64,000 bases of DNA from assembly GCA_002050165.1 (NCBI GenBank), contig MWSW01000004.1, positions 62,001 through 126,000 of the forward strand, in the 5' to 3' direction. A program made the position numbers and the translations under genes. Shown piece after piece: positions 1 through 64,000 of this stretch. This DNA is from Candidatus Tepidiaquacellales bacterium OLB4/UTCHB1. Lineage in GTDB: Bacteria; Bacteroidota; Ignavibacteria; Tepidaquicellales; Tepidaquicellaceae. Every line of letters starts with the position of its first letter. Position 1 is the stretch's first letter. The notes beneath the pieces were generated by a model that saw only the letters and a list, made by a program, of their open reading frames with translations, was not told the DNA's origin and searched no databases.

Positions 1-305
1 TTAATTGATTCGGACACTCTGTTTTCCTGGGCAAGTGCCGTCTCAAAAACATTGAGAATTGAATCGAATTCGACAACCGGTTTGTTTATAGTTTCAAGAT
101 TAACTTTTCCACCAATCGTATTTATGAAATCAAAAATTTTCATCGCGTGGAAGTGCTCTTCGCTTGCTTGTACTCTGAAGAAGTTTGAAAAACCATCAAG
201 ATTAATTGACTCAAAATATGCAGTCATAGATAAATAAGAATACTCGGAGAAAAATTCCAGATTAATCTGGGCGTTTAATTCATTTTGTAATTTTTTGCTT
301 AGCAT
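1..305 (-). CDS. ftnA: Ferritin, partial (C-terminus beyond window edge)
   Basis: Iron-storage ferritin of the bacterial FtnA type, which oxidises Fe(II) at a di-iron ferroxidase centre and stores it as a mineral in a 24-mer. I translated about 101 codons from the ATG at 305-303 (complement) to the window edge. The visible part shows the ferroxidase ligands at the expected family positions: E17 in the first helix, E50 and H53 in an ASEEHFHAM motif, and E94. The C-terminal third lies outside the window. No operon partner is visible, because the next gene starts more than 300 bases away. The symbol follows similarity to E. coli FtnA; a close ferritin-like paralogue cannot be excluded from the N-terminus alone. 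Confidence 0.9.
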   Translation of the reverse strand, partial: MLSKKLQNELNAQINLEFFSEYSYLSMTAYFESINLDGFSNFFRVQASEEHFHAMKIFDFINTIGGKVNLETINKPVVEFDSILNVFETALAQENRVSESI

Positions 306-374
306 GAATTTAAGTTTTCCACAGATTAGGAAGAAGTGAGATTAGTTTAAATGAAAAAATATTGGGTAAAATAG

Positions 375-695
375 TTAATCTTTCCATCCGGCTTCGGATT
401 TCCAGTTTGTATAATATATTTTAATGTCAGCTTCAGATTTCCACTGTGTGAAATATATTTTCCAATCGGCTTCGGATTTCCATTCGGTGAAGTACCAAAT
501 ACCCGATTCAGGTTTTGCCTCAGACTTCCACTCGGTAATATACACAATCATATCCGCCTCTGATTTCCATTCAGTTACATAAATCTTTTTATCCGCTTCG
601 GATTTCCATTCAGTAACGTAAACTTGCTGCGCAAATAAATTTTCAGTGATGAATCCCGTCATTATAAAAAATAAAAAAATTAATATCGCTTTCAT
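375..695 (-). CDS. Small secreted protein of seven WKSEA-type repeats (DUF6150-like)
   Basis: A 106-residue protein with a signal peptide (about residues 1-22, ending FAQQ). The rest is almost entirely seven tandem units of about 11-15 residues built on the pattern aromatic-[TY]-[EQN]-WKSEA-[DG]. Similar small Bacteroidota proteins with K-S-[EDQ]-A repeats are grouped as DUF6150; I assign it there from pattern memory, with moderate confidence. The function is unknown, and the export signal points to the periplasm or cell surface. Each repeat begins with an exposed-strand-like aromatic pattern, which suggests a small all-beta fold. The repeat also exists in the DNA, so a second long reading frame on the same strand runs through it; the frame called here is the one with a signal peptide. 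It lies downstream of the Spy-like gene but is separated from it by a terminator. Confidence 0.75.
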   Translation of the reverse strand: MKAILIFLFFIMTGFITENLFAQQVYVTEWKSEADKKIYVTEWKSEADMIVYITEWKSEAKPESGIWYFTEWKSEADWKIYFTQWKSEADIKIYYTNWKSEAGWKD

Positions 696-730
696 ATTTT
701 TTTTATAAGATAAAAATCATATATGAAATA

Positions 731-757
731 AAAAAGCCCGGCATAACGACCGGGCTT
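731..757 (-). terminator. Rho-independent terminator after the Spy-like gene
   Basis: An 8-bp perfect stem (734-741 paired with 750-757, core GCCCGG/CCGGGC) with an 8-nt loop, followed on the minus strand by a U run from 734 downward. It lies about 20 bases past the stop of the Spy-like gene. Confidence 0.85.
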
Positions 758-775
758 GATAGGATAACTGAACTA

Positions 776-1195
776 TCACCAGTCTCGCATTCTATGTTTT
801 CTGTCCATCCTGTTCCTCTCCTTGTTCATTTTTTCCGATCGCAATTTCTCAATTTTATCTTTTTGCTCGTCTGTCAACACCGCGTCAATTTTTGTTTTCA
901 GTTCTTCCCTCTTCGATTTCATTTCATCCCTGCGTTTATCGCGCTCTGTTTTCATTTCATTTCTTTTCGCTTCCACCTCTCTGAAATGCGGCAACAATAT
1001 ATCGTAAATTTGAGATGCTTGAGTTTCAGATAAATCCAGATTTTGTTTCATCCTTTCGACGCGTTGCGTTGCTCTCTCTTCAGGTGTTTTGTCTGACCAG
1101 CGGTCACCCCTGTGCCTTTGGGAAAATGCTGCATCGGTTGTGAATAAACTTACAAGTAAAATCAAACTTGCGGTAACAAAAGTTTTGTTTATCAT
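776..1195 (-). CDS. Spy/CpxP-like periplasmic LTXXQ protein
   Basis: A 139-residue exported protein with a signal peptide (cleavage near residue 25, AAFSQ). A highly charged, helical mature part carries two LTXXQ-type motifs: LDLSETQ near residue 55 and LTDEQ near residue 108. The rest is rich in K, R, E and M and probably forms the curved all-helical cradle of the Spy/CpxP family. Family members act as periplasmic chaperones or sense envelope stress and metals. The protein is close to the usual Spy length (about 140-160 residues). No two-component system that could control it lies in the window, so a link to stress or metals is only family-based. Transcription appears to be monocistronic, ending at the hairpin at 731-757. 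Confidence 0.8.
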   Translation of the reverse strand: MINKTFVTASLILLVSLFTTDAAFSQRHRGDRWSDKTPEERATQRVERMKQNLDLSETQASQIYDILLPHFREVEAKRNEMKTERDKRRDEMKSKREELKTKIDAVLTDEQKDKIEKLRSEKMNKERNRMDRKHRMRDW

Positions 1196-1286
1196 GGCTA
1201 CTTTATTTTAATTTCATAACTTTGACAACCTCTGTTGAGATATGGTTTAATTCAATTCCACATGAATACAAAGAAACACTTTAGTG

Positions 1287-3410
1287 TTATTTTAAATTTA
1301 TTGTTATAATTTCATCATTGGGATAAATAGAATTAACTACATCCATTCCCGAAATTACTTCCCCGAATATGGTATATCGGGTATTTAGGTGAGGCTGAGG
1401 TGAATGTGTTATGAAAAATTGTGAACCCTCCGTATCTTTTCCCGACGATGCCATACCTACAATCCCTTCGTTAAACTCCAACATTGAAAATTCGCTCCTG
1501 ATACTATATCCCGGACCACCGTATCCGTTCCCTTTTGGATCGCCGGTCTGTATTACGAAGTTTGGAACTACCCGGTGAAACTTCACACCGTTGTAAAATC
1601 CTTTTTGTGAAAGTTCAATAAAATTGAGCACTGTAAACGGAGCTTCAACCAGATTAAGTTCAATTATGATTTTTCCTTTAGTGGTTTCAATTTCTGCAAA
1701 TTTAAACTTATGAATCAAATCAAGATTTTTCTCCTGGTATTTAAAACGGGTATTATTGAATACAAACGAACCGGGACTTATCTTATTTAAAGCATCTACT
1801 GCGGCTTTCGAAATCTCGGGATCATCCGATAATGCCAACTTGCGCAAAACTTCAATAGCGTTTTCTGAACCAAGTTCGCCAAAGGTTTGGATGAACATTA
1901 TCAATACATCTTTATCTGTTCTTTCATCTAAGTCGTTTACATCGAAAGTCAGAATCAGAGAAGTTTCATCCCGATACCGTGAAAATTTTTCCGACGTAAG
2001 TTCAGTTAATGCAACGCCTGTAATATAAGGATCTTGCGAAGAAGCAAATTCAGAAAAGATTAACCGTAAAATATTTAACATTGAATCATTTTCTGTATTA
2101 CTTAAAACTCCTGACATCATATCAACAAATCCACCATACATAGTTGCAAGTTCCTTGCTTGGAATTAATGCTCCCGAAGAATCCGGGTTTAAAACATTGT
2201 ATCTTTTTACTTCGGTTGAAACAATTGACCTTACTGTATCAAATATTTCACTATTGGAAAAATTTCCGATTGCCCTTAATATTCCGGCTTTTAATCTGTA
2301 ATCCTTTGTACGCTGAAATTCTCCCGAAAGTGTACCGAATGAATTAAAACCATTTATCAGTGATAGTGAATTTGCCGTTTCAATCTTCACATTTATTGAA
2401 CTACCTTCATTGAGCAACATTGGCAGAAGAAGAGAATTTAAATCGTCCCGAATTTTTTCAATTATTTCGATATCAAAACCTGAATATTTTCCGGATAGTT
2501 TGCCAAGCAATTTAATTCCTGATACAGTAATGTGTTCATTTTTGTCAACTAAAGAACTCTTTACAACCGACAAAATTTTTTCCAACGAACTATTCTCGTC
2601 GGAAATTTTAAAATCTCCAAGCGAATTAAGAATGTTAACCTTCAATCGCCAGTCATTTTCTTTAAAATAAGATGCTGTTACTAATTCCAGAATTTCACTA
2701 TCCGAAATTTTCCCAATTGACGGATAAGCCCACATCCGGGTAATTAAATCCGGATCGTTTATCAATTGCAACAAAACACTGCGTACTTCTGCAAGAACCT
2801 GCCTATCATTAGTTCTCATCAATGCATAAGCAAGAGATCTCCTCACACCGGTTGTCCCTGACAAACCAAAATTGTTCCTGACGAATTTTGATGTTTCGAT
2901 ACTGCTGATTCCCCTTGCGCCCAAAAGACCAATGGCATAGAAAGCGCTCTCTAATAACTCATCTTCCGGGTAGGGATTGTTTAAAACAATCTTCAGTGAT
3001 TCTTCATCTCCCGAACGACCTAGCGCATACAGAATTTGTTTTTTTACTGATGGGTTTCCTTCTGTTAACAAAGATTGTTCAAGGAACGAAACTGCTTCTT
3101 CACCGCCAAATTTCCCGAGAGCAAAAACACCGGCTGAATAAACCTCCCCGGATAATTCCTGATTAAGGTATTCAATAACTTTTACGGAATGTGTCGAATC
3201 ACCTGAATTGGCTATTGCAATCAGTATTCTTTTTGTTTCCTCATTGTTCTGAGACTCCGCAAGCAATGAAAATAACTTTGCAGTATTGCGCATATCCTGC
3301 GCGTAGTATATTTCTTCGAACTGAGCGAAACAATTCTTTGTAAATAAACAAAGTAAGAGGAATAACAGAAACGTTACTAAACCGAAAGTACTTTTTTCCA
3401 GTTTTTCCAT
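1287..3410 (-). CDS. HEAT-repeat protein fused to a cyclophilin-type peptidyl-prolyl isomerase
   Basis: A 707-residue exported protein. An N-terminal hydrophobic segment (about 8-29, ending CFAQ) looks like a signal peptide. Residues about 40-560 are HEAT/armadillo-like helical repeats, seen as recurring A-x-x-A-L-G-x-x-x-D/G-x-E/x patterns. The last 145 residues are a cyclophilin domain with the catalytic-arginine motif FHRVVPNFVIQTGDP, GSQFFIT and an FGEV motif near the end. Cyclophilins isomerise X-Pro bonds; the HEAT array probably binds client proteins, so a periplasmic chaperone role is plausible. The ATG overlaps the 3' end of the upstream nucleotidase gene by 34 bases, so translation is probably coupled. 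Fusion of HEAT repeats to PpiB-like domains occurs in Bacteroidota/Ignavibacteria relatives, but I know of no experimental work on this arrangement. Confidence 0.85.
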   Translation of the reverse strand: MEKLEKSTFGLVTFLLFLLLCLFTKNCFAQFEEIYYAQDMRNTAKLFSLLAESQNNEETKRILIAIANSGDSTHSVKVIEYLNQELSGEVYSAGVFALGKFGGEEAVSFLEQSLLTEGNPSVKKQILYALGRSGDEESLKIVLNNPYPEDELLESAFYAIGLLGARGISSIETSKFVRNNFGLSGTTGVRRSLAYALMRTNDRQVLAEVRSVLLQLINDPDLITRMWAYPSIGKISDSEILELVTASYFKENDWRLKVNILNSLGDFKISDENSSLEKILSVVKSSLVDKNEHITVSGIKLLGKLSGKYSGFDIEIIEKIRDDLNSLLLPMLLNEGSSINVKIETANSLSLINGFNSFGTLSGEFQRTKDYRLKAGILRAIGNFSNSEIFDTVRSIVSTEVKRYNVLNPDSSGALIPSKELATMYGGFVDMMSGVLSNTENDSMLNILRLIFSEFASSQDPYITGVALTELTSEKFSRYRDETSLILTFDVNDLDERTDKDVLIMFIQTFGELGSENAIEVLRKLALSDDPEISKAAVDALNKISPGSFVFNNTRFKYQEKNLDLIHKFKFAEIETTKGKIIIELNLVEAPFTVLNFIELSQKGFYNGVKFHRVVPNFVIQTGDPKGNGYGGPGYSIRSEFSMLEFNEGIVGMASSGKDTEGSQFFITHSPQPHLNTRYTIFGEVISGMDVVNSIYPNDEIITINLK

Positions 3411-3922
3411 GTAAGCCGTTTTACTGTTTTTGAATTACGATTGTACGGTTGGTCATAGACAATATGTTCCCAATTCGGAGTTGAACTTCCAATTATATCC
3501 GGGTTATCATCAATCAGAAAGTCACCTGTAATAACAGTTTTATCGTAGGTGAGAATCAATCGGTTTACCCATGATTCACCGAGGTGATTTTTAACCCGGA
3601 TAAATTTATCGAGTGTACTGTTGGTAAAATTTGGAAAAAGTGGAGATGAACAAATAAACGCATCAATTCCGGGCATTGTTTGAATTTCCCTCAATGCTTC
3701 AATACTTCCATCGACGGGCGGTAAATTCCTGCAGAAATTTCTATCATGATAAATTCGTTTTACAAAACCATGAAATTCCTCAGGATATTGCCTGATTATT
3801 GAAAACCCGCGTCTATCCCCACTTTTCACGTATGGCTTATCAGGATAACAAAGCTTCCACTTCTCAATGAATTCACCTTCAAAATCGGTAATTACGTCAT
3901 CCATATCAATCAGCAGGATCAT
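3377..3922 (-). CDS. 5'(3')-deoxyribonucleotidase-like HAD phosphatase, copy B
   Basis: A 181-residue HAD-superfamily phosphatase of the 5'(3')-deoxyribonucleotidase type (NT5C family), which dephosphorylates nucleoside monophosphates. Motif I is LIDMDDVITDFE near residue 5; both aspartates of the DxD nucleophile/acid pair are present. The C-terminal part has the acidic IDDNPD motif (about residue 138), corresponding to the Mg-binding motif IV. It is a clear paralogue of the gene immediately upstream, sharing DRRGF, QYPEEFH, NLPP, EALRE and LTWKNW. The start overlaps the upstream stop in an ATGA arrangement, and its own 3' end overlaps the HEAT-cyclophilin gene. Motif I here reads DMDDV where copy A has DMDGV, which may alter activity. 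Substrate unknown. Confidence 0.8.
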   Translation of the reverse strand: MILLIDMDDVITDFEGEFIEKWKLCYPDKPYVKSGDRRGFSIIRQYPEEFHGFVKRIYHDRNFCRNLPPVDGSIEALREIQTMPGIDAFICSSPLFPNFTNSTLDKFIRVKNHLGESWVNRLILTYDKTVITGDFLIDDNPDIIGSSTPNWEHIVYDQPYNRNSKTVKRLTWKNWKKVLSV

Positions 3923-4470
3923 ATCATGAGGACTTCACGCCAGTTTTTCCATGTAAGCCTGCGAGCTGAATCCGAATCGCGGTTATACGGATGATCGTAA
4001 ACGACGTGCTCCCACGAGGGGGTTATTTTCCCTTTGATTTTCGTTTTATCATCAATTAGAATATCACCGGCAACCAGAGTTTTATCTCCGGTTACGATCA
4101 AACGTTTAATCCACTCATCGCCGAGATATCGCTTCACCCAATAATATTTTTCAAGAACACAATTTTCAAACTTTGGTAACATAGGCGCTGTACAGATGAA
4201 AAAATTGTATTCTGAAATATTTTCCATTTCTCTAAGCGCTTCAATTGCACCTTCGATTGGAGGAAGATTTTCATAAAAGCCGGGCGATAAGTATATCTCT
4301 TTTACATACTCATGAAACTCTTCTGGATATTGGTTTATAAGCCAGAAGCCGCGCCGATCCGGATATTCCACTGCGGGTTTATCGGGATGAAATTTTTTCC
4401 ATCGTCTGAGAAATTCCTTTTCGAAATCCGCAATTACTCCGTCCATGTCTATCAAAATTGTCTTTAACAT
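3919..4470 (-). CDS. 5'(3')-deoxyribonucleotidase-like HAD phosphatase, copy A
   Basis: A 183-residue member of the same NT5C-type HAD family as the following gene, which it overlaps by four bases. Motif I is the canonical LIDMDGVIADFE (about residues 6-17), the T of CTAPM near residue 97 fits motif II, and IDDK near residue 140 fits motif IV. The length is typical of bacterial NT5C proteins (about 180-200). Presumed role: removal of phosphate from (deoxy)nucleoside monophosphates in nucleotide salvage. It is the first gene of a three-gene overlapping unit with copy B and the HEAT-cyclophilin fusion. The pair arose by tandem duplication followed by clear divergence. Confidence 0.8.
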   Translation of the reverse strand: MLKTILIDMDGVIADFEKEFLRRWKKFHPDKPAVEYPDRRGFWLINQYPEEFHEYVKEIYLSPGFYENLPPIEGAIEALREMENISEYNFFICTAPMLPKFENCVLEKYYWVKRYLGDEWIKRLIVTGDKTLVAGDILIDDKTKIKGKITPSWEHVVYDHPYNRDSDSARRLTWKNWREVLMI

Positions 4471-4581
4471 TTATTCACTCCGATATAAATTTTGACAACT
4501 TTATTCATTTCGATCCTGTGTTTTTTTAGGATTAAAAATTTTAAGAAATAAGTTTAATAAATGCCTCAGGTATTATATGTA

Positions 4582-5817
4582 TCAACTAATTTCCGTTTCG
4601 GTTTTTACCGCTTCACCATTGGTTTCACTCAGTCTCTCACGGATATTTCTGATTGGTTCAATGTCTGCATAAACGCACCATTCAGCAATTTTATCTCCTC
4701 TGATTAACGCTCTCCACGACGCAGGAACTTTCCAGTGGTTTTCATCATTTACGCGGTTTCCAATAAATACTGTTCCACTTGCAATACCAAAAATTGCTAT
4801 TTCATCACCTGAACAGATAATATTCTCAGGTGAAATACTATAATCCGGGAACAACATGAAACAACTTTCCCACGCTTCCTGCATGTCTTCAATTCCGGTT
4901 ACATTAATACCAATCGAATCACGGAACAAGTGATCATCGGTAAGATGTTTTACAATATCGGAAACTTTGTGAGAATTTATCGATTCGATAAAAGACTGAA
5001 CTAATTTTATGTTCCCGCGTTTTTTTATATCCTCATCAATAACTCTTTTTGCCATCCCTTCGTCACCTAGATAAACAGATTCATAAACAGTTTCGTTAAC
5101 ATCAACTTTTAATGGAGTTACTTTAAAAGCGCGTGCATTCACCCGAGATGTTACTACGCGCAAAAGTTCTTCGTTTACAAAGTGTAATGCTGCTCCATCT
5201 TCAACCCCGTAACCTTCTTTAATTGTTTTTTTCATTATTGCACCGTGATAAGCCTCACGTAGTTTTTCACGGTCTTCGTAATGAGGGCAAAAACTCCCCT
5301 CTAAAAATCCGAGGCATTGTAACTTTTTAATTGAATCATTTGGTCCGCTTACAAACCCGTCTTCGAACCAACAAATCGCACCAGCGCTCATACCGGTAAG
5401 AATAATTCCTCTGTCATAAGCTTTTCGCATAATTTTATCGAGACCGGATCTTTTCCATTTCTGAATAATAAGTTTTGTTTTCCCGCCACCAACGTGAATT
5501 ATATCCTGGCTTAAAATAAAATCTTCAAGATCTTTCGGTGGGTCTGTCAGTGCAAGGTGGGTTGGAATACATTGTTGCTTCTGGAAAAATTTATAAAACA
5601 TCTCAATGTATTCTTTACCATCATTACTTGCTGTACCGAGAAAACAAATTTTTGGTTGAGGCTTTTTAACAAGATTCAGAATATATTTATCAAGAATACC
5701 GTTTTCCGGTTCCATTGAAAACATACCGCCACCAAGAGCTACAATTTGTCTGGGATTGTTCAATTTCTGTTTGACTGTTTTTGAAGTGTTATCGGTAACA
5801 AAGCTAATCAATTGCAA
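4582..5817 (-). CDS. Peptidase E (S51)-like domain fused to a SnoaL/NTF2-like domain
   Basis: A 411-residue two-domain cytoplasmic protein. Residues about 22-240 match peptidase E (family S51): an ALGGG start, CFLGTAS, HVGGGKT, the nucleophile motif TGMSAGAICW with Ser144, and HYEDRE with His179. Family enzymes cleave Asp-Xaa dipeptides or related substrates. Residues about 275-395 look like an NTF2/SnoaL-like cone (VKLVQSFIESINSHKVSDIVKH pattern start, then DxMQEAWxxCFxxFPDY). That fold often binds small hydrophobic ligands or serves as a non-enzymatic module. The start is a TTG at 5817-5815; no ATG fits between it and the conserved ALGGG. The gene stands alone, with about 80 bases to the lipoprotein gene upstream. 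The fusion may give the peptidase a dedicated substrate-binding domain; this is inference. Confidence 0.75.
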   Translation of the reverse strand: MQLISFVTDNTSKTVKQKLNNPRQIVALGGGMFSMEPENGILDKYILNLVKKPQPKICFLGTASNDGKEYIEMFYKFFQKQQCIPTHLALTDPPKDLEDFILSQDIIHVGGGKTKLIIQKWKRSGLDKIMRKAYDRGIILTGMSAGAICWFEDGFVSGPNDSIKKLQCLGFLEGSFCPHYEDREKLREAYHGAIMKKTIKEGYGVEDGAALHFVNEELLRVVTSRVNARAFKVTPLKVDVNETVYESVYLGDEGMAKRVIDEDIKKRGNIKLVQSFIESINSHKVSDIVKHLTDDHLFRDSIGINVTGIEDMQEAWESCFMLFPDYSISPENIICSGDEIAIFGIASGTVFIGNRVNDENHWKVPASWRALIRGDKIAEWCVYADIEPIRNIRERLSETNGEAVKTETEIS

Positions 5818-5894
5818 AAGTTTATTCTATGATAAAACGGAAAGGTTGCTCACATGTAAACAATTCATTTAGTGTTTTCTACTGTTATTTATTT

Positions 5895-6440
5895 CTATTC
5901 CTGAACAACTTTTTCGTAAAAAAACCAGTTAGTGTTTATCCTTTTAACGAAGTTAAATTTCAATCCGTCAGGAAAACTTACATTCGGCGAACTGTTAAAC
6001 CTAACCCCCATTTTATCGCTTTCGAATTCAACCCATCCGCCGGGATATTTTCTGATTGAACGGAATGACTGTGATTTCAAAAAGTCGGAAAAATAAGCAT
6101 ACCTATCCTCCGGAATATTTTCGTTCAGGAGGACATATTTAAAATCAGGAACACGAATTACCCTGTTTTCTTTAACGCTCCACATCTCCCATTCGTTGTT
6201 GTAGTCAGGACAACTGCGCCATGAGTTAAGTTCATTACATAGATTTTCTCCGTTTCCGACCGTTAATCCTATAATATTATCCTGATTGAGAAACTGGCTT
6301 GCAACTATCTCAAACTCCCGTTGATTGCTGAAAAAATCTGAAATAAATTCTTCACGCGAAACTTCATTTGAGCAGGATGAGAACAAGGTTAATATTGCAA
6401 CTGAAAAACAAACAATAATACATTTTTTACAAACTTTCAT
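5895..6440 (-). CDS. Hypothetical lipoprotein
   Basis: A 181-residue predicted lipoprotein. The N-terminus is a lysine-bearing stretch, a hydrophobic core and a lipobox ending LFSSC (Cys at about residue 23). I do not recognise the mature domain, which is rich in aromatic residues and has four further cysteines or tryptophans between 60 and 90 (NSWRSCPDY, NEWEMWS). The ATG overlaps the stop of the upstream S9 peptidase by four bases (ATGA), so the two are probably translated together and may both act in the envelope. No function is proposed. Confidence 0.65.
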   Translation of the reverse strand: MKVCKKCIIVCFSVAILTLFSSCSNEVSREEFISDFFSNQREFEIVASQFLNQDNIIGLTVGNGENLCNELNSWRSCPDYNNEWEMWSVKENRVIRVPDFKYVLLNENIPEDRYAYFSDFLKSQSFRSIRKYPGGWVEFESDKMGVRFNSSPNVSFPDGLKFNFVKRINTNWFFYEKVVQE

Positions 6441-8842
6441 TTTACATTTTTATTTTTAACCCATCGTTCCAGCCAGACATCGGTTTCCCAAAGTGCATGG
6501 TAAACAGATTCCTTTGATACGTAGCCATGGCTTTCGAATGGCAACATTACTAACCGTGCGATTCCTCCATGACCTTTAATTGCATTATACATTCTTTCGC
6601 TTTGCATTGGAAACGTTCCGGAATTATTATCAGCGATTCCGTGAATGAGCAATAGCGGTTCATTTATTTTATTTGCGTATGTAAAAGGTGACATTCTCAT
6701 ATAAACTTCAGGTGCCTCCCAAAAAGTTCGCTGCTCGGACTGAAAACCAAACGGTGTAAGTGTTCGGTTATAAGCTCCGCTCCTTGCAATTCCGGCTGCG
6801 AACAAATCTGAATGCGCCAAAAGATTTGCTGTCATAAATGCTCCATAGGAATGTCCGCCAATAGCAATGCGGTTAGTATCGGCAATCTTACGTCGAACAA
6901 GTTCGTCAATCGCTGCTTCAGCACTCATTACAAGCTGTTCAACAAATGAATTGTTTGGCTCTTCACCAACTACCGGCATGGTAGGGTCATCAAGAACTGC
7001 GAATCCGCGTAAAACCCAAAAGATTGGCGAACCGGAATAAATCCTCGAAAACTGATACGGCGAATCCCGCACCTGTGAGGCTGCAGCAGAACTTAAAAAT
7101 TCCTGCGGATAAGCCCACATTAAAACCGGAAGTAATGAATCCCCGGGATTGTATCCGGGCGGTAAGTATAGTGTTGCCGTAAGGTTTATTCCATCTTTCC
7201 GTTTGTAACTTATTAATTCACGTTTCACGTTTTCAAGTTGCGGATACGGATTTTTAAAATTTGTCAGAGCTCTGGTACCAAGGTTAAAACTTCGGAAGTA
7301 TAAATTAGGTGGAGTTGTAACCGATTCTTTCAAAGTGAAAAATCCATTATTGTACACTGCAATTGGTCGCTCAAAGTATGGCGCTTCAGACATGAACAGT
7401 CGCTTCACTTTTCCGGTTGAGAGATTGAATTCATCAAGAAAAGGTTTATTCCCTTCCGGTGAAGCACCGATATCAGTAAGGTATATAGATTCACCATTGT
7501 TTACAAACCTCAGCGTTGAAGTCCCGTTAATATTTTTCTGAATTACCGGCAAACCGGGATTGTTGTATCTGTTTTCCGAAGACCGGTCAAATAAAATTCG
7601 CTGTTCAGTGCTTTCCGGATTAATTAAATAAACTTTGGTGTTCCTTGTCTGCCACCTGAAATCTGTTGCAATTGCCCTGCGCCTGTCTCCCCAAAAAATT
7701 CTTGAAAACCTGTTTACAAACTCAGCAATTTCTTTCGGCGAATCACTAAACGGTTCTTCGAGTGAAAACATTTTATCGCGTACCGGTACTTCTTTTGATG
7801 CATCCCCTTCATCCTGCGCAACCAGCCAATATAAGGTTGCAGGAGTATCTTGCCGCCATTCAAACTCCCTCGGACCTTTTACAACTGACCCGAATGCAAT
7901 CGGAACATTTTCGCCCGAAGGTACGGTAGCAATTGAATAAACTTTCTTCCCGTTAATATCGGAAACGTATGCTTCATACGGAAAGTCGTACCATGGAACC
8001 AGAAAAGAATACGGTTTTATAATCTGCTCGATTAAAATATAATTACCGTTAGGAGAAAAGTCGCTCTTTCGAAATATTCCACTAAGACCTGTAAATTTTT
8101 CGTTTCCATGAAGGTCAATTATGTATAATTCGGATGTGCAATAGCTATCGAAAAGGTCAATGTCGTGATTATTTTTCAATAAATCCTGATAAGTCCGAGA
8201 TGGAGCTACTTTTCCCAAATTCTCCTGAATTACCGGACCATCGGGTATTACATCAATTAACGGTACAGGTTTACCAGTGTTTTTTACAAATGAAACGAGA
8301 AGCGATTTACTATCAGGATGCCAGGCAGGTGTTGAGCCTATAATATCATTCACCTGCCTTGATGATAGTTCTCTGGCGGTTGATATTCTGATATCAATGA
8401 TCCACAAATAAAAACCTTCTTCCGCCTGGAGCAAAAACGAAATGAATCGTGAATCAGGCGACCAGTTGACATTTGAGATTCTCAAATCCTCCGGCAATCC
8501 TTTAACTTCAACGGTTTCACCTGTTTCAAAATTAAGTAATGAAATCCCTGTGTTATACCTTGACCTGCTTGATGAATGTTTTTGCGGATTAATTCTCAAG
8601 CCTGCTAACCTGAGCTCGGGTTGAGCAAGATCGGAAATCGGCGGAAAGTCGCGACGTTTAAGCAATGCAATTGTTTTTCCATCAGGGCTTATTGATATCT
8701 GAGGGGCAAGTTCAGCTTCCAGAATCTCCACTATCTCTGACGGCGGTGTCTGATAAGAATCCTGAGCACGAAGAATTATTGCGGAAATCAGAAAAATTAT
8801 AATTGTGATGATTACGGTATTCCCCGGTGAATTAATTTTCAT
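6437..8842 (-). CDS. Prolyl-oligopeptidase family glutamyl endopeptidase (S9D)
   Basis: An 801-residue exported serine peptidase with a signal peptide (about residues 1-26, IILRAQ). An N-terminal beta-propeller (about 50-540) precedes a C-terminal alpha/beta hydrolase domain. The nucleophile motif is GGHSYGAFMT with Ser665; the Asp is in HGIADNNSG and the His in FESHGY. The stretches GIARSGAYNRTLTPFGFQ and MQSERMYNAIKGHG are characteristic of the S9D glutamyl endopeptidases, including the plant chloroplast enzyme. These cleave after Glu in peptides. The length is slightly below the plant enzyme without its transit peptide. It is followed by an overlapping lipoprotein gene. Export suggests a role in extracellular or periplasmic peptide breakdown, which suits an amino-acid-using organism. 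Confidence 0.88.
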   Translation of the reverse strand: MKINSPGNTVIITIIIFLISAIILRAQDSYQTPPSEIVEILEAELAPQISISPDGKTIALLKRRDFPPISDLAQPELRLAGLRINPQKHSSSRSRYNTGISLLNFETGETVEVKGLPEDLRISNVNWSPDSRFISFLLQAEEGFYLWIIDIRISTARELSSRQVNDIIGSTPAWHPDSKSLLVSFVKNTGKPVPLIDVIPDGPVIQENLGKVAPSRTYQDLLKNNHDIDLFDSYCTSELYIIDLHGNEKFTGLSGIFRKSDFSPNGNYILIEQIIKPYSFLVPWYDFPYEAYVSDINGKKVYSIATVPSGENVPIAFGSVVKGPREFEWRQDTPATLYWLVAQDEGDASKEVPVRDKMFSLEEPFSDSPKEIAEFVNRFSRIFWGDRRRAIATDFRWQTRNTKVYLINPESTEQRILFDRSSENRYNNPGLPVIQKNINGTSTLRFVNNGESIYLTDIGASPEGNKPFLDEFNLSTGKVKRLFMSEAPYFERPIAVYNNGFFTLKESVTTPPNLYFRSFNLGTRALTNFKNPYPQLENVKRELISYKRKDGINLTATLYLPPGYNPGDSLLPVLMWAYPQEFLSSAAASQVRDSPYQFSRIYSGSPIFWVLRGFAVLDDPTMPVVGEEPNNSFVEQLVMSAEAAIDELVRRKIADTNRIAIGGHSYGAFMTANLLAHSDLFAAGIARSGAYNRTLTPFGFQSEQRTFWEAPEVYMRMSPFTYANKINEPLLLIHGIADNNSGTFPMQSERMYNAIKGHGGIARLVMLPFESHGYVSKESVYHALWETDVWLERWVKNKNVK

Positions 8843-8937
8843 TCAGAGATTATTTAAATGAATAAAATTTATTTTTTTGAGTTTTGAATGTGTGTTCTGA
8901 TGACTATAATTGAAATTCAAAAATTTTTATAAAATTG

Positions 8938-9408
8938 ATGTTTGGTTTTAAACTCGGATTCATTGCGCTATCCGTTTTGTTGTATCTCATATCTCTTTTA
9001 CTTCCGGTATTCGTCGGAATTTCTGAAACTGTATCGTACAGCGGATTCTCCTGTCTCTTCATGGGATGGTTTTCATTTTCAATGGGTATAATCTACACGT
9101 TACCTTATCTTACAAATTTCGTATATTTCCTTTCCATTCCATTCGGATTATTTAAATTGACAACGTATATTGCAATACCACTGATGGTTATCGTGCTTAT
9201 AACTGCATTTCCTGCTTTTACAATAACACAAATGATAACTGATGAAACCGGCAGGATGGTAACGGTAACGGCCGGTAGCGGTATGTATGTTTGGTATCTT
9301 AGTTACGTGATTTTTTTGTTCTCTCTGTTTATTCCTAACTACAGGAGGAAAGTTAAATTCGAAAATCCCGAAGAAGACTATACCCGAGATATTGAAAGTA
9401 TCTATTAA
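8938..9408 (+). CDS. Hypothetical integral membrane protein
   Basis: A 156-residue protein with about four hydrophobic segments (around 4-25, 35-60, 65-90 and 120-140) and a charged C-terminal tail with KFENPEEDYTRD. The ATG at 8938 is preferred over the adjacent TTG. I do not recognise the family. It is divergent from the S9 peptidase gene, with a short shared upstream region at 8843-8937, and has no visible operon partner. Confidence 0.5.
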   Translation: MFGFKLGFIALSVLLYLISLLLPVFVGISETVSYSGFSCLFMGWFSFSMGIIYTLPYLTNFVYFLSIPFGLFKLTTYIAIPLMVIVLITAFPAFTITQMITDETGRMVTVTAGSGMYVWYLSYVIFLFSLFIPNYRRKVKFENPEEDYTRDIESIY

Positions 9409-9674
9409 CCCCTGACGAAAAACAGGGATAAAAAAATTACGTTTAACGACTATCGGAAGTTTTTATATTCATGTGATATCCGATTAAAAAACAAAGTTGT
9501 AATTTCATCCGTTCGGATTAATAAGTCTTCCGGTTTACCTCTAAATAATTTAATCTTTCAGGAAAAAAAGCATATTCAACTTCTGCGCTTCTGTAAAACA
9601 TAATTCAATCTCTTTTGAAATAATAAACACTAATTTTAAAACAATTTCGTTATCTTAACAATCAAAAAAATATC

Positions 9675-10460
9675 ATGAAAAAAGCAGTATCCATTTTATT
9701 GTTGTTAACCTTTTTAACCATCGGCAGCTTGTTATCTCAAACTAAAAGAGATACAACTATTTCCGGGAAATTACATTCCGATGAAACCGATTTAATTACG
9801 TTAACATGTAATCTCGAGCTGTACGACAGCGTATGGTATCTCCAACAAAATTACGTTCTGAAAATTAACAACCATGAATTTTTAAGAGAGGTTGAACTTT
9901 ACGACGAGATACCGGAACTGTATTTGGTTGACCTTGATGTGGAAGACAATTTTATTGAAGTTGCAGTGCGGATTCCTTCTTTTTATTTCCTGTATTACGA
10001 TATATACAGATTCAACGGCGATGAAATTAAATTCCTTGGCGAAATTCCCTCTATTGGTGATGTTACATTCTGGGGGAATAACGATATTACAGCTCCTCAG
10101 TACATGGGCTTTTGGGAGTTAACCGGTGATTTTCAACTGACGGGTGACAGTATCTCACCGGTAGTTAAAGAAAGTTATACTCCGGAACTCTTCTGGGATA
10201 AAGAAATTTTAGCTACTGAAAAAATTACATTACACGTTGAGAAAAATGATGACAGTCAAACCACAACAATTGAACCCGGTGAAACTATTGAAATAATAAA
10301 AGTGGACATACGCGAACATTGTGAAGAAGAAATTATTCAATATCCGTTTACCAATTCGGACTGTAGCTGGTATTATTTGAAGTCTTCTTCGGGAAAAACA
10401 GGTTGGGTGAGGTTAAAGAATTTTATGGATAAAGTTGAAGGTTTATCCTGGGCGGGTTAA
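9675..10460 (+). CDS. Hypothetical secreted protein with SH3-like C-terminus
   Basis: A 261-residue protein with a signal peptide (about residues 1-22, GSLLSQ). The central region is rich in acidic and aromatic residues and has no motif I recognise. The last 60 residues include the pattern WYYLKSSSGKTGWVRLKNF, typical of bacterial SH3-like modules (S-G-x-x-G-W-V) found in cell-wall or surface proteins. It is preceded by a 266-base intergenic stretch in which I see nothing definite. Probably an envelope protein of unknown role. Confidence 0.6.
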   Translation: MKKAVSILLLLTFLTIGSLLSQTKRDTTISGKLHSDETDLITLTCNLELYDSVWYLQQNYVLKINNHEFLREVELYDEIPELYLVDLDVEDNFIEVAVRIPSFYFLYYDIYRFNGDEIKFLGEIPSIGDVTFWGNNDITAPQYMGFWELTGDFQLTGDSISPVVKESYTPELFWDKEILATEKITLHVEKNDDSQTTTIEPGETIEIIKVDIREHCEEEIIQYPFTNSDCSWYYLKSSSGKTGWVRLKNFMDKVEGLSWAG

Positions 10461-10598
10461 TAACAGAACAACTGAAGTTTAACTGTATTCACTTAACCTG
10501 TGAGCTCTTTACTATCCGATTGTTCAATATATATAACTAAAAGCGATAATTTTTATTTTATCATTGAAAATTTTTATCTATTACAATCAGAAATATTT

Positions 10599-10612
10599 AT
10601 GATTAAAATCAT
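10599..10612. promoter_or_regulatory. Putative FNR/DNR-like palindrome upstream of the narK-like gene
   Basis: The sequence ATGATTAAAATCAT is a 5-bp inverted repeat with a 4-base spacer, of the CRP/FNR-family form TGAT-N4-ATCA. It lies 140 bases upstream of the narK-like start in a 291-base intergenic region. Near-identical sites occur upstream of the tryptophan/indoleacetate-type operon (14785-14798) and the nos operon (36281-36294). Such short motifs also occur by chance. Confidence 0.4.
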
Positions 10613-10751
10613 TCTACGGTAGTATAAAATGAACAACTTTTGCATTAAACAGTTACCGGAATGATTTGGCAAAAAATTATAGTTTTTCGTGAACAAATTT
10701 TCTGATGGCAAATTTCTGGTCCCGGTTTAAATATAAATCAAAATTCACACT

Positions 10752-12269
10752 ATGAGCAGTGACTCATATCCACATGCAACAAGAATTCTTATATTGAATA
10801 CGGTTGCATTTATTTTATCGTTTGCAGCCTGGATGATAAACGGTGTGTTAGTAACTTTTTTAGTGTCCAATGGATTGTTCAACTGGTCACCTTTAGAAAT
10901 CGGATTTTTATTGGGTATTCCGGTACTTTTCGGTTCGGTTACAAGATTGCCTATCGGAATTCTCACCGATAAATTAGGAGGGAAAAATGTAATGACCGCA
11001 ATTTTAATATTAAGCGCGGTACCTCTTTTTTTCCTTTCGATGGCAAACAGTTACATTGTGTTCTTTCTGCTTAGTTTCGGGTTCGGGCTCGCCGGCAGTT
11101 CATTTGCAGCAGGAGTTGCATATACAAGTTTATGGTTTCCAAAAGAAAAGCAGGGCACAGCATTGGGTATTTTCGGTAGTGGTACTCTCGGTGCATCACT
11201 TACTACGCTTTTTTCTCCAACAGCGCTGAAGTATCTCACAAATGATGGCACGAATCTGGAAGGATGGCGGACTCTGCCGCAATTATACGCAGGTATGTTA
11301 ATTTTAATGGCAGTAATTTATTGGATAGGTACCAAGAATAAATTACCAACGCAAAGTAAGACTTTTGTGGAACGACTTGCGCCATTAAAGGAGATCCGCG
11401 TTTGGAGGTTCGGTTTATATTACTTCTTTACCTTCGGAAGTTTCGTTGCGCTCGCCCAATGGCTTATTCCATATTATGTAAATGTATATTCCCTGTCAAT
11501 CGTGATGGCCGGTTTTATGGCAACTGCATTTAGTTTTCCGGCAGGAATAATCCGGAGCCTTGGTGGGTGGTTATCGGATAAATCAAGCGCAAGAACAGTT
11601 TTACTTTGGGTTTTCGGTACTGCAATAATCGGATTGATATTTCTGTTTCCGCCAAGGATGGAACTATTGGCTCCGGGTGAAGGTGTGATCTCAAAGAATT
11701 CTGGTGTGGTAAAAGAAATAACCGCTAACGAAATTGTGGTCGGTGATTCCAGATATGTAATTCAACAACAGGAACAGGAACGACACGATACAAAAATTTA
11801 TTTTGGGATTCATAGGGATAAAGAAGATTTTCTGCTCCTGCCTAACGCGAACTTCTGGCATGAACCACAGGTGAAAGTCGGAGATTCGGTCTTAGTTGGT
11901 CAACTTATTGCAAAAGGTTCAACCCACATTTATTTTCAGGCTAATATTTGGATATTTACAGGAATAGTTTTTATAATAGGGTTATTAATGGGAATCGGCA
12001 GTGCGGCTGTATATAAGCATATAGCGGATTATTATCCGACAAATATTGGCGCGGTTGGCGGTATTGTTGGTGTTCTCGGCGGACTGGGCGGATTTGCAGG
12101 ACCAATCATTTTCGGATACCTTTTGAAAACAACCGGTGTTTGGACAACCTGCTGGATTTTTCTATCAGTCGTGGCACTGGTTTGTATTATCTTACAAAGA
12201 TTTGCAATCAAAGCAATTATTCAACAGGATTCGGAAAAAAAACAAAAAACAACCGGTGCTTTGGTCTAA
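10752..12269 (+). CDS. NarK-type nitrate/nitrite transporter (MFS) with an inserted extra domain
   Basis: A 505-residue major facilitator protein of the nitrate/nitrite porter family. Family signatures are visible: WFPKEKQGTALGIFGSGTLG in the first half and GAVGGIVGVLGGLGGFAGP in the second, plus arginines in TRLPIG and IIRSLGG at the substrate-binding positions of NarK. The protein probably moves nitrate or nitrite across the inner membrane for respiration. Between the segment ending IFLFPPRME (about residue 308) and the next membrane helix (about 397) there is a soluble insertion of roughly 90 residues. It contains LLAPGEGVISKNSG and VKVGDSVLVGQLIAKGS, patterns of a biotinyl/lipoyl-like (barrel-sandwich hybrid) fold. 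Typical NarK proteins lack this and are shorter. The TDT-family gene follows after 14 bases. No nitrate reductase is encoded in the window. Confidence 0.8.
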   Translation: MSSDSYPHATRILILNTVAFILSFAAWMINGVLVTFLVSNGLFNWSPLEIGFLLGIPVLFGSVTRLPIGILTDKLGGKNVMTAILILSAVPLFFLSMANSYIVFFLLSFGFGLAGSSFAAGVAYTSLWFPKEKQGTALGIFGSGTLGASLTTLFSPTALKYLTNDGTNLEGWRTLPQLYAGMLILMAVIYWIGTKNKLPTQSKTFVERLAPLKEIRVWRFGLYYFFTFGSFVALAQWLIPYYVNVYSLSIVMAGFMATAFSFPAGIIRSLGGWLSDKSSARTVLLWVFGTAIIGLIFLFPPRMELLAPGEGVISKNSGVVKEITANEIVVGDSRYVIQQQEQERHDTKIYFGIHRDKEDFLLLPNANFWHEPQVKVGDSVLVGQLIAKGSTHIYFQANIWIFTGIVFIIGLLMGIGSAAVYKHIADYYPTNIGAVGGIVGVLGGLGGFAGPIIFGYLLKTTGVWTTCWIFLSVVALVCIILQRFAIKAIIQQDSEKKQKTTGALV

Positions 12270-12283
12270 TCCAACTATAAAAA

Positions 12284-13384
12284 ATGTCAGAAAATAATTC
12301 ATCCCAATCTGATAAACTAAGTTCGTTTTTTTTCTCTTCACGGGTATCCCTCAACCTTTTTGAGATGGTGAAAAATATGCCACCGTCTTATTTCGCTATT
12401 GTAATGGCAACGGGAATTGTTTCTATTGCATCACTATTCCTTAAGTTTCCAGTTATTCCAGAATTTTTATTTTGGTTGAATATCATTTTCTATGTTGCCG
12501 GATGTGTATTTGTAACGCTAAGAATATTATTTTACGGGAGAGATTTTCTGAACGATCTGTTTGATCACGCCACTGGTCCGGGTTTTTTTACCATCGTCGC
12601 CGCTACCTGTGTGCTTGGGACTCAATTCATTTTGCTCGATGATGATTATATAATCGCTGTTATTTTATGGATAATCGGAGTGATTTTATGGTTACTGATT
12701 ACGTTCACAATTTTTACAACTTTCACCATTAAGGAAAAAAAACCTTCACTCATTGACGGTATAAACGGTGGATGGCTTCTCGCAGTAGTCTCAACCCAAT
12801 CGCTTGCAGTACTTAGCTCTCGACTCTCAATGCACTTTGAAGAATACAGATTGGTAATGAATTTTTTTGCTTTTTCCATGTGGCTATGGGGCGGGATGCA
12901 GTATATCTGGATGATCTCACTGATATTCTATCGTTATACATTTTTCAAATTTTCCCCCGGGGATCTTTCTCCGCCTTATTGGATTAATATGGGTGCAATG
13001 GCTATTTCCACACTCGCCGGATCGCTTCTGATTATTAATACTCCTCACGCCCCCTTCCTGTTTTCAACGCTCGCATTCTTAAAAGGATTTACTATTTTCT
13101 ACTGGGCAACCGGAACGTGGTGGATTCCTATGCTCATTATTCTTGCGGTTTGGCGGCACATTTATAAAAAATTTCCGCTCAAATACGATCCGCTTTACTG
13201 GGGTGCTGTCTTCCCACTCGGTATGTACACAGCTTGTACTTACGAATTAGGATTGGCAATGCAACTAGAATTCCTGATGCCGATACCGGAGTATTTTATC
13301 TATTTAGCGTTACTTGCCTGGGGAGCTGCTTTCTTCGGGTTCATGCACAATTTGTTCAAAAATATTTTCAAAACACATTTATAA
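12284..13384 (+). CDS. TDT/SLAC1-family transporter (TehA-like)
   Basis: A 366-residue membrane protein with about ten hydrophobic segments. The start of the first helix, NMPPSYFAIVMATGIVSIAS, is the characteristic opening of the tellurite-resistance/dicarboxylate transporter (TDT) family, which includes TehA, Mae1 and plant SLAC1 anion channels. Substrates in the family range from sulfite to malate and chloride or nitrate, so the substrate here cannot be named. It sits 14 bases after the NarK-type gene and is probably cotranscribed, which makes an anion such as nitrate or nitrite an attractive but unproven guess. Confidence 0.75.
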   Translation: MSENNSSQSDKLSSFFFSSRVSLNLFEMVKNMPPSYFAIVMATGIVSIASLFLKFPVIPEFLFWLNIIFYVAGCVFVTLRILFYGRDFLNDLFDHATGPGFFTIVAATCVLGTQFILLDDDYIIAVILWIIGVILWLLITFTIFTTFTIKEKKPSLIDGINGGWLLAVVSTQSLAVLSSRLSMHFEEYRLVMNFFAFSMWLWGGMQYIWMISLIFYRYTFFKFSPGDLSPPYWINMGAMAISTLAGSLLIINTPHAPFLFSTLAFLKGFTIFYWATGTWWIPMLIILAVWRHIYKKFPLKYDPLYWGAVFPLGMYTACTYELGLAMQLEFLMPIPEYFIYLALLAWGAAFFGFMHNLFKNIFKTHL

Positions 13385-13662
13385 AAAATTTACTTCTGTA
13401 TTTACGGGCTTTGAATACCGTTATAGAAAGTTTTTTCAGGATAAAGTTCAGCAAAAGCTCCTTCTGTATTGAAGAGTTAAAAAACAATACAGTTGATTAG
13501 TTAGAGTTAGGTTGATTCTAAAGACTGATGATTTTTTATATCTAAAATTCTCTTAATAAAAATTTTTATCATTGGACAAAACAAATGTCATGCCTGCGAA
13601 GTAAAAGAACAAAAAACTTCATGAAATTTCATGAAAAAATTTCCAAATCAAAAACAACAACA

Positions 13663-14529
13663 ATGAAACATTTAATTGTTTTATCCGCTTTGTTTGTGTC
13701 TTTAATTTTCTCCGCATGTGAGTCAAAAAATTCTGACCGGGATTTTATTGCTGATGGTGAAAATTTATCAGGATACCAAAATCAACCCGGTACTTTAAAT
13801 GAACAAAATGTAACTGATAAAACTAGAAAGGAAACCCAAACCGACGGCAACGAAGTCTCTTCTGTTAACATCACTGAACGAAAACTCATCAAACAGGGAA
13901 CAATAAAGTTTGAGACAAAAGATCCCGGGGCTACAAAAGAAATCATTTCAGGAGCTGTTAAAGAGTTCAACGGTTACATTTCAAGCGATAATATTCAATC
14001 CAGCAAGTCAAACATAGTCCACAAGGTGCAAATCAGGGTTCCTGCAGAAAATTTTGATTTATTGTTAAACCGAATCACGGAAAGCGCCGATAAGCTCGAC
14101 AGTAAGAATATTAGAGTTCTGGACGTTACCGAAGAGTTTATTGATGTTGAAGCCCGGATAAAAACAAAAAAGGAACTTGAGGCCCGCTATAAAGAAATTT
14201 TGACCCAGGCAAAAACTGTCGCAGAAATTCTATCTATTGAAGAAGAAATTGGTAAGTTGAGAACAGAAATTGAATCCGCTGAGGGGCGATTAAAATATCT
14301 CAGAAATCAAATCGGATATGGAACTCTGATTGTTGAGTTTTATGAAACCCCTGGGACGTCGTTCGGCTTTTTTGACAAGTTGTTTAACGCTTTGGAAAAA
14401 GGATGGGAAGGATTTTTGACATTTATTATCGGACTCGTCTATATCTGGCCATTTATCCTGATCCTGATTGGAATAATTTTTATTCTTGTCAGATTTTTCA
14501 AAAAACGAAAGAAAAAAGTTAAAGCATAA
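13663..14529 (+). CDS. DUF4349-domain lipoprotein
   Basis: A lipoprotein of about 288 residues counted from the ATG at 13663; an upstream ATG at 13585 is possible, but the later start puts a lipobox (LIFSAC) where it belongs. The mature part matches DUF4349: the opening ERKLIKQGTIKFETKD, a central segment VHKVQIRVPAENFD, a coiled-coil region (about 180-225, rich in K and E with EEEIGKLRTEIESAEGRL), and a C-terminal membrane helix followed by a basic tail. The family is found in many envelopes and has no settled function. The protein would be held in the membrane at both ends. A terminator follows at 14591. Confidence 0.8.
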   Translation: MKHLIVLSALFVSLIFSACESKNSDRDFIADGENLSGYQNQPGTLNEQNVTDKTRKETQTDGNEVSSVNITERKLIKQGTIKFETKDPGATKEIISGAVKEFNGYISSDNIQSSKSNIVHKVQIRVPAENFDLLLNRITESADKLDSKNIRVLDVTEEFIDVEARIKTKKELEARYKEILTQAKTVAEILSIEEEIGKLRTEIESAEGRLKYLRNQIGYGTLIVEFYETPGTSFGFFDKLFNALEKGWEGFLTFIIGLVYIWPFILILIGIIFILVRFFKKRKKKVKA

Positions 14530-14590
14530 ACAAACATTCCTGAAGTAAGACTTTTGGAGAATTGTTAAGTTTTAAAGTTGACCTATAATC

Positions 14591-14620
14591 ACGGGAAGTC
14601 AATGGCTTCCCGTATTTTTT
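14591..14620 (+). terminator. Rho-independent terminator after the DUF4349 gene
   Basis: An 8-bp stem, ACGGGAAG at 14591-14598 paired with CTTCCCGT at 14606-14613, has a 7-base loop and is followed by A and a T run. It separates the DUF4349 gene from the large catabolic operon. The rest of 14530-14893 holds an FNR-like site and no gene that I can support. Confidence 0.88.
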
Positions 14621-14784
14621 TAATCCGCTGTTACTGATTTGAACGTGTAATCAAATATAACTTTTTCTCTGTGCAATAATATTGCATGCGTAAGAACTGT
14701 TACTTCTTTAATTGAATTTAAAATTCTCGAATGTCAATTCCTGTTTTATTTATTCCTCACACAACCTACAAGACAGGTTTTAAT

Positions 14785-14798
14785 ATGATTAAAGTCAT
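14785..14798. promoter_or_regulatory. Putative FNR/DNR-like palindrome upstream of the fifteen-gene operon
   Basis: ATGATTAAAGTCAT, of the form TGAT-N4-GTCA, lies 95 bases upstream of the first start codon of the operon. It differs by one base from the site at 10599-10612. If bound by an anaerobic CRP/FNR-family regulator, it would couple tryptophan/indoleacetate breakdown to anoxic respiration. Confidence 0.4.
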
Positions 14799-14893
14799 TT
14801 TATCACATAAATCAACGAAATAGATTTAATCTTGGTGCCGGATTAAACCTGCTTCAAATAATGAATGACTAAATACCTCAAAAAATATTTCCG

Positions 14894-16996
14894 GTGAATT
14901 TCAAAGTTGGAATAGACATTGGAGGAACCTTCACTGATATCATTGCCGTCTCGGAAAAAGGGAATGCCTTTGTTCACAAAATTTTATCTACTTCTCATGA
15001 TCCTTCAATTGGATTTGTTGACGGACTTTATAAAATTTCGGATACGGTGGGAATAGATTTTGATAAATTCATAAAGAGCATTGACACAATAGTACACGGC
15101 ACAACAGTAGCAACGAACGCGCTCCTCACCTTACAAGGCGCTAAGACAGCATTGATTACTACAAGAGGTTTTCGCGATGCGCTTGAGATGAGAAGGGGAA
15201 TCCGAGAAGAACAATATAATAATCATTATCGAAATGTGATTCCGCTTGTACCGAGATATCTGAGGTTTACTGTTGATGAGCGAATAGATTCGGAAGGTAA
15301 TATTCTCTCAAAACCTGATAAAAAACAATTGTTGCCAATTATTAAAAAAATCGAGGCGGAAAAAGTAGAGGCAATTGCAATTTGTTTTATGAACTCATAT
15401 AAAAATTCTATTAACGAAAAAATCGCGGTGGAATATCTCCGGAGTCAATTACCACGGATATTTACCATAGCATCGTTTGAAGTCTTACCATCCATTCGGT
15501 TCTATGAACGGGTTAGCACAACCGTCGTAAGCGCATTTGTCGGACCTATCGTTTCAAATTATTTAGATAATCTGAACAGTAAACTTCGTGATTTAAAATA
15601 TAATGGCTCACTTTTGATAATGCAATCGAACGGTGGCGTGGTAACACCGGAAATAGTAAAACACAATCCCGCAGTTACAGTATTATCCGGACCGGCAGCT
15701 GCTCCTACCGCAGGTGTATATTACGCAAATTTTCTCGGATACAATAACTGCATTACAGTTGATATGGGCGGAACAAGTTTTGACGCATCGCTTGTAACAG
15801 GTAATAATTGCGCTACAAGTTCGGAGGGAATAATTAACCGTTACCGGATCGCGCTTCCTTCTCTTGATATTATAACAATCGGAGCCGGTGGTGGGAGCAT
15901 CGGCTGGATCAATGATGGCGGATTACTTCAGGTTGGTCCGCAAAGTGCAGGCTCAAATCCGGGACCGGTTTGTTATCAAAAAAACGGAAATGAACCGACC
16001 TGTACCGATTCCGATTTAATTCTAGGTTATCTCAATAAAGATTTCTTTGCCGGTGGAAAACTTAAACTCAGTTACAGCCTCGCGGAAAAATCAATTGAAA
16101 ACAAACTTGCATCCAAACTCGGACTATCTGTAATTGAAACCGCAGCCGGAATGTATAGAATAATTAATAGCAATATGGCGCAAGGTGTCAGACAGATATC
16201 CGTAGAACGAGGTTATGATCCGAGGGAGTTTTTGTTTATTGTAGCCGGTGGTGCTGGTTCTATACATGCGGGAGAAATTTGCAAAGAACTTGAAATCCCT
16301 CTGTTCATCGTTCCAAACGTTGCATCTATCTTCTGTGCCGCCGGAATGCTCCTCGGTAATCTTAAACACGACTATATAAGATCATATTTTACTTCATTTG
16401 AACAAATTGATAAAATCAAGTTCCAAAGCCTGTTCAAAGAAATGAAGAAAGAGGGTTTCGAATCGCTTACTGTCCACGAAGGGGTTCATGAGAGTAAAGT
16501 ATCTTTTCAACCCGAACTAGATATGAGGTATATAGGTCAATATCATGAAGTGCAACTCAAAGTATCAATGGATGATATTGATAATTTCAATCTTGAAAAT
16601 ATTTTCAATGCATTCCATAAAGAACACAACAGACAGTTTGGTTATTCATTGCAGGATGAAAAAACACCGATGGAACTGATAAATCTCCGTTTGAGAGTAA
16701 TCGGTGAAACCGTAAAACCAAAATTCTCCTTTCGTTCAGAAAAAACAGTAATGCTTGAAGATGCGATAAAAGGATATAGATCAATTTATATCCCCGAAGA
16801 AAAGAAAATGAAAAAAGTTCCGATTTACGATGGTGATAAACCTTTGACCGGATCTACAATAAAAGGACCGTGTGTAATTGAAAAAATTACAACGTCGGTT
16901 TTCTTAAGCAATTTATATAATTGTCTTGTTGATCAGTTCGGATCGTTTATTGTTTATAATAAATCTTCCTTTCCAAACGGTTATTTACTAAAATGA
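14894..16996 (+). CDS. Hydantoinase/oxoprolinase family, A subunit (candidate 2-oxindole-acetyl-CoA ring-opening enzyme)
   Basis: A 700-residue HyuA-type subunit. It starts at a GTG (14894) directly before the conserved NFKVGIDIGGTFTD. Further family motifs are VHGTTVATNALL (about residue 75), a central VDMGGTSFDASLV (about 292) and GAGGGSIGW (about 335), all parts of the ASKHA-type ATP-binding fold. Family enzymes use ATP to phosphorylate and hydrolyse lactam or cyclic amide bonds (5-oxoprolinase, hydantoinase) or to carboxylate ketones. Its neighbours are a Mo-hydroxylase, a B12 mutase and CoA enzymes, so the most likely substrate is the lactam of 2-oxindole-3-acetyl-CoA, as proposed for the iaa pathway in Aromatoleum/Azoarcus. 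It is the first gene of the operon and overlaps the B subunit by four bases (ATGA). Alternatives: hydantoin or acetone/acetophenone carboxylase-type chemistry, which fits the neighbours less well. Confidence 0.88.
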   Translation: MNFKVGIDIGGTFTDIIAVSEKGNAFVHKILSTSHDPSIGFVDGLYKISDTVGIDFDKFIKSIDTIVHGTTVATNALLTLQGAKTALITTRGFRDALEMRRGIREEQYNNHYRNVIPLVPRYLRFTVDERIDSEGNILSKPDKKQLLPIIKKIEAEKVEAIAICFMNSYKNSINEKIAVEYLRSQLPRIFTIASFEVLPSIRFYERVSTTVVSAFVGPIVSNYLDNLNSKLRDLKYNGSLLIMQSNGGVVTPEIVKHNPAVTVLSGPAAAPTAGVYYANFLGYNNCITVDMGGTSFDASLVTGNNCATSSEGIINRYRIALPSLDIITIGAGGGSIGWINDGGLLQVGPQSAGSNPGPVCYQKNGNEPTCTDSDLILGYLNKDFFAGGKLKLSYSLAEKSIENKLASKLGLSVIETAAGMYRIINSNMAQGVRQISVERGYDPREFLFIVAGGAGSIHAGEICKELEIPLFIVPNVASIFCAAGMLLGNLKHDYIRSYFTSFEQIDKIKFQSLFKEMKKEGFESLTVHEGVHESKVSFQPELDMRYIGQYHEVQLKVSMDDIDNFNLENIFNAFHKEHNRQFGYSLQDEKTPMELINLRLRVIGETVKPKFSFRSEKTVMLEDAIKGYRSIYIPEEKKMKKVPIYDGDKPLTGSTIKGPCVIEKITTSVFLSNLYNCLVDQFGSFIVYNKSSFPNGYLLK

Positions 16997-18690
16997 AACC
17001 CGGTCATATAGATAAAATACTGATAAGCATTTTTCAACGAACGTTCAGATCCATCACGGATGAAATGAGCATTTCACTCACGAAAACCACCCGGTCACCA
17101 ATACTGTGCGAAGCAAAAGATTTCGTTACCGGGTTATATGATTCCGAAGGTCAGATGCTCGAACAAACTGAGAACCTGCCGATATTATCTTTTTCTCTCG
17201 GTCCGGTGTGTAAGGTCATCATCGATCAGTACTGTAATGATATCCATGAAGGTGATGTGATAATTCACAATGATGTTTTCACAATGGGAAATCAAAACAA
17301 TGACGTTGCAATCTTTAAGCCGATTTTCCATAACAATCAACTCATCGGCTGGTCAGCAGCAAAAGGACATCAGGCCGACATAGGTGGCGCTGTTCAGGGT
17401 GGATACAATCCCAATGCTACCGAAGTCTGGCAGGAAGCAATCAGAATCCCGGCAGTAAAGCTTTATGAACGGGGAATACTCAGAAAAGATGTATGGAACC
17501 TTATCTTTGCAAATATACGTCTCCAAATGGTTCAGGAAGATATAAAAGCGCAAATTGGTGCATGTACTCTTGGCGAAAGGAGATTGAAAGCACTGGTCGA
17601 AAGGTACGGAATAGAAGTTTTCAATACACACAAAAATGCGTTGTTTGATTCTACTGAAAAAATGATGCGTGCCGAAATCAGAAATATTCCCAACGGTGTG
17701 TATGAAGGTAAAAGTACGGTTTATTATGACGGAAAAAATATAGGCAGCAAGTTTCAAATCAAAGCCAAAATTTCCGTTAAAGGTGAAAATATAAAATTTG
17801 ACTTTTCCGGTTCTGCCAGACAAACTAAAGGGTTTGTAAACGGAACTTATACTTCTTCATGCTCCGCGATTACGCTTACGTTTTTGCAAATTGTAAATCC
17901 TGATATCCCGCATAATGAAGGAATGATAAGACCATTGGAATATATAGTTCCGGAGGGGACAATTTTAAATGCATCTTTTCCCGCCGCAACTACGTTCGGT
18001 AACCATCTGTGTCCACAGATTGCAGATTCAATCTTTAAAGCTTTGGGAAATGCAATACCGGAAAAAGTAACTGCCGGCTGGAATCATCTGCTTTGTTCAC
18101 TTTTTACCGGAACACATCAACGTACCGGAAGAAAATACGTTGACATATGTTTTCTCGGGATGAAAGGTGGAAGCGGCGCAATTATGGGAAATGACGGATA
18201 TGACCATATCGGTATGATAGACGCATCAGGTGGTGTATTGGATCAGGACTATGAAATGTTCGAACAACAGACGCCTCATTTATTGCTGCAACACGAATAC
18301 CTCTGTGATTCAGGGGGAGCAGGCGAATGGCGTGGCGGACTTGGTACCGTAACAGAAATTCTGCTTAGAGGAAATGATACTACTATGGTAGTTTTCGGTG
18401 ACGGAGATGTTGAACCTACTTACGGACTTTTTGGCGGAAAAGGTAGCGTGCTGAATAAAATCGAACTCCGGTTTCCACAAAAGCATAAAGGAAGGAAATA
18501 CCTGATACCCCTGAGCAAAGATATTGTCAGCGATATTCCTGATGGTACGGTTTATTATCAAATTGCTGGTGGTGGCGGTGGTTACGGTAACCCGAAGAAA
18601 AGAAACCGAAAGAAGGTTATGCAAGATGTTCAAAATGGCGTTGTATCTGAAAATTGCGCAAAAAAAGTTTACGGATTAAAAAGTTATTAA
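16993..18690 (+). CDS. Hydantoinase/oxoprolinase family, B subunit
   Basis: A 565-residue HyuB-type subunit, partner of the preceding gene. Conserved stretches include the opening with SITDEMSISLTKTTRSP, HNDVFTMGNQNNDVAIFKP (about 95-115), GHQADIGGAVQGG (about 125-137) and the C-terminal GGGGGYGNP typical of the family. The A and B subunits together form the ATP-dependent amide-bond enzyme; B is needed for substrate binding and transfer. The length is normal for the family (about 520-590). In the inferred pathway the A/B complex opens the oxidised pyrrole ring to give (2-aminophenyl)succinyl-CoA. The Rid-family gene follows after 12 bases. Confidence 0.88.
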   Translation: MKPGHIDKILISIFQRTFRSITDEMSISLTKTTRSPILCEAKDFVTGLYDSEGQMLEQTENLPILSFSLGPVCKVIIDQYCNDIHEGDVIIHNDVFTMGNQNNDVAIFKPIFHNNQLIGWSAAKGHQADIGGAVQGGYNPNATEVWQEAIRIPAVKLYERGILRKDVWNLIFANIRLQMVQEDIKAQIGACTLGERRLKALVERYGIEVFNTHKNALFDSTEKMMRAEIRNIPNGVYEGKSTVYYDGKNIGSKFQIKAKISVKGENIKFDFSGSARQTKGFVNGTYTSSCSAITLTFLQIVNPDIPHNEGMIRPLEYIVPEGTILNASFPAATTFGNHLCPQIADSIFKALGNAIPEKVTAGWNHLLCSLFTGTHQRTGRKYVDICFLGMKGGSGAIMGNDGYDHIGMIDASGGVLDQDYEMFEQQTPHLLLQHEYLCDSGGAGEWRGGLGTVTEILLRGNDTTMVVFGDGDVEPTYGLFGGKGSVLNKIELRFPQKHKGRKYLIPLSKDIVSDIPDGTVYYQIAGGGGGYGNPKKRNRKKVMQDVQNGVVSENCAKKVYGLKSY

Positions 18691-18702
18691 CCGGATTTTG
18701 CA

Positions 18703-19104
18703 ATGGAACATAAAATTATTTTACCCGAAGGATGGCAAAAGTCGAAAGGATACAGCAATGGTATCATTGCAACTAATGGGAGAACACTGTTTCTCGCCGG
18801 TCAGGTTGGTTGGAACGAGAAGGAAATTTTTGAAAGCGATAAATTGGTCCCTCAGTTTGAGCAAGCATTGAAAAATATCATTGCTATTGTAGAAGCTGCC
18901 GGTGGAAAACCTGAACATATCTGCAGAATGACCTGCTTTTGTAAAGACAAAGAGCAGTATCTTAAAGCCCGGAAGGATATTGGTACAATATGGAAATCAA
19001 TAATGGGAAATCATTACCCGTGTATGAGCATGATATTTGTATCTGATCTGCTCGACCATCCGGCAGTGATTGAAATTGAAGCCACCGCAGTAATTCCGGA
19101 ATGA
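18703..19104 (+). CDS. Rid (YjgF/RidA) family protein lacking the usual catalytic arginine
   Basis: A 133-residue Rid-family protein, normally a trimer that hydrolyses reactive enamines/imines. The family fold is evident from FLAGQVGWN, ALKNIIAIVEAAGG and the terminal VIEIEATAVIP. The residue corresponding to the key arginine of the PARS motif in RidA is Met108 (HYPCMS), so classical 2-aminoacrylate deaminase activity is unlikely. Two cysteines (78, 80) and Cys107 are unusual. It lies inside the operon, one base before the acyl-CoA dehydrogenase start, so it may bind or hydrolyse an aromatic intermediate such as a ring-opened amino compound. No definite role can be given. Confidence 0.8.
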   Translation: MEHKIILPEGWQKSKGYSNGIIATNGRTLFLAGQVGWNEKEIFESDKLVPQFEQALKNIIAIVEAAGGKPEHICRMTCFCKDKEQYLKARKDIGTIWKSIMGNHYPCMSMIFVSDLLDHPAVIEIEATAVIPE

Positions 19105-19105
19105 G

Positions 19106-20233
19106 ATGTACGAACTAAATGAAATACAGCAGCAGGTTCAACAAATGTTTAAAGAATTTTCCGATAAACATATTGCACCAGTTGCATCAAAGATTGATAC
19201 CGAAAATAAATTTCCTTTGGAATTGTTCAGGCGGATTGGAGATATGGGCTTTTTCGGAATGAGATATCCGGAAATTGTTGGAGGAAGTGGTTCAGATGTA
19301 ATTTCATATTCGCTTGCCGTGACAGAGCTTGCTCGTGGATCGCTTTCTCTGGCAGCAGTATGTACAATGCAATCGCTAATGGGAACTCATTTTCTCTATC
19401 GTTTCGGGGATAAATCAATCTTTGAAAATTATTTCTTGCCAGCACTTAAAGGGGAGTTGATCGGCGCAATTTGTATGACTGAACCAAATTCTGGAAGTGA
19501 TTTAATGTCAATGACAACAACCGCAAAAATAACTGAAAACGGTTTTACGCTGACTGGACAAAAAACATGGGTTACTTCAGCTCCGGTTGCAGATTTCTTT
19601 ACAGTGTTCGCAAAAACTGACAACAGTGGCCAACTATCAATATTTTTTGTACCTCGAAATACTGAGGGAGTTATCATCGGAAAAAATATTGAAAAGCTCG
19701 GTGTCCGTGGATCACTTACAAGCGAAGTGAGTTTTCAAGAGGTGCAATTGCCGAAAAATTATCTCCTCGGAAACCCGGGAGAAGGAACAAAATGTTTGCG
19801 TGAAATTCTGGCTGAGATAAGAATAATGACCGCAGCGCTTGCTATAGGCGTGGCGACGGCGGCGTTCAATGAAGCTGTTGAATATGCAAAGACAAGAGTT
19901 CAGTTCGGAAAACCAATAGGGAAATTTCAGTCAATCCAAACAAAATTTGCTGAGATGTCAGTTCAACTTGAAACCGCGAAACTTTATATGATAAATGCAG
20001 CGCGATTAAGCGACCTCGATTTACCGAGGCAAAAGGAATCAATGATAGCTAAATTATACGCATCTGAATGTGCCGTCAGGATCTGTGATGAAGCAAGTAG
20101 AGTTCTTGCATCGTACGGTTACGCTACGGAATATAATTTAGAGAGATATTTGCGCGATTCCCGGTTCACGCTGATTGGTGGCGGAACTTCTGAAATTCTT
20201 AAAATCAATATTGCTAAAGAACTCGGACTATAA
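19106..20233 (+). CDS. Acyl-CoA dehydrogenase homologue without catalytic glutamate (candidate decarboxylating (2-aminobenzyl)malonyl-CoA dehydrogenase)
   Basis: A 375-residue flavoprotein of the acyl-CoA dehydrogenase family, of full length. FAD-binding motifs are visible: MTEPNSGSD (about 124-132), WVTSAP (155-160), FGKPIGKFQ (267-275). The catalytic base is missing at both places where the family carries it. The residue of the medium-chain type is Gly359 (IGGGTSE instead of YEGT), and the residue before the conserved Arg239, Glu in isovaleryl- and long-chain-type enzymes, is Ile238. This fits the benzylmalonyl-CoA dehydrogenase IaaF of Aromatoleum, for which loss of the 2-carboxyl group is thought to replace proton abstraction. 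The product here would be 2-aminocinnamoyl-CoA plus CO2. The B12-binding mutase subunit follows. Glu237 is adjacent to the second site and could in principle substitute. Confidence 0.85.
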   Translation: MYELNEIQQQVQQMFKEFSDKHIAPVASKIDTENKFPLELFRRIGDMGFFGMRYPEIVGGSGSDVISYSLAVTELARGSLSLAAVCTMQSLMGTHFLYRFGDKSIFENYFLPALKGELIGAICMTEPNSGSDLMSMTTTAKITENGFTLTGQKTWVTSAPVADFFTVFAKTDNSGQLSIFFVPRNTEGVIIGKNIEKLGVRGSLTSEVSFQEVQLPKNYLLGNPGEGTKCLREILAEIRIMTAALAIGVATAAFNEAVEYAKTRVQFGKPIGKFQSIQTKFAEMSVQLETAKLYMINAARLSDLDLPRQKESMIAKLYASECAVRICDEASRVLASYGYATEYNLERYLRDSRFTLIGGGTSEILKINIAKELGL

Positions 20234-20261
20234 TCTGTATTTTGAAATATTATTTTATCTT

Positions 20262-20633
20262 ATGAAAGTACTCTTGGCAAAACCAGGATTAGACGGTCAC
20301 GATGTAGGCGTTAAAGTTTTAGCCCACGCATTGAAAAATTCCGGTGTTGATGTTGTATATACCGGTTTGCGAAAATCTATTGAAAATATTGTGCAACAGG
20401 CAGTTGATGAAAACGCGGATTTGATCGGACTCTCCATTTTATCGGGAACGCACCGGATATTATGTGAGAGGATAAGTCATGTAATGACTGAACGAAACTT
20501 AAATATCCAATGGATTGTCGGTGGCAATATACCAACTGAAGATGTTGAATCGCTTGAAAAACTCGGTGCACTGAAAGCGTTTCCTACCGGAACAAATATT
20601 GAAACCGTAATAAGGTTTATACAATCCTTGTAA
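20262..20633 (+). CDS. B12-binding (small) subunit of an acyl-CoA mutase
   Basis: A 123-residue cobalamin-binding domain protein. The start is the ATG at 20262, since an upstream in-frame ATG lies inside the acyl-CoA dehydrogenase gene. All B12 motifs are present: DGHDVG (the DxHxxG that supplies the lower-ligand histidine), LSILSGTH (SxL region) and IVGGNIP (GG). Such stand-alone domains pair with a separate catalytic barrel in two-polypeptide mutases (isobutyryl-CoA, ethylmalonyl-CoA and archaeal methylmalonyl-CoA types). The partner barrel is encoded at 24079. Together they would interconvert (2-aminophenyl)succinyl-CoA and (2-aminobenzyl)malonyl-CoA. Confidence 0.92.
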   Translation: MKVLLAKPGLDGHDVGVKVLAHALKNSGVDVVYTGLRKSIENIVQQAVDENADLIGLSILSGTHRILCERISHVMTERNLNIQWIVGGNIPTEDVESLEKLGALKAFPTGTNIETVIRFIQSL

Positions 20634-20666
20634 AATAATAAACGGCACTAAAGAAAATTTGAAAAT

Positions 20667-21863
20667 ATGGCAAAGACACAATTAATTTTCCCGGAAGCAA
20701 GAATTCCATACGGTACGTGGGGATGCAGTTATTTCCCTGCCTGGCAAACTTCACCCCTTGCGGAGGTTAACATCGGTCAGTTTGCGGGAGAATCCATGGC
20801 GAAAATTCTATCACTAAGAAATACTCCGATTAATCAGCTCGACTATCTGATAATCGGTTCAACAGTGCCCTGGCATTGGAAATTCTGGAATGCTACCGTT
20901 GTTGCAAGTTGCATGGGTAAACGTGTTCCCGGATTTCAGATGGAACAGGCATGCGCAACCGGACTGCAGGCAGTCATCCTCGCAGCAGCACAGGTACAAT
21001 CCGGTTCTAGTAACACTGTCGGTGTTTTAACCTTTGATCGTACGAGCGACTCGCCGGTAGGTGTCTTTCCCGAACGGCGGTCTTATAGACGTACAGAGGT
21101 TATCAGCGATGTCTGGGATAATTTCGGATTCGATCCTGCAACAGGAAACGCAATGATTACAACTGCCGGTGTTGTAGCGAGGAAATATGGTATTACCAAA
21201 GGTGAAGTTGATGAATTGGCAGCGTTCCGGTATGATCAGTATTTCACAGGAAAACAATCAGGATTTCTCGAAAAGGTTGCTGTACCACTAGAGATTCTGA
21301 ATGTGCAGGGGAAATCAATCGGAATGATAGATGAAGATACCGGAGTTAAAAAGTTTTCACTCTCTGCGCTGAGATCAATGCGTGAACTTGATACTTGTGT
21401 AACAAGCGGAACGCAAACTCACGCAGCAGACGGCATGGCAACGCTATTAGTTTCATCAAAAAGCGCGGCAAAACAAATCAGCAGGAAACCGGAAATAAAT
21501 ATTTCGTTCGTAGCCAAAGCTGAGGTGAGGGTCAGCTTATCCTGTATGCCTGAAGCACCTGCAATGGCAGTTAAGAAAATTCTCTCTAAAACCGGGATTT
21601 CAATGAAGGATTTTGTAGTCGTAAAAGATCACAATCCGTTTGCTGTCAACGATGCCGTGTTTTCGAAAGTTCTGGGTTACGATTGGAAGAAAATGAACAA
21701 CAACGGATGTCCTCTCGTCTTCGGACATCCGCAGGGACCAACATTAACCAGAGTAATAATTGAAGGTCTTGAAGAAGCTGTCGATCTTGGTGGCGGGTAT
21801 GTGCTTGTTTTTGGCTGCGCTGCAGGTGACGTTGGCATTGCATCAATCTTCCTCGTTAATTAA
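20667..21863 (+). CDS. Thiolase family acetyl-CoA acyltransferase (candidate 2-aminobenzoylacetyl-CoA thiolase)
   Basis: A 398-residue thiolase. The nucleophile Cys96 sits in QACATGLQA, the active-site His in FGHPQGPTLTR (about residue 351) and the second Cys in VFGCAAGDVG (about residue 387). The last motif departs from the usual CxGGGxG. The substrate loop is atypical for acetoacetyl-CoA thiolases, with several tryptophans and tyrosines near residues 18-25 and 69-74 (WGCSYFPAW, WHWKFW). In the inferred pathway it cleaves 2-aminobenzoylacetyl-CoA with CoA to 2-aminobenzoyl-CoA and acetyl-CoA. It lies between the B12 subunit and the dehydrogenase/hydratase fusion in the operon. Confidence 0.88.
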   Translation: MAKTQLIFPEARIPYGTWGCSYFPAWQTSPLAEVNIGQFAGESMAKILSLRNTPINQLDYLIIGSTVPWHWKFWNATVVASCMGKRVPGFQMEQACATGLQAVILAAAQVQSGSSNTVGVLTFDRTSDSPVGVFPERRSYRRTEVISDVWDNFGFDPATGNAMITTAGVVARKYGITKGEVDELAAFRYDQYFTGKQSGFLEKVAVPLEILNVQGKSIGMIDEDTGVKKFSLSALRSMRELDTCVTSGTQTHAADGMATLLVSSKSAAKQISRKPEINISFVAKAEVRVSLSCMPEAPAMAVKKILSKTGISMKDFVVVKDHNPFAVNDAVFSKVLGYDWKKMNNNGCPLVFGHPQGPTLTRVIIEGLEEAVDLGGGYVLVFGCAAGDVGIASIFLVN

Positions 21864-21894
21864 TGATGGAATGTTATTTTCATTAAGTATTTAA

Positions 21895-24018
21895 ATGTTA
21901 GTTTTGAAAAGTAAAACCTCAAATATAGATATGGTCAAATCAATGAGGCAGTCCACTCTGGAAACAATCGGACTGGGTAAAGTAATTGATGTTTTCAGAA
22001 ACGGTAAATTACCTGTGAATACAAAAGAGCTTGTGGAAAAAGTTTTCGGTCCTGAAGACAACAGAGGCGCAATGGTAATCTCTGGTTCTAATGGAATTGT
22101 AGGGGCAGGAAAAGTGATGCAATTCGCATCAAGGCTTTTACCATTTAATATCCCGATAATTGCGCTGGATCTGCCGGGTTCGTCTGATGGGATCAGCAGG
22201 CAATATGCAGGACTCATAAGAGCATTCGGAAAAAACGGTGCAAATGGAATAATGAAAAATGTAATCAGAATCAGCTATGACGGGAAATCAATACCGGAAG
22301 CTGTACACCGCTATAATCCGAAACTGCTTTTGGAAGCGATTCCTGAAATACTCGACTTGAAGAAAAATCATTACAGGTTGTTCAAGGAAACATTTCCGGG
22401 AATCCACATCTGGTCAGTAACTTCAGGGTTTCCGTCGTCACAGTTAGGTGTAAGTATTGCACATCCGGCATTTCCTCATGAGATAAATAAACTTTTCGAG
22501 ATAGTTGAAGACCAGCCGTCAGTTTATACTCAGCTACTTTGGTCGCTTGGATTAATCCCGGTTACCGTAAAAGACAATTGGTCTTTCGTGCTTGATGTTT
22601 TCTTTTGTGGATTGATGTTAGCTTCTCTCCGGTATCACAACAAATCAAATATGCCTTTTTGGAAAATTGATAAATATATCCGTCAAATAGTTGGTCCGAA
22701 TCCATTCAGAGCACATGATGCAATCGGCGCTAAAGGTGCAAATTTTCTCACTTGGTCATGTCTTCATCACCTGAACAAACGGTACGGCGAATTGTTCAAA
22801 CCGACTACTGATTTGGTCGAACGAAAAGATAGCGGACAGAACTGGTATCCGCCGGATCATTTCAGACCAATTGTTAACTGGAGATTGAATGAAGAAGAGA
22901 AAAAAGAGCTGCAGGCAATAATCTTCGGCGCATTGTTTCAGATGACCTCGATTATGCTGAAAGAGAAAAGATCTGATCTTCCATCAATGAATGCAATTGG
23001 AGAATTATGCGCTCAGTTTACTAAGGGATTGTTAGCCGTAATTAGGAACACCGGCGGAAAAGATGTAATCAAAACCATTAAGACTTTTCAAAAACTTTAT
23101 CCGGAATCTTTGAACACCAAATGGTATCCAGGTGAATTTAAAAATATGAAAGCGCCTGAATGGCAACAATTATATGTTAACGCTGAACACGATGGTTCTG
23201 CCGGCATTATTACCATTAGTAGAGAAAGCTATAATAGTGATGTTGACGCTGAGTTAAATAAAGCTATTGATTGGTTAAAGAAAAGTAAAATTGACCGTGT
23301 AATCTTATCTGGCGACTTTCACCTTTCAACACAAATGGTCGGTGCGGACACAAGTGAATTTTTTCCTGCAATAACAAATAAAGAAGACGGTGTTAAAATT
23401 GCGACAAGCTGGTCAATGACTGCACGCAGGCTATATAATGAATTTGAAATTTCTGTCGGATTTGTAAATGGCAAACGTTGTATGGGAGGAATGCTTGAAC
23501 TAATGATGCACTGCCACTATCTCATAGCAACGGAAGAAACAATCTTTGCTATGCCTGAAGTCACATTACCTGTTGTACCGGGTATGGAAGGTTGTCATTG
23601 GGCATTAAGAAAAGTAAAATCTTCTGACAGAAAACACCTCATTAAAATGTTACTTGAGGGGAATCAGGTGCCGGCAAAGGATTCCAAAGGTTGGTTGGTT
23701 GATTATGCCGGTACACTTGATTCATCATTGAAAATTGCCTGGAAAATTATGCAGAACGGATACTCGGTGTTACCGTTGAGAAAAGTAAATGAAAAACCGA
23801 TTGGAAAAATTGAAATAAATCCGGTTGAAAATTTTTCAACGTCTGATGAATCTATTAGCGCAACGAGAAGGGCGATATCTGATTGCATTAAGGAATCAAC
23901 AAACGTAAAATTATCAGAGGCTATATTTGTTCAGGCAAATCATTCCGCTGAATTTATGATAAGTAAATTATGTCGCAAAGGTAGAGTTGGTAGTGAGTAT
24001 GACAAAATTATGCAATGA
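21895..24018 (+). CDS. Fused 3-hydroxyacyl-CoA dehydrogenase / enoyl-CoA hydratase
   Basis: A 707-residue bifunctional beta-oxidation enzyme. The N-terminal half looks like a 3-hydroxyacyl-CoA dehydrogenase: a Rossmann-like SGSNGIVGAGKV at about 63-74, then a helical dimerisation region with VGPNPFRAHDAIGAKG (about 265-280). The C-terminal part (about 435-620) is a crotonase fold. It keeps both catalytic glutamates, E535 in MGGMLEL and E555 in MPEVTLP. The order, dehydrogenase first, is the reverse of the classical FadB multifunctional enzyme. The 14-gene iaa cluster of denitrifiers also contains a hydratase/dehydrogenase fusion. Proposed reactions: hydration of 2-aminocinnamoyl-CoA and oxidation of the 3-hydroxy product. 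The dehydrogenase half is divergent, so its activity is less sure than that of the hydratase half. Confidence 0.82.
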   Translation: MLVLKSKTSNIDMVKSMRQSTLETIGLGKVIDVFRNGKLPVNTKELVEKVFGPEDNRGAMVISGSNGIVGAGKVMQFASRLLPFNIPIIALDLPGSSDGISRQYAGLIRAFGKNGANGIMKNVIRISYDGKSIPEAVHRYNPKLLLEAIPEILDLKKNHYRLFKETFPGIHIWSVTSGFPSSQLGVSIAHPAFPHEINKLFEIVEDQPSVYTQLLWSLGLIPVTVKDNWSFVLDVFFCGLMLASLRYHNKSNMPFWKIDKYIRQIVGPNPFRAHDAIGAKGANFLTWSCLHHLNKRYGELFKPTTDLVERKDSGQNWYPPDHFRPIVNWRLNEEEKKELQAIIFGALFQMTSIMLKEKRSDLPSMNAIGELCAQFTKGLLAVIRNTGGKDVIKTIKTFQKLYPESLNTKWYPGEFKNMKAPEWQQLYVNAEHDGSAGIITISRESYNSDVDAELNKAIDWLKKSKIDRVILSGDFHLSTQMVGADTSEFFPAITNKEDGVKIATSWSMTARRLYNEFEISVGFVNGKRCMGGMLELMMHCHYLIATEETIFAMPEVTLPVVPGMEGCHWALRKVKSSDRKHLIKMLLEGNQVPAKDSKGWLVDYAGTLDSSLKIAWKIMQNGYSVLPLRKVNEKPIGKIEINPVENFSTSDESISATRRAISDCIKESTNVKLSEAIFVQANHSAEFMISKLCRKGRVGSEYDKIMQ

Positions 24019-24078
24019 AAACATGACGTCATTTTCCTATGAAGTAATTTTGATTTAAACAGAAAGAAACAGAGCAAG

Positions 24079-25698
24079 ATGGATAATTTAAAAAATGAAA
24101 ACCCTGAAAGCATTGGTAATGTAATTCTTGAATCCGGGTTTGAAGTTAAATCCGTTTACCGGAGAGAAGATGTATTAATCGGGTATCCTGAAATTGATGA
24201 GGAAGAACCGGGTAAATATCCATTCACAAGGGGAATACACCCATTAATGTACCGTAAACAACCGTTCACTATCAGGCAATACGCGGGTTTTGCTTCTCCG
24301 GAAGAAACCAATAAGCGGTTTAAATTCCTTATCAGAAACGGACAAAACGGATTGAATGTAGCATTTGATTTGCCAACACAATGCGGGCTTGACTCGGATG
24401 ATCCACGTTCACTTGGCGAAGTAGGCAGAGTCGGTATGTCAGTTGATACGCTTGAAGATTTTGAGATTGCATTCAACGGGATTGACCTCGATAAAATTAC
24501 CGTATCGTTAACAATCAACGGTGCAGCGCTTGTAATTATGGCAATGTATTTCGCTATGGCAGAAAAGCGAGGCTATGACCTGTCAAAACTCAGGGGGACT
24601 TCTCAAAATGATATACTGAAGGAATTTATCGGAAGGGGCACATGGATTTTCCCCGTTGATAGTTCGGTTAAACTTGTCGTTGATACGATTGAATACTGCG
24701 CACGGAATATCCCAAAATACTCACCGGTAAGCGTTTGCGGTTATCATATACGAGAAAGCGGAGCAAATCCAGTTCAGGAAATGGCATACGCATTCTGTAT
24801 TGCTAAAGCATATTCAGATGAAACTATAAAACGCGGACTTGGTATTGATGAATTCGCTTCACGGTTATCGTACAACTTTGATATTTACGGAAATTTTTTT
24901 GAGCAGATTGCAAAGTTCCGGGGTGGGAGAAGGTTGTGGGCAAAAATTATGAGAGAGCAATACGGCGCTCTGAATGACCGCTCTTGCTGGATGAGAATGA
25001 TAGCCGGTGGCGGCGGAGCAGGGCTTACTAAAGAACAACCGGAAAATAATATCGTTCGGACAGCATACTATGCACTTATCTCTGCGCTCTCCGGAACACA
25101 AACTATGGCGCTCTGTACTTATGACGAAGCTTTTACTATTCCCACTGAAAAGGCTGCTGAAATTGCGCTCAGGACTATGCAAATCCTTACTCATGAAATG
25201 GGAATTTGTGATACGGTCGATCCGCTTGGCGGTTCATACTATATCGAAACGCTCACAAACCGTTTTGAAAATGAAATTCAAAAGGAAATGAAAAAGGTTG
25301 ACGGATGGGGCGGAATAGTAAATGCCATTGCAACGGGTAAAATACAAGAGGCAATTTCACAGCAAGCCTATATAAAAGAAACCGCAATTCAAAACGGCAA
25401 AATTAAAAAAGTCGGTGTGAATTGTTTTAAAAAAACAGAAGAGAAACGAACGGTAGAATTTCATCCGTATAATAACGATGCGGCAAATAAACAGATAAAC
25501 AAACTTCGTAGTTTAAAATCCAAACGCGATCAGGCACCTGTTAACGCAACGTTGGAGAGGTTAAGGCAGGATGCAAAGAACAATGAAAACCTGATGCCGG
25601 CTGCAATTGAAGCTGTAAAAGCGTATGCAAGTGTAGGGGAAATTATAGAGGTTTTAAAGGATGTATATGGTGAGTATCAGGAACCAATTTTCTTTTAA
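24079..25698 (+). CDS. Catalytic (large) subunit of B12-dependent acyl-CoA mutase
   Basis: A 539-residue methylmalonyl-CoA-mutase-type TIM barrel without its own B12 domain, as in two-polypeptide mutases; the B12 domain is encoded at 20262. Conserved stretches are FTIRQYAGF, VAFDLPTQCGLDSDDPR, GTSQNDILKEF and CGYHIRESG. Tyr68, Arg186 and His223 align with Tyr89, Arg207 and His244 of methylmalonyl-CoA mutase. Arg207 binds the free carboxylate and is replaced in isobutyryl-CoA mutases; its presence here indicates a substrate with a free carboxylate (succinyl/malonyl type). This fits rearrangement of (2-aminophenyl)succinyl-CoA to (2-aminobenzyl)malonyl-CoA. No MeaB-type chaperone is encoded nearby. 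Ordinary methylmalonyl-CoA mutase remains an alternative, but the operon partners argue against it. Confidence 0.88.
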   Translation: MDNLKNENPESIGNVILESGFEVKSVYRREDVLIGYPEIDEEEPGKYPFTRGIHPLMYRKQPFTIRQYAGFASPEETNKRFKFLIRNGQNGLNVAFDLPTQCGLDSDDPRSLGEVGRVGMSVDTLEDFEIAFNGIDLDKITVSLTINGAALVIMAMYFAMAEKRGYDLSKLRGTSQNDILKEFIGRGTWIFPVDSSVKLVVDTIEYCARNIPKYSPVSVCGYHIRESGANPVQEMAYAFCIAKAYSDETIKRGLGIDEFASRLSYNFDIYGNFFEQIAKFRGGRRLWAKIMREQYGALNDRSCWMRMIAGGGGAGLTKEQPENNIVRTAYYALISALSGTQTMALCTYDEAFTIPTEKAAEIALRTMQILTHEMGICDTVDPLGGSYYIETLTNRFENEIQKEMKKVDGWGGIVNAIATGKIQEAISQQAYIKETAIQNGKIKKVGVNCFKKTEEKRTVEFHPYNNDAANKQINKLRSLKSKRDQAPVNATLERLRQDAKNNENLMPAAIEAVKAYASVGEIIEVLKDVYGEYQEPIFF

Positions 25699-25797
25699 CG
25701 ATCATTGTAACATGATATACGCAATTGATTTTTTAATATCCGGAAATCTCTTGCAAACTTTGATCTGAAAATTTTTCACATTTCTTAACTTAAGCAA

Positions 25798-27012
25798 ATG
25801 CTGGGGAGAAAAACAATCCTGTCTCTGGAACAAGCGTTGGCATTACCGTACGCAACTCAAAGATTTGTACAACTTGGATGGCGGGTAATCCGTATTGAAA
25901 TTCCCGGAAATGAAAATGATAACGCAGGAGACCCGAACAGATATATCGGAGCTGAAACCGGGTATCACGATTTACATTCATATTATATCGCGCCGAACAT
26001 AGGTAAAGAAGCAATTACAATTAATCTGAAAAGCACCGAAGGGAAGATTCTGTTACAGCGTTTGATTCGGGGGTTAAAAGTTGATGTATTTATGTGCAAT
26101 ACATTACCCGTTAGGTATAATCAACTTGGAATTGATTTTGAAACCTTGTCTAAGGTCAATCCATCGTTAATCTGGTGCGGTATTTCAGCATTTGGTAAAG
26201 ATGAACCGGATAAACCGGGTTACGATCCTGCGCTGCAGGCATTGTGCGGATTTACTTACCTTACGGGCGAGCCTGACCGAAACCCTGTTCCCTGCGGAGT
26301 TCCCGTGATTGACCTGAAAGCCGGCGATGAAGCATTTATACAGGTTATATTGGCAATGCTCGAACTGGAACACCGAGACAATGAGTTTAAAAACGGAAAG
26401 GAGATAAACATCTCAATGGTGCAATGCGCTGCGAGTTGGCTAATAACCGCTCTTCCCCAGTTGAATTTTGTTTCTGATGAAAGCGAACTTTTCCAACGAA
26501 GCGGTAATGAACACAGGAGTTTTATACCCTGTAATATTTATCCGACCAAAGATGGATTCGTTTATCTGGCAATCGGAAACGATTCCCAATGGGCAAGGTT
26601 CGCATCTTATCCTGGATTTGAATCTTTTTCAACTGATAAAAGAAAAACTAATGCAGGAAGAATGGAAGAAAAGAATTTAATTTATTCCGAGATCGGTAAC
26701 TTGACACAGGGTTATTTAACAAATGAATTTATTGAAATTTGTAATGCGCTTGGTTTATCCGCTTCCCCAGTTAATTCTATAAAGGATGTAGCAGAAATAA
26801 ATCACATAAGAAAAAATTTTATTAAAACAATATTACCCGACAGTAAACCTGTATCGCTTTTTCCACCGTCGCACAATACAGATTTTCTGGTAAATGAAAA
26901 TTTCAATCTGAAATTATCCCCGCGACTGGGTGAACACAATTTTAATATTCTTCAAGAAATAGGATTGAACTCTGATGAAATTGAACAATTGAAAGCTAAT
27001 CGTGTCATTTGA
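25798..27012 (+). CDS. Family III CoA-transferase (CaiB/BaiF type)
   Basis: A 404-residue family III CoA-transferase. The conserved aspartate that forms the acyl anhydride intermediate is Asp172 in GVPVIDLKAG. Other family features are GYDPALQALCGF before it and a C-terminal RLGEHN. The N-terminus begins LSLEQALALPYATQ, as in family members with a full-length fold. In the Aromatoleum iaa pathway a transferase of this family (IaaL) acts on phenylsuccinyl-type CoA esters, positioning CoA on the carboxyl group that the mutase needs. The same role is inferred here. The 99 bases before it (25699-25797) form one of the longest gaps in the operon; an internal promoter is possible but not evident. 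Confidence 0.87.
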   Translation: MLGRKTILSLEQALALPYATQRFVQLGWRVIRIEIPGNENDNAGDPNRYIGAETGYHDLHSYYIAPNIGKEAITINLKSTEGKILLQRLIRGLKVDVFMCNTLPVRYNQLGIDFETLSKVNPSLIWCGISAFGKDEPDKPGYDPALQALCGFTYLTGEPDRNPVPCGVPVIDLKAGDEAFIQVILAMLELEHRDNEFKNGKEINISMVQCAASWLITALPQLNFVSDESELFQRSGNEHRSFIPCNIYPTKDGFVYLAIGNDSQWARFASYPGFESFSTDKRKTNAGRMEEKNLIYSEIGNLTQGYLTNEFIEICNALGLSASPVNSIKDVAEINHIRKNFIKTILPDSKPVSLFPPSHNTDFLVNENFNLKLSPRLGEHNFNILQEIGLNSDEIEQLKANRVI

Positions 27013-27048
27013 ACATAAACAACATTAACATTACTAACGTGATTAATA

Positions 27049-30000
27049 ATGCTGAAAGAAACAATTGACATACTAACCAGTTATCCAATTTCCCAAAAGC
27101 GGTGTATAATGGGAAATATAGCAATTGCGCGGGGCGCTATAGAAGCTGGTGTTAACGGTGTTTTCTCATATCCAGGTACTCCCTCAACTGAAATTTCTGA
27201 AGTGTTTAACTACGTTGACTCTTTCCTCTCTAACCCTGATTACCGTCAGATATATCCGGTTCAGGCAAATACAAAAATTTATTTTGAATATAGTATTAAT
27301 GAGAAGATTGCGCTGGAAAAAGCGATTGCTTATTCTATAGGGAACAGGAGTTCGATGTGCGTTATGAAAAACGTGGGTATGAATGTCGCAAGCGATGCAT
27401 TGATGAGCATAACATATCAGACAATATCGGCGCCACTTGTTATTGTTGTCTGTGATGATCCCGGATGTCACTCCAGCTCAAATGAACAGGATTCAAGATA
27501 CTGGGGTGCAATGGCAAATGTTCCACTCTTAAATCCATCAAACCCAAACGAGGCGAAGGAGTTCACTGTTCTTGCCTTCAGGTTATCCGGCAAATTAAAG
27601 TTACCAGTTATTATCAGAACCACAACCCGCGTTTCACATTCCAGGGGGATAGTTAATTTCGGAGTAATAAATGCTGATGATCGTATTGCAGGGTTTGAAA
27701 GGATACCTGAACATATTAACATTCCCGCCCGCACTGCTGCGGCACATTCCAGATTATTGGAAAAACTAAATGATCCTGAAATATCCGCCATGCAAAGGGA
27801 AAGTTGTAAAATAATTTCAGGAAATGAAAATACCCGGTATGGAATTATCACAAGTGGCGTAGCATCCGAATACGTTTGTGAAGTATTACATGATAATAAA
27901 ATCAATGAACAGGTATATGTTTTAAATATAGGTTTAGTTAATCCATTTCCCGAGAAGGTGGTAGCAGACTTTCTGAAAAATAATTTACAAAAAATTCTTA
28001 TTGTGGAGGAACTTGAACCCATTACAGAAAATGCGATTAGAGTTATTGCTCAGAAAGAATGCATTAATACGGAAATTTTGGGTAAAGGTTTTTCCGGATT
28101 AACCGTTGCCGGTGAGTTTAACATTGATCTTATAAAACAAACTTTGTTTGAGTTTTTAGATCTACAAATTGGTAAAGTTCAAAAACAACCTCTTGAAAAT
28201 GTGAAAGAATTTACCGAACTCTTACCGCCAAGACCACCGGTGCTTTGCGCAGGTTGCCCTCACCGCTCAACTTTTTACCTGTTGAAACTTGTAATTCCGC
28301 GAGAGGAAAGCGAGTTGATACTATGCGGCGATATAGGGTGTTTCGGGCTGGGGGCGCTACCACCTCTTAAAATGATAGATACAATCAATCACATGGGGAT
28401 GAGTATTTCAATGGCGCAGGGCTTGAGCGAAGCTTTGACGCGGTATGAGAATTCAAAAATTATAGATGTTGATCAGGATAATAACCAACATTGCAATAGT
28501 CCAAAACCATTAAAAACTGTTGCACTTGTCGGTGATGGAACTTTTTTCCACTCCGGACTTGCGTCATTGGTTAACGCAGTTTATACCCGTGCAAATATTC
28601 TGGTTGTAATTTTCGATAACCGGACAATCGCAATGACCGGAAGACAGTCACATCCGGGTGCGTCACAAAATCTACCAAAGTATAATCAGATTGAAATTGC
28701 CCCGTTGCTGAGAGGTTTAGGTATTGAAGTTGTTGAGGAATTCGATCCGTTTAATCTGCGTGATGGGTTTGCAAAGTTAAATAAAGCTATGCAACACCGG
28801 GGAATCTCTGTTGTCATTGCCAAAGCGCCATGTGTTTTCCTTCCCGAATTTATAGATTTGCATCCTGTAAAAAAGAAAATAATTGTCGAAGAATCATTGT
28901 GTAATACTTGTGCAAATCACGATGATGAAGCCATTGTCTGTTCGAGATGCTACTCTTCCAGAAGTAATCTTTCACGGGCACGGGCAAAGTTATTCGCAGA
29001 AGTTTCCATTCCCGGAGAGTTACAGTTGTGTCCGGCAAATATTTGTAACCATGGTTTTTTTAATTCAATCCTCGAGGGAGATTATAAGTCCGCAGTAGAG
29101 ATTGTGCGGGATAAAATGTTATTCTCAAAAACCTGCGGAGATATTTGTCATAGATCATGTGAGCTAATGAAAATTGAAACAGACGAAAAGTGGAATGAAG
29201 AAATTTCTTACATCTCAACCGGTAATGTTCCAATTAAAGCATTAAAAAAATTCGTTTCATCGTTTGACAATAACTATCTTGACTTTTCCGCACCAATCTC
29301 AAGGGCAAAGAATGCTGAAAAGAAAAATAAAAAAATTGCAGTCATAGGCGCCGGACCTTCGGGATTGAGCGCTGCGTATGATCTCGTTCAAAACGGATAT
29401 GAAGTGGAAATTTTTGAGAAGCAAAATAAACCCGGCGGTATGGTTGCTTTTGGAATTCCATGGTTCAGAATGGATAAATCAGGCTTTGAATATGAGGCAA
29501 TGCAACTAGAAAAAATGGGGGTTCAATTTCATTTCAATTCCGTTTTGGGAACTGATTACAGTTTAACCGAACTTTCAGAGAGTTTCGATGCAATTATACT
29601 CGCAATCGGTATGTGGCACTCAAAGAAACTTGATTTAATTGAGATGTCTGTACCGGAATCAAAACGTTCAGATGCTCTGACATTTCTTAAAAAGTTTAAC
29701 AGCGGTATTTCTGAAATTACTGCAGAAATAACCTTCGTCGTTATCGGCGGTGGAAACAGCGCACTCGATACAGCAAGGGCGGCAAGAATACTCAACCCTA
29801 AAAACAGGGTTATAATAACCTGTATTGAAAAAGAAAATGACATGCCAGCTTTTGCTGAAGAAATTTCAAATGCGAAAGCTGAGGGAATTGAAATTATTCC
29901 GGATAGTTACGTTTCGAATTGTAGTTGTGAAGATAGAATAAATATTGTTCTGAATTCCTTCTCAAATAAAGAATTTCTATGTGAACTGAAATGCGATTTT

Positions 30001-30564
30001 ATTTTAACAGCAATCGGTCAATCCTCTGACAGCGATGCGTTAATTGAAATCAACCGGAATAAATTTGATAGCAGTGGCAGAATTTTATCGCACGAAAACA
30101 ACCCTATAGCGAAAAATATTTTCATTGCAGGCGATATACATTCCGGTAATAGTATGAGCGTTATCGGAGCAATTGCTTCCGGTAAAAAGGCTGCTGTTGA
30201 TGTAAGAAAGTTACTCGAGAATTACGGTTTCAATTATGAGGGAGAAAAAGCATTAAAAGAATTGAACAACCTGAAAGGGAAATTACTTGATTACACACCG
30301 GTACTGAATTCCGGCAATATTGAAGGGTTAGAACTTAAGACTATACGCGATGAAGTTGAAAGATTTAATTTGTACCAATCATGTATGAAATGCAATCATT
30401 GTATCGATAACTTCGGTTGTCCGGCAATGATAAAAGTTAACGGTAAAGTCAGAATTGACGATGATCGTTGTACCTTGTGTGGGCTGTGCATAGATGTCTG
30501 CCCGAACGATGCTATTCATTGGGTTAGCGATCCGGTATTAGTTAATCAATCCGTACCGCTATGA
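27049..30564 (+). CDS. iorA: Indolepyruvate oxidoreductase alpha subunit (IorA) with inserted GltD-like FAD/NAD(P) module
   Basis: A 1171-residue fusion. Residues about 1-610 are IorA: a transketolase/pyrimidine-like N-terminus and a TPP-binding part with GDIGCFGLGALPP, GDGTFFHSG (about 495) and NRTIAMTGRQSHPG. Next comes a cysteine cluster (about 617-635), then a Fer4_20-type segment as in GltD (CPANICNHG, TCGDICHRSC). An FAD/NAD(P) module follows, with VIGAGPSGLSAAYDL near 763 and a second VIGGGNSALDTARAA near 896. The last 60 residues are a two-cluster ferredoxin (CMKCNHC, CTLCGLCIDVCP). Normal IorA has about 600-650 residues and no flavin module. IOR converts arylpyruvates plus CoA to arylacetyl-CoA and CO2. 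The insertion suggests electrons go to NAD(P)+ rather than only to free ferredoxin. It overlaps iorB by four bases. Confidence 0.88.
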   Translation: MLKETIDILTSYPISQKRCIMGNIAIARGAIEAGVNGVFSYPGTPSTEISEVFNYVDSFLSNPDYRQIYPVQANTKIYFEYSINEKIALEKAIAYSIGNRSSMCVMKNVGMNVASDALMSITYQTISAPLVIVVCDDPGCHSSSNEQDSRYWGAMANVPLLNPSNPNEAKEFTVLAFRLSGKLKLPVIIRTTTRVSHSRGIVNFGVINADDRIAGFERIPEHINIPARTAAAHSRLLEKLNDPEISAMQRESCKIISGNENTRYGIITSGVASEYVCEVLHDNKINEQVYVLNIGLVNPFPEKVVADFLKNNLQKILIVEELEPITENAIRVIAQKECINTEILGKGFSGLTVAGEFNIDLIKQTLFEFLDLQIGKVQKQPLENVKEFTELLPPRPPVLCAGCPHRSTFYLLKLVIPREESELILCGDIGCFGLGALPPLKMIDTINHMGMSISMAQGLSEALTRYENSKIIDVDQDNNQHCNSPKPLKTVALVGDGTFFHSGLASLVNAVYTRANILVVIFDNRTIAMTGRQSHPGASQNLPKYNQIEIAPLLRGLGIEVVEEFDPFNLRDGFAKLNKAMQHRGISVVIAKAPCVFLPEFIDLHPVKKKIIVEESLCNTCANHDDEAIVCSRCYSSRSNLSRARAKLFAEVSIPGELQLCPANICNHGFFNSILEGDYKSAVEIVRDKMLFSKTCGDICHRSCELMKIETDEKWNEEISYISTGNVPIKALKKFVSSFDNNYLDFSAPISRAKNAEKKNKKIAVIGAGPSGLSAAYDLVQNGYEVEIFEKQNKPGGMVAFGIPWFRMDKSGFEYEAMQLEKMGVQFHFNSVLGTDYSLTELSESFDAIILAIGMWHSKKLDLIEMSVPESKRSDALTFLKKFNSGISEITAEITFVVIGGGNSALDTARAARILNPKNRVIITCIEKENDMPAFAEEISNAKAEGIEIIPDSYVSNCSCEDRINIVLNSFSNKEFLCELKCDFILTAIGQSSDSDALIEINRNKFDSSGRILSHENNPIAKNIFIAGDIHSGNSMSVIGAIASGKKAAVDVRKLLENYGFNYEGEKALKELNNLKGKLLDYTPVLNSGNIEGLELKTIRDEVERFNLYQSCMKCNHCIDNFGCPAMIKVNGKVRIDDDRCTLCGLCIDVCPNDAIHWVSDPVLVNQSVPL

Positions 30565-31157
30565 AAACAAACGTTAAAATATTAATCGCCGGAGTTGGCG
30601 GACAAGGAATCGTTTACCTCACAAATCTTATCGCTGAAGCTGCTGTAATTTCCGGTATTCCCGTATGTGTAAGTGAAATTCACGGATTGTCCCAACGGGG
30701 TGGTACGGTAACTGCCGGTATCGGATTAGGTGAATTCAATACCGGTTTCACCGGAAAGGCTAATGTTGATTTCTTAATAGGACTTGAGCCACTGGAAACC
30801 CAACGGTGTACAAATTTCATTCACCGTCAAAGTGTTGTTATATTTGGTAACAATAAGATATTACCTCATTCTGTAAATGCCGGTCAGGTGCAGTATCCAG
30901 ATACAAACTCTTTCACAGATTATTTAAACGGTCAATGCAAGAAAGTTGTTTATGTGGATGAATTTCCTGCGGGAATCAATACTATTCACCATAATGTATT
31001 CTTTGTGGGAATTGCTTCAGGTATTAATGAATTTCCACTTTCAGTACAATCAATCGAGGAGGCTATCAGCCGAACTGTACCGGAAATCCAAATCAGACAA
31101 ACTCTCAATGCATTCAGAATGGGTTACGAATATTTAATAAATCCACAAACAGTTTAA
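30561..31157 (+). CDS. iorB: Indolepyruvate oxidoreductase beta subunit (IorB)
   Basis: A 198-residue gamma-domain-type subunit that completes the two-subunit indolepyruvate:acceptor oxidoreductase. The family opening is clear: ILIAGVGGQGIVYLTNLIAEAA, followed by EIHGLSQRGGTV, the standard IorB motif. Together with IorA it oxidatively decarboxylates indole-3-pyruvate (and often phenyl- and hydroxyphenylpyruvate) to the CoA thioester. This replaces the indoleacetate-CoA ligase of the denitrifier pathway. The ATG overlaps the iorA stop (ATGA), and the 2Fe-2S subunit gene starts 11 bases after its own stop. Confidence 0.92.
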   Translation: MKTNVKILIAGVGGQGIVYLTNLIAEAAVISGIPVCVSEIHGLSQRGGTVTAGIGLGEFNTGFTGKANVDFLIGLEPLETQRCTNFIHRQSVVIFGNNKILPHSVNAGQVQYPDTNSFTDYLNGQCKKVVYVDEFPAGINTIHHNVFFVGIASGINEFPLSVQSIEEAISRTVPEIQIRQTLNAFRMGYEYLINPQTV

Positions 31158-31168
31158 TTTTCAGAGGA

Positions 31169-31705
31169 GTGAAAAATTCAGATACAGGATCTTTTATTGT
31201 AAACTTTAACCTTAATGGTAAGGATGTTAAAGCTGAAATATCCGCTTCTACTTTATTACTTGACCTTATCAGGAATACCTTCAACATGAAAGGTACCAAA
31301 CCGGGTTGCAACGAAGGTGAATGCGGTGCATGCACTGTACTAATAAATGATGTACCCGTAAATTCATGCTTGTACCTCGCTGCAAATATAAACGGTAAAA
31401 CAGTTACAACAATCGAAGGTCTATCGTGCAATGACGGTTCACTTAGCGCTGTTCAGGATTCATTAGTAAAAAACGGCGCGGTACAGTGTGGGTTTTGTAC
31501 TTCAGGAATGGCGCTCTGTATTAAAGCGCTGATGTTTGAATATGAGAACTTAGTCAATTCTAAACTAACCGGTAAAAAACCAAAGTTAACTGAGAACGAT
31601 GTGAAAAAATGGCTTGAGGGAAATCTCTGCAGATGTACCGGTTATGTGAACATAATAAAATCAGCTCTCGAGCTTATTAATAATGTAGAAAGAAAATCGG
31701 GTTGA
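31169..31705 (+). CDS. Molybdenum hydroxylase (xanthine dehydrogenase family), 2Fe-2S subunit
   Basis: A 178-residue small subunit with two [2Fe-2S] clusters. The N-terminal plant-type ferredoxin cluster is in KPGCNEGECGACTVL plus a later VNSC, and the C-terminal helical cluster is in QCGFCTSG and GNLCRCTGY. The start is a GTG at 31169. It passes electrons from the Mo site to the FAD subunit. The three subunit genes follow in the order S-L-M and overlap one another, a unit of the XdhA/CoxSLM type. A GTG start is supported by the position of the first beta strand, but the exact start is uncertain. Confidence 0.9.
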   Translation: MKNSDTGSFIVNFNLNGKDVKAEISASTLLLDLIRNTFNMKGTKPGCNEGECGACTVLINDVPVNSCLYLAANINGKTVTTIEGLSCNDGSLSAVQDSLVKNGAVQCGFCTSGMALCIKALMFEYENLVNSKLTGKKPKLTENDVKKWLEGNLCRCTGYVNIIKSALELINNVERKSG

Positions 31706-34023
31706 ATACTGATACAAAAATAATCGGTACACCTGTACCAAAACACGATGCAGGTATCAGAGTAACAGGTAAAGCTGTTTATGGACATGATATAGTTCTT
31801 CCCGGTATGTTGCATGGCGCTATATTAAGAACAAAATATCCGAGTGCAACTTTTACGATTGATGTTTCTGAAGCGAAAAAACTTCCTGGTGTAGCTTGCG
31901 TGATTACAGCCGATGATATTGACACAAACAATATCAGTTTCAAACGCGACCATCCGGTTATAAAAGCAGGTGAGGTAAATTGTATCCGCGATGAAATAGC
32001 AGCAGTTGCTGCAGAAACAAAAGAAATAGCATTAACTGCACTTAGTTTAATTAAAGTAAAATATAAAAAACGAAAGGGAGTATTCGATCCATTCGAGGCG
32101 CTGAAACCTTCTGCCCCGAAGATTAATAAATTTTCCATCGGGAATTTTAAAAATAAAAATATCGCAGGTGAATTTCATTACGAACACGGAAACCTTGAAA
32201 AACAAAAAAAACGAAGCAAGATTATACTGACCAGAAGATTTAGTCTTCCGAGGATGACCCATGCTTGTATGGCTACGAGCAATATTACGGCAGCATACAG
32301 TCAATCTGATGGTAAACTTTTATTGTACAGTTCTACTCAAGTACCTTTTCTCTATCAGCGCGATATGGCTCACGCGTTGAAAATGAATCCATCGGATATC
32401 AGAATTATTCAACCTGTGATTGGCGGTGGTTTTGGCAGCAAGTTAGATATGTATCCATTTGAACCAATCTGTGCACTATTATCAATTAAAACCGGCAAAC
32501 CTGTACAAATATTATATTCGCGGGAAGAGGAGTTCATTGCATCGCCAACGAGACAACCAATGATAATTGATTTAACCGCCGGTATTGATAGTAAGGGAAA
32601 TTTCACGTTCAGGGAAGTTAATGTTATTAAAGATAACGGAGCTTATACTTCGTGGGGGGCAACTACACCATTTGTCATTATGCAGGCGTTTTCATCTTTA
32701 TATAAAATTCCGGCGTGTTACTTTCACGCAACGGCTGTATATACTAATAATGTATTTGCGGGTTCATTCAGAGGTTATGGTAATCCGCAGGCAACTTTTG
32801 CACTCGAAAGAATGATTGATATGCTGGCTGATGAGATCGGAATGGGTAAAGATGAAATCCGCTTGATCAACGCAAACGAACAAGGTGAGATAACAGGACA
32901 GGGATTACACTATCAGACCTGTGGTCACAGGCAATGCCTGGAATCGGTTATTAAAAGTTCGAAAACCAAAATTAGAACAACATCAAACGAAAGATATAAG
33001 AAGGGAATCGGATTTGCATCCATGCTTCACGTTGGTGGCGGGGCAAAGATTTATCGTTCAGATGGTTGTGGATCAATAGTAAAGATCGATCCGTACGGAT
33101 TTTGTACCATAATCACCGGAGCGAATGAAATAGGGCAGGGCTCTGAAACGGTTCTGGCAATGATAGCAGCTGAGGAACTTGGAATTGCATTAAACAAGAT
33201 AAAGGTTATTAATTCAGACACTGATATTAAACCGTGGGATGTTGGTGTCCATGCATCACGAACAAGTTTTGTTGCCGGAAATTCATTGCTCGGAGCTATC
33301 AAAAAGTTAAAAAATAAACTGAACGCAAAAGCGCGGCAGTTGATGAACGAACCATCTGCAGATTTTATTTATGAGAGCGGATATCTATTTTCAAACCAAA
33401 CCCGGTCAAAAATTGCAATTGATAAAGTTGTGAGAGAAATGCAATTCACCGAACCAAACGAACTCGCAATTGCTTTTTATTTTTACGAACCTTTAAGTGA
33501 ATTTCAAGATAAAGAATTCAAAGGTAATGTATCAGGTACATATGCTTTCGCTTCCCAGTCAATTGAGGTAGAAGTTGATACCTATACCGGTAATGTCAGA
33601 GTTCTGAATGTGCATGTTGCGCAGGATGTCGGGAAAGTTCTAAATCCGTTACTATTGGAAGGTCAAATTCACGGCGGCGTCTTACAGGGGTTGGGTTACG
33701 CAATCTGTGAGGAACTTCTGATGAACAGTGGGATGATTCTTAATTCAAATTTCCATAATTATAAAATTCCCACTGCGTCAGATATCCCCGAAATCCATTT
33801 TACGCCAATAGAAACCAATGACCGCCACGGACCTTACGGCGCTAAAGGTGTGGGCGAAGCTCCCTTGATTCCAACCGCTGCAGCCATTACTAACGCTGTC
33901 TGCAATGCTTTAGGAATTGAACTACTGGAACTACCGATTACTCCCGAACGCGTATTAAGGGCAATCAACGGGAAGCAGACTTCCCGAACAAAGAAGAATT
34001 TAACAGTCCGGAACGGAAAATGA
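31702..34023 (+). CDS. Molybdenum hydroxylase (xanthine dehydrogenase family), large Mo subunit (candidate indoleacetyl-CoA 2-hydroxylase)
   Basis: A 773-residue molybdopterin-binding subunit. Start is a TTG overlapping the previous stop (TTGA). Family motifs: GTPVPKHDAGIRVTGKAVYG at the N-terminus, QPVIGGGFGSKLD (about 235), GSFRGYGNPQ (about 355), and the catalytic GVGE with Glu719 near the C-terminus. These enzymes hydroxylate a carbon next to a ring nitrogen using water as the oxygen source, so they work without O2. For an indole ring the product would be the 2-oxindole, the first reported step of anaerobic indoleacetate oxidation. The family also covers xanthine, nicotinate, CO and aldehyde oxidation; the substrate is assigned from the operon, not from active-site residues. 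Confidence 0.88.
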   Translation: MNTDTKIIGTPVPKHDAGIRVTGKAVYGHDIVLPGMLHGAILRTKYPSATFTIDVSEAKKLPGVACVITADDIDTNNISFKRDHPVIKAGEVNCIRDEIAAVAAETKEIALTALSLIKVKYKKRKGVFDPFEALKPSAPKINKFSIGNFKNKNIAGEFHYEHGNLEKQKKRSKIILTRRFSLPRMTHACMATSNITAAYSQSDGKLLLYSSTQVPFLYQRDMAHALKMNPSDIRIIQPVIGGGFGSKLDMYPFEPICALLSIKTGKPVQILYSREEEFIASPTRQPMIIDLTAGIDSKGNFTFREVNVIKDNGAYTSWGATTPFVIMQAFSSLYKIPACYFHATAVYTNNVFAGSFRGYGNPQATFALERMIDMLADEIGMGKDEIRLINANEQGEITGQGLHYQTCGHRQCLESVIKSSKTKIRTTSNERYKKGIGFASMLHVGGGAKIYRSDGCGSIVKIDPYGFCTIITGANEIGQGSETVLAMIAAEELGIALNKIKVINSDTDIKPWDVGVHASRTSFVAGNSLLGAIKKLKNKLNAKARQLMNEPSADFIYESGYLFSNQTRSKIAIDKVVREMQFTEPNELAIAFYFYEPLSEFQDKEFKGNVSGTYAFASQSIEVEVDTYTGNVRVLNVHVAQDVGKVLNPLLLEGQIHGGVLQGLGYAICEELLMNSGMILNSNFHNYKIPTASDIPEIHFTPIETNDRHGPYGAKGVGEAPLIPTAAAITNAVCNALGIELLELPITPERVLRAINGKQTSRTKKNLTVRNGK

Positions 34024-34916
34024 ATTTTGAATTAATAAACCCGCAAAGTTTCAAAGAACTTTTTCTTGTTTTAAAAAAATTAAAGCATCGGAAATACCGT
34101 TATGCTGCAGGGTGTACGGATATCTTAATTGAATTAAAGAGGAACCCGGAAGATGACCTTACTTTAGTAAATTTATCTCAAATAAATGATTTTAAGTTCA
34201 GGGGGATTTCACAAACGAAGAATTCTGTCAGGTTAGGAGCGGGGGTAACTGCAAATGATATTGTAAGAAATCTGAACATAAAATTACTTTATCCTGTGCT
34301 TTGGGAAGCAGCTTATAATCTGGCTTCAACACAAATCCGGCAAGTTGCGACAATCGGGGGTAATATCTGCACTGCTTCACCGTCAGGCGATATCACCTGT
34401 GCATTAGTTTCACTTGATGCCACGTGTGTTATTATCGGAGTTCATGGAAAAAGAGAGATCCGTATAAGAGATTTTTTCGAGGGACCAAGACAAACAGCAT
34501 TGAAAAAAGGTGAACTTCTCTATGAAATCATCATCCCGGGAAATAAAAAGAATACTGTTAAGCTCTTTTCCTCCTTTATAAAAATCGGTACCCGGAGGTC
34601 TATGGAATGTTCGGTTGTTTCAATTGCATATCACATTCAGATTGACGGTTTTAATAAAATTCTCACATCAGGATTTGCTATCGGCGCTGTAGCGCCAACG
34701 ATAAGATTCACCGCCAAAGCGTGCGATTTCATAAACAGAAAAAATATTAATGCACTTACTGAAAGAGACGCTGAAAGTTTTGCATTGAAAGTATCGGAAT
34801 ATTCCGATCCGATAAGCGACATAAGGGCAACGAGATGGTACAGGGAAAAAGTACTTTTCAACTTGAGCAAATCAATTATCGAGGATATAATAAAATGTCA
34901 AATAGAGGTAAAGTAA
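34020..34916 (+). CDS. Molybdenum hydroxylase (xanthine dehydrogenase family), FAD subunit
   Basis: A 298-residue FAD-binding subunit (CoxM/XdhB type). The N-terminal YAAGCTDILIELKR and central ATIGGNICTASPSGDI are the two FAD-contact motifs of the family. It takes electrons from the 2Fe-2S subunit and passes them to NAD+ or another acceptor. It overlaps the large-subunit stop by four bases, and its 3' end overlaps the aminotransferase start by 22 bases. Length is typical. Confidence 0.9.
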   Translation: MNFELINPQSFKELFLVLKKLKHRKYRYAAGCTDILIELKRNPEDDLTLVNLSQINDFKFRGISQTKNSVRLGAGVTANDIVRNLNIKLLYPVLWEAAYNLASTQIRQVATIGGNICTASPSGDITCALVSLDATCVIIGVHGKREIRIRDFFEGPRQTALKKGELLYEIIIPGNKKNTVKLFSSFIKIGTRRSMECSVVSIAYHIQIDGFNKILTSGFAIGAVAPTIRFTAKACDFINRKNINALTERDAESFALKVSEYSDPISDIRATRWYREKVLFNLSKSIIEDIIKCQIEVK

Positions 34917-35908
34917 TAAAACTAAATGCAAACGAAAATTTCTATGGTTGTGCTCCGGAAGTTTTAAATTCCATCAACCATAAAATTACAAACGTTAACC
35001 TCTATCCACAACACTCAGGACGACTAGAGGAGATTCTTGCGGAAAAATTTTCGGTATCACCACAAAATATTGTTACCGGCGGAGGATCGGTCAGAGTAAT
35101 AGATGGAATTGTGCAAACATTTGTTGAACCCGATGAAGAAATTATTATATTTGATAGAAGTTTTGTTGCATACCAACAGGTAGCGAAATCTCACAGGAGA
35201 AAAGTCCACCTCGCGAAACAAAATAATTTTGTGTGTGACGTAAATAATATCTTCCCGTTAATAAGCAATAAAACAAAGGTGATTTTCATCGCAAATCCGA
35301 ATAACCCGACAGGTACTATCATTTCCGATTCAGAACTTGAATTACTGTTGTGTGAAATCAGCCCTGAGATTTTAGTGGTAATTGATGAGGCATATTTTGA
35401 ATATGTTACCGATACTACTTTCCCCGATTCTTTATCTTTGCAGAGAAAATATCCGAATGTAGTGATTGTCCGTACATTCTCAAAAATATACGGACTTGCG
35501 GGACTCAGGATCGGTTACGCTGTTTTAGAGGAAAGCTTGTCGGAGAAAATGAAACAAAACAGAATACCATTTTTCTTTAATCTAATCTCCGAACAGGCAG
35601 CTATTATCGCTCTAAAATACGAAAACTTTATTCAAGAATGTAAAGTACGAAACTATACAGAAAGAAATTATCTCTACAGCTCTTTAAAGGATTCAGGTTT
35701 TAATGTAATAGAATCACAAGCAAATTTTCTTTATTTGTCGTTTGATGATGAACAGGAAAAGGATTTAATATTTGAAAAACTTTTGGATCGGGAAATCCTG
35801 ATATGCAATTTGAAAATTTTCGGACAAGATAAATCCCTACGTATAACTATAGGAAATCGCGAGGCAAACAATAAAATAATTGAGTGTTTAGAAGCGCACA
35901 ATAGTTAA
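34895..35908 (+). CDS. HisC-like class I/II aminotransferase (candidate aromatic/tryptophan aminotransferase)
   Basis: A PLP-dependent aminotransferase of about 337 residues counted from the ATG at 34895. That start is preferred over an upstream in-frame ATG because it precedes the conserved KLNANENFYG and has GAGG about ten bases before it. The PLP lysine is Lys197 in RTFSKIYGLAGLRIGY; FIANPNNPTG and VIDEAYFEY are also present. The sequence is of the histidinol-phosphate aminotransferase type, a group that often accepts aromatic amino acids. No histidine genes lie nearby, while IOR is in the same operon. The most economical role is therefore conversion of tryptophan to indole-3-pyruvate. It is the last gene of the operon; no clear terminator follows. 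Confidence 0.85.
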   Translation: MSNRGKVIKLNANENFYGCAPEVLNSINHKITNVNLYPQHSGRLEEILAEKFSVSPQNIVTGGGSVRVIDGIVQTFVEPDEEIIIFDRSFVAYQQVAKSHRRKVHLAKQNNFVCDVNNIFPLISNKTKVIFIANPNNPTGTIISDSELELLLCEISPEILVVIDEAYFEYVTDTTFPDSLSLQRKYPNVVIVRTFSKIYGLAGLRIGYAVLEESLSEKMKQNRIPFFFNLISEQAAIIALKYENFIQECKVRNYTERNYLYSSLKDSGFNVIESQANFLYLSFDDEQEKDLIFEKLLDREILICNLKIFGQDKSLRITIGNREANNKIIECLEAHNS

Positions 35909-36441
35909 GTTAAACAGATTAATCACCTTTCTGAAATTCAATTTCCATAAACAGATTCATTCACATATATACTGCAATATTTACAAACATCGGCTATGCT
36001 CTGGCTTCAGCTAAAGATTTCATACACTCTAGTACTACAAGTAGTTTTATAATCCCAAAAGGACTTTTATTTAAAAAATTTCTGTAATAAACTTTTTATG
36101 TAGCTTTTCCATCCATTGATTACCTTCCACTTTTTTCCCCCTCAAATGAAAGTACTGATTCTTAACAACCAAGAACAATAAATTAAGTCCTACATAATTG
36201 TAGTTTATATTATCATATATATTATCACTATTTATTTACAAAAAAGCAAACGAACTTTATTAAAACGAAAATGGTTTTTACTGACGCAAATCATACAATT
36301 TATACTTTAATTTAAGTAATTTGTAATAGATTTTTAAAACTGAATTTACACTAAATTGTTTAATTTAGGAAAGGGTGAAGTATGAAATAAATTTACCTTT
36401 TCTAAAATTTAATTATTTATTAAAACAATAAAAAAATAACT
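35909..36441. other. 533-base intergenic region between the catabolic and nos operons
   Basis: An AT-rich stretch with no supportable gene. It contains the FNR-like site at 36281-36294 about 150 bases before the nos operon. On the minus strand around 36000-36100 there is a short protein-like frame (ending SLAEARA then stop) that I cannot assign; it may be the tail of a decayed gene or chance. Confidence 0.5.
36281..36294. promoter_or_regulatory. Putative FNR/DNR-like palindrome upstream of the nos operon
   Basis: CTGACGCAAATCAT has the form TGAC-N4-ATCA, with the same half-site spacing as the sites at 10599 and 14785. It lies 147 bases upstream of the cytochrome c start. Denitrification genes are commonly controlled by FNR/DNR-type regulators, which supports a regulatory reading, but the match is imperfect. 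Confidence 0.35.
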
Positions 36442-36885
36442 ATGAAAAACACAAAAAAGAGAGCTATTAAAATCCTTTCAATCAACTTAGCTCTGGGAGT
36501 AATTATTGCGATTACATCCTTCATATATTCAGGGTGTAGTGAAGAGGTTGCATCTGATACAGGAATTGGACCAATTAAAAAGATTGAAATTCCGGCAACC
36601 ATTGATCAGAACTTAGTAAATAAGGGAAAAGAAATATTTGAGGCAAAATGTACCGCTTGCCACAAATTCGATGAGAAATTTACCGGACCCCCGTTATCAG
36701 GTGTAACAAAGAAAAGGAAACCTGAATGGATAATGAACATGATGCTGAACCCGGTAGAAATGACACAAAAAGACCCTGAAGCCAAAAGGCTTTATCAGGA
36801 ATATTTATTGCAAATGACCTTCCAGGATGTAACGGAAGATGATGCAAGGGCAATTTTAGAATACTTCCGTTCTAAAGATCAATAA
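36442..36885 (+). CDS. nosC: c-type cytochrome lipoprotein of the nos operon
   Basis: A 147-residue membrane-anchored monohaem cytochrome c. An N-terminal hydrophobic stretch ends in a lipobox (FIYSGC, Cys about 33). The haem motif is CTACH near residue 70, and the Met of LLQMTF near residue 128 is a likely axial ligand. Clade II nos operons usually carry one or more such small cytochromes, which deliver electrons to NosZ. It is the first gene of the operon, with nosZ starting 14 bases after its stop. The symbol follows usage for clade II operons. Confidence 0.85.
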   Translation: MKNTKKRAIKILSINLALGVIIAITSFIYSGCSEEVASDTGIGPIKKIEIPATIDQNLVNKGKEIFEAKCTACHKFDEKFTGPPLSGVTKKRKPEWIMNMMLNPVEMTQKDPEAKRLYQEYLLQMTFQDVTEDDARAILEYFRSKDQ

Positions 36886-36899
36886 TAAAAAACAAAACC

Positions 36900-38879
36900 A
36901 TGAAAACACAAAATTCATTTTTCTTACTTTTAGCGTTTGTACTTTCAACTACAATTGTTTTTACATCGTGTGGAAGGAAACAGGAAGGTTCACCAAACTT
37001 AAGCGATAACGCAGCCGAAAAGGTTTACGTTGCACCGGGTGAGCACGATGAATTTTATGCGTTTGTCTCCGGTGGGTTCAGTGGGCAAATGTCCGTTTAC
37101 GGGCTTCCTTCCGGAAGATTGTTCAGAATTATCCCGGTATTTTCAGTCCATCCCGAAAACGGATACGGTTTCTCCGAGGAAACTAAACCAATGCTCATGA
37201 CCTCGCACGGGTTTGTTCCCTGGGATGATTCACACCACAGTGAGTTGTCTCAAACTGACGGCGTACCTGATGGTCGCTGGATTTTCATAAACGGAAACAA
37301 CACCCCAAGAGTCGCTCGGATTGATTTGAGAACTTTTGAAACTGCCGAAATCATTGAACTCCCGAACAGTGCAGGAAACCACTCATCTCCTTTCATAACA
37401 CCAAATAGTGAATACATCGTTGCAGGAACAAGGTTCAGTTTACCAATTCCGAATCAGGACGTTCCGATTGATACATATAAAGATAACTTTAAGGGAACAG
37501 TATCATTCATCAGCATTGATAAGGAAGATGGCAACATGGATATTGCATTTCAGATAATACTTCCCGGATTCAACTTTGATTTGAGCCACGCAGGAAAAGG
37601 ACCATCAGACGGCTGGTTCTTCTTTTCATGTTATAATACCGAACTTGCTCATACATTGCTTGAAATTAATGCCAGCCAAAACGACAAAGATTTCATTCTT
37701 GCAATTAACTGGAAAAAAGCAGAAGAGTTAATCAGAGATGGTAAGTTCAATGAAATTGAAACCGAATACTTTAACAACGAATACGATGAGACAACCCATA
37801 CAGCGACTTCCAATCGCCTGACAAAAGTAAAAACAATCACCGCAAAGGATTCAGAAGGGCTTGCTTATCTTATCCCATGCCCAAAGTCGCCGCACGGTTG
37901 CGATGTTGATCCGAGTGGTGAATACATCGTAGGTGGCGGTAAATTAGCAACCGTTATTCCGGTCTTTTCATTTTCAAAAATGATAAAAGCAATTGAAGGT
38001 AAATCTTTTGATGGTGATTACGATGGAATTCCCGTCCTTCAATACGACGCAGTCCTCGCAGGAGAAGTTAAGGAACCCGGATTAGGTCCTCTTCATACTG
38101 AGTTTGACGATAATGGTAATGCTTATACTTCCATGTTTGTTTCCTCAGAAATAGTTAAATGGAAGGTAGCAACACAGGAAGTACTTGACCGTGTACCAGT
38201 TTATTATTCAATCGGCCACTTGTTGATCCCCGGTGGCGATAGTAAAAAGCCGTGGGGAAAATATGTTCTCGCTATGAATAAAATAACCAAAGACAGATTT
38301 CTTCCAACCGGGCCTGAACTTGTGCAGTCATCACAACTGTACGATATTTCCGGCGATAAGATGGTTTTATTGGGTGAGTTTCCGACAATCGGTGAACCAC
38401 ACTACGCACAGGCGATGCCAACTGAAAAAATCATGGAGAATTCTCTGAAGATATATAAAATCGGGGAAAATAATCACCCCCATGCAATTAAAAACGAGAA
38501 AGATGCTAAAGTTGTCAGAGAAAGTAGTAATGTTGTGCGGGTGTATATGACTTCCATAAGATCGCACCTTACACCTGATAATATAGAGGGAATTCAGGTT
38601 GGCGATACGGTTTACTTTCACGTAACTAATCTTGAGCAGGATTGGGACATACCACATGGTTTCGCGATAAAGGGAAATAACAATGCTGAACTTTTAATTA
38701 TGCCCGGGCAAACGAGAACTTTAAAATGGATCGCAAACAGTGTAGGAATTGTTCCGTATTATTGTACTGATTTCTGTTCGGCTCTGCACCAGGAAATGAC
38801 CGGATATGCAAGAGTATCGCCGCGCGGTTCGGGTACGCCGATCCTTTTCAGAACAGGTGATAACAAAGGTAATCCATAA
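36900..38879 (+). CDS. nosZ: Nitrous-oxide reductase, clade II (Sec-exported)
   Basis: A 659-residue N2O reductase, the terminal enzyme reducing N2O to N2. The N-terminus is a Sec-type signal ending in a lipobox-like TSCG, without the twin-arginine motif of clade I NosZ. This is the hallmark of clade II (atypical) NosZ. The seven-bladed propeller carrying the CuZ centre is represented by histidine-containing motifs such as DDSHHSE, LSHAGKGPSDG and SPHGCDVDPSGEY. The C-terminal cupredoxin domain has the CuA motif CTDFCSALHQEM. No truncation is seen. It is followed by a membrane-NosL fusion, nosD, nosF and nosY, so the operon is complete for maturation. Organisms with only clade II nosZ are often N2O consumers without full denitrification. 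Confidence 0.96.
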   Translation: MKTQNSFFLLLAFVLSTTIVFTSCGRKQEGSPNLSDNAAEKVYVAPGEHDEFYAFVSGGFSGQMSVYGLPSGRLFRIIPVFSVHPENGYGFSEETKPMLMTSHGFVPWDDSHHSELSQTDGVPDGRWIFINGNNTPRVARIDLRTFETAEIIELPNSAGNHSSPFITPNSEYIVAGTRFSLPIPNQDVPIDTYKDNFKGTVSFISIDKEDGNMDIAFQIILPGFNFDLSHAGKGPSDGWFFFSCYNTELAHTLLEINASQNDKDFILAINWKKAEELIRDGKFNEIETEYFNNEYDETTHTATSNRLTKVKTITAKDSEGLAYLIPCPKSPHGCDVDPSGEYIVGGGKLATVIPVFSFSKMIKAIEGKSFDGDYDGIPVLQYDAVLAGEVKEPGLGPLHTEFDDNGNAYTSMFVSSEIVKWKVATQEVLDRVPVYYSIGHLLIPGGDSKKPWGKYVLAMNKITKDRFLPTGPELVQSSQLYDISGDKMVLLGEFPTIGEPHYAQAMPTEKIMENSLKIYKIGENNHPHAIKNEKDAKVVRESSNVVRVYMTSIRSHLTPDNIEGIQVGDTVYFHVTNLEQDWDIPHGFAIKGNNNAELLIMPGQTRTLKWIANSVGIVPYYCTDFCSALHQEMTGYARVSPRGSGTPILFRTGDNKGNP

Positions 38880-38900
38880 ACTCTTTAAACTTTTCAGGGT

Positions 38901-39917
38901 ATGCTACCTATTAACAGAATACTGATTGCACTTGCATCCACAATAATGATCGCTGCATATTTTTTACCTATATGGAGCATTGAACTCGAGGCCCCTCAAT
39001 ATCCTGAGGGGCTCGAGATGTTTATCAATATCAGCTCAATGAGTGGAGATATTGAAATAATTAACGGATTGAATCACTATATTGGTATGGACCTTATAGA
39101 ACCTGAATCTATACCGGAATTAACTTTTATGCCATTTATACTTGGGTTTCTGATTTTATTCGGATTATTAACAGCAATAATTAATAAAAAATCACTGCTC
39201 GTAATCTGGGTAGTGCTTCTTATTATTGCCGGAATTGTGGGTATAGTGGATTTTTATATTTGGGAATACAATTACGGACATAACCTTGATCCGACGGCAC
39301 CGATAAAAATTCCGGGTATGACTTATCAACCTCCTTTAATCGGATCAAAAGATTTACTGAATTTCCGGGCACATTCTTATCCTGATCTGGGTGGTATCAT
39401 TATTGGTATTGGTGGTTTGATTGCTTTGTTTGTCCTGTCGTATGAAAAATTTTTTAACTTATCAGCTGCCCGAAAATTAACTACCGTACTTCCCTTGTTT
39501 TTATTGATTGGATGCAGCGATAATCCTGTTCCGATTAATTATGGTTCAGATGTCTGCGACCATTGTATAATGAGAATTTCTGATAACAAATACGGTGCAC
39601 AGTTAGTAACACCGAAGGGAAAAAATTTTAATTTTGATGCAATTGAATGTATGGTAAACTATTACCTGCAAAACAACGGTGAGTATAAAAAATATATTAC
39701 CGATATTACTAATCCGGGAGTTTTAATTCCTGCTGAAGGTTCTTTCTATCTCATAAGTCTGAAGCTGAAAAGCCCCATGGGTGAATTTCTCAATGGGTTT
39801 GCTAACCTGAATACTGCTGAAGAATATAAAACAAAGTTTGGCGGTGAAATTTTTAACTGGAATGAACTGCTTGAAAAATTTGAACGGGAAAAAACACACA
39901 ACAATAAAGTACATTAG
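38901..39917 (+). CDS. nosL: nos-operon membrane protein fused to a NosL copper-chaperone domain
   Basis: A 338-residue fusion. Residues 1-195 form a membrane domain with about four helices and a periplasmic loop (ELEAPQYPEGLEM, GLNHYIGMD), known in Bacteroidota nos loci. Residues about 205-335 are a NosL domain with the metal-binding motif VCDHCIMR (about 219-226). NosL is normally a separate lipoprotein that delivers Cu(I) to NosZ. At the junction a hydrophobic stretch ends LLIGC with Cys205, just like a NosL lipobox, so the fusion seems to have joined the genes with the old signal sequence retained. The 3' end overlaps the nosD start. A strong hairpin lies in the early coding region (38985-39017). 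Confidence 0.82.
   Translation: MLPINRILIALASTIMIAAYFLPIWSIELEAPQYPEGLEMFINISSMSGDIEIINGLNHYIGMDLIEPESIPELTFMPFILGFLILFGLLTAIINKKSLLVIWVVLLIIAGIVGIVDFYIWEYNYGHNLDPTAPIKIPGMTYQPPLIGSKDLLNFRAHSYPDLGGIIIGIGGLIALFVLSYEKFFNLSAARKLTTVLPLFLLIGCSDNPVPINYGSDVCDHCIMRISDNKYGAQLVTPKGKNFNFDAIECMVNYYLQNNGEYKKYITDITNPGVLIPAEGSFYLISLKLKSPMGEFLNGFANLNTAEEYKTKFGGEIFNWNELLEKFEREKTHNNKVH
38985..39017 (+). other. Long inverted repeat inside the membrane-NosL coding region
   Basis: CTCGAG (38985-38990) and CCCCTCA (38992-38998), separated by a single bulged G, pair with TGAGGGG (39005-39011) and CTCGAG (39012-39017) around a 6-base loop. That is 13 base pairs, mostly G-C, in an AT-rich gene about 85 bases after the start codon. 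It could slow translation or limit expression of genes after nosZ, or be a by-product of the encoded residues. Confidence 0.55.
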
Positions 39918-41124
39918 GTTCGTTATCATTTTTTGTTCATTAATGTTACTATTGACAGTACCCGATATTGTTCATTCTAAAACTATCGCTGAACTAATTG
40001 CTCAGTTAAAACCGCACGATACATTGATTGTTCCTCCCGGTACGTATTCGGAAAATAAAATTAAAATTAGTTTCCCGGTTACTATAATCGGAAATGATTA
40101 TCCCGTTTTAGATTGCGAAAATAACGGGAGCGGCTTTCTCGTTGAAAGCGATTCGGTTACAATTTCAGGATTCGTGATCAGGAATACCGGGCTAAGTTAC
40201 TCGGAAGAAATCTGCGCAATTAAGGTATCAAACTCAAAATACGTTTCTATTACTGATAATATTATACTCGACACTCAATTTGGAATTTATTTTGCAAATA
40301 CTGCAAATTCCGAAATCAAACGCAATAAGTTAATCTCAAAACCGGTTTCAGAATCTTCTTCCGGAAATGGTATTCATTTCTGGAAATGCGATAGTATAGT
40401 TACGTCATACAATTTTATTCAGGGTTACAGAGACGGAATCTATCTGGAGTTTGTAACTAATTCCTCAAATGAGTTCAACCGATCTATGCATAACCTCCGG
40501 TACGGATTACATTTCATGTTTTCAAATAACAATTCCTATATACGGAATGTATTAACCAAAAACGGCGCAGGGGTGGCAGTAATGTACACTAACAAAGTTT
40601 TAGTGAAAGATAATTACTTCGGTGATAATTGGGGACCTGCTTCCTACGGCTTGCTTCTGAAGGATATAAACGAAAGTACGGTAACCGGAAATATTTTTAA
40701 TAGAAATACTTCAGGTATTTACATGGAAAGTTCAAATAGAAACCTGATTACAAAAAATGAATTACTCCACAACGGGTGGGCAATAAAAATTCTGGGAAGT
40801 TGTTACGACAATGAAATTACGCAGAACAATTTCATATCAAACACCTTTGATGTTTCAACAAATTCAAGGAAGTTAGTTAACAATATTGATGGAAATTATT
40901 GGAGCAGTTATGACGGATTCGATTTAAACGGTGACGGGATCGGTGATATTCCCCACCATCCGGTGAAACTCTTTAGTTATCTTGTTGAACGAAGTCCCGA
41001 AGCTTCGTTCCTTATGAAAAGTTTCATAGTAAATCTGCTTGATTTTGCAGAAACAAAATTTCCGTCGGTCTCTCCGGTTGATTTCATTGATAACTACCCT
41101 TTTATGGAAGTAATAATAAAATGA
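39862..41124 (+). CDS. nosD: NosD-like periplasmic copper-maturation protein
   Basis: A protein of about 420 residues made mainly of a right-handed parallel beta-helix (NosD/CASH repeats), with a signal peptide (hydrophobic core FVIIFCSLMLLLTVPDIVHS). The opening of the mature part, IAELIAQLKPHDTLIVPPGT, and repeating N-rich units such as NTANSEIKRNKLIS are typical. It works with the NosFY ABC system in assembly of the CuZ centre of NosZ. The ATG at 39862 lies inside the end of the preceding gene; a later ATG at 39942 would cut the signal peptide. The C-terminus overlaps nosF by four bases. Confidence 0.9.
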   Translation: MNCLKNLNGKKHTTIKYIRFVIIFCSLMLLLTVPDIVHSKTIAELIAQLKPHDTLIVPPGTYSENKIKISFPVTIIGNDYPVLDCENNGSGFLVESDSVTISGFVIRNTGLSYSEEICAIKVSNSKYVSITDNIILDTQFGIYFANTANSEIKRNKLISKPVSESSSGNGIHFWKCDSIVTSYNFIQGYRDGIYLEFVTNSSNEFNRSMHNLRYGLHFMFSNNNSYIRNVLTKNGAGVAVMYTNKVLVKDNYFGDNWGPASYGLLLKDINESTVTGNIFNRNTSGIYMESSNRNLITKNELLHNGWAIKILGSCYDNEITQNNFISNTFDVSTNSRKLVNNIDGNYWSSYDGFDLNGDGIGDIPHHPVKLFSYLVERSPEASFLMKSFIVNLLDFAETKFPSVSPVDFIDNYPFMEVIIK

Positions 41125-41822
41125 TTTCAGTAAAAAATCTAACGAAATCTTACGGTATTCAATCAGCTCTTGATAATGTAAGTATTGATTTTTATCCGGG
41201 AGAAATTACTGCCATTATGGGACCGAACGGGTCTGGAAAGTCAACTTTGCTGAAAACAATACTTGGGCTAGTTATACCTACATCAGGCGATGTACTATAC
41301 GACAATGTAGCTGTAACCGGAAAATTTCTTTACAGAAAAAATCTTGGTTATATGCCACAGGTACCATCATTTCCGCCGGCATTAAAGGTAAAGGAAGTTT
41401 TGAAACTCATCAACGAACTTCGAAACGATTATTCGCCGGATGAAACTATGGCAGAATATTTCGGAATAAATCAATTCATCGATAAAAGGATTTCTGAACT
41501 TTCCGGTGGAATGAAACAACGCGTAAGCGCTGCCATTGCTTTTATGTACTCTCCTAAAGTAATCATCCTCGACGAACCCGGCGCCGGACTCGATCCGCTT
41601 TCGTCACACGTGCTCTCTATGAAAATTCAGGAGGAGAGACAAAAAAAGAAAACGGTTATTCTGACTTCTCACTCACTTAAAGAAGTAAGTGAGCTCGCTG
41701 ACAGAATAATTTACCTTTCAGAAGGTAAAATCACTTTTGATAAACCTTTCAACGAAATGAATATGGAATTACTTTTCAATTATTTCAAATCTGATGAAGC
41801 TGTAGGAAATGAAGTATTATGA
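41121..41822 (+). CDS. nosF: NosF ABC transporter ATPase
   Basis: A 233-residue ATP-binding cassette protein. The Walker A motif is GPNGSGKST (about 34-42), the signature is LSGGMKQR (about 131-138) and the Walker B is VIILDEPGAGLDP (about 151-163), with the H-loop in LTSHSL. It energises the NosDFY complex that matures nitrous-oxide reductase. It overlaps nosD upstream and nosY downstream, each by four bases. Confidence 0.93.
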   Translation: MISVKNLTKSYGIQSALDNVSIDFYPGEITAIMGPNGSGKSTLLKTILGLVIPTSGDVLYDNVAVTGKFLYRKNLGYMPQVPSFPPALKVKEVLKLINELRNDYSPDETMAEYFGINQFIDKRISELSGGMKQRVSAAIAFMYSPKVIILDEPGAGLDPLSSHVLSMKIQEERQKKKTVILTSHSLKEVSELADRIIYLSEGKITFDKPFNEMNMELLFNYFKSDEAVGNEVL

Positions 41823-42589
41823 TTTATAATCTTTCAAAATATCTCGTATCAGACCTGATGAGAAATAAAGCGCTCTGGCTCAATGGATTAATATTGTTTA
41901 TTTTTTCGTATCTGATAAATGACCTCTCCTCCGATTCTTCTAAAGCAGCTGTCAGCATTCTCAATATGAACCTTATGATACTACCTCTGTTCAGCATTCT
42001 TATCAGCGCTATCTATTATTACAGCTCTAAAGAGTCTATGGAATTTATTTTAACGAATCCTGTCAGCCGGTTCAGCGTTGTCGTATCCATTTATCTGTCA
42101 CTTATAATTGTACTTTCACTTTATTACTCCGTTGGGATTGTTATACCTACAATCATAATGAATGGAACGGGTTATATGGTACATGTGCTTGTACCGGGTT
42201 ATTTAATAATTTTAATATTCTCTTCCGTATCCGTTCTTAGTTCGGTTATTTTTAATGATAAGGTAAAAGGAATTGCGTTTGCAATATTTCTTTGGCTATT
42301 CTTTGCGTTCGTTTACGATTCATTACTTGCATTGGTAATTTTCTATTTCAGCGATTTCAATCTGGAAAAAATTCTGATAGTTTTAATTTCCCTTAACCCG
42401 ATAGATCTCTATAGAATTAATACTCTCCTCTTTCTTGATACATCAGCAATGATGGGGTTCACAAGTGCGTTTATGAAAAATTTATTCGGCACTACTTTAT
42501 CAATAATCTCAACTTATGTCTTAATGGGTGTTTGGGTAATTATTCCTTTTATCGTTTCTCTCAGACTTTACGCACGAAAGAGTTTTTAA
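41819..42589 (+). CDS. nosY: NosY ABC transporter permease
   Basis: A 256-residue membrane protein with six predicted helices and an ABC-2 permease pattern. An N-terminal amphipathic region (NLSKYLVSDLMRNKALW) and YYYSSKESMEFILTNPVSR after the second helix are typical of NosY. It forms the membrane part of the NosDFY complex. It is the last clear nos gene; about 190 bases separate it from the NnrS-like gene. Confidence 0.9.
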   Translation: MIYNLSKYLVSDLMRNKALWLNGLILFIFSYLINDLSSDSSKAAVSILNMNLMILPLFSILISAIYYYSSKESMEFILTNPVSRFSVVVSIYLSLIIVLSLYYSVGIVIPTIIMNGTGYMVHVLVPGYLIILIFSSVSVLSSVIFNDKVKGIAFAIFLWLFFAFVYDSLLALVIFYFSDFNLEKILIVLISLNPIDLYRINTLLFLDTSAMMGFTSAFMKNLFGTTLSIISTYVLMGVWVIIPFIVSLRLYARKSF

Positions 42590-42780
42590 AAAAGATTACC
42601 GTTTTTTTAAAATAACCGATATAAAAATCATTTCCGCGCTGATAATTATTTTTACCCGTATTGCCCGAAAAGCATTGGTATAAATCTCCTGACAATAAAT
42701 TTATTTTTAGTTATTAGCTTTTTTAACGAAGATGATTTTAATAGTTTTCGTTTTGCAAACTTATCCTTCCTCTATTAACC

Positions 42781-43827
42781 GTGAAGTTTTTTAAAGATAA
42801 GCTTATCGTAAATATAATTGCGGTTTTCATGGTTTCAATACTGTTGATTGCTATCTGGACAGGATGGATCAGAGTAGGTTTAAATTTACCGTTTACTCAC
42901 GGAATGGCAAATCACGGCGCAATCTTCGTTCTATCGTTTACCCTATCGCTCGTATTTTTTTATTTCATATACGAATCACGGAAAAAAAAATATTACCTGA
43001 TCCCGATATTTAATATGCTTTCAGTTGTACCACTGCTATTGAACCTTAACAAATTTGCTTTCCTGTTATTAACGTTAATTGCCATATGGTTTTTTCTCTT
43101 CTTATTTTCCGAAACAAATTCTTTCAGTAACGTAAGAAAGATTATTTTACTTTCCTCAACTTTAATGATGATCGTTGGTAATTTTAAATTATTCATGACC
43201 GGATTTTATCCCATTGCTATACCTTTTTGGACAGGCGCATTTATACTGATATTATTATCTGCGTTTACAACCGATACAAATTTTACCGGATACCGGAAAA
43301 TGGTCTCCCTTTTACTTTGTCTTTTATTTATTCTGACTGCATTTATACCGTTTCATGCGAACGGTGAATATTTTCTTGGTTGTTTATTGATTTCATGTTC
43401 TTTTGTAATTCCGTTTATTGTACTGAAAATCAAATCGCCTTTTAAAACTGTTTATATTCTTGGAATTATACTCTCTCATTTATTTCTTCTGATAACCGGG
43501 TTAATTTATATCATCGGTACAATAATGGTATTTCAATATGATGCTTCTGTTCACTCATTTTTTATAGGCTACATATTAACGGCAATAATAACTTTAATTG
43601 AAGTAAACAATCGTTTCAAAATAACAGATGAAGGAGTGTTTAATACCGCTGAAGGATATTTCTGGATTTTATCAATTGCTGCTTCTGTGTTGCTTAGGGT
43701 TTATGCAGATTTTGAGGGATTAGAAGAGTACCGGAAATATTCAGCAAAAATAACCGGTGTTTTAATTCTGTGGTTTTTTTCAATCAATATATATCGTTTG
43801 ATACGGATTAACAAAAACCATGTCTAA
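42781..43827 (+). CDS. NnrS-like multi-pass membrane protein
   Basis: A 348-residue protein with about ten to twelve hydrophobic segments and few charged residues. It starts at a GTG. The opening, IWTGWIRVGLNLPFTHGMANHGAIFVLSF, resembles the start of NnrS (a glycine and arginine in the first helix, then an HG motif), a haem-copper membrane protein that relieves nitrosative stress. The position after the nos operon supports this. Similarity beyond the N-terminus is weak, so a nos-linked membrane protein of unknown function is the alternative. Confidence 0.5.
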   Translation: MKFFKDKLIVNIIAVFMVSILLIAIWTGWIRVGLNLPFTHGMANHGAIFVLSFTLSLVFFYFIYESRKKKYYLIPIFNMLSVVPLLLNLNKFAFLLLTLIAIWFFLFLFSETNSFSNVRKIILLSSTLMMIVGNFKLFMTGFYPIAIPFWTGAFILILLSAFTTDTNFTGYRKMVSLLLCLLFILTAFIPFHANGEYFLGCLLISCSFVIPFIVLKIKSPFKTVYILGIILSHLFLLITGLIYIIGTIMVFQYDASVHSFFIGYILTAIITLIEVNNRFKITDEGVFNTAEGYFWILSIAASVLLRVYADFEGLEEYRKYSAKITGVLILWFFSINIYRLIRINKNHV

Positions 43828-43878
43828 TTAAATTACTTTCAATTGTTAGTATCTATATTTTGATTTTCATAGGGTGGA

Positions 43879-44490
43879 ATGAAAACAATTAAAAATTACA
43901 TTGGTGGAATTTTTATTGAACAATCAATATATGACAAATTCAGAGAAGCTTTTCTCTCAAAAATAAAACAACTTAAAGTCGGAGATCCGCTTGATTCTGT
44001 TACGGATATCGGCGCAATTATATCGGAAGGACATTACAAAAAAATACTCTCATACTTTGAGCTTTCTCAAAGTGAAGGTGGGAAAATCTTAACCGGTGGA
44101 AATACCGTCCGGCCCGAAGGTAGATGCAAAAACGGATGGTTCCTCGAACCAACCGTGATTGAAAATCTCACGTTTGATTGTCGCACAAATCGGGATGAAA
44201 TCTTTGGTCCTGTGGTTTCTTTAATACCGTTTGCAAATGAGGAGCAAGTGCTGAAAATGGTGAACAATACAGACTACGTACATGCCTCAATCATCTGGAC
44301 AAGTAACCTCTCAAGAGCGCATAGATTGGCAGCTGAACTCCGTTCAGGAATAGTCCGGGTAAATACATGGTTGCTTCACGAACTCAGAACACCGTTTAGC
44401 GGGATGAACAATTCCGTAATTGGGCGGGAAGGCGGATGGGAGGCGCTCAGATTTTTCACTGAACCAAAAAATGTTTGTATTAAACCCTGA
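43879..44490 (+). pseudogene. Remnant of 2-aminomuconic semialdehyde dehydrogenase (ALDH) with large internal deletion
   Basis: A 203-codon open frame in which the first ten residues (MKTIKNYIGG) resemble the N-terminus of an aldehyde dehydrogenase. They are joined directly to the last 190 residues, starting IFIEQSIYDKFREAF. The Rossmann core, catalytic glutamate and catalytic cysteine, normally about 280 residues in between, are absent. The remaining part has IGAIIS, EIFGPVVSLIPF, IIWTSNLSRAHR, VNTWLLHELRTPFSG and IGREGG. This pattern is specific to the 2-aminomuconic/2-hydroxymuconic semialdehyde dehydrogenase group, which acts late in the kynurenine and meta-cleavage routes. Some normally conserved residues have drifted. 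Without the active site it cannot be a working dehydrogenase. Confidence 0.85.
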
Positions 44491-44628
44491 ATACTGATTT
44501 ACAATTGAACGATTTATCGGGTTTCTAAAAATTGACTGTTGGATTTAAAAATATTGCTTAGTTCAAATCAGGTAAAGGATTTAATAAAACTTTTTTAATT
44601 TAAATGAAAATTTCTTTAATTTTGTCAT

Positions 44629-45054
44629 ATGGAAAACCTAATCATTTTTTCCGATAAAACTCCTGAACCTGTAGGAAAACATCCGCACACAAGAAGCGTG
44701 GACGAATTGCTTTTCCTTTTCCGTAATTGGACTTTGTGAACATAATATAAGTGAGATTCCCGGAGTTGAACTTGGCGGATCAGGAAATGTCCTATTATAC
44801 TACATTGAGTTACAATGCCATTTAGTGTAAAAAAATCTTAAGCTAACACTTGAGGATACGAGCGCAAGCTGGAACGACCTTATTAATATCACCGTGTATC
44901 TTATTGATATGAAAACGATTTTTCAAAGTTTAATAAATTCTATTCGGAGTACTATAAAGATAATTTGCTGTAACGTAACACTCTTGGTATTAGTTTACAT
45001 CCAACTCCAATTGTTATTGAAGTAAAATGTATTGCAAAAAATAAATCAAAATAA
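44629..45054 (+). pseudogene. Remnant of a Rid-family 2-aminomuconate deaminase
   Basis: Reading this stretch in three frames gives collinear pieces of one Rid-family protein. MENLIIFSDKTPEPVGKHPH (from 44629) is followed by a stop at about 44737. EIPGVELGGSGN then continues to an in-frame stop, with KNLKLTLEDTSASWNDLINI beyond it. After a frameshift, KFNKFYSEYYKDNLL is followed by another stop and then HPTPIVIEVKCIA to 45054. The PEPVG start and the spacing match the 2-aminomuconate deaminase branch of the Rid family. With several stops and frameshifts it is clearly dead. It stands directly after the ALDH remnant, as expected from a former 2-aminomuconate-pathway operon. Confidence 0.8.
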
Positions 45055-45055
45055 G

Positions 45056-45625
45056 ATGGAACAATCGTTACACAAGAGCGAAAGATACTATCTGTTTACC
45101 GGAATATTTTTCATTTTTTTCGGACTTGCTGCATTATTCGCACCCGGAATGACCGCCATTTCACTTACCGTAATTGCAGGTTATATCTTTGCATTTTTTA
45201 CGGTAGCCGGTGGCACAGTTGGTTTACTCTCATCCATTGACCCTGATACCCATAACAGAGTTTTAAAGTTTGTATTCAGTTTGTTGAATATCGTTGCAGG
45301 ATTTATAATAATTTTTGTAACCATAATGAGACCGGATATTATCGCAACATTCATTGTTTACTTCATTGCTTTTTGGGCAATTTTCATTGGTATTTTAGAA
45401 ATAACCGCATCTTTTGAATTAAGGAAACTTATAAAAAATGAATGGTTGCATATTATTAACGGATTTTTTTCAATTATATTCGGTTTGTTAATTCTGGTTG
45501 ACGCTTTTGCAGGGGCAATTGCGCTCATAATATTGCTCGGAGTATTTGCATTGATTTACGGCGGGATTTATCTGAGTTTATTTTTCAAAATTAAAAAATT
45601 AAATAATATTCATGAACAAAACTGA
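45056..45625 (+). CDS. HdeD-family (DUF308) membrane protein
   Basis: A protein of about 189 residues counted from the ATG at 45056; an upstream TTG in frame lies in the pseudogene tail. Six hydrophobic segments occur in pairs, with repeating FFIFFGLAALFAPG and FFSIIFGLLILVDAFAG patterns typical of the HdeD/DUF308 family, named after an E. coli acid-resistance membrane protein. The family function is poorly known. It overlaps the following small gene by 14 bases. Confidence 0.75.
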   Translation: MEQSLHKSERYYLFTGIFFIFFGLAALFAPGMTAISLTVIAGYIFAFFTVAGGTVGLLSSIDPDTHNRVLKFVFSLLNIVAGFIIIFVTIMRPDIIATFIVYFIAFWAIFIGILEITASFELRKLIKNEWLHIINGFFSIIFGLLILVDAFAGAIALIILLGVFALIYGGIYLSLFFKIKKLNNIHEQN

Positions 45626-45887
45626 ACAGGAAAAAGCAGATCACGAAAGATTAGTTACGGTATATGAAACCGGTCACGAAGGAATTGTTGCATTGGTAAA
45701 ATCCATATTTGATGAAGCCGGGATTAAATATTTAGCAGAAGGTGAAGGTGTACAGGATTTATTCGGAGTTGGAGTTTTAGGCACTGGATTTAATCCAATT
45801 ACAGGACCGGTAAAGTTCAAGGTTATGCCGGAGGATGTTACTTATGCCAAAGACCTACTGAAAGAAATAAGGGAATCGAATGAATAA
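45612..45887 (+). CDS. DUF2007-type small protein
   Basis: A 91-residue soluble protein. The pattern VTVYETGHEGIVALVKSIFDEAGIKY and the final FKVMPEDVTYAKDLLKEI match DUF2007, a small ferredoxin-like-fold domain annotated as a putative signal-transducing protein. It overlaps both neighbours and is probably cotranslated with the HdeD-like and guanine deaminase genes. No specific role is known. Confidence 0.7.
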   Translation: MNKTEQEKADHERLVTVYETGHEGIVALVKSIFDEAGIKYLAEGEGVQDLFGVGVLGTGFNPITGPVKFKVMPEDVTYAKDLLKEIRESNE

Positions 45888-46344
45888 ATTTATGAGTGTG
45901 GCTATTGAGGAAGCCCACAACGGTGTTATTGAAAATCACGGCGGGCCATTCGGGGCGGTAATTGTTAAAGGTGGTAAAATAATCGCAAGTGGTCATAATG
46001 AGGTTTTAAAAACCAATGACCCAACAGCCCACGCAGAAATAGTCGCTATTCGCCAAGCATCTAAATTGCTCGGTAGATTCGACCTGTCCGATTGTGAAAT
46101 CTATTCCTCGTGCGAACCTTGTCCAATGTGTTTCGCAGCTATACACTGGGCAAAAATAAAAAAACTGTTTTACGGGTGCACACAGAAAGATGCCGCAGAA
46201 ATTGGATTTGATGATGAGTTTATTTACAATGTGATTAAGGGGAAATCCGTTCCGGAAAAGGTTAAAGTCGAAATGATTAACCGAACCGAATGTCTGGAAG
46301 TATTCAAAATCTGGGAAAACAAAACTGATAGAAAACAATATTGA
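45880..46344 (+). CDS. guaD: Guanine deaminase (cytidine-deaminase fold)
   Basis: A 154-residue zinc deaminase. The catalytic motif is TAHAEIVAIR (His and Glu) and the zinc cysteines are in SCEPCPMC. The stretches GGPFGAVIVK, NDPTAHAE and AAEIGFDDEFIY closely match the Bacillus-type guanine deaminase, which converts guanine to xanthine. The length is also the same (about 156). The start overlaps DUF2007 by eight bases. It would feed purine salvage or breakdown. A tRNA adenosine deaminase is less likely because of the FDD motif near the C-terminus. Confidence 0.85.
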   Translation: MNKFMSVAIEEAHNGVIENHGGPFGAVIVKGGKIIASGHNEVLKTNDPTAHAEIVAIRQASKLLGRFDLSDCEIYSSCEPCPMCFAAIHWAKIKKLFYGCTQKDAAEIGFDDEFIYNVIKGKSVPEKVKVEMINRTECLEVFKIWENKTDRKQY

Positions 46345-46491
46345 GATTTCTTTACTCTTCTGTCCGATTGATGCTTTTCCTGATTTATTTGAACGGATCA
46401 AATTCTATGTGAGTTTACAATGGTAAATGTGTTTATAATAATGTTGATCCGTCGGAAATATTAATCTGTTTAATATCCGGTTCAGTAACGT

Positions 46492-46508
46492 TTCGGGAGA
46501 CTCCCGAA
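46492..46508. other. 17-base perfect palindrome upstream of the M1 peptidase gene
   Basis: TTCGGGAG-A-CTCCCGAA, a perfect 8-bp inverted repeat around one base, lies 47 bases before the M1 peptidase start. It has no T run, so it is not a standard terminator. It may be an operator or the stem of a small 5'-UTR hairpin. Confidence 0.5.
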
Positions 46509-46555
46509 CTCACTAAATTTACATTGAGAACTTTAATCTACTCATAGTTACATTT

Positions 46556-48217
46556 ATGAAAGTTTGCAAATTGTTCATAATCCTTTCAGTTTTATATCCG
46601 ATTAGTGCATTTGCGCAAATTTATTCTAATTCAACACCAACCCATTCAGATTCGCTTCGCGGTTTTCTGTCTGAAAACAGGCAAAGTTTCGATGTTAAGT
46701 TTTACGAACTGGACATTACCGTAGATACCGTTTATCGTAGCATACTTGGTTACGTTGACATCTATTTTGAAATAATAAATGACATTGATTCCCTACAACT
46801 TGATCTCTTTAAAAATTTGGAGATAACTAGTGTACAAAGTTCAACAGGGGATGAACTTTTATTCTCAAGAGATGAAAATACTTTTTACGTAAAGTTTTCA
46901 AGTAAATACAAAACCGGCGTTTTTGATAAAATACGGGTTCAGTATTACGGTAATCCCAGGATTGCACCGATGGCTCCATGGGATGGAGGGTTCGTTTGGA
47001 CTTATGATGATAATGGCGACCTGTGGATTTCAACTGCAGTACAAGGTCTCGGAGCAAGCGCATGGTATCCATGCAAAGACCATCAATCAGATAAGCCCGA
47101 CAGTGTTTTAATCAGAGTCAGTGTACCGTCAGGATTGCAGAATATTTCAAACGGCAGGTTACGAAGCGTAAAAGAATATCAAGGATCCACGACTTTCGAG
47201 TGGTATGTTTCTAATCCAATAAATACATATAACGTCTGTCTCAATATCGGTCAATTTGTACATTTCAACGATTATTTAATCAGCTACGACGGCGATACTC
47301 TCACTCTTGATTACTATGTAAAAGACTATAATCTAGAAGAGGCGAAAGAACAATTCGGACAAGTTGAGACAATGATGAAATGCTTTGAGAGTAAATTTGG
47401 AAAGTACCCTTTTTATGAAGACGGATATAAAATAATCGAAACCCCATTTGCCGGTATGGAACATCAAAGTGCAATTGCTTACGGTAATAATTATAAAAAC
47501 GGATATCGTGGTATATCGGTTTCGGAGTATGGAAAACAGTTCGATTACATTATTGTTCACGAATCCGCTCATGAATGGTGGGGCAATAACATTACTTCTA
47601 ACGATATTGCGGACATGTGGATACACGAAGGTTTTGGAACTTATGCCGAAGCAGTATATGTAGAATGTGTTTTCGGTTATGATGCGGCGCTGACGTATAT
47701 AAATGATCACGTTCAACAGGTAACAAATATTTCGCCTATCCTCGGTAAATTCGGTTTAAATAAACGCGGCTCTGTTGATATGTATAAAAAAGGGATGTTA
47801 ATGTTAAACACTTTGCGTCACGTTATAGATAATGATAAATTGTGGTGGGAGATTCTTTACGAATTGAATAAAGTGTTTCGCCATAGCTCGGTTGACGGAA
47901 CAGAAATCATCGGATTCATAAACGAAAAAACCGGAATGAATCTAAATGATTTTTTCAGGCAATACCTGGAATTTACATCGTTGCCCGACCTTTCTATCAA
48001 ATTCGATAAAAGTGGCGATAATACAGTAATCAAATATCACTGGAACACTGACACTGAAACTTTTTCTATACCGGTCAGATTAATTGTTGGAAATGAAACA
48101 ATGAAAATTTTTCCGTCAAAAGCCGAAGAAGAAGTAATTATCTACAACACCTCTCCAGATGATATCAAAGTTGATACCGCGCGATTTTTCATTACCGTTA
48201 ACGGAGTGATAGAGTAA
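46556..48217 (+). CDS. M1-family zinc metallopeptidase (exported)
   Basis: A 553-residue exported aminopeptidase-like enzyme with a signal peptide (about residues 1-21, SAFAQ). The N-terminal beta domain is followed by the catalytic domain with the exopeptidase motif variant AGMEHQSAIAYG (GAMEN-like, about 300). The zinc site is HESAHEWWGN with H335, E336 and H339, and the third ligand is in EGFGTYAEA (about residue 358). M1 enzymes remove N-terminal residues from peptides. The usual C-terminal helical HEAT-like domain is missing; only a short beta domain follows, as in many Bacteroidota periplasmic M1 proteins. Together with the S9D enzyme it suggests peptide use. Confidence 0.88.
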   Translation: MKVCKLFIILSVLYPISAFAQIYSNSTPTHSDSLRGFLSENRQSFDVKFYELDITVDTVYRSILGYVDIYFEIINDIDSLQLDLFKNLEITSVQSSTGDELLFSRDENTFYVKFSSKYKTGVFDKIRVQYYGNPRIAPMAPWDGGFVWTYDDNGDLWISTAVQGLGASAWYPCKDHQSDKPDSVLIRVSVPSGLQNISNGRLRSVKEYQGSTTFEWYVSNPINTYNVCLNIGQFVHFNDYLISYDGDTLTLDYYVKDYNLEEAKEQFGQVETMMKCFESKFGKYPFYEDGYKIIETPFAGMEHQSAIAYGNNYKNGYRGISVSEYGKQFDYIIVHESAHEWWGNNITSNDIADMWIHEGFGTYAEAVYVECVFGYDAALTYINDHVQQVTNISPILGKFGLNKRGSVDMYKKGMLMLNTLRHVIDNDKLWWEILYELNKVFRHSSVDGTEIIGFINEKTGMNLNDFFRQYLEFTSLPDLSIKFDKSGDNTVIKYHWNTDTETFSIPVRLIVGNETMKIFPSKAEEEVIIYNTSPDDIKVDTARFFITVNGVIE

Positions 48218-48223
48218 TTCGTA

Positions 48224-49291
48224 TTATTCATATCTGACTGATACATCGTCAGTCAACGGGTGAGATTGACAGGTTAGAATATATCCTTCTTTAATCTCAT
48301 CATCCGTTAAACCTTCGCTCACATCCATATAAACTTTTCCTGAAAGTAGTTTTGCTCTGCAGGTTGTGCATATACCGCTCCTGCAGGAATAGGGTGGATC
48401 CATTCCGGCAGCAATTGCCGAGTCGAGTATAACCGTACCGGCGGGAACGTTTACAATCGTTTCCTCGTCGTCTAATATAACATTAACTTTCCTGTCTGAA
48501 TAAATTTCTTTCTCATTATCCGTTGTCTTATCTGAATCTTTTTTCGGTGGTGAAAAATATTCAATATGAATTGCTTCTTTATTAACGCCAATCTGTTCAA
48601 GAGCCTCATTTATTTTAAACATCATCTGCGCCGGACCGCAAATAAAGAATTCACTTTCCTTAAGGGTGATATCGCTATCATTTATTATTTTCGTTAGAGT
48701 TTCAGAGTTAACTCTGCCTGATAATCCATTCCAGTCTTCACCATGTCCCTCTAAAGTATAATACACATCCACTCTACCTTTATATATATCAGAAAGGTTA
48801 TCAAGATCTTTTTTGAAAATAATAGAGGAATGATTAAGATTACCGTAATATAAAATTACTCTACTATTAGGTTCAACGAGTAGAACTGATTTCAGTATAG
48901 AGAATAGCGGAGTGATTCCACTCCCGCCGCCAACGAGGAAATAAGTTTTTTTGTTGTTTCTGTTAAGCTCAGTATAAAATTTCCCCTGCGGTGGATAGCT
49001 TTGGATAACGTCACCTTCTTTTAGTTTTTCAAACAGAAAGTTTGAAACTGTACCGTTACCCACACGCTTTGAAGCAATTGTAAGCGGTTCATCATAATAC
49101 GGACTGCTGCAAAGAGAATATTCACGGCGATAAGTATTGCCGTTTATCACAAACTGCATTGATAAATATTGTCCCTGTTTATAAATGAATTCGTTTGATA
49201 AATCCGGGGGAATCAGGAATTGAACGGCAATTGTATCTGGGGTTTCTTTTATGATTTTTTTAACAAGTATCTTGTGGAGAGTTTTACTCAT
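48224..49291 (-). CDS. PaaE-like ferredoxin/NAD(P)H oxidoreductase with C-terminal 2Fe-2S domain
   Basis: A 355-residue flavoprotein. It has an FAD domain with RREYSLCSSPY (RxYS motif, about 52-62), an NAD(P) domain with VGGGSGITPLFSILK (about 112-126) and FFICGPAQMM, and a C-terminal plant-type [2Fe-2S] domain with CRSGICTTC. This is the architecture of PaaE and related oxygenase reductases. Oxygenase partners are not encoded nearby; instead it closes a unit with a DUF59 protein, SufE and SufS. It may therefore supply electrons for Fe-S assembly or to another enzyme. It starts 17 bases after the stop of the DUF59 gene. Confidence 0.83.
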   Translation of the reverse strand: MSKTLHKILVKKIIKETPDTIAVQFLIPPDLSNEFIYKQGQYLSMQFVINGNTYRREYSLCSSPYYDEPLTIASKRVGNGTVSNFLFEKLKEGDVIQSYPPQGKFYTELNRNNKKTYFLVGGGSGITPLFSILKSVLLVEPNSRVILYYGNLNHSSIIFKKDLDNLSDIYKGRVDVYYTLEGHGEDWNGLSGRVNSETLTKIINDSDITLKESEFFICGPAQMMFKINEALEQIGVNKEAIHIEYFSPPKKDSDKTTDNEKEIYSDRKVNVILDDEETIVNVPAGTVILDSAIAAGMDPPYSCRSGICTTCRAKLLSGKVYMDVSEGLTDDEIKEGYILTCQSHPLTDDVSVRYE

Positions 49292-49308
49292 TCTATACGT
49301 GAATCTGA

Positions 49309-49719
49309 TTATATAAAACCCAAATCAAACTTTGCTTCTTCGCTCATCATACTCATTTCCCACGGCGGATCAAAAGTTATTTTTACTTTTGCGTCGTTAA
49401 TTGCAGGATGCTCTTTGAGCTTTTCTTCAACTTCTTTTGGTAGTGTCCCGGCAACAGGGCAAGCCGGTGAGGTAAGTGTCATGATAATTAGAATGTCGCG
49501 GTTAACTGCAATTTTAATGTCATAGACCAATCCAAGTTCGTAAATATCTACAGGGATCTCCGGATCGTAAACCGTTTTCAAAACTTTAACAGCTTCATCG
49601 TAAATTTCCTTTAGTGTCATTCCGTTATCGGCTAAAATGCTCCCGTTATCGCTTAATTCATCCCTGTTTTGAACAGTTGCGGATGACTGCACGGGTTTTT
49701 TATTTTCTTGTTCGTTCAT
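49309..49719 (-). CDS. DUF59/MIP18-family Fe-S maturation protein (SufT/PaaD-like)
   Basis: A 136-residue protein. The first 35 residues are a polar extension; the DUF59 domain follows with VYDPEIPVDIYELGLVYD and TLTSPACPVAG, which holds the conserved cysteine. Proteins of this family help deliver or assemble Fe-S clusters (SufT, PaaD). It sits in the SUF unit between SufE and a reductase. SufT is the likelier role; PaaD is suggested only by the neighbouring PaaE-like gene, without paaABC. Confidence 0.85.
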   Translation of the reverse strand: MNEQENKKPVQSSATVQNRDELSDNGSILADNGMTLKEIYDEAVKVLKTVYDPEIPVDIYELGLVYDIKIAVNRDILIIMTLTSPACPVAGTLPKEVEEKLKEHPAINDAKVKITFDPPWEMSMMSEEAKFDLGFI

Positions 49720-49724
49720 TTTTT

Positions 49725-50162
49725 TTAATTCTTATTTTCAAATTGTCTTGCGTAAGTTTTCATCGTATTAACCATTGACGTAAGACCGTTAGACCTCGTT
49801 GGCGACAAATGTTCTTTCAAACCGATTTTATTTAAAAAAGTCAACTCGCTACTCTCAATTTCAGCCGGAGTCCGACCTGAAAGAACCCTGATTAGTAACG
49901 CAATTAAACCTTTCGTAATTATTGCATCGCTATCAGCGCTGAAAATTAATTTCCCGCTGTCGTTATCTGCTTTTAACCAAACCTGCGATTGACAGCCGTG
50001 GATTTTATGTTCTTCATCTTTGTATTTATCGTCTATCGGCGGTAAAGTCTTTCCAAGGTCAATAATGTATTCATATTTTGATGCCCAATCTTCAAATATA
50101 CTGAATTCGTCAATAATTTGATTCTCTATCTCAGAAATTGAGTGGCTCTTTTCCATATTCAC
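49725..50162 (-). CDS. sufE: SufE sulfur-transfer protein
   Basis: A 145-residue SufE. The active cysteine is in KIHGCQSQVWL (about residue 54), and the region after it, with RTPAEI followed by GLKEHLSPTRSNGL, is fully typical. SufE takes persulfide sulfur from SufS and stimulates it. It overlaps the sufS stop by four bases. Confidence 0.93.
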   Translation of the reverse strand: MNMEKSHSISEIENQIIDEFSIFEDWASKYEYIIDLGKTLPPIDDKYKDEEHKIHGCQSQVWLKADNDSGKLIFSADSDAIITKGLIALLIRVLSGRTPAEIESSELTFLNKIGLKEHLSPTRSNGLTSMVNTMKTYARQFENKN

Positions 50163-51400
50163 TTCAACATTTTTTTTACCTTTTCAATAGCCTGAACCAA
50201 GCGGTCAACCTCTTCTTTCGAATTATAGAAAGCAAAAGATGCCCTTATAGATCCGTCGAGGCTCAAACGTTTAAATAAAGGCTCAGTACAATGAAATCCG
50301 GTTCTGACTGCAATCCCCATTTGGTCAAGGATAGTGCCGGCATCGTACTGGTGAACTCCCTGAATATTAAATGAAATCACACTTGCCTTATCATGCGCTG
50401 TTCCGATAATATCAACATCTCCGATTTCTGAAAGTTTTTTGCTTGCGTATTCAAGCAGTTCATTCTCTGCGCTTGCGATAACATCATATCCGATCCTGGT
50501 AATGTAATCAATAGCAGCACCGAACCCTATTGCACCGGCAATATTTGGAGTTCCGGCTTCAAACTTATAAGGCAGTTCGTTGTAAAACGTTTTTTCAAAA
50601 GATACGCTTGAAATCATTTCACCGCCACCATGAAACGGTTGCATTGAGTTAAGCAACTCTTCTTTTCCATATAGCGCCCCAATTCCCGTCGGACCGTACA
50701 TTTTGTGCGCCGATACTGTGTAAAAATCCACATCAATATCACGGACATCTATAGCAACGTGTGGTGATGACTGAGCTCCGTCAATTAAAACTTTTGCCCC
50801 GACTGAATGCGCAAGCGCTGTCAATTCTTTAACCGGATTTACTGTACCAAGCGTGTTTGAAATATGTACAAACGAAACGAGCTTTGTCCGTTCGGATAAT
50901 GAGTTCCGAAATGAATCTATATTGAGAGAACCATCGTCGTTAATATCCGCTACTATGAGTCTCGCACCTGTGCGTTCGCAGACAAACTGCCATGGAACAA
51001 TGTTAGAGTGATGCTCCATACAAGTTATTAGTATTTCATCGCCGGCTTTAAGTTTATCCATTCCAAAAGAATATGCAACAAGATTGATTGATTCGGTAAC
51101 TCCGCGCGTAAAAATTATCTCCTTCGTAGATGCTGCATTCAGAAAACTACGTACTTTTTCCCTCGCGCTTTCAAATGCTTCAGTTGCTTTATTACTGAGA
51201 TAATGCACACCTCGATGCACATTGCTGTTTATCGTCAGATAGTATTCATCAATTGCACTGATTACCTGCAACGGGGTCTGTGAAGTAGCTGCATTGTCGA
51301 AATAGACAAATTGAAAACCGTTCACATCCTGGTTTAAAATAGGGAAATCCTGCCTGAGTTTAAAAATATCAGCTTTTGTAACTAAACGAGGTTGAATCAT
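50159..51400 (-). CDS. sufS: SufS cysteine desulfurase
   Basis: A 413-residue type II cysteine desulfurase. The PLP lysine lies in TVSAHKMYGPTGIGALYG (about residue 233) and the active-site cysteine in RTGFHCTEP (about residue 371). The opening DFPIL and YFDNAATSQ are typical. It takes sulfur from cysteine and passes it to SufE for Fe-S cluster building. It is the first gene of the unit sufS-sufE-DUF59-reductase. SufB, SufC and SufD are not in this window. Confidence 0.95.
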   Translation of the reverse strand: MIQPRLVTKADIFKLRQDFPILNQDVNGFQFVYFDNAATSQTPLQVISAIDEYYLTINSNVHRGVHYLSNKATEAFESAREKVRSFLNAASTKEIIFTRGVTESINLVAYSFGMDKLKAGDEILITCMEHHSNIVPWQFVCERTGARLIVADINDDGSLNIDSFRNSLSERTKLVSFVHISNTLGTVNPVKELTALAHSVGAKVLIDGAQSSPHVAIDVRDIDVDFYTVSAHKMYGPTGIGALYGKEELLNSMQPFHGGGEMISSVSFEKTFYNELPYKFEAGTPNIAGAIGFGAAIDYITRIGYDVIASAENELLEYASKKLSEIGDVDIIGTAHDKASVISFNIQGVHQYDAGTILDQMGIAVRTGFHCTEPLFKRLSLDGSIRASFAFYNSKEEVDRLVQAIEKVKKMLK

Positions 51401-51563
51401 ATTTTATAAACTAAAAATCTTTACTTTGATATGAAATGACAATAAGAAATTTAACTTCAAATGTAACTTTATACGATTATAGCAACAATAACTTTTGTAC
51501 TCTCGACAAAATGATTACCTTATTTAGGTTTCACTACTCAACACTTTTTCATTTGCCAATAAG

Positions 51564-51594
51564 AAAAGCTACCCGATATAATCGAATAGCTTTT
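51564..51594 (-). terminator. Terminator after the TonB-receptor gene
   Basis: An 8-bp stem, AAAAGCTA (51564-51571) with TAGCTTTT (51587-51594), plus an inner CGAT/ATCG pairing. It lies 40 bases past the receptor stop on the minus strand. It is A/T-rich on both sides and could work in both directions. Confidence 0.65.
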
Positions 51595-51634
51595 TTAAAT
51601 CAGAATTATCCAATCGAACTATAGACCAGTTTAC

Positions 51635-53998
51635 TTAGAATCCAACACTCAGATTCACGTAGAAATTCCTGTCAGCAGCAGGAATCCAATATGGGGTTCC
51701 TGTCCAGTCAACGCTACCTGAAGTTTCATATAAAACATCAAAGAGATTTTCTGCTCTGAACTGTATCTCAGCCTTGGGGAGTAAATTGTTAAAGTTAAAT
51801 AATGGAGAGACATTCAGATTAACACCCAGGTTAACGACAGTGCAGGGGTCTATAATTTTATCAACGTAACCGGCTTCATTTCGTCGATCCGGATTCTTCC
51901 TCTCGTTCTCAGAGTTATCAAGGTATTGTTTGCCTATATGCTGAATGGAAACAAAAGCTGAAATATTATCCTCGAGGTGATAATTGAAGAAAAGATTTCC
52001 GATTATATCAGGCGTCAAGAGAATTCTGTTATCACTGAAATCATTTCCGTAAATCACATTCCCATTTTTATCTGCTCCGATTACCTCGATATAATCGGTA
52101 AAATAATTTTGTGAAAGTGTCAGGTTGCCGCCAAGTGAAAATCCTTTCAGCAAAGGTTTACCTGAACGATTGAACGGGAAATATTCGAACTCAAGCTCTA
52201 TTCCCTGATGAACGGATTTACCGGCATTACCTGAGATTGGCTGGCCTACATTATCAAGTTGCCCGTTATTTACAATTTCATTTCTGAAATTCATCCTGTA
52301 AAAGTTAAGATCCGCTTTAACCAGATCATTTGTAAATCCAAAACCAAGCTCAAAATTTAACATCTCTTCCGGTTTAACCAACGGATCTTCGTAAATTCCG
52401 GCTTCTATATCTATTGTTTGAAAATTCGGGCGCGAGTTTGGATTTTCTGCATCGTAAATATCTTTTAATCTTGGTTCGCGTTTTGCCATTGAGATATTTA
52501 CAAACCCCCGGAATTTTTCATCAAACTTGTAATTCAAACCAACACGAGGCGTAAAAAATTTGTAACCGACATCGAATGCGTAAGGTTTGAATCTGTCGTT
52601 TTTAATTGAATATTTATGGTAAACAAATTGTACACCAAGCATACCGGTTATTTGGGGAGTGAAATTATAAACTTCATTTGCAAAGATTGAATACGTGCTT
52701 TTCCCTCCGTTGTAGAAATAATATAAATGATTTTCTTCAGTACCCGGGGGAAGAACATCACCGAAGGTTACCTCGCCGTAATGTTCAGAATTATGTAGCC
52801 GAATTTCACCGCCAACAATTAACGTTCCGTTTTCGTGATCTGACTTCATTCGCGGAAACCAGCCAAGTGTATTATTGTTTACGTGAAGATTTGTAACAAG
52901 ATTGCTTCTGACTATCTGATATCCGTGAACAGGATCAAAGTAAAGTGAACCATCTGAATTTCGCCGGTAATAATCTGGGTTGTAGATTGTTGAATCAGGT
53001 GTGAAGAAAGGTTGAAGCCGGAAATAGCTCCAGTCAAGTCCGTAATATACCGGATAGTTTGTTACGAAAAAACCGTCTCCCCGGATGTAACTTAAAGTAT
53101 TTGACAGTGTAATGTTTTCCGAAATTTGTGAATTCAAAACAAGTTCGTAGTGTGGTTGATTGTAATTATCTGATTCATTCGGAAAATCAAGGAAGTTATA
53201 ACGTCTGTCAACCCGTTCGTTGCCTGTAATTTCGCCATCGAGATATTGCCTTGTAACGCCAAGGTATGCAAGATGATTTTTAATAGGTCCGCCAAAGAAG
53301 TTGAGCTTTAGCACATTGTTTTCATCAAGCATTTTACCTGCACTGAGAAAGTATTGCCAATGGTCAGACCACGAGAGTTTCCGATATCCCTCAGTTTTTA
53401 TTTTTGTGAACTTGCCGTAAAATCCGTACCCGTCACCAATAAGCCCTGATGAATATTCTAATGAAAAGCGGGTAGAGTTAAAACTTCCGATTCCAGCGTT
53501 TAGGTTAAGAAATTTCCGCCTGAAGAAATCAATTGTCTGTATATTTATTACTCCACCCACTGATGAGGAACCGTATAGCGAAGTTCCTATTCCCCTTTGA
53601 ATTTGAATATTATCAACCGATGATGTAAGATCGGAGATATCCACCCAATAAACCTGATGATCTTCAGGATCGTTTTGCGGAATTCCATTGATGAGAATTG
53701 ATATTCTCCGCTGGTCGAACCCGCGAAGCGTTAAATACGAATACCCCACCGATGCACCGGATTCAGAATAAGTGTTTATGCTTGTCGAACCTTTAAGGAA
53801 CATCGGGAGGTCCTGTAACCAGTAGCGCTCTTCAATTTGTTCACGGTCAACATTTTCAAAAGTAATCGGTGTGATACCTTCATAACCCCGAAGCGCATCC
53901 ACTTCAATAGTTTCCGTTTTGTAAATTACAGAATCATTATCCTGTGCCCGAAGGGATATAGGAACAATAATTAAAAGAACTACAAATAATTTTTTCAT
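51635..53998 (-). CDS. TonB-dependent outer-membrane receptor under TPP riboswitch control (putative thiamine receptor)
   Basis: A 787-residue outer-membrane receptor. A signal peptide (about 1-18) is followed by a plug domain (about 40-160, with TLRGFDQRRISILINGIPQ and VDNIQIQRGIGTSLYGSSSVGG). A 22-strand barrel follows, ending in an aromatic residue after FYVNLSVGF. The TPP riboswitch directly upstream makes thiamine, a thiamine phosphate or a precursor the likely substrate, as known for THI-regulated receptors in Bacteroidota. No inner-membrane thiamine transporter lies next to it. Translation starts about nine bases after the U run of the proposed riboswitch terminator, so the ribosome-binding region is part of the regulated structure. 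Confidence 0.9.
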   Translation of the reverse strand: MKKLFVVLLIIVPISLRAQDNDSVIYKTETIEVDALRGYEGITPITFENVDREQIEERYWLQDLPMFLKGSTSINTYSESGASVGYSYLTLRGFDQRRISILINGIPQNDPEDHQVYWVDISDLTSSVDNIQIQRGIGTSLYGSSSVGGVINIQTIDFFRRKFLNLNAGIGSFNSTRFSLEYSSGLIGDGYGFYGKFTKIKTEGYRKLSWSDHWQYFLSAGKMLDENNVLKLNFFGGPIKNHLAYLGVTRQYLDGEITGNERVDRRYNFLDFPNESDNYNQPHYELVLNSQISENITLSNTLSYIRGDGFFVTNYPVYYGLDWSYFRLQPFFTPDSTIYNPDYYRRNSDGSLYFDPVHGYQIVRSNLVTNLHVNNNTLGWFPRMKSDHENGTLIVGGEIRLHNSEHYGEVTFGDVLPPGTEENHLYYFYNGGKSTYSIFANEVYNFTPQITGMLGVQFVYHKYSIKNDRFKPYAFDVGYKFFTPRVGLNYKFDEKFRGFVNISMAKREPRLKDIYDAENPNSRPNFQTIDIEAGIYEDPLVKPEEMLNFELGFGFTNDLVKADLNFYRMNFRNEIVNNGQLDNVGQPISGNAGKSVHQGIELEFEYFPFNRSGKPLLKGFSLGGNLTLSQNYFTDYIEVIGADKNGNVIYGNDFSDNRILLTPDIIGNLFFNYHLEDNISAFVSIQHIGKQYLDNSENERKNPDRRNEAGYVDKIIDPCTVVNLGVNLNVSPLFNFNNLLPKAEIQFRAENLFDVLYETSGSVDWTGTPYWIPAADRNFYVNLSVGF

Positions 53999-54006
53999 TT
54001 TGAAAC

Positions 54007-54067
54007 AAAATAAAAAACGTTTACACCCTGCCCTGAACCTGATTTAAAGAGACAGTTTATAAACGTT
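54007..54067 (-). terminator. Riboswitch expression platform: terminator stem with antiterminator segment in its loop
   Basis: On the minus strand, AACGTTTA (54067-54060) pairs with TAAACGTT (54023-54016), 8 bp, followed by UUUUAUUUU. The loop holds a 10-base segment (54034-54043) perfectly complementary to 54100-54109, in the conserved GAACCTGAT core of the TPP aptamer. Pairing of the two would disrupt both aptamer and terminator hairpin geometry, giving a switch. Confidence 0.6.
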
Positions 54068-54075
54068 AAATTTTT

Positions 54076-54158
54076 AATTCCTACGCCGGCATTATCCGGA
54101 TCAGGTTCATCGGGTATTTTCTCAGCCAATCCGTGAAACACGGAATAGCACCCCATAC
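54076..54158 (-). ncRNA. TPP riboswitch (THI element)
   Basis: On the minus strand the conserved elements occur in order: GGGGTGC, GGCTGAGA, ACCCGATGAACCTGATC, then GGATAATGCCGGCGTAGG. These are the diagnostic blocks of the thiamine-pyrophosphate riboswitch. A 7-bp variable stem (CCGTG/CACGG) lies between the first two. It lies about 80 bases before the TonB-receptor start and should turn the gene off when TPP is plentiful. Confidence 0.96.
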
Positions 54159-54223
54159 AAAATTTTAGAGAACTATAACTAAACTACAAAAGATAGCTGA
54201 TGAAGTCAATTACTATAAACGTT

Positions 54224-54688
54224 TTATTCGTATTCAGATCCGCTTGAAACAACACTTTTCTTGTCTTGGTTTGAACTTTTACCGATTAAGTAGTCAATTG
54301 AAAATTTACCGGGTCCGGTAATTAATAAAACAATAAAGGCAACGAAATAAAGTAACGCCATCTCTCTTACCGAAAAAGGATCGGCTGAATGAAAAAAGAA
54401 AATTGCCACGAACATAGTACACGCGAGTAACAGCGCGGAAGGTCTTGACAGAAAACCTATAATTAACAGAACCGAACAAACCCCCTCTGCAGCTGTGGCG
54501 AGCGAAAGGGATATATGTGGGCCAAATCCAAACGGATCGAAAAACTTATCCGCCATTTCGCTAAATCCGAAAAGCTTGAATTGGCCGTGACCAATGAAAA
54601 TAAACGCCCCGAAAAAAACTCTGAGAATCATCAGGGCTAAATCGTGTGTCCCGGGACTACCTGAAGAAAAAATGATTTTTTTTAGCAT
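54224..54688 (-). CDS. DoxX-family membrane protein
   Basis: A 154-residue membrane protein with four hydrophobic segments. The opening LMILRVFFGAFIFIGHGQFKLFGF and the later AAEGVCSVLLIIGFLSRPSAL are typical of DoxX/DoxD-like proteins, of which some members act in thiosulfate or quinone chemistry and others are of unknown role. It follows the MFS gene after 74 bases on the same strand. Its tail is polar (SSNQDKKSVVSSGS). Confidence 0.8.
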   Translation of the reverse strand: MLKKIIFSSGSPGTHDLALMILRVFFGAFIFIGHGQFKLFGFSEMADKFFDPFGFGPHISLSLATAAEGVCSVLLIIGFLSRPSALLLACTMFVAIFFFHSADPFSVREMALLYFVAFIVLLITGPGKFSIDYLIGKSSNQDKKSVVSSGSEYE

Positions 54689-54762
54689 AACGTTATTGGT
54701 TTATGTATTAAAAGTTCAAAAATATTTTAGATGTATTTGGAAATTTTCTCTCTATATGAAAA

Positions 54763-55806
54763 CTAACTTTCCCTGACATTCTTTCTTACAGGCAGATACA
54801 GTGCAATGTAATAAAACAAAATTGTAATACCTAACAAAACGGAAATCCACAATGTTGAACTAATATAATTAAATCCGATATAGTACGGTAACCCGCCTGC
54901 GGCAATTACAAGTCCAAGTGTTAAGCCGCACACTGTTCCCGGCATCTTCGGCAATAATCCCGATACTGCTAAAATAGAGGCCGGAGTTACTGACTGAAGC
55001 AAGGCAACGCCAATCATAAGCAAAATTATACTTTGACCTGAAAAAAATAAAATTGGCGCAGCTATAATCAAAGCTATTAAGATGTACCTTCTTAAACCAA
55101 CCTTATCGGCAATGAATCCACCGGATATTTTTCCGATGAATGCGGCAAATCCAATTGCAAGCAAAATGTAATAATCACCCTGATTGATATAGCTGTACAC
55201 ATTCCATACAAGCGACCTGAGAGAAATTGCCAATAAAAGAATTATCATAATCACATCATGCCCCTCAAGTATATGTTCTTCCGAAACAGATCTGTACGGC
55301 ACACGATTGAGTTTAATATTTGCAATGAGAACTCCTAATCCAAGCAACATAGCTATAAGTGGATAAAGAGAGATTTGATTTATAGAAGCAAAGTAACCGC
55401 CGACAGCAAGACCGATAACACCCGGCGAAGTGAACATCCCTGTGGTACCTGCTTTACCGTTGGAATACAGCAAAACTAATCCTCCACCACCAACATGAAA
55501 AGCCGATGAACCGAATCCGATTAACACAACGGAAATTTCGGCTGAAAACGGAAATGCGATAATGCCTGCGATGAGTAACCCGATTCCGGCTAAAGCGGTA
55601 GCTCTGGGATTTTGATTGTTATCGGTTAAAAGCCCGATTAATGGCTGGGTTCCGAATGCGAGAATATTATAAATCAATACCATCATTCCGACTTCCAGCG
55701 TGGACGTGGTATGAACGAGACTTCCGAGAAGTAACCCCGATGAGCAATCCGCAATACCATGTGCAAGCCCTAACGAACCTGACAGTAAAAGATTTTTTGA
55801 TTTCAC
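54763..55806 (-). CDS. MFS transporter
   Basis: A 347-residue major facilitator protein with about eleven hydrophobic segments, slightly short for the family. The loop between helices 2 and 3 reads GLLTDNNQNPR, a variant of the MFS signature. Glycine-rich motifs FGSSAFHVGGGG and SPGVIGLAVGGYF lie in the central helices. Substrate unknown. It starts one base after the stop of the upstream secreted-protein gene and probably belongs to the same operon as the two paralogous secreted proteins. Confidence 0.72.
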   Translation of the reverse strand: MKSKNLLLSGSLGLAHGIADCSSGLLLGSLVHTTSTLEVGMMVLIYNILAFGTQPLIGLLTDNNQNPRATALAGIGLLIAGIIAFPFSAEISVVLIGFGSSAFHVGGGGLVLLYSNGKAGTTGMFTSPGVIGLAVGGYFASINQISLYPLIAMLLGLGVLIANIKLNRVPYRSVSEEHILEGHDVIMIILLLAISLRSLVWNVYSYINQGDYYILLAIGFAAFIGKISGGFIADKVGLRRYILIALIIAAPILFFSGQSIILLMIGVALLQSVTPASILAVSGLLPKMPGTVCGLTLGLVIAAGGLPYYIGFNYISSTLWISVLLGITILFYYIALYLPVRKNVRES

Positions 55807-55807
55807 T

Positions 55808-56434
55808 TTACATGTTTTTTATAAACGAAATTGTAGCTAACCCGATAGCGGCAAATATTGAAAGCGATACAATACTTCTTGTTTTCGATTCCGGATTATT
55901 TAAAATTTCTTCCTGATTTATCCCTTGTTCGGGTGAACCCTTTTTCGGCGCGTTAATTTTACTTTCAACAACTTCCGGCTTACCGTTCACTATTGCAACG
56001 GTATAGGAGAATTGCTTTCCGCCACCAGGAGAACACTCTTCTGACGGGAAACATTTAATTTCGGGAATCAACTCGTAGTAATTTTCTTTGAGAAGATTTG
56101 TAACTTCCTTTATATACGGTGTTACCGGTCCTAATCGTTGATCAATTAAACCCCTGATTTCGGACGGGTCGTAATGATCTTTTTGGATTGAGTATATAGC
56201 CGGTCGCATCCCGTCACAGTTTACATCGTAAATTTTTCCGTTTTCAATTTCAATAAATTCGTAATTTGCCGCACCGGAGCTGGTATTAACAGGATACGCA
56301 ACGAATCTGAATTCATCAAATGCGCTACCTGTAACCGAAAAAGAATTCATCTCACATTGCCAGGACGTAACCTCGCCTGCAAAACAATTGCCAATTACAA
56401 GATAAACCAAAATGAAAAACAAAAGGGTTTTCAT
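55808..56434 (-). CDS. Hypothetical envelope protein, paralogue 1
   Basis: A 208-residue protein with a signal peptide (about 1-19, GNCFAG) and a C-terminal hydrophobic helix (about 187-205) followed by KNM. The mature part shares FRFVAYPVNTSSGAANYEF with the next gene's FVAYPVNISGG motif, so the two are paralogues. Four or more cysteines occur in the first, together with a PSEECSPGGG loop. I do not recognise the family. It overlaps the upstream paralogue by four bases. Anchored in the membrane with its bulk outside the cytoplasm. Confidence 0.6.
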   Translation of the reverse strand: MKTLLFFILVYLVIGNCFAGEVTSWQCEMNSFSVTGSAFDEFRFVAYPVNTSSGAANYEFIEIENGKIYDVNCDGMRPAIYSIQKDHYDPSEIRGLIDQRLGPVTPYIKEVTNLLKENYYELIPEIKCFPSEECSPGGGKQFSYTVAIVNGKPEVVESKINAPKKGSPEQGINQEEILNNPESKTRSIVSLSIFAAIGLATISFIKNM

Positions 56435-57081
56435 TTCACAAATTTTCTTTTCTTGAGAACAATGAACACTATAGTTAACAATGCGAGGATTGAAGTTGAT
56501 AACATCATATATTTGAAATTAAAGGAGCTGTCTATATCTTCATTGAGATCGTTTTTATCGGAAGTTTTTAATAGTTTACCGTTTTGATAAAATTCCCGCT
56601 TTGAAAACGATAACTTAATTCCATTCTCATCTTTGGATACAATGTATAAATCTTTAACAGAGGAATAATCTACAGATTCTGGAACGCTGTAAACAGAGCT
56701 TATTGTGCCAATCATAGTAAAATTCTCTTTCAGATAATTCAATATTTTATCGCCGGATTCATCTTCACCCGTGTATCCGTAATCTACCTGATTAGTTAGC
56801 TTTTCAGGATCAAGTTTTTCTGTTTCGATAACGTAAATATCGGGATCAAAATACTTGCCGACAAAGCTGTATGTTTTATCTCCCTCAAGTATAAAGAGTT
56901 CATTAACCGGACTTCCACCGGAAATATTAACCGGATAAGCAACGAAGGTGTAGCCGGCTAGATCAGTTAATCCTTCAATTGAGAATTCGTAGCTTACAGT
57001 TGTCTCTCCCTCGGTTACCACATCTGAATAAGCTGGGATGGAAATAAAGAAACTTAAAATTATTAAGCTCAGTGTTTTCAT
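56431..57081 (-). CDS. Hypothetical envelope protein, paralogue 2
   Basis: A 216-residue protein built like the following one: signal peptide (about 1-18, IPAYS), an extracytoplasmic domain with TFVAYPVNISGGSPVNELF, a C-terminal membrane helix and a basic tail (KKRKFVK). It has no cysteines in the shared region, unlike its paralogue. The family is unknown to me. The gene lies 10 bases after a small membrane-protein gene and overlaps its paralogue. Confidence 0.6.
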   Translation of the reverse strand: MKTLSLIILSFFISIPAYSDVVTEGETTVSYEFSIEGLTDLAGYTFVAYPVNISGGSPVNELFILEGDKTYSFVGKYFDPDIYVIETEKLDPEKLTNQVDYGYTGEDESGDKILNYLKENFTMIGTISSVYSVPESVDYSSVKDLYIVSKDENGIKLSFSKREFYQNGKLLKTSDKNDLNEDIDSSFNFKYMMLSTSILALLTIVFIVLKKRKFVK

Positions 57082-57091
57082 TTTTAAGAGA

Positions 57092-57427
57092 TTAAATTAA
57101 AAAACTAAATGAAGCGGAAAAAGTATTACAAGATAACGAAATAATAAAACTTTTTGAATACGAGAACTCAAATAAAATTTTTATCAGAATCCATTCAACC
57201 AAGACAACAAATATTTCTACCACAAAAAACGGAAGAAGTTCGATACCATTTATATTTGAAGTTAATTCATTTGATAAAGAGTTATAGAAAATATTCGCGA
57301 TCGGGTGGGTGAACAAATTAATCAAAACTATGTACCACAGGAAAACAACAAACCTCTTTCTACAAAAAAGCATCAGAACGATATATTCTGATGCTATTGT
57401 AATCAGCAAAGATATCAGATAAGTCAT
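57092..57427 (-). CDS. Small hypothetical membrane protein
   Basis: A 111-residue protein with three to four hydrophobic segments and no motif I recognise. It starts three bases after the stop of the large DUF2723 gene and precedes the paralogous envelope proteins, so it is probably part of their operon. Confidence 0.5.
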   Translation of the reverse strand: MTYLISLLITIASEYIVLMLFCRKRFVVFLWYIVLINLFTHPIANIFYNSLSNELTSNINGIELLPFFVVEIFVVLVEWILIKILFEFSYSKSFIISLSCNTFSASFSFLI

Positions 57428-57430
57428 TTT

Positions 57431-60073
57431 CTATTTACCCAACCGTGACTTCACCTCGTTTATTTTTTGTTGAATTTTTTGGTCACCCGGACTCAATGCC
57501 TGAACCTTCAACAACATATCGAGTAATTCCGCATCACGCTTTTGTAGTTCAAGCATTTCAATACTCAATTGGTAAGGGTTATATGATCTTTGGAAATTTC
57601 CGGGATTTTTTTCTATCTCAAGTTTCGCCCCCTCGATTACGTCGTTCGCATATCGGTTAAACCTTTCCTGATCGCCGAGGCTTTCAAGTAAAATTGCCAA
57701 ATCATATTTCAATCTGTAATCCATTGGAACAACTGTTTCGGGTAGCTCTTGTTCCATAGTCTCAACAGTCTTCAATGCCAGATGCTTTTTCTCTGGTATA
57801 TCACCGTACCACAAAGCAAGCCTCATGAATAACCCTCGGTACGTATCAATCATCCTTTGTTGAACATCATCGAGAAATAGTTTTGGATTATCTAAATTTT
57901 TAAACATAAAACCGTATTGCGGACTTGAGCTTGCTTCATCAACGGGCTCGAGCAATGACTTGTGCATAATTTCTTCATTCAATGACAATCCTTTTGAATT
58001 CATCGGAACCTTGTACGGAAGCAACTTCTGAGCCATCCCGCCTAACTGGAGATATTCATCAAGCCCGATATAATTATCACTGGAAACTGTTATTGAGAAA
58101 TAAATCGGCCTCTCCCAGTTGTTGGCTTTAATTATGTCAAGCACAACAAGGTCGTTTACTTTAACGGCGGTAATAACCTGATTACCGCTTTGCTGTCTGA
58201 TAGTTGGAGGCATTACAAAAGAAAGCTCTGATGGCTTGGTCTGCATAGTATCAGGGTAGGCGGATACGGGTACAGGTATTTTTACAACCCGGTTAGTTTC
58301 CCATTGAACCGGCTGAAGTTTTGTAATCTGAACGTCGTTGAAAGTAAACGGAACAGGTAATGCTCCGTAAGGTCTTTCGTTTTTTAGTTGAAGATTGTAC
58401 CAATCAATCTGCGCAAGTGAAAGGTTGACAACCCTCACATCCGTTCTGATACCGTAAATTGCCTGCAATGCCCAAAGTGGAAATGTGTCGTTATCACCAT
58501 TTGTAAAAAGAATTGCGTCCTTCTCCAGAGATTGTAAAAGATTATAAGCATACGTATAAGGTAAATAGTTTACACTCCTGTCTTTGTAGGCATAGTTTAC
58601 TCGTGCCATATTAAAAGGAATGAAAACGAAAAGTAATACTATTGCGGTTATGGAAAAAATCTTTGCACTTTGCCCGATAAATTTCTCTTTGATCAAATCT
58701 ATAATTCCCGAAACCCCTATTCCAATCCACATTGAAAAAATGAAAAACGAACCAAAGTAAAAATAGTCACGTTCTCGCGGTTGCGGATTTTGTTGGTTCT
58801 GGTAGAGTGCCGTCAATACGCCAAGGACAATGAACATCAAAAGAAGAAGGTGGCCGAACCGCTTATCTCGATAGTAAGTGTAAAACAATCCAAAAAGCCC
58901 GATTATAAACGGTATAGCGAAAAATTTCGAGAAGTCAACTCCGTCTCCCTGATCGTGTCCTTCTCTGCCAATGAAATTCCAATAAAGATATCTAAGGTAC
59001 ATTTCATTTATCTGGTATTCCCACATGAACGATAAATCACTTGAGTAATTTGAATAGGTGATTTGCTGGTGGGGCATATTGGTGTACCGCCTTGGCCAGA
59101 TTAAAGGTTGTTCACCGTATTGTTCCCGGTTCATGTATGCGATAAATCGCTCCATATCTTTAGGTGCATTCTGGTTGATTGGAAGATTTACAATATCAGC
59201 TCTCAGAAAAACCATCCCATACGTAGAATAACCTACATTAACGAAAAACAAACAAAGCAACGCAAGACGAAGAACCGGTTTTTTGTTAACAGTAGAATAG
59301 TAGATCCCGTAAACTATCAAACCGACATAAATCAAAACTGCAATCAGACCATATTCAAAAATCTTAGGAATCTTTGTAACTGTAATCGGAAAGACAACAA
59401 CGAAAGCGAGACCGGATACCGCAAGTGCTTTCAAAAAGCCTAAATTAGAATATTCAAATTTTCTAAGGTAATAAATTAAAACCGCCATGATGAGCATCTG
59501 AACTACAAGCAGGTGTGAGCCGATCCCAAGCCCAATTAAAAAGGCAATTAAAATGAAAATATTATCGCTGCCCTGTTCATTTGCTTTTTCCCACCATACC
59601 ATCAGTAGCCATGAAATAATTGTTACGAAAAATAAAGCATTCGCATAAGCTTCGGTTTCAAGCGCATTGAACCAAATTGTATCAGCAAACGAAAGTGAAA
59701 GCGCACCGATTGCTGCTGAACAACATACAAACAAAGCATCCATTGTTCCGGAAGGTTCACCTCTCCATATCTTCAGGATTTTTATCAGAACAAGATAAAC
59801 CAGCATAACCGAAATGCTCGAACAAATTACAGATAGCAAATTAGCCCTGAGCGGAACTTCGGAAATGAATGGTAAAATTAAGGTAAAAATTTTGACAAGA
59901 AGTGTATTGGTTGGTGTACCCGGAGGGTGAGAGTTCCCTAAAATATAGCCAACCGCAGTATATTCACCTGCATCCCAAAAAGCAAACGTTTGTTGAACTG
60001 TCAGCAAATATATTACAAACGATATTAAGAAAACTGCTGCACCTATGATTCGGTACAAAACGGTATTATTCAT
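57431..60073 (-). CDS. DUF2723 protein (protein O-mannosyltransferase-like membrane protein)
   Basis: An 880-residue membrane protein. The N-terminal 530 residues hold about twelve helices with a GT-C-type start: FAFWDAGEYTAVGYILGNSHPPGTP, in which DxGE and HPPG are the signature of DUF2723/TMEM260-like proteins. The C-terminal 300 residues are soluble, with a YLPYTYAYNLLQSLEKDAIL then TNGDNDTFPLWALQ motif and a TPR-like end. Relatives are thought to transfer mannose or other sugars to secreted proteins from a lipid-linked donor. The protein is common in Bacteroidota-group genomes and of normal length. It is the first gene of the operon reaching down to the MFS gene. Confidence 0.85.
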   Translation of the reverse strand: MNNTVLYRIIGAAVFLISFVIYLLTVQQTFAFWDAGEYTAVGYILGNSHPPGTPTNTLLVKIFTLILPFISEVPLRANLLSVICSSISVMLVYLVLIKILKIWRGEPSGTMDALFVCCSAAIGALSLSFADTIWFNALETEAYANALFFVTIISWLLMVWWEKANEQGSDNIFILIAFLIGLGIGSHLLVVQMLIMAVLIYYLRKFEYSNLGFLKALAVSGLAFVVVFPITVTKIPKIFEYGLIAVLIYVGLIVYGIYYSTVNKKPVLRLALLCLFFVNVGYSTYGMVFLRADIVNLPINQNAPKDMERFIAYMNREQYGEQPLIWPRRYTNMPHQQITYSNYSSDLSFMWEYQINEMYLRYLYWNFIGREGHDQGDGVDFSKFFAIPFIIGLFGLFYTYYRDKRFGHLLLLMFIVLGVLTALYQNQQNPQPRERDYFYFGSFFIFSMWIGIGVSGIIDLIKEKFIGQSAKIFSITAIVLLFVFIPFNMARVNYAYKDRSVNYLPYTYAYNLLQSLEKDAILFTNGDNDTFPLWALQAIYGIRTDVRVVNLSLAQIDWYNLQLKNERPYGALPVPFTFNDVQITKLQPVQWETNRVVKIPVPVSAYPDTMQTKPSELSFVMPPTIRQQSGNQVITAVKVNDLVVLDIIKANNWERPIYFSITVSSDNYIGLDEYLQLGGMAQKLLPYKVPMNSKGLSLNEEIMHKSLLEPVDEASSSPQYGFMFKNLDNPKLFLDDVQQRMIDTYRGLFMRLALWYGDIPEKKHLALKTVETMEQELPETVVPMDYRLKYDLAILLESLGDQERFNRYANDVIEGAKLEIEKNPGNFQRSYNPYQLSIEMLELQKRDAELLDMLLKVQALSPGDQKIQQKINEVKSRLGK

Positions 60074-60157
60074 CTACAAAATTGGTTTTAAAATAAGAGA
60101 TAAAACTAATAATTTAATCATGCTTATTCAATGCTCATATAACAATAAAATTCTAAC

Positions 60158-60592
60158 ATGAAAATCTCACCCCTGTATCTGATAATAACATTTCTACTGT
60201 CAGCTTTAATTTATGGTTGTGAAGATAATATAATTCCCGGACTCCAGGAAAAACTAATTAAAGCAGATAAAATTACAATTTACTTCTTCGATGAAGGAAC
60301 AAACACGGTATCTGACCCCGATAAAATTGTTACCATTGAACAAAAGCAAGATATTAACACTTTAATTAATTCAATCAGCGGTGAAAGTTCGCCTGAATAC
60401 AAGTGTGGGTATAACGGTTCAATAGAATTTTTTAATGATAATAAAAGTATTTTTGTAACTGAATTTAATTTTGAAAATGATTGTGCTCATTTCGTGTTCA
60501 GGTACAATAAAGAAATGTTCAGCAAAAAAATGGAGGAATCGGGAATTCGTTTATTAAAAGAATATTTTAGCAGAACTCACAAGAAAGGTTGA
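60158..60592 (+). CDS. Hypothetical lipoprotein
   Basis: A 144-residue lipoprotein with a lipobox ending LIYGC (Cys about 21). The mature domain is acidic, with no motif I recognise; KITIYFFDEG and CGYNGSIEFF suggest a small beta fold. Its stop lies one base before the start of the first TPR gene, so the two are probably cotranscribed. Confidence 0.6.
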   Translation: MKISPLYLIITFLLSALIYGCEDNIIPGLQEKLIKADKITIYFFDEGTNTVSDPDKIVTIEQKQDINTLINSISGESSPEYKCGYNGSIEFFNDNKSIFVTEFNFENDCAHFVFRYNKEMFSKKMEESGIRLLKEYFSRTHKKG

Positions 60593-60593
60593 A

Positions 60594-61421
60594 ATGAAAA
60601 CTTTATCTCTGTTTATTTTTTTTCTTGTTCCTTTTACATCATTCGCGAACGATGATAAACTAAAAGAAGCGGAGGAATTATTTAGTTCAGGGAATATCGA
60701 AGGAGCAATTCAGCTCCTGACCGACCATTTAACGGATTCACCTGATGATATTAATGCTTATCTGCTACGGGCCGATTACTACTCTCTCTCAGGTAAGTTA
60801 TCGTTGGCGGCAGAAGATTTAATTGCAGCTGAAAAAATATCTGATGACCATCCGAGAATTTATTCGATACGGGGAAATCTGGAAATGCTGGTTGATAACT
60901 ACAATGAGGCAATTAAAAATTACAAACGTTCACTGGAAATAGATTCCACCAATGCCGTAGTTTTAAATTCAATTGCTATTGCTTATTTTAAGTCAGGAAA
61001 GAGCTCTGATTGCATGAAATATTTTGAGAAATCAATTGAACTTGACTCTACGAATCCGGATACGTTTGCAAATTTTGGATTGGTTCTTTTCTATTCTAAT
61101 GATACCCTTGGCGCAATAAAAAATTTAACGAAAGCAGTTGAACTCAATCCAGCATCAGTTAAAAACATTATTCAACTCGGTGCACTATATGACAATATAG
61201 GCGAACACAATAAAGCAATTACGATTTACAATAAGGCGATTGACTATGACCCGGAAAACGGTGAAGCATATTGCAGAAGAGGAATAGCAAAATTTAACTC
61301 CGGAGAATTTAAAGGTGCACTTTATGACTTTGAAACAGGGCTAAAATTGAACCCGGAATTGGAGGACCAGGTCAGAAGCTACATTGAAGATGCAGAAAAA
61401 TACATTGAGGAAAAGGAATGA
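60594..61421 (+). CDS. Exported TPR-repeat protein 1
   Basis: A 275-residue protein with a signal peptide (about 1-18, TSFA). It has about seven consecutive tetratricopeptide repeats, seen in the period-34 patterns such as NAVVLNSIAIAYFKSGK and GEAYCRRGIAKFNSGEFKGAL. It probably serves as a scaffold for protein contacts in the periplasm. The second TPR gene follows 92 bases downstream. Confidence 0.78.
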   Translation: MKTLSLFIFFLVPFTSFANDDKLKEAEELFSSGNIEGAIQLLTDHLTDSPDDINAYLLRADYYSLSGKLSLAAEDLIAAEKISDDHPRIYSIRGNLEMLVDNYNEAIKNYKRSLEIDSTNAVVLNSIAIAYFKSGKSSDCMKYFEKSIELDSTNPDTFANFGLVLFYSNDTLGAIKNLTKAVELNPASVKNIIQLGALYDNIGEHNKAITIYNKAIDYDPENGEAYCRRGIAKFNSGEFKGALYDFETGLKLNPELEDQVRSYIEDAEKYIEEKE

Positions 61422-61513
61422 TAATTTTATTCTTGTAGAAAATACATTTGCTCTTCCGAATTAGAAATTATTATTACCTAAAATATTTAATCAGGAACCC
61501 TTTCAATAATTAA

Positions 61514-62269
61514 ATGAAATCCGAAAAACTCATGAAACCAAAATATATTCTATCGTTCTTGTTGTTTATATTATCATTTTCAACTGCGATATATTCACAA
61601 AATAACCCAAACGATATATTAAACAGAGCTGTCCGCGAACAAAATGCCGGAAAGGATGTTGATGCTATCAATTCATTTACCAATTATATCAATTTAGTTC
61701 AAACAAATTCCGAAGCATATTATAAACGAGCGTTATCATATCATAAATTAAATATGCTCAAAGCTGCAGAATCCGACCTTTTGAAAGCTATCGAGCTGAA
61801 TGACAAATTAAGTATGGCGTATAATATTTTAGGATTGATTTCACAAAATTCCGGTGATACAGTAAAAGCGCTTGACTATTTTACCCAGGCTATTCAGATT
61901 GATCCCGGGTTTGCAGAAGCTTTTAACAACAGGGGGTATTTATACGGACGGTTGGGGAAATATAATCTGGCGTTAATGGATTTAAACAAGGCAATTGAGC
62001 TTGAGCAAAAAGTACCGGGTTATTACTATAACAGAGGTTTCCTGCATGTTCAAACCGATGATTTTAAAAATGCACTGAACGATTTCACTGCGGCAATAAA
62101 TCTCAATCCCGATTATGCGTTGGCATTCTTGAGCAGAGGTATGGTTCATTACCAGGTTGGAAATTACAGTGATTGTATTTACGATATGAATCTTGCGAAA
62201 AAACTCAATCCATCGTATTCAGTAGAAGCGGATAAATTTATAAGAGCAGCGCGGGGATATTTAGAATGA
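61514..62269 (+). CDS. Exported TPR-repeat protein 2
   Basis: A 251-residue protein with a signal peptide; the start may be the first ATG or the one six codons later (61532), which gives a cleaner signal peptide. About six TPRs fill the rest, e.g. AYNILGLISQNSGDTVKALDYF and YYYNRGFLHVQTDDFKNAL. It resembles TPR protein 1 in layout, suggesting duplication of a repeat-protein gene. Its function is unknown. Confidence 0.78.
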   Translation: MKSEKLMKPKYILSFLLFILSFSTAIYSQNNPNDILNRAVREQNAGKDVDAINSFTNYINLVQTNSEAYYKRALSYHKLNMLKAAESDLLKAIELNDKLSMAYNILGLISQNSGDTVKALDYFTQAIQIDPGFAEAFNNRGYLYGRLGKYNLALMDLNKAIELEQKVPGYYYNRGFLHVQTDDFKNALNDFTAAINLNPDYALAFLSRGMVHYQVGNYSDCIYDMNLAKKLNPSYSVEADKFIRAARGYLE

Positions 62270-62606
62270 GATAAGGTTCATTTGTAAATACCTTTTGATA
62301 TCCTTTAAAAAGATTTCTGTCGTTTTTCCGAAGCTACGTTTATTAATTAGTTTTATATATTCCCCATCTTGTTTTGTTTGAATTGATTGCATCGGATGCG
62401 GAGTAAATGTGAAAATTAAATTTATTGAATTTAAAAATGAACCAATTTCCATATTACGCCAAAAAAATCCATTAGATTTAAAAAATGATGATATGTAAGG
62501 TTTCCCGATTTTAATTACATAACCTGTTCTTAATTTTTGACATTTAAAGAAATTTCTCTTTGGCTCACAGCATATTTATATATAATTTTGAGGAAAAAAT
62601 AAAGTT
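62270..62606. other. 337-base intergenic region
   Basis: An AT-rich stretch between the TPR gene and the OB-fold lipoprotein. A minus-strand frame of 63 codons exists here but shows no protein character I trust. I see no hairpin, RNA gene or repeat. Confidence 0.5.
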
Positions 62607-63083
62607 ATGAAACAGACATTAATTTCACTCTATATTATACTTCTTTTGCTGGGTTGTTCAAATGATGAAAATGTAATCGGAATTAAGAAGTTCAATAGAG
62701 ACGCAGACTCCATCAGTGTGAAATATTCGACAGATAAAGTTACGGACTCTGTTTCCGGTAAACCTGACGAACATTTGGAAAATCTCGAGGAAAATACCGT
62801 AATTGAGCCGATAGAAGCGCGGGGATATCTTGGAAAGGAATTGACTGTAGAAGGATACGTTGCTGATGTATTTAAAAATGAGCGGGTTGCTTATCTTAAC
62901 TTCGATAAAAAATTTCCGAATAATAGTTTTTCCGGTGTGATTTTTGCAAAAAATTTTGACGCGTTTGAAAATATTTTCAACTACAAAAATAAGACTGTAA
63001 AACTTAAAGGAAAAATATCGGAATACAAAGGCAGGCCTCAGATTATTATAAACTCTGAAGATCAACTTGAAATCGTTGAATGA
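62607..63083 (+). CDS. OB-fold lipoprotein
   Basis: A 158-residue lipoprotein with lipobox LLLGC (Cys about 16). A low-complexity linker runs to about residue 70, then an OB-fold domain with ARGYLGKELTVEGYVADVF, FPNNSFSGVIF and VKLKGKISEYKGRPQIII. That last pattern is typical of tRNA-anti-like OB folds, often found in exported proteins of this group. The 3' end overlaps the Era start (ATGA). It may bind a nucleic acid or oligosaccharide; unknown. Confidence 0.68.
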   Translation: MKQTLISLYIILLLLGCSNDENVIGIKKFNRDADSISVKYSTDKVTDSVSGKPDEHLENLEENTVIEPIEARGYLGKELTVEGYVADVFKNERVAYLNFDKKFPNNSFSGVIFAKNFDAFENIFNYKNKTVKLKGKISEYKGRPQIIINSEDQLEIVE

Positions 63084-63961
63084 CTAAATGCGGATACGTC
63101 GCCATTCTCGGCATACCTAACGCCGGTAAATCAACCCTCATGAACAAAATTATCGGGGTTGATCTTAGTATTGTAACCCATAAACCACAAACCACCAGGA
63201 ATAAAATCACCGGTATATATACCGATAGGGATTCGCAAATAATTATACTTGATACTCCGGGTATAATTGAGCCGAAATATGAATTGCAATCGTACATGAT
63301 GAAAGAAGTTTCCTCATCCGTTAATGATGCCGATACCGTAATTCACCTCATTGATATTACCCAACCACGTTTACAGGATCAATTAATTATTATTGAGCCA
63401 TACCGTGATTTCCTCAGGAGAAAAAAAACTCTTACGGTTTTAAATAAAATTGACGAGATTTCACAAAGTGAACTTGAGAGAAAGATCTCTGAAATTAGTG
63501 GAAAATCTTTGAACGATGAGTTAATTCCTGTATCGGCGAAGTATCATTTTAATATTAAAAAACTGATTGAAGAAATTAAATCTTCATTACCCGAATCAAA
63601 TTTTCTTTTCGAACCTGATGAATTAACGAACCGACCGGAGAGATTTTTCGTTGCTGAAATAATTCGTGAAAAAATACTTGAACTATTCGAGGAAGAAATT
63701 CCGTACAGTGTGTTTGTTGAAATTACTGAATTCAAGGACAGGAAAGGGAACGGAAGTTTCATTTCAGCGGATATAATTCTTGACAGGGAAACTCAGAAGG
63801 CAATTATAATCGGTAAATTCGGATCGGCTCTAAAACAACTCGGAACAACCGCCAGAATTTCAATTGAACAATTCCTCTCACGAAAAGTATATCTGGATTT
63901 GTTTGTAAAAGTCAGAAAAAACTGGCGAAAAAATGAATCCTTTCTTAAGAGAAAATTCTGA
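63080..63961 (+). CDS. era: GTPase Era
   Basis: A 293-residue Era GTPase, which binds the 3' end of 16S rRNA during small-subunit maturation. The G1 motif is GIPNAGKST, G3 is DTPG, G4 is NKID (about residue 123) and G5 is SAK. The switch I region has THKPQTTRNKITG. The C-terminal KH domain is intact with IGKFGSALKQLGTTAR and terminates with the usual FVKVRKNWR. Length and layout are normal. It overlaps the OB-fold lipoprotein gene by four bases. Confidence 0.96.
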   Translation: MTKCGYVAILGIPNAGKSTLMNKIIGVDLSIVTHKPQTTRNKITGIYTDRDSQIIILDTPGIIEPKYELQSYMMKEVSSSVNDADTVIHLIDITQPRLQDQLIIIEPYRDFLRRKKTLTVLNKIDEISQSELERKISEISGKSLNDELIPVSAKYHFNIKKLIEEIKSSLPESNFLFEPDELTNRPERFFVAEIIREKILELFEEEIPYSVFVEITEFKDRKGNGSFISADIILDRETQKAIIIGKFGSALKQLGTTARISIEQFLSRKVYLDLFVKVRKNWRKNESFLKRKF

Positions 63962-64000
63962 AAAGTACACAATCCTACTGCATCTTTCTCACATAGTGTT

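Follow-up and report, generated by a model that had tools for sequence, protein, structure and literature searches.

How does a protein built as an acyl-CoA dehydrogenase function when the catalytic glutamate is missing from both positions known for this family, and which reaction could tolerate its loss? The question arises from a gene that we analysed within a stretch of 64,000 nucleotides (the window) of Candidatus Tepidiaquacellales bacterium OLB4/UTCHB1. An earlier note on this DNA had read the gene as the benzylmalonyl-CoA dehydrogenase of the iaa pathway, arguing that decarboxylation of the substrate would make a base dispensable. The gene and its two decisive motifs are:

19106–20233, + strand: iaaF, FAD-dependent protein of the acyl-CoA dehydrogenase family with a GGG active-site motif; predicted decarboxylating (2-aminobenzyl)malonyl-CoA dehydrogenase
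19814–19822, + strand: Glu-Ile-Arg, codons 237–239; Ile238 stands where isovaleryl-CoA dehydrogenase has its catalytic Glu, and Glu237 is present in 79/80 IaaF
20177–20185, + strand: GGG motif, codons 358–360; the middle residue, Gly359, takes the place that the catalytic Glu has in YEG enzymes, in 80/80 clade members

Two catalytic-base positions without glutamate

The open reading frame is intact from its ATG to the stop codon and encodes 375 amino acids with all three acyl-CoA dehydrogenase domains (PF02771, PF02770 and PF00441). An AlphaFold2 model computed from 42 input sequences reached a mean pLDDT of 91.4 and a pTM of 0.92, and its top match in the PDB is the short-chain enzyme SCAD (1jqi, TM 0.94). 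The confident model and its best match argue that the active site has not been shifted by a change of fold. The C-terminal motif reads FTLIGGGTSEI, with the numbering I357-G358-G359-G360-T361. In a phmmer alignment, which contains no gap between about residues 175 and 371 and thus spans the C-terminal half, IGGGTSEI lies opposite IYEGTSEI of rat SCAD, and this pairing places Gly359 at the position of the catalytic Glu. The two proteins therefore share fold and domain architecture, but SCAD carries YEG with its catalytic Glu, and the window protein carries GGG.

The alternative base of isovaleryl-type enzymes sits directly before a conserved Arg on the long helix of the C-terminal domain. In human isovaleryl-CoA dehydrogenase (1ivh), where the sequence LDLERLVL starts at residue 251, the base Glu254 precedes Arg255, and this pair aligns with I238-R239 of the window protein without gaps around the site. 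The distance from the Arg to the end of the FGxxIG motif, 33 residues, is the same in both proteins. Isovaleryl-CoA dehydrogenase also has no Glu at the YEG position, where it reads GAG (PMC8360864), but it retains Glu254 as the base where the window protein has Ile238. Both residue assignments of the earlier note, Gly359 at the YEG-type position and Ile238 before Arg239 at the isovaleryl-type position, were thus borne out by alignment to structurally known acyl-CoA dehydrogenases, and the base Glu is missing at either site. The protein is accordingly neither a canonical acyl-CoA dehydrogenase of the SCAD/MCAD/GCDH type nor an isovaleryl-CoA dehydrogenase.

A scan of genome contigs returned 80 related loci at about 51–75% identity, apart from a few canonical enzymes that reach about 37% at most. 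The alignment was supplemented with members from a Rhodocyclales-type family search, and the GGG set was defined as the 80 proteins that share GG at 358–359. All 80 have I238, R239, R53, Y54, R332, R353 and the IGGGT motif. In the canonical comparators, which include three further acyl-CoA dehydrogenases from the source genome, position 359 is Glu and position 237 is G, Q or M. Because Gly359 and Ile238 are invariant among the relatives with the motif while the canonical enzymes hold Glu at 359, the absence of the catalytic Glu is confirmed as real and not due to chance.

In a phylogenetic tree whose outgroup comprises only 8 rows, a thin sampling compared with the full published tree, all GGG proteins form one clade of 80 (SH-aLRT 100). 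This clade includes the IaaF of a genome that we take to be Aromatoleum aromaticum EbN1, with which the gene content of its cluster agrees. The window protein falls into a mainly Bacteroidota branch and EbN1 IaaF into a proteobacterial one; they are 54% identical and share both IGGGT and Glu-Ile-Arg. Within the phylum, iaaF is patchily distributed, as we found no further IaaF in the 58 nearest relatives of the source genome and a single one in 395 other genomes. Plasmid records gave only matches at the level of canonical enzymes, the best at about 39% identity among the matches listed. One gammaproteobacterial contig bears two inverted iaaF copies about 9 kb apart (1127–2242 and 10001–11116) with identical percent identity to the window protein, which may reflect either a true duplication or an error of assembly.

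An iaa gene cluster with a possible indolepyruvate entry

Homologues of iaaC, E, H, G and L, of the molybdenum hydroxylase and of the thiolase occupy positions 14894–34916, with an aminotransferase gene directly downstream. Around iaaF, the genes are:

14894–16996, + strand: iaaC-like, HyuA-type subunit of an ATP-dependent hydantoinase/carboxylase-type pair; 49% identical to the EbN1 neighbour gene
16993–18690, + strand: iaaE-like, HyuB-type subunit; 63% identical to EbN1
18703–19104, + strand: Rid-family protein, directly upstream of iaaF
20262–20633, + strand: iaaH-like B12-binding mutase subunit; 41% identical to EbN1
20667–21863, + strand: thiolase; 36% identical to the thiolase of the EbN1 cluster
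21895–24018, + strand: 707-residue protein with a C-terminal enoyl-CoA hydratase domain
24079–25698, + strand: iaaG-like large subunit of an acyl-CoA mutase; 64% identical to EbN1
25798–27012, + strand: iaaL-like family III CoA-transferase; 46% identical to EbN1
27049–30564, + strand: IorA (indolepyruvate:ferredoxin oxidoreductase alpha) fused to a GltD-like FAD/NAD(P) and 4Fe-4S part
30561–31157, + strand: IorB, beta subunit with a POR domain
31169–34916, + strand: three-gene molybdenum hydroxylase (FeS 31169–31705, Mo 31702–34023, FAD 34020–34916), matching the three-gene set of EbN1
34895–35908, + strand: class I/II aminotransferase, HisC-like

The corresponding EbN1 stretch, whose genes we named by position and from the published operon description, encodes a thiolase, a CoA ligase (IaaB), the hydantoinase-like pair IaaC/IaaE, IaaF and both mutase subunits, along with a molybdenum hydroxylase of three genes, a CoA-transferase and a binding protein. 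Identities between the two clusters range from 32 to 64% across the thiolase, iaaC, E, H, G, L and the molybdenum hydroxylase. With these homologues around iaaF and the protein in one clade with EbN1 IaaF, the assignment to the iaa pathway made in the earlier note stands. The two loci nevertheless differ: gene order is not the same, the window places a thiolase and the hydratase-domain protein between iaaH and iaaG, it has a Rid gene before iaaF, and its IaaF belongs to the Bacteroidota subclade. The arrangement is not peculiar to this genome, as nearly all GGG relatives are surrounded by iaa genes for a hydantoinase-like pair, a mutase, a CoA-transferase and a molybdenum hydroxylase, and the block hyuA-hyuB-iaaF-mutase recurs in loci from Bacteroidota, Marinimicrobia, Calditrichota, Planctomycetota and Proteobacteria.

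The clearest difference concerns the entry into the pathway. We found no homologue of the indoleacetate-CoA ligase IaaB in the window, whereas the EbN1 cluster has one; conversely, the window encodes the IorA fusion together with IorB. Combined with the aminotransferase downstream, this suggests that the pathway would be entered via indolepyruvate, derived from tryptophan, rather than via indoleacetate, with the aminotransferase as a possible source of indolepyruvate. IorA is also found, at 56–59% identity, in six other Bacteroidota loci (L007, L011, L012, L013, L017 and L020).

Further variation is seen among the Bacteroidota-type clusters. The Rid-family gene beside iaaF is conserved at 71–79% in many of them and was not found beside proteobacterial iaaF. 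Two different sets of beta-oxidation genes occur between iaaF and iaaG: a thiolase with the 707-residue hydratase-domain protein, which likely carries out one or more beta-oxidation steps (the window, L010, L011 and L017), or two other thiolase/ketosynthase-like reading frames of about 390–460 residues, as judged by eye (L012, L016, L020 and L022). In the window, a nitrous oxide reductase region (36442–42589, with a nos propeller protein, a NosD-like protein and ABC transporter genes) adjoins the iaa cluster, hinting at N2O respiration.

A proposed decarboxylation in place of a base, and a possible role of Glu237

What would such an enzyme do? IaaF has been purified from Aromatoleum by Schühle et al. 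2021 (PMC8360864). It converts benzylmalonyl-CoA, an analogue of the pathway substrate, to cinnamoyl-CoA and CO2, coupling oxidation to decarboxylation, and it neither turns over nor forms phenylpropionyl-CoA (PMC8360864). The same study describes GGG in place of YEG as the hallmark of this subclass, found in all IaaF proteins, and proposes that the 2-carboxylate is lost directly and no proton has to be abstracted, the small Gly residues leaving room for the carboxylate (PMC8360864); the point was repeated in 2024 (PMC11659651). The link between GGG and CO2 loss is thus prior knowledge for IaaF and not new, and the window protein is an ordinary new member of the published IaaF type in a Bacteroidota-type genome.

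Gly359 and Ile238 at the two base positions, the placement in the IaaF clade and the shared iaa gene neighbourhood together lead us to read the gene as an iaaF orthologue. We put the probability at roughly 93% that it encodes the decarboxylating (2-aminobenzyl)malonyl-CoA dehydrogenase of the anaerobic indoleacetate pathway and that the predicted enzyme would be base-free by virtue of CO2 loss. By analogy with the Aromatoleum enzyme, the window protein itself would be expected to decarboxylate benzylmalonyl-CoA oxidatively. In the proposed concerted mechanism, the C2–C3 bond of the malonyl-type substrate would be positioned over the FAD, and Gly-Gly-Gly would form an open pocket for the alpha-carboxylate where Tyr-Glu of YEG normally sits. 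Departure of CO2 from C2 would then provide the electron pair otherwise made by a base taking the C2 proton, and a hydride would pass from C3 to the FAD, giving 2-aminocinnamoyl-CoA. This base-free route remains a proposal. Glutaryl-CoA dehydrogenase is likewise an oxidising and decarboxylating member of the family, but it retains YEG, and its gamma-carboxylate leaves only after C2 has been deprotonated (PMC8360864).

Decarboxylation cannot be deduced from a missing Glu alone: the residue is also absent from the subclasses of 3-sulfinopropionyl-CoA desulfinase (AGG), butyrobetainyl-CoA dehydrogenase (SGG) and pimelyl-CoA dehydrogenase (YGG) (PMC8360864). It is the full GGG motif, the clade and the synteny that identify IaaF. 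The earlier note's view that the missing base fits a decarboxylating IaaF is supported by clade, motif, neighbourhood and the published Aromatoleum data. Could the window protein be one of these other Glu-less types, its loss unrelated to the decarboxylation of a malonyl-CoA? It does match the desulfinase model NF042439 of NCBIfam, but with 246.4 bits against a cut-off of 600, and together with GGG in place of the published AGG this rules out membership of the desulfinases. Since the tree places the protein with IaaF and its gene neighbours are those of an iaa cluster, we hold any Glu-less type of this sort to be very improbable. That the gene is a decayed acyl-CoA dehydrogenase which merely lost its catalytic residue is hardly credible at all: the absence of Glu at both positions is the only point in its favour, against an intact reading frame, an IGGGT motif kept in 80/80 proteins across several phyla and a conserved operon context around iaaF.

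The rival reading closest to the active site concerns Glu237, one residue before the isovaleryl position, which could act as a relocated acid or base, taking the C2 proton or dealing with the carboxylate; the enzyme would then not be base-free. Its occurrence in 79/80 clade members, compared with G, Q or M in canonical enzymes, is what lends this idea some appeal. However, the Aromatoleum orthologue with the same Glu-Ile-Arg neither uses nor forms phenylpropionyl-CoA (PMC8360864), which argues that this Glu is no ordinary base there. In addition, position 237 would be rotated by about 100 degrees from position 238 on helix 226–263 of the model, assuming ideal helix geometry, and the sole exception, the Planctomycetota protein L038, reads Glu-Lys-Ile-Arg, with Lys237 and the acid at Glu236. 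We therefore consider a relocated base distinctly unlikely. A less demanding role, in which Glu237 as a third conserved acid would contribute to the reaction, for instance by guiding the alpha-carboxylate or the movement of protons via the neighbouring Arg239, has a somewhat better, if still slim, chance of being correct. Regardless of its role, Glu237 is a near-invariant feature of the clade and an addition to the published description of IaaF: a term search of the IaaF paper (PMC8360864) found no mention of Glu237 or Glu238.

Electron acceptor and downstream metabolism

The preferred reading of the gene as iaaF also raises the question of where its electrons would go. The Aromatoleum enzyme used only O2 as acceptor and not ETF (PMC8360864). 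No ETF was found in the iaa clusters of Bacteroidota and Proteobacteria when the source genome's ETF proteins served as tblastn queries, no ETF or acceptor gene was apparent by eye among the open reading frame starts listed for six Bacteroidota-type clusters, and no electron-acceptor gene was recognised in the window cluster. ETF alpha is encoded by one gene elsewhere in the source genome and is present in 18/18 other iaa-bearing genomes tested.

The source genome (2.4 Mb, 19 contigs, 99% complete) also encodes subunits B, C and D of a class I benzoyl-CoA reductase together with Had and Oah, the enzymes that come after it, all above the curated NCBIfam cut-offs, while the A subunit scores below its own. 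A plausible outlet for the aminobenzoyl-CoA product thus exists in the same genome. The reductase genes lie on contig C8 (L134 at 10346–19259 and L135 at 6–3445) with a CoA ligase and extra dehydratase-like subunits. Our search found no paper on benzoyl-CoA reductase in Kapabacteria.

The data presented here extend the published IaaF signature, from sequence alone, across several phyla. The genes of the wider cluster suggest a route in some Bacteroidota-type bacteria by which indolepyruvate made from tryptophan may enter the indoleacetate pathway and proceed to benzoyl-CoA reductase. The finding is of moderate relevance, and for anaerobic aromatic degradation rather than for enzyme mechanism.
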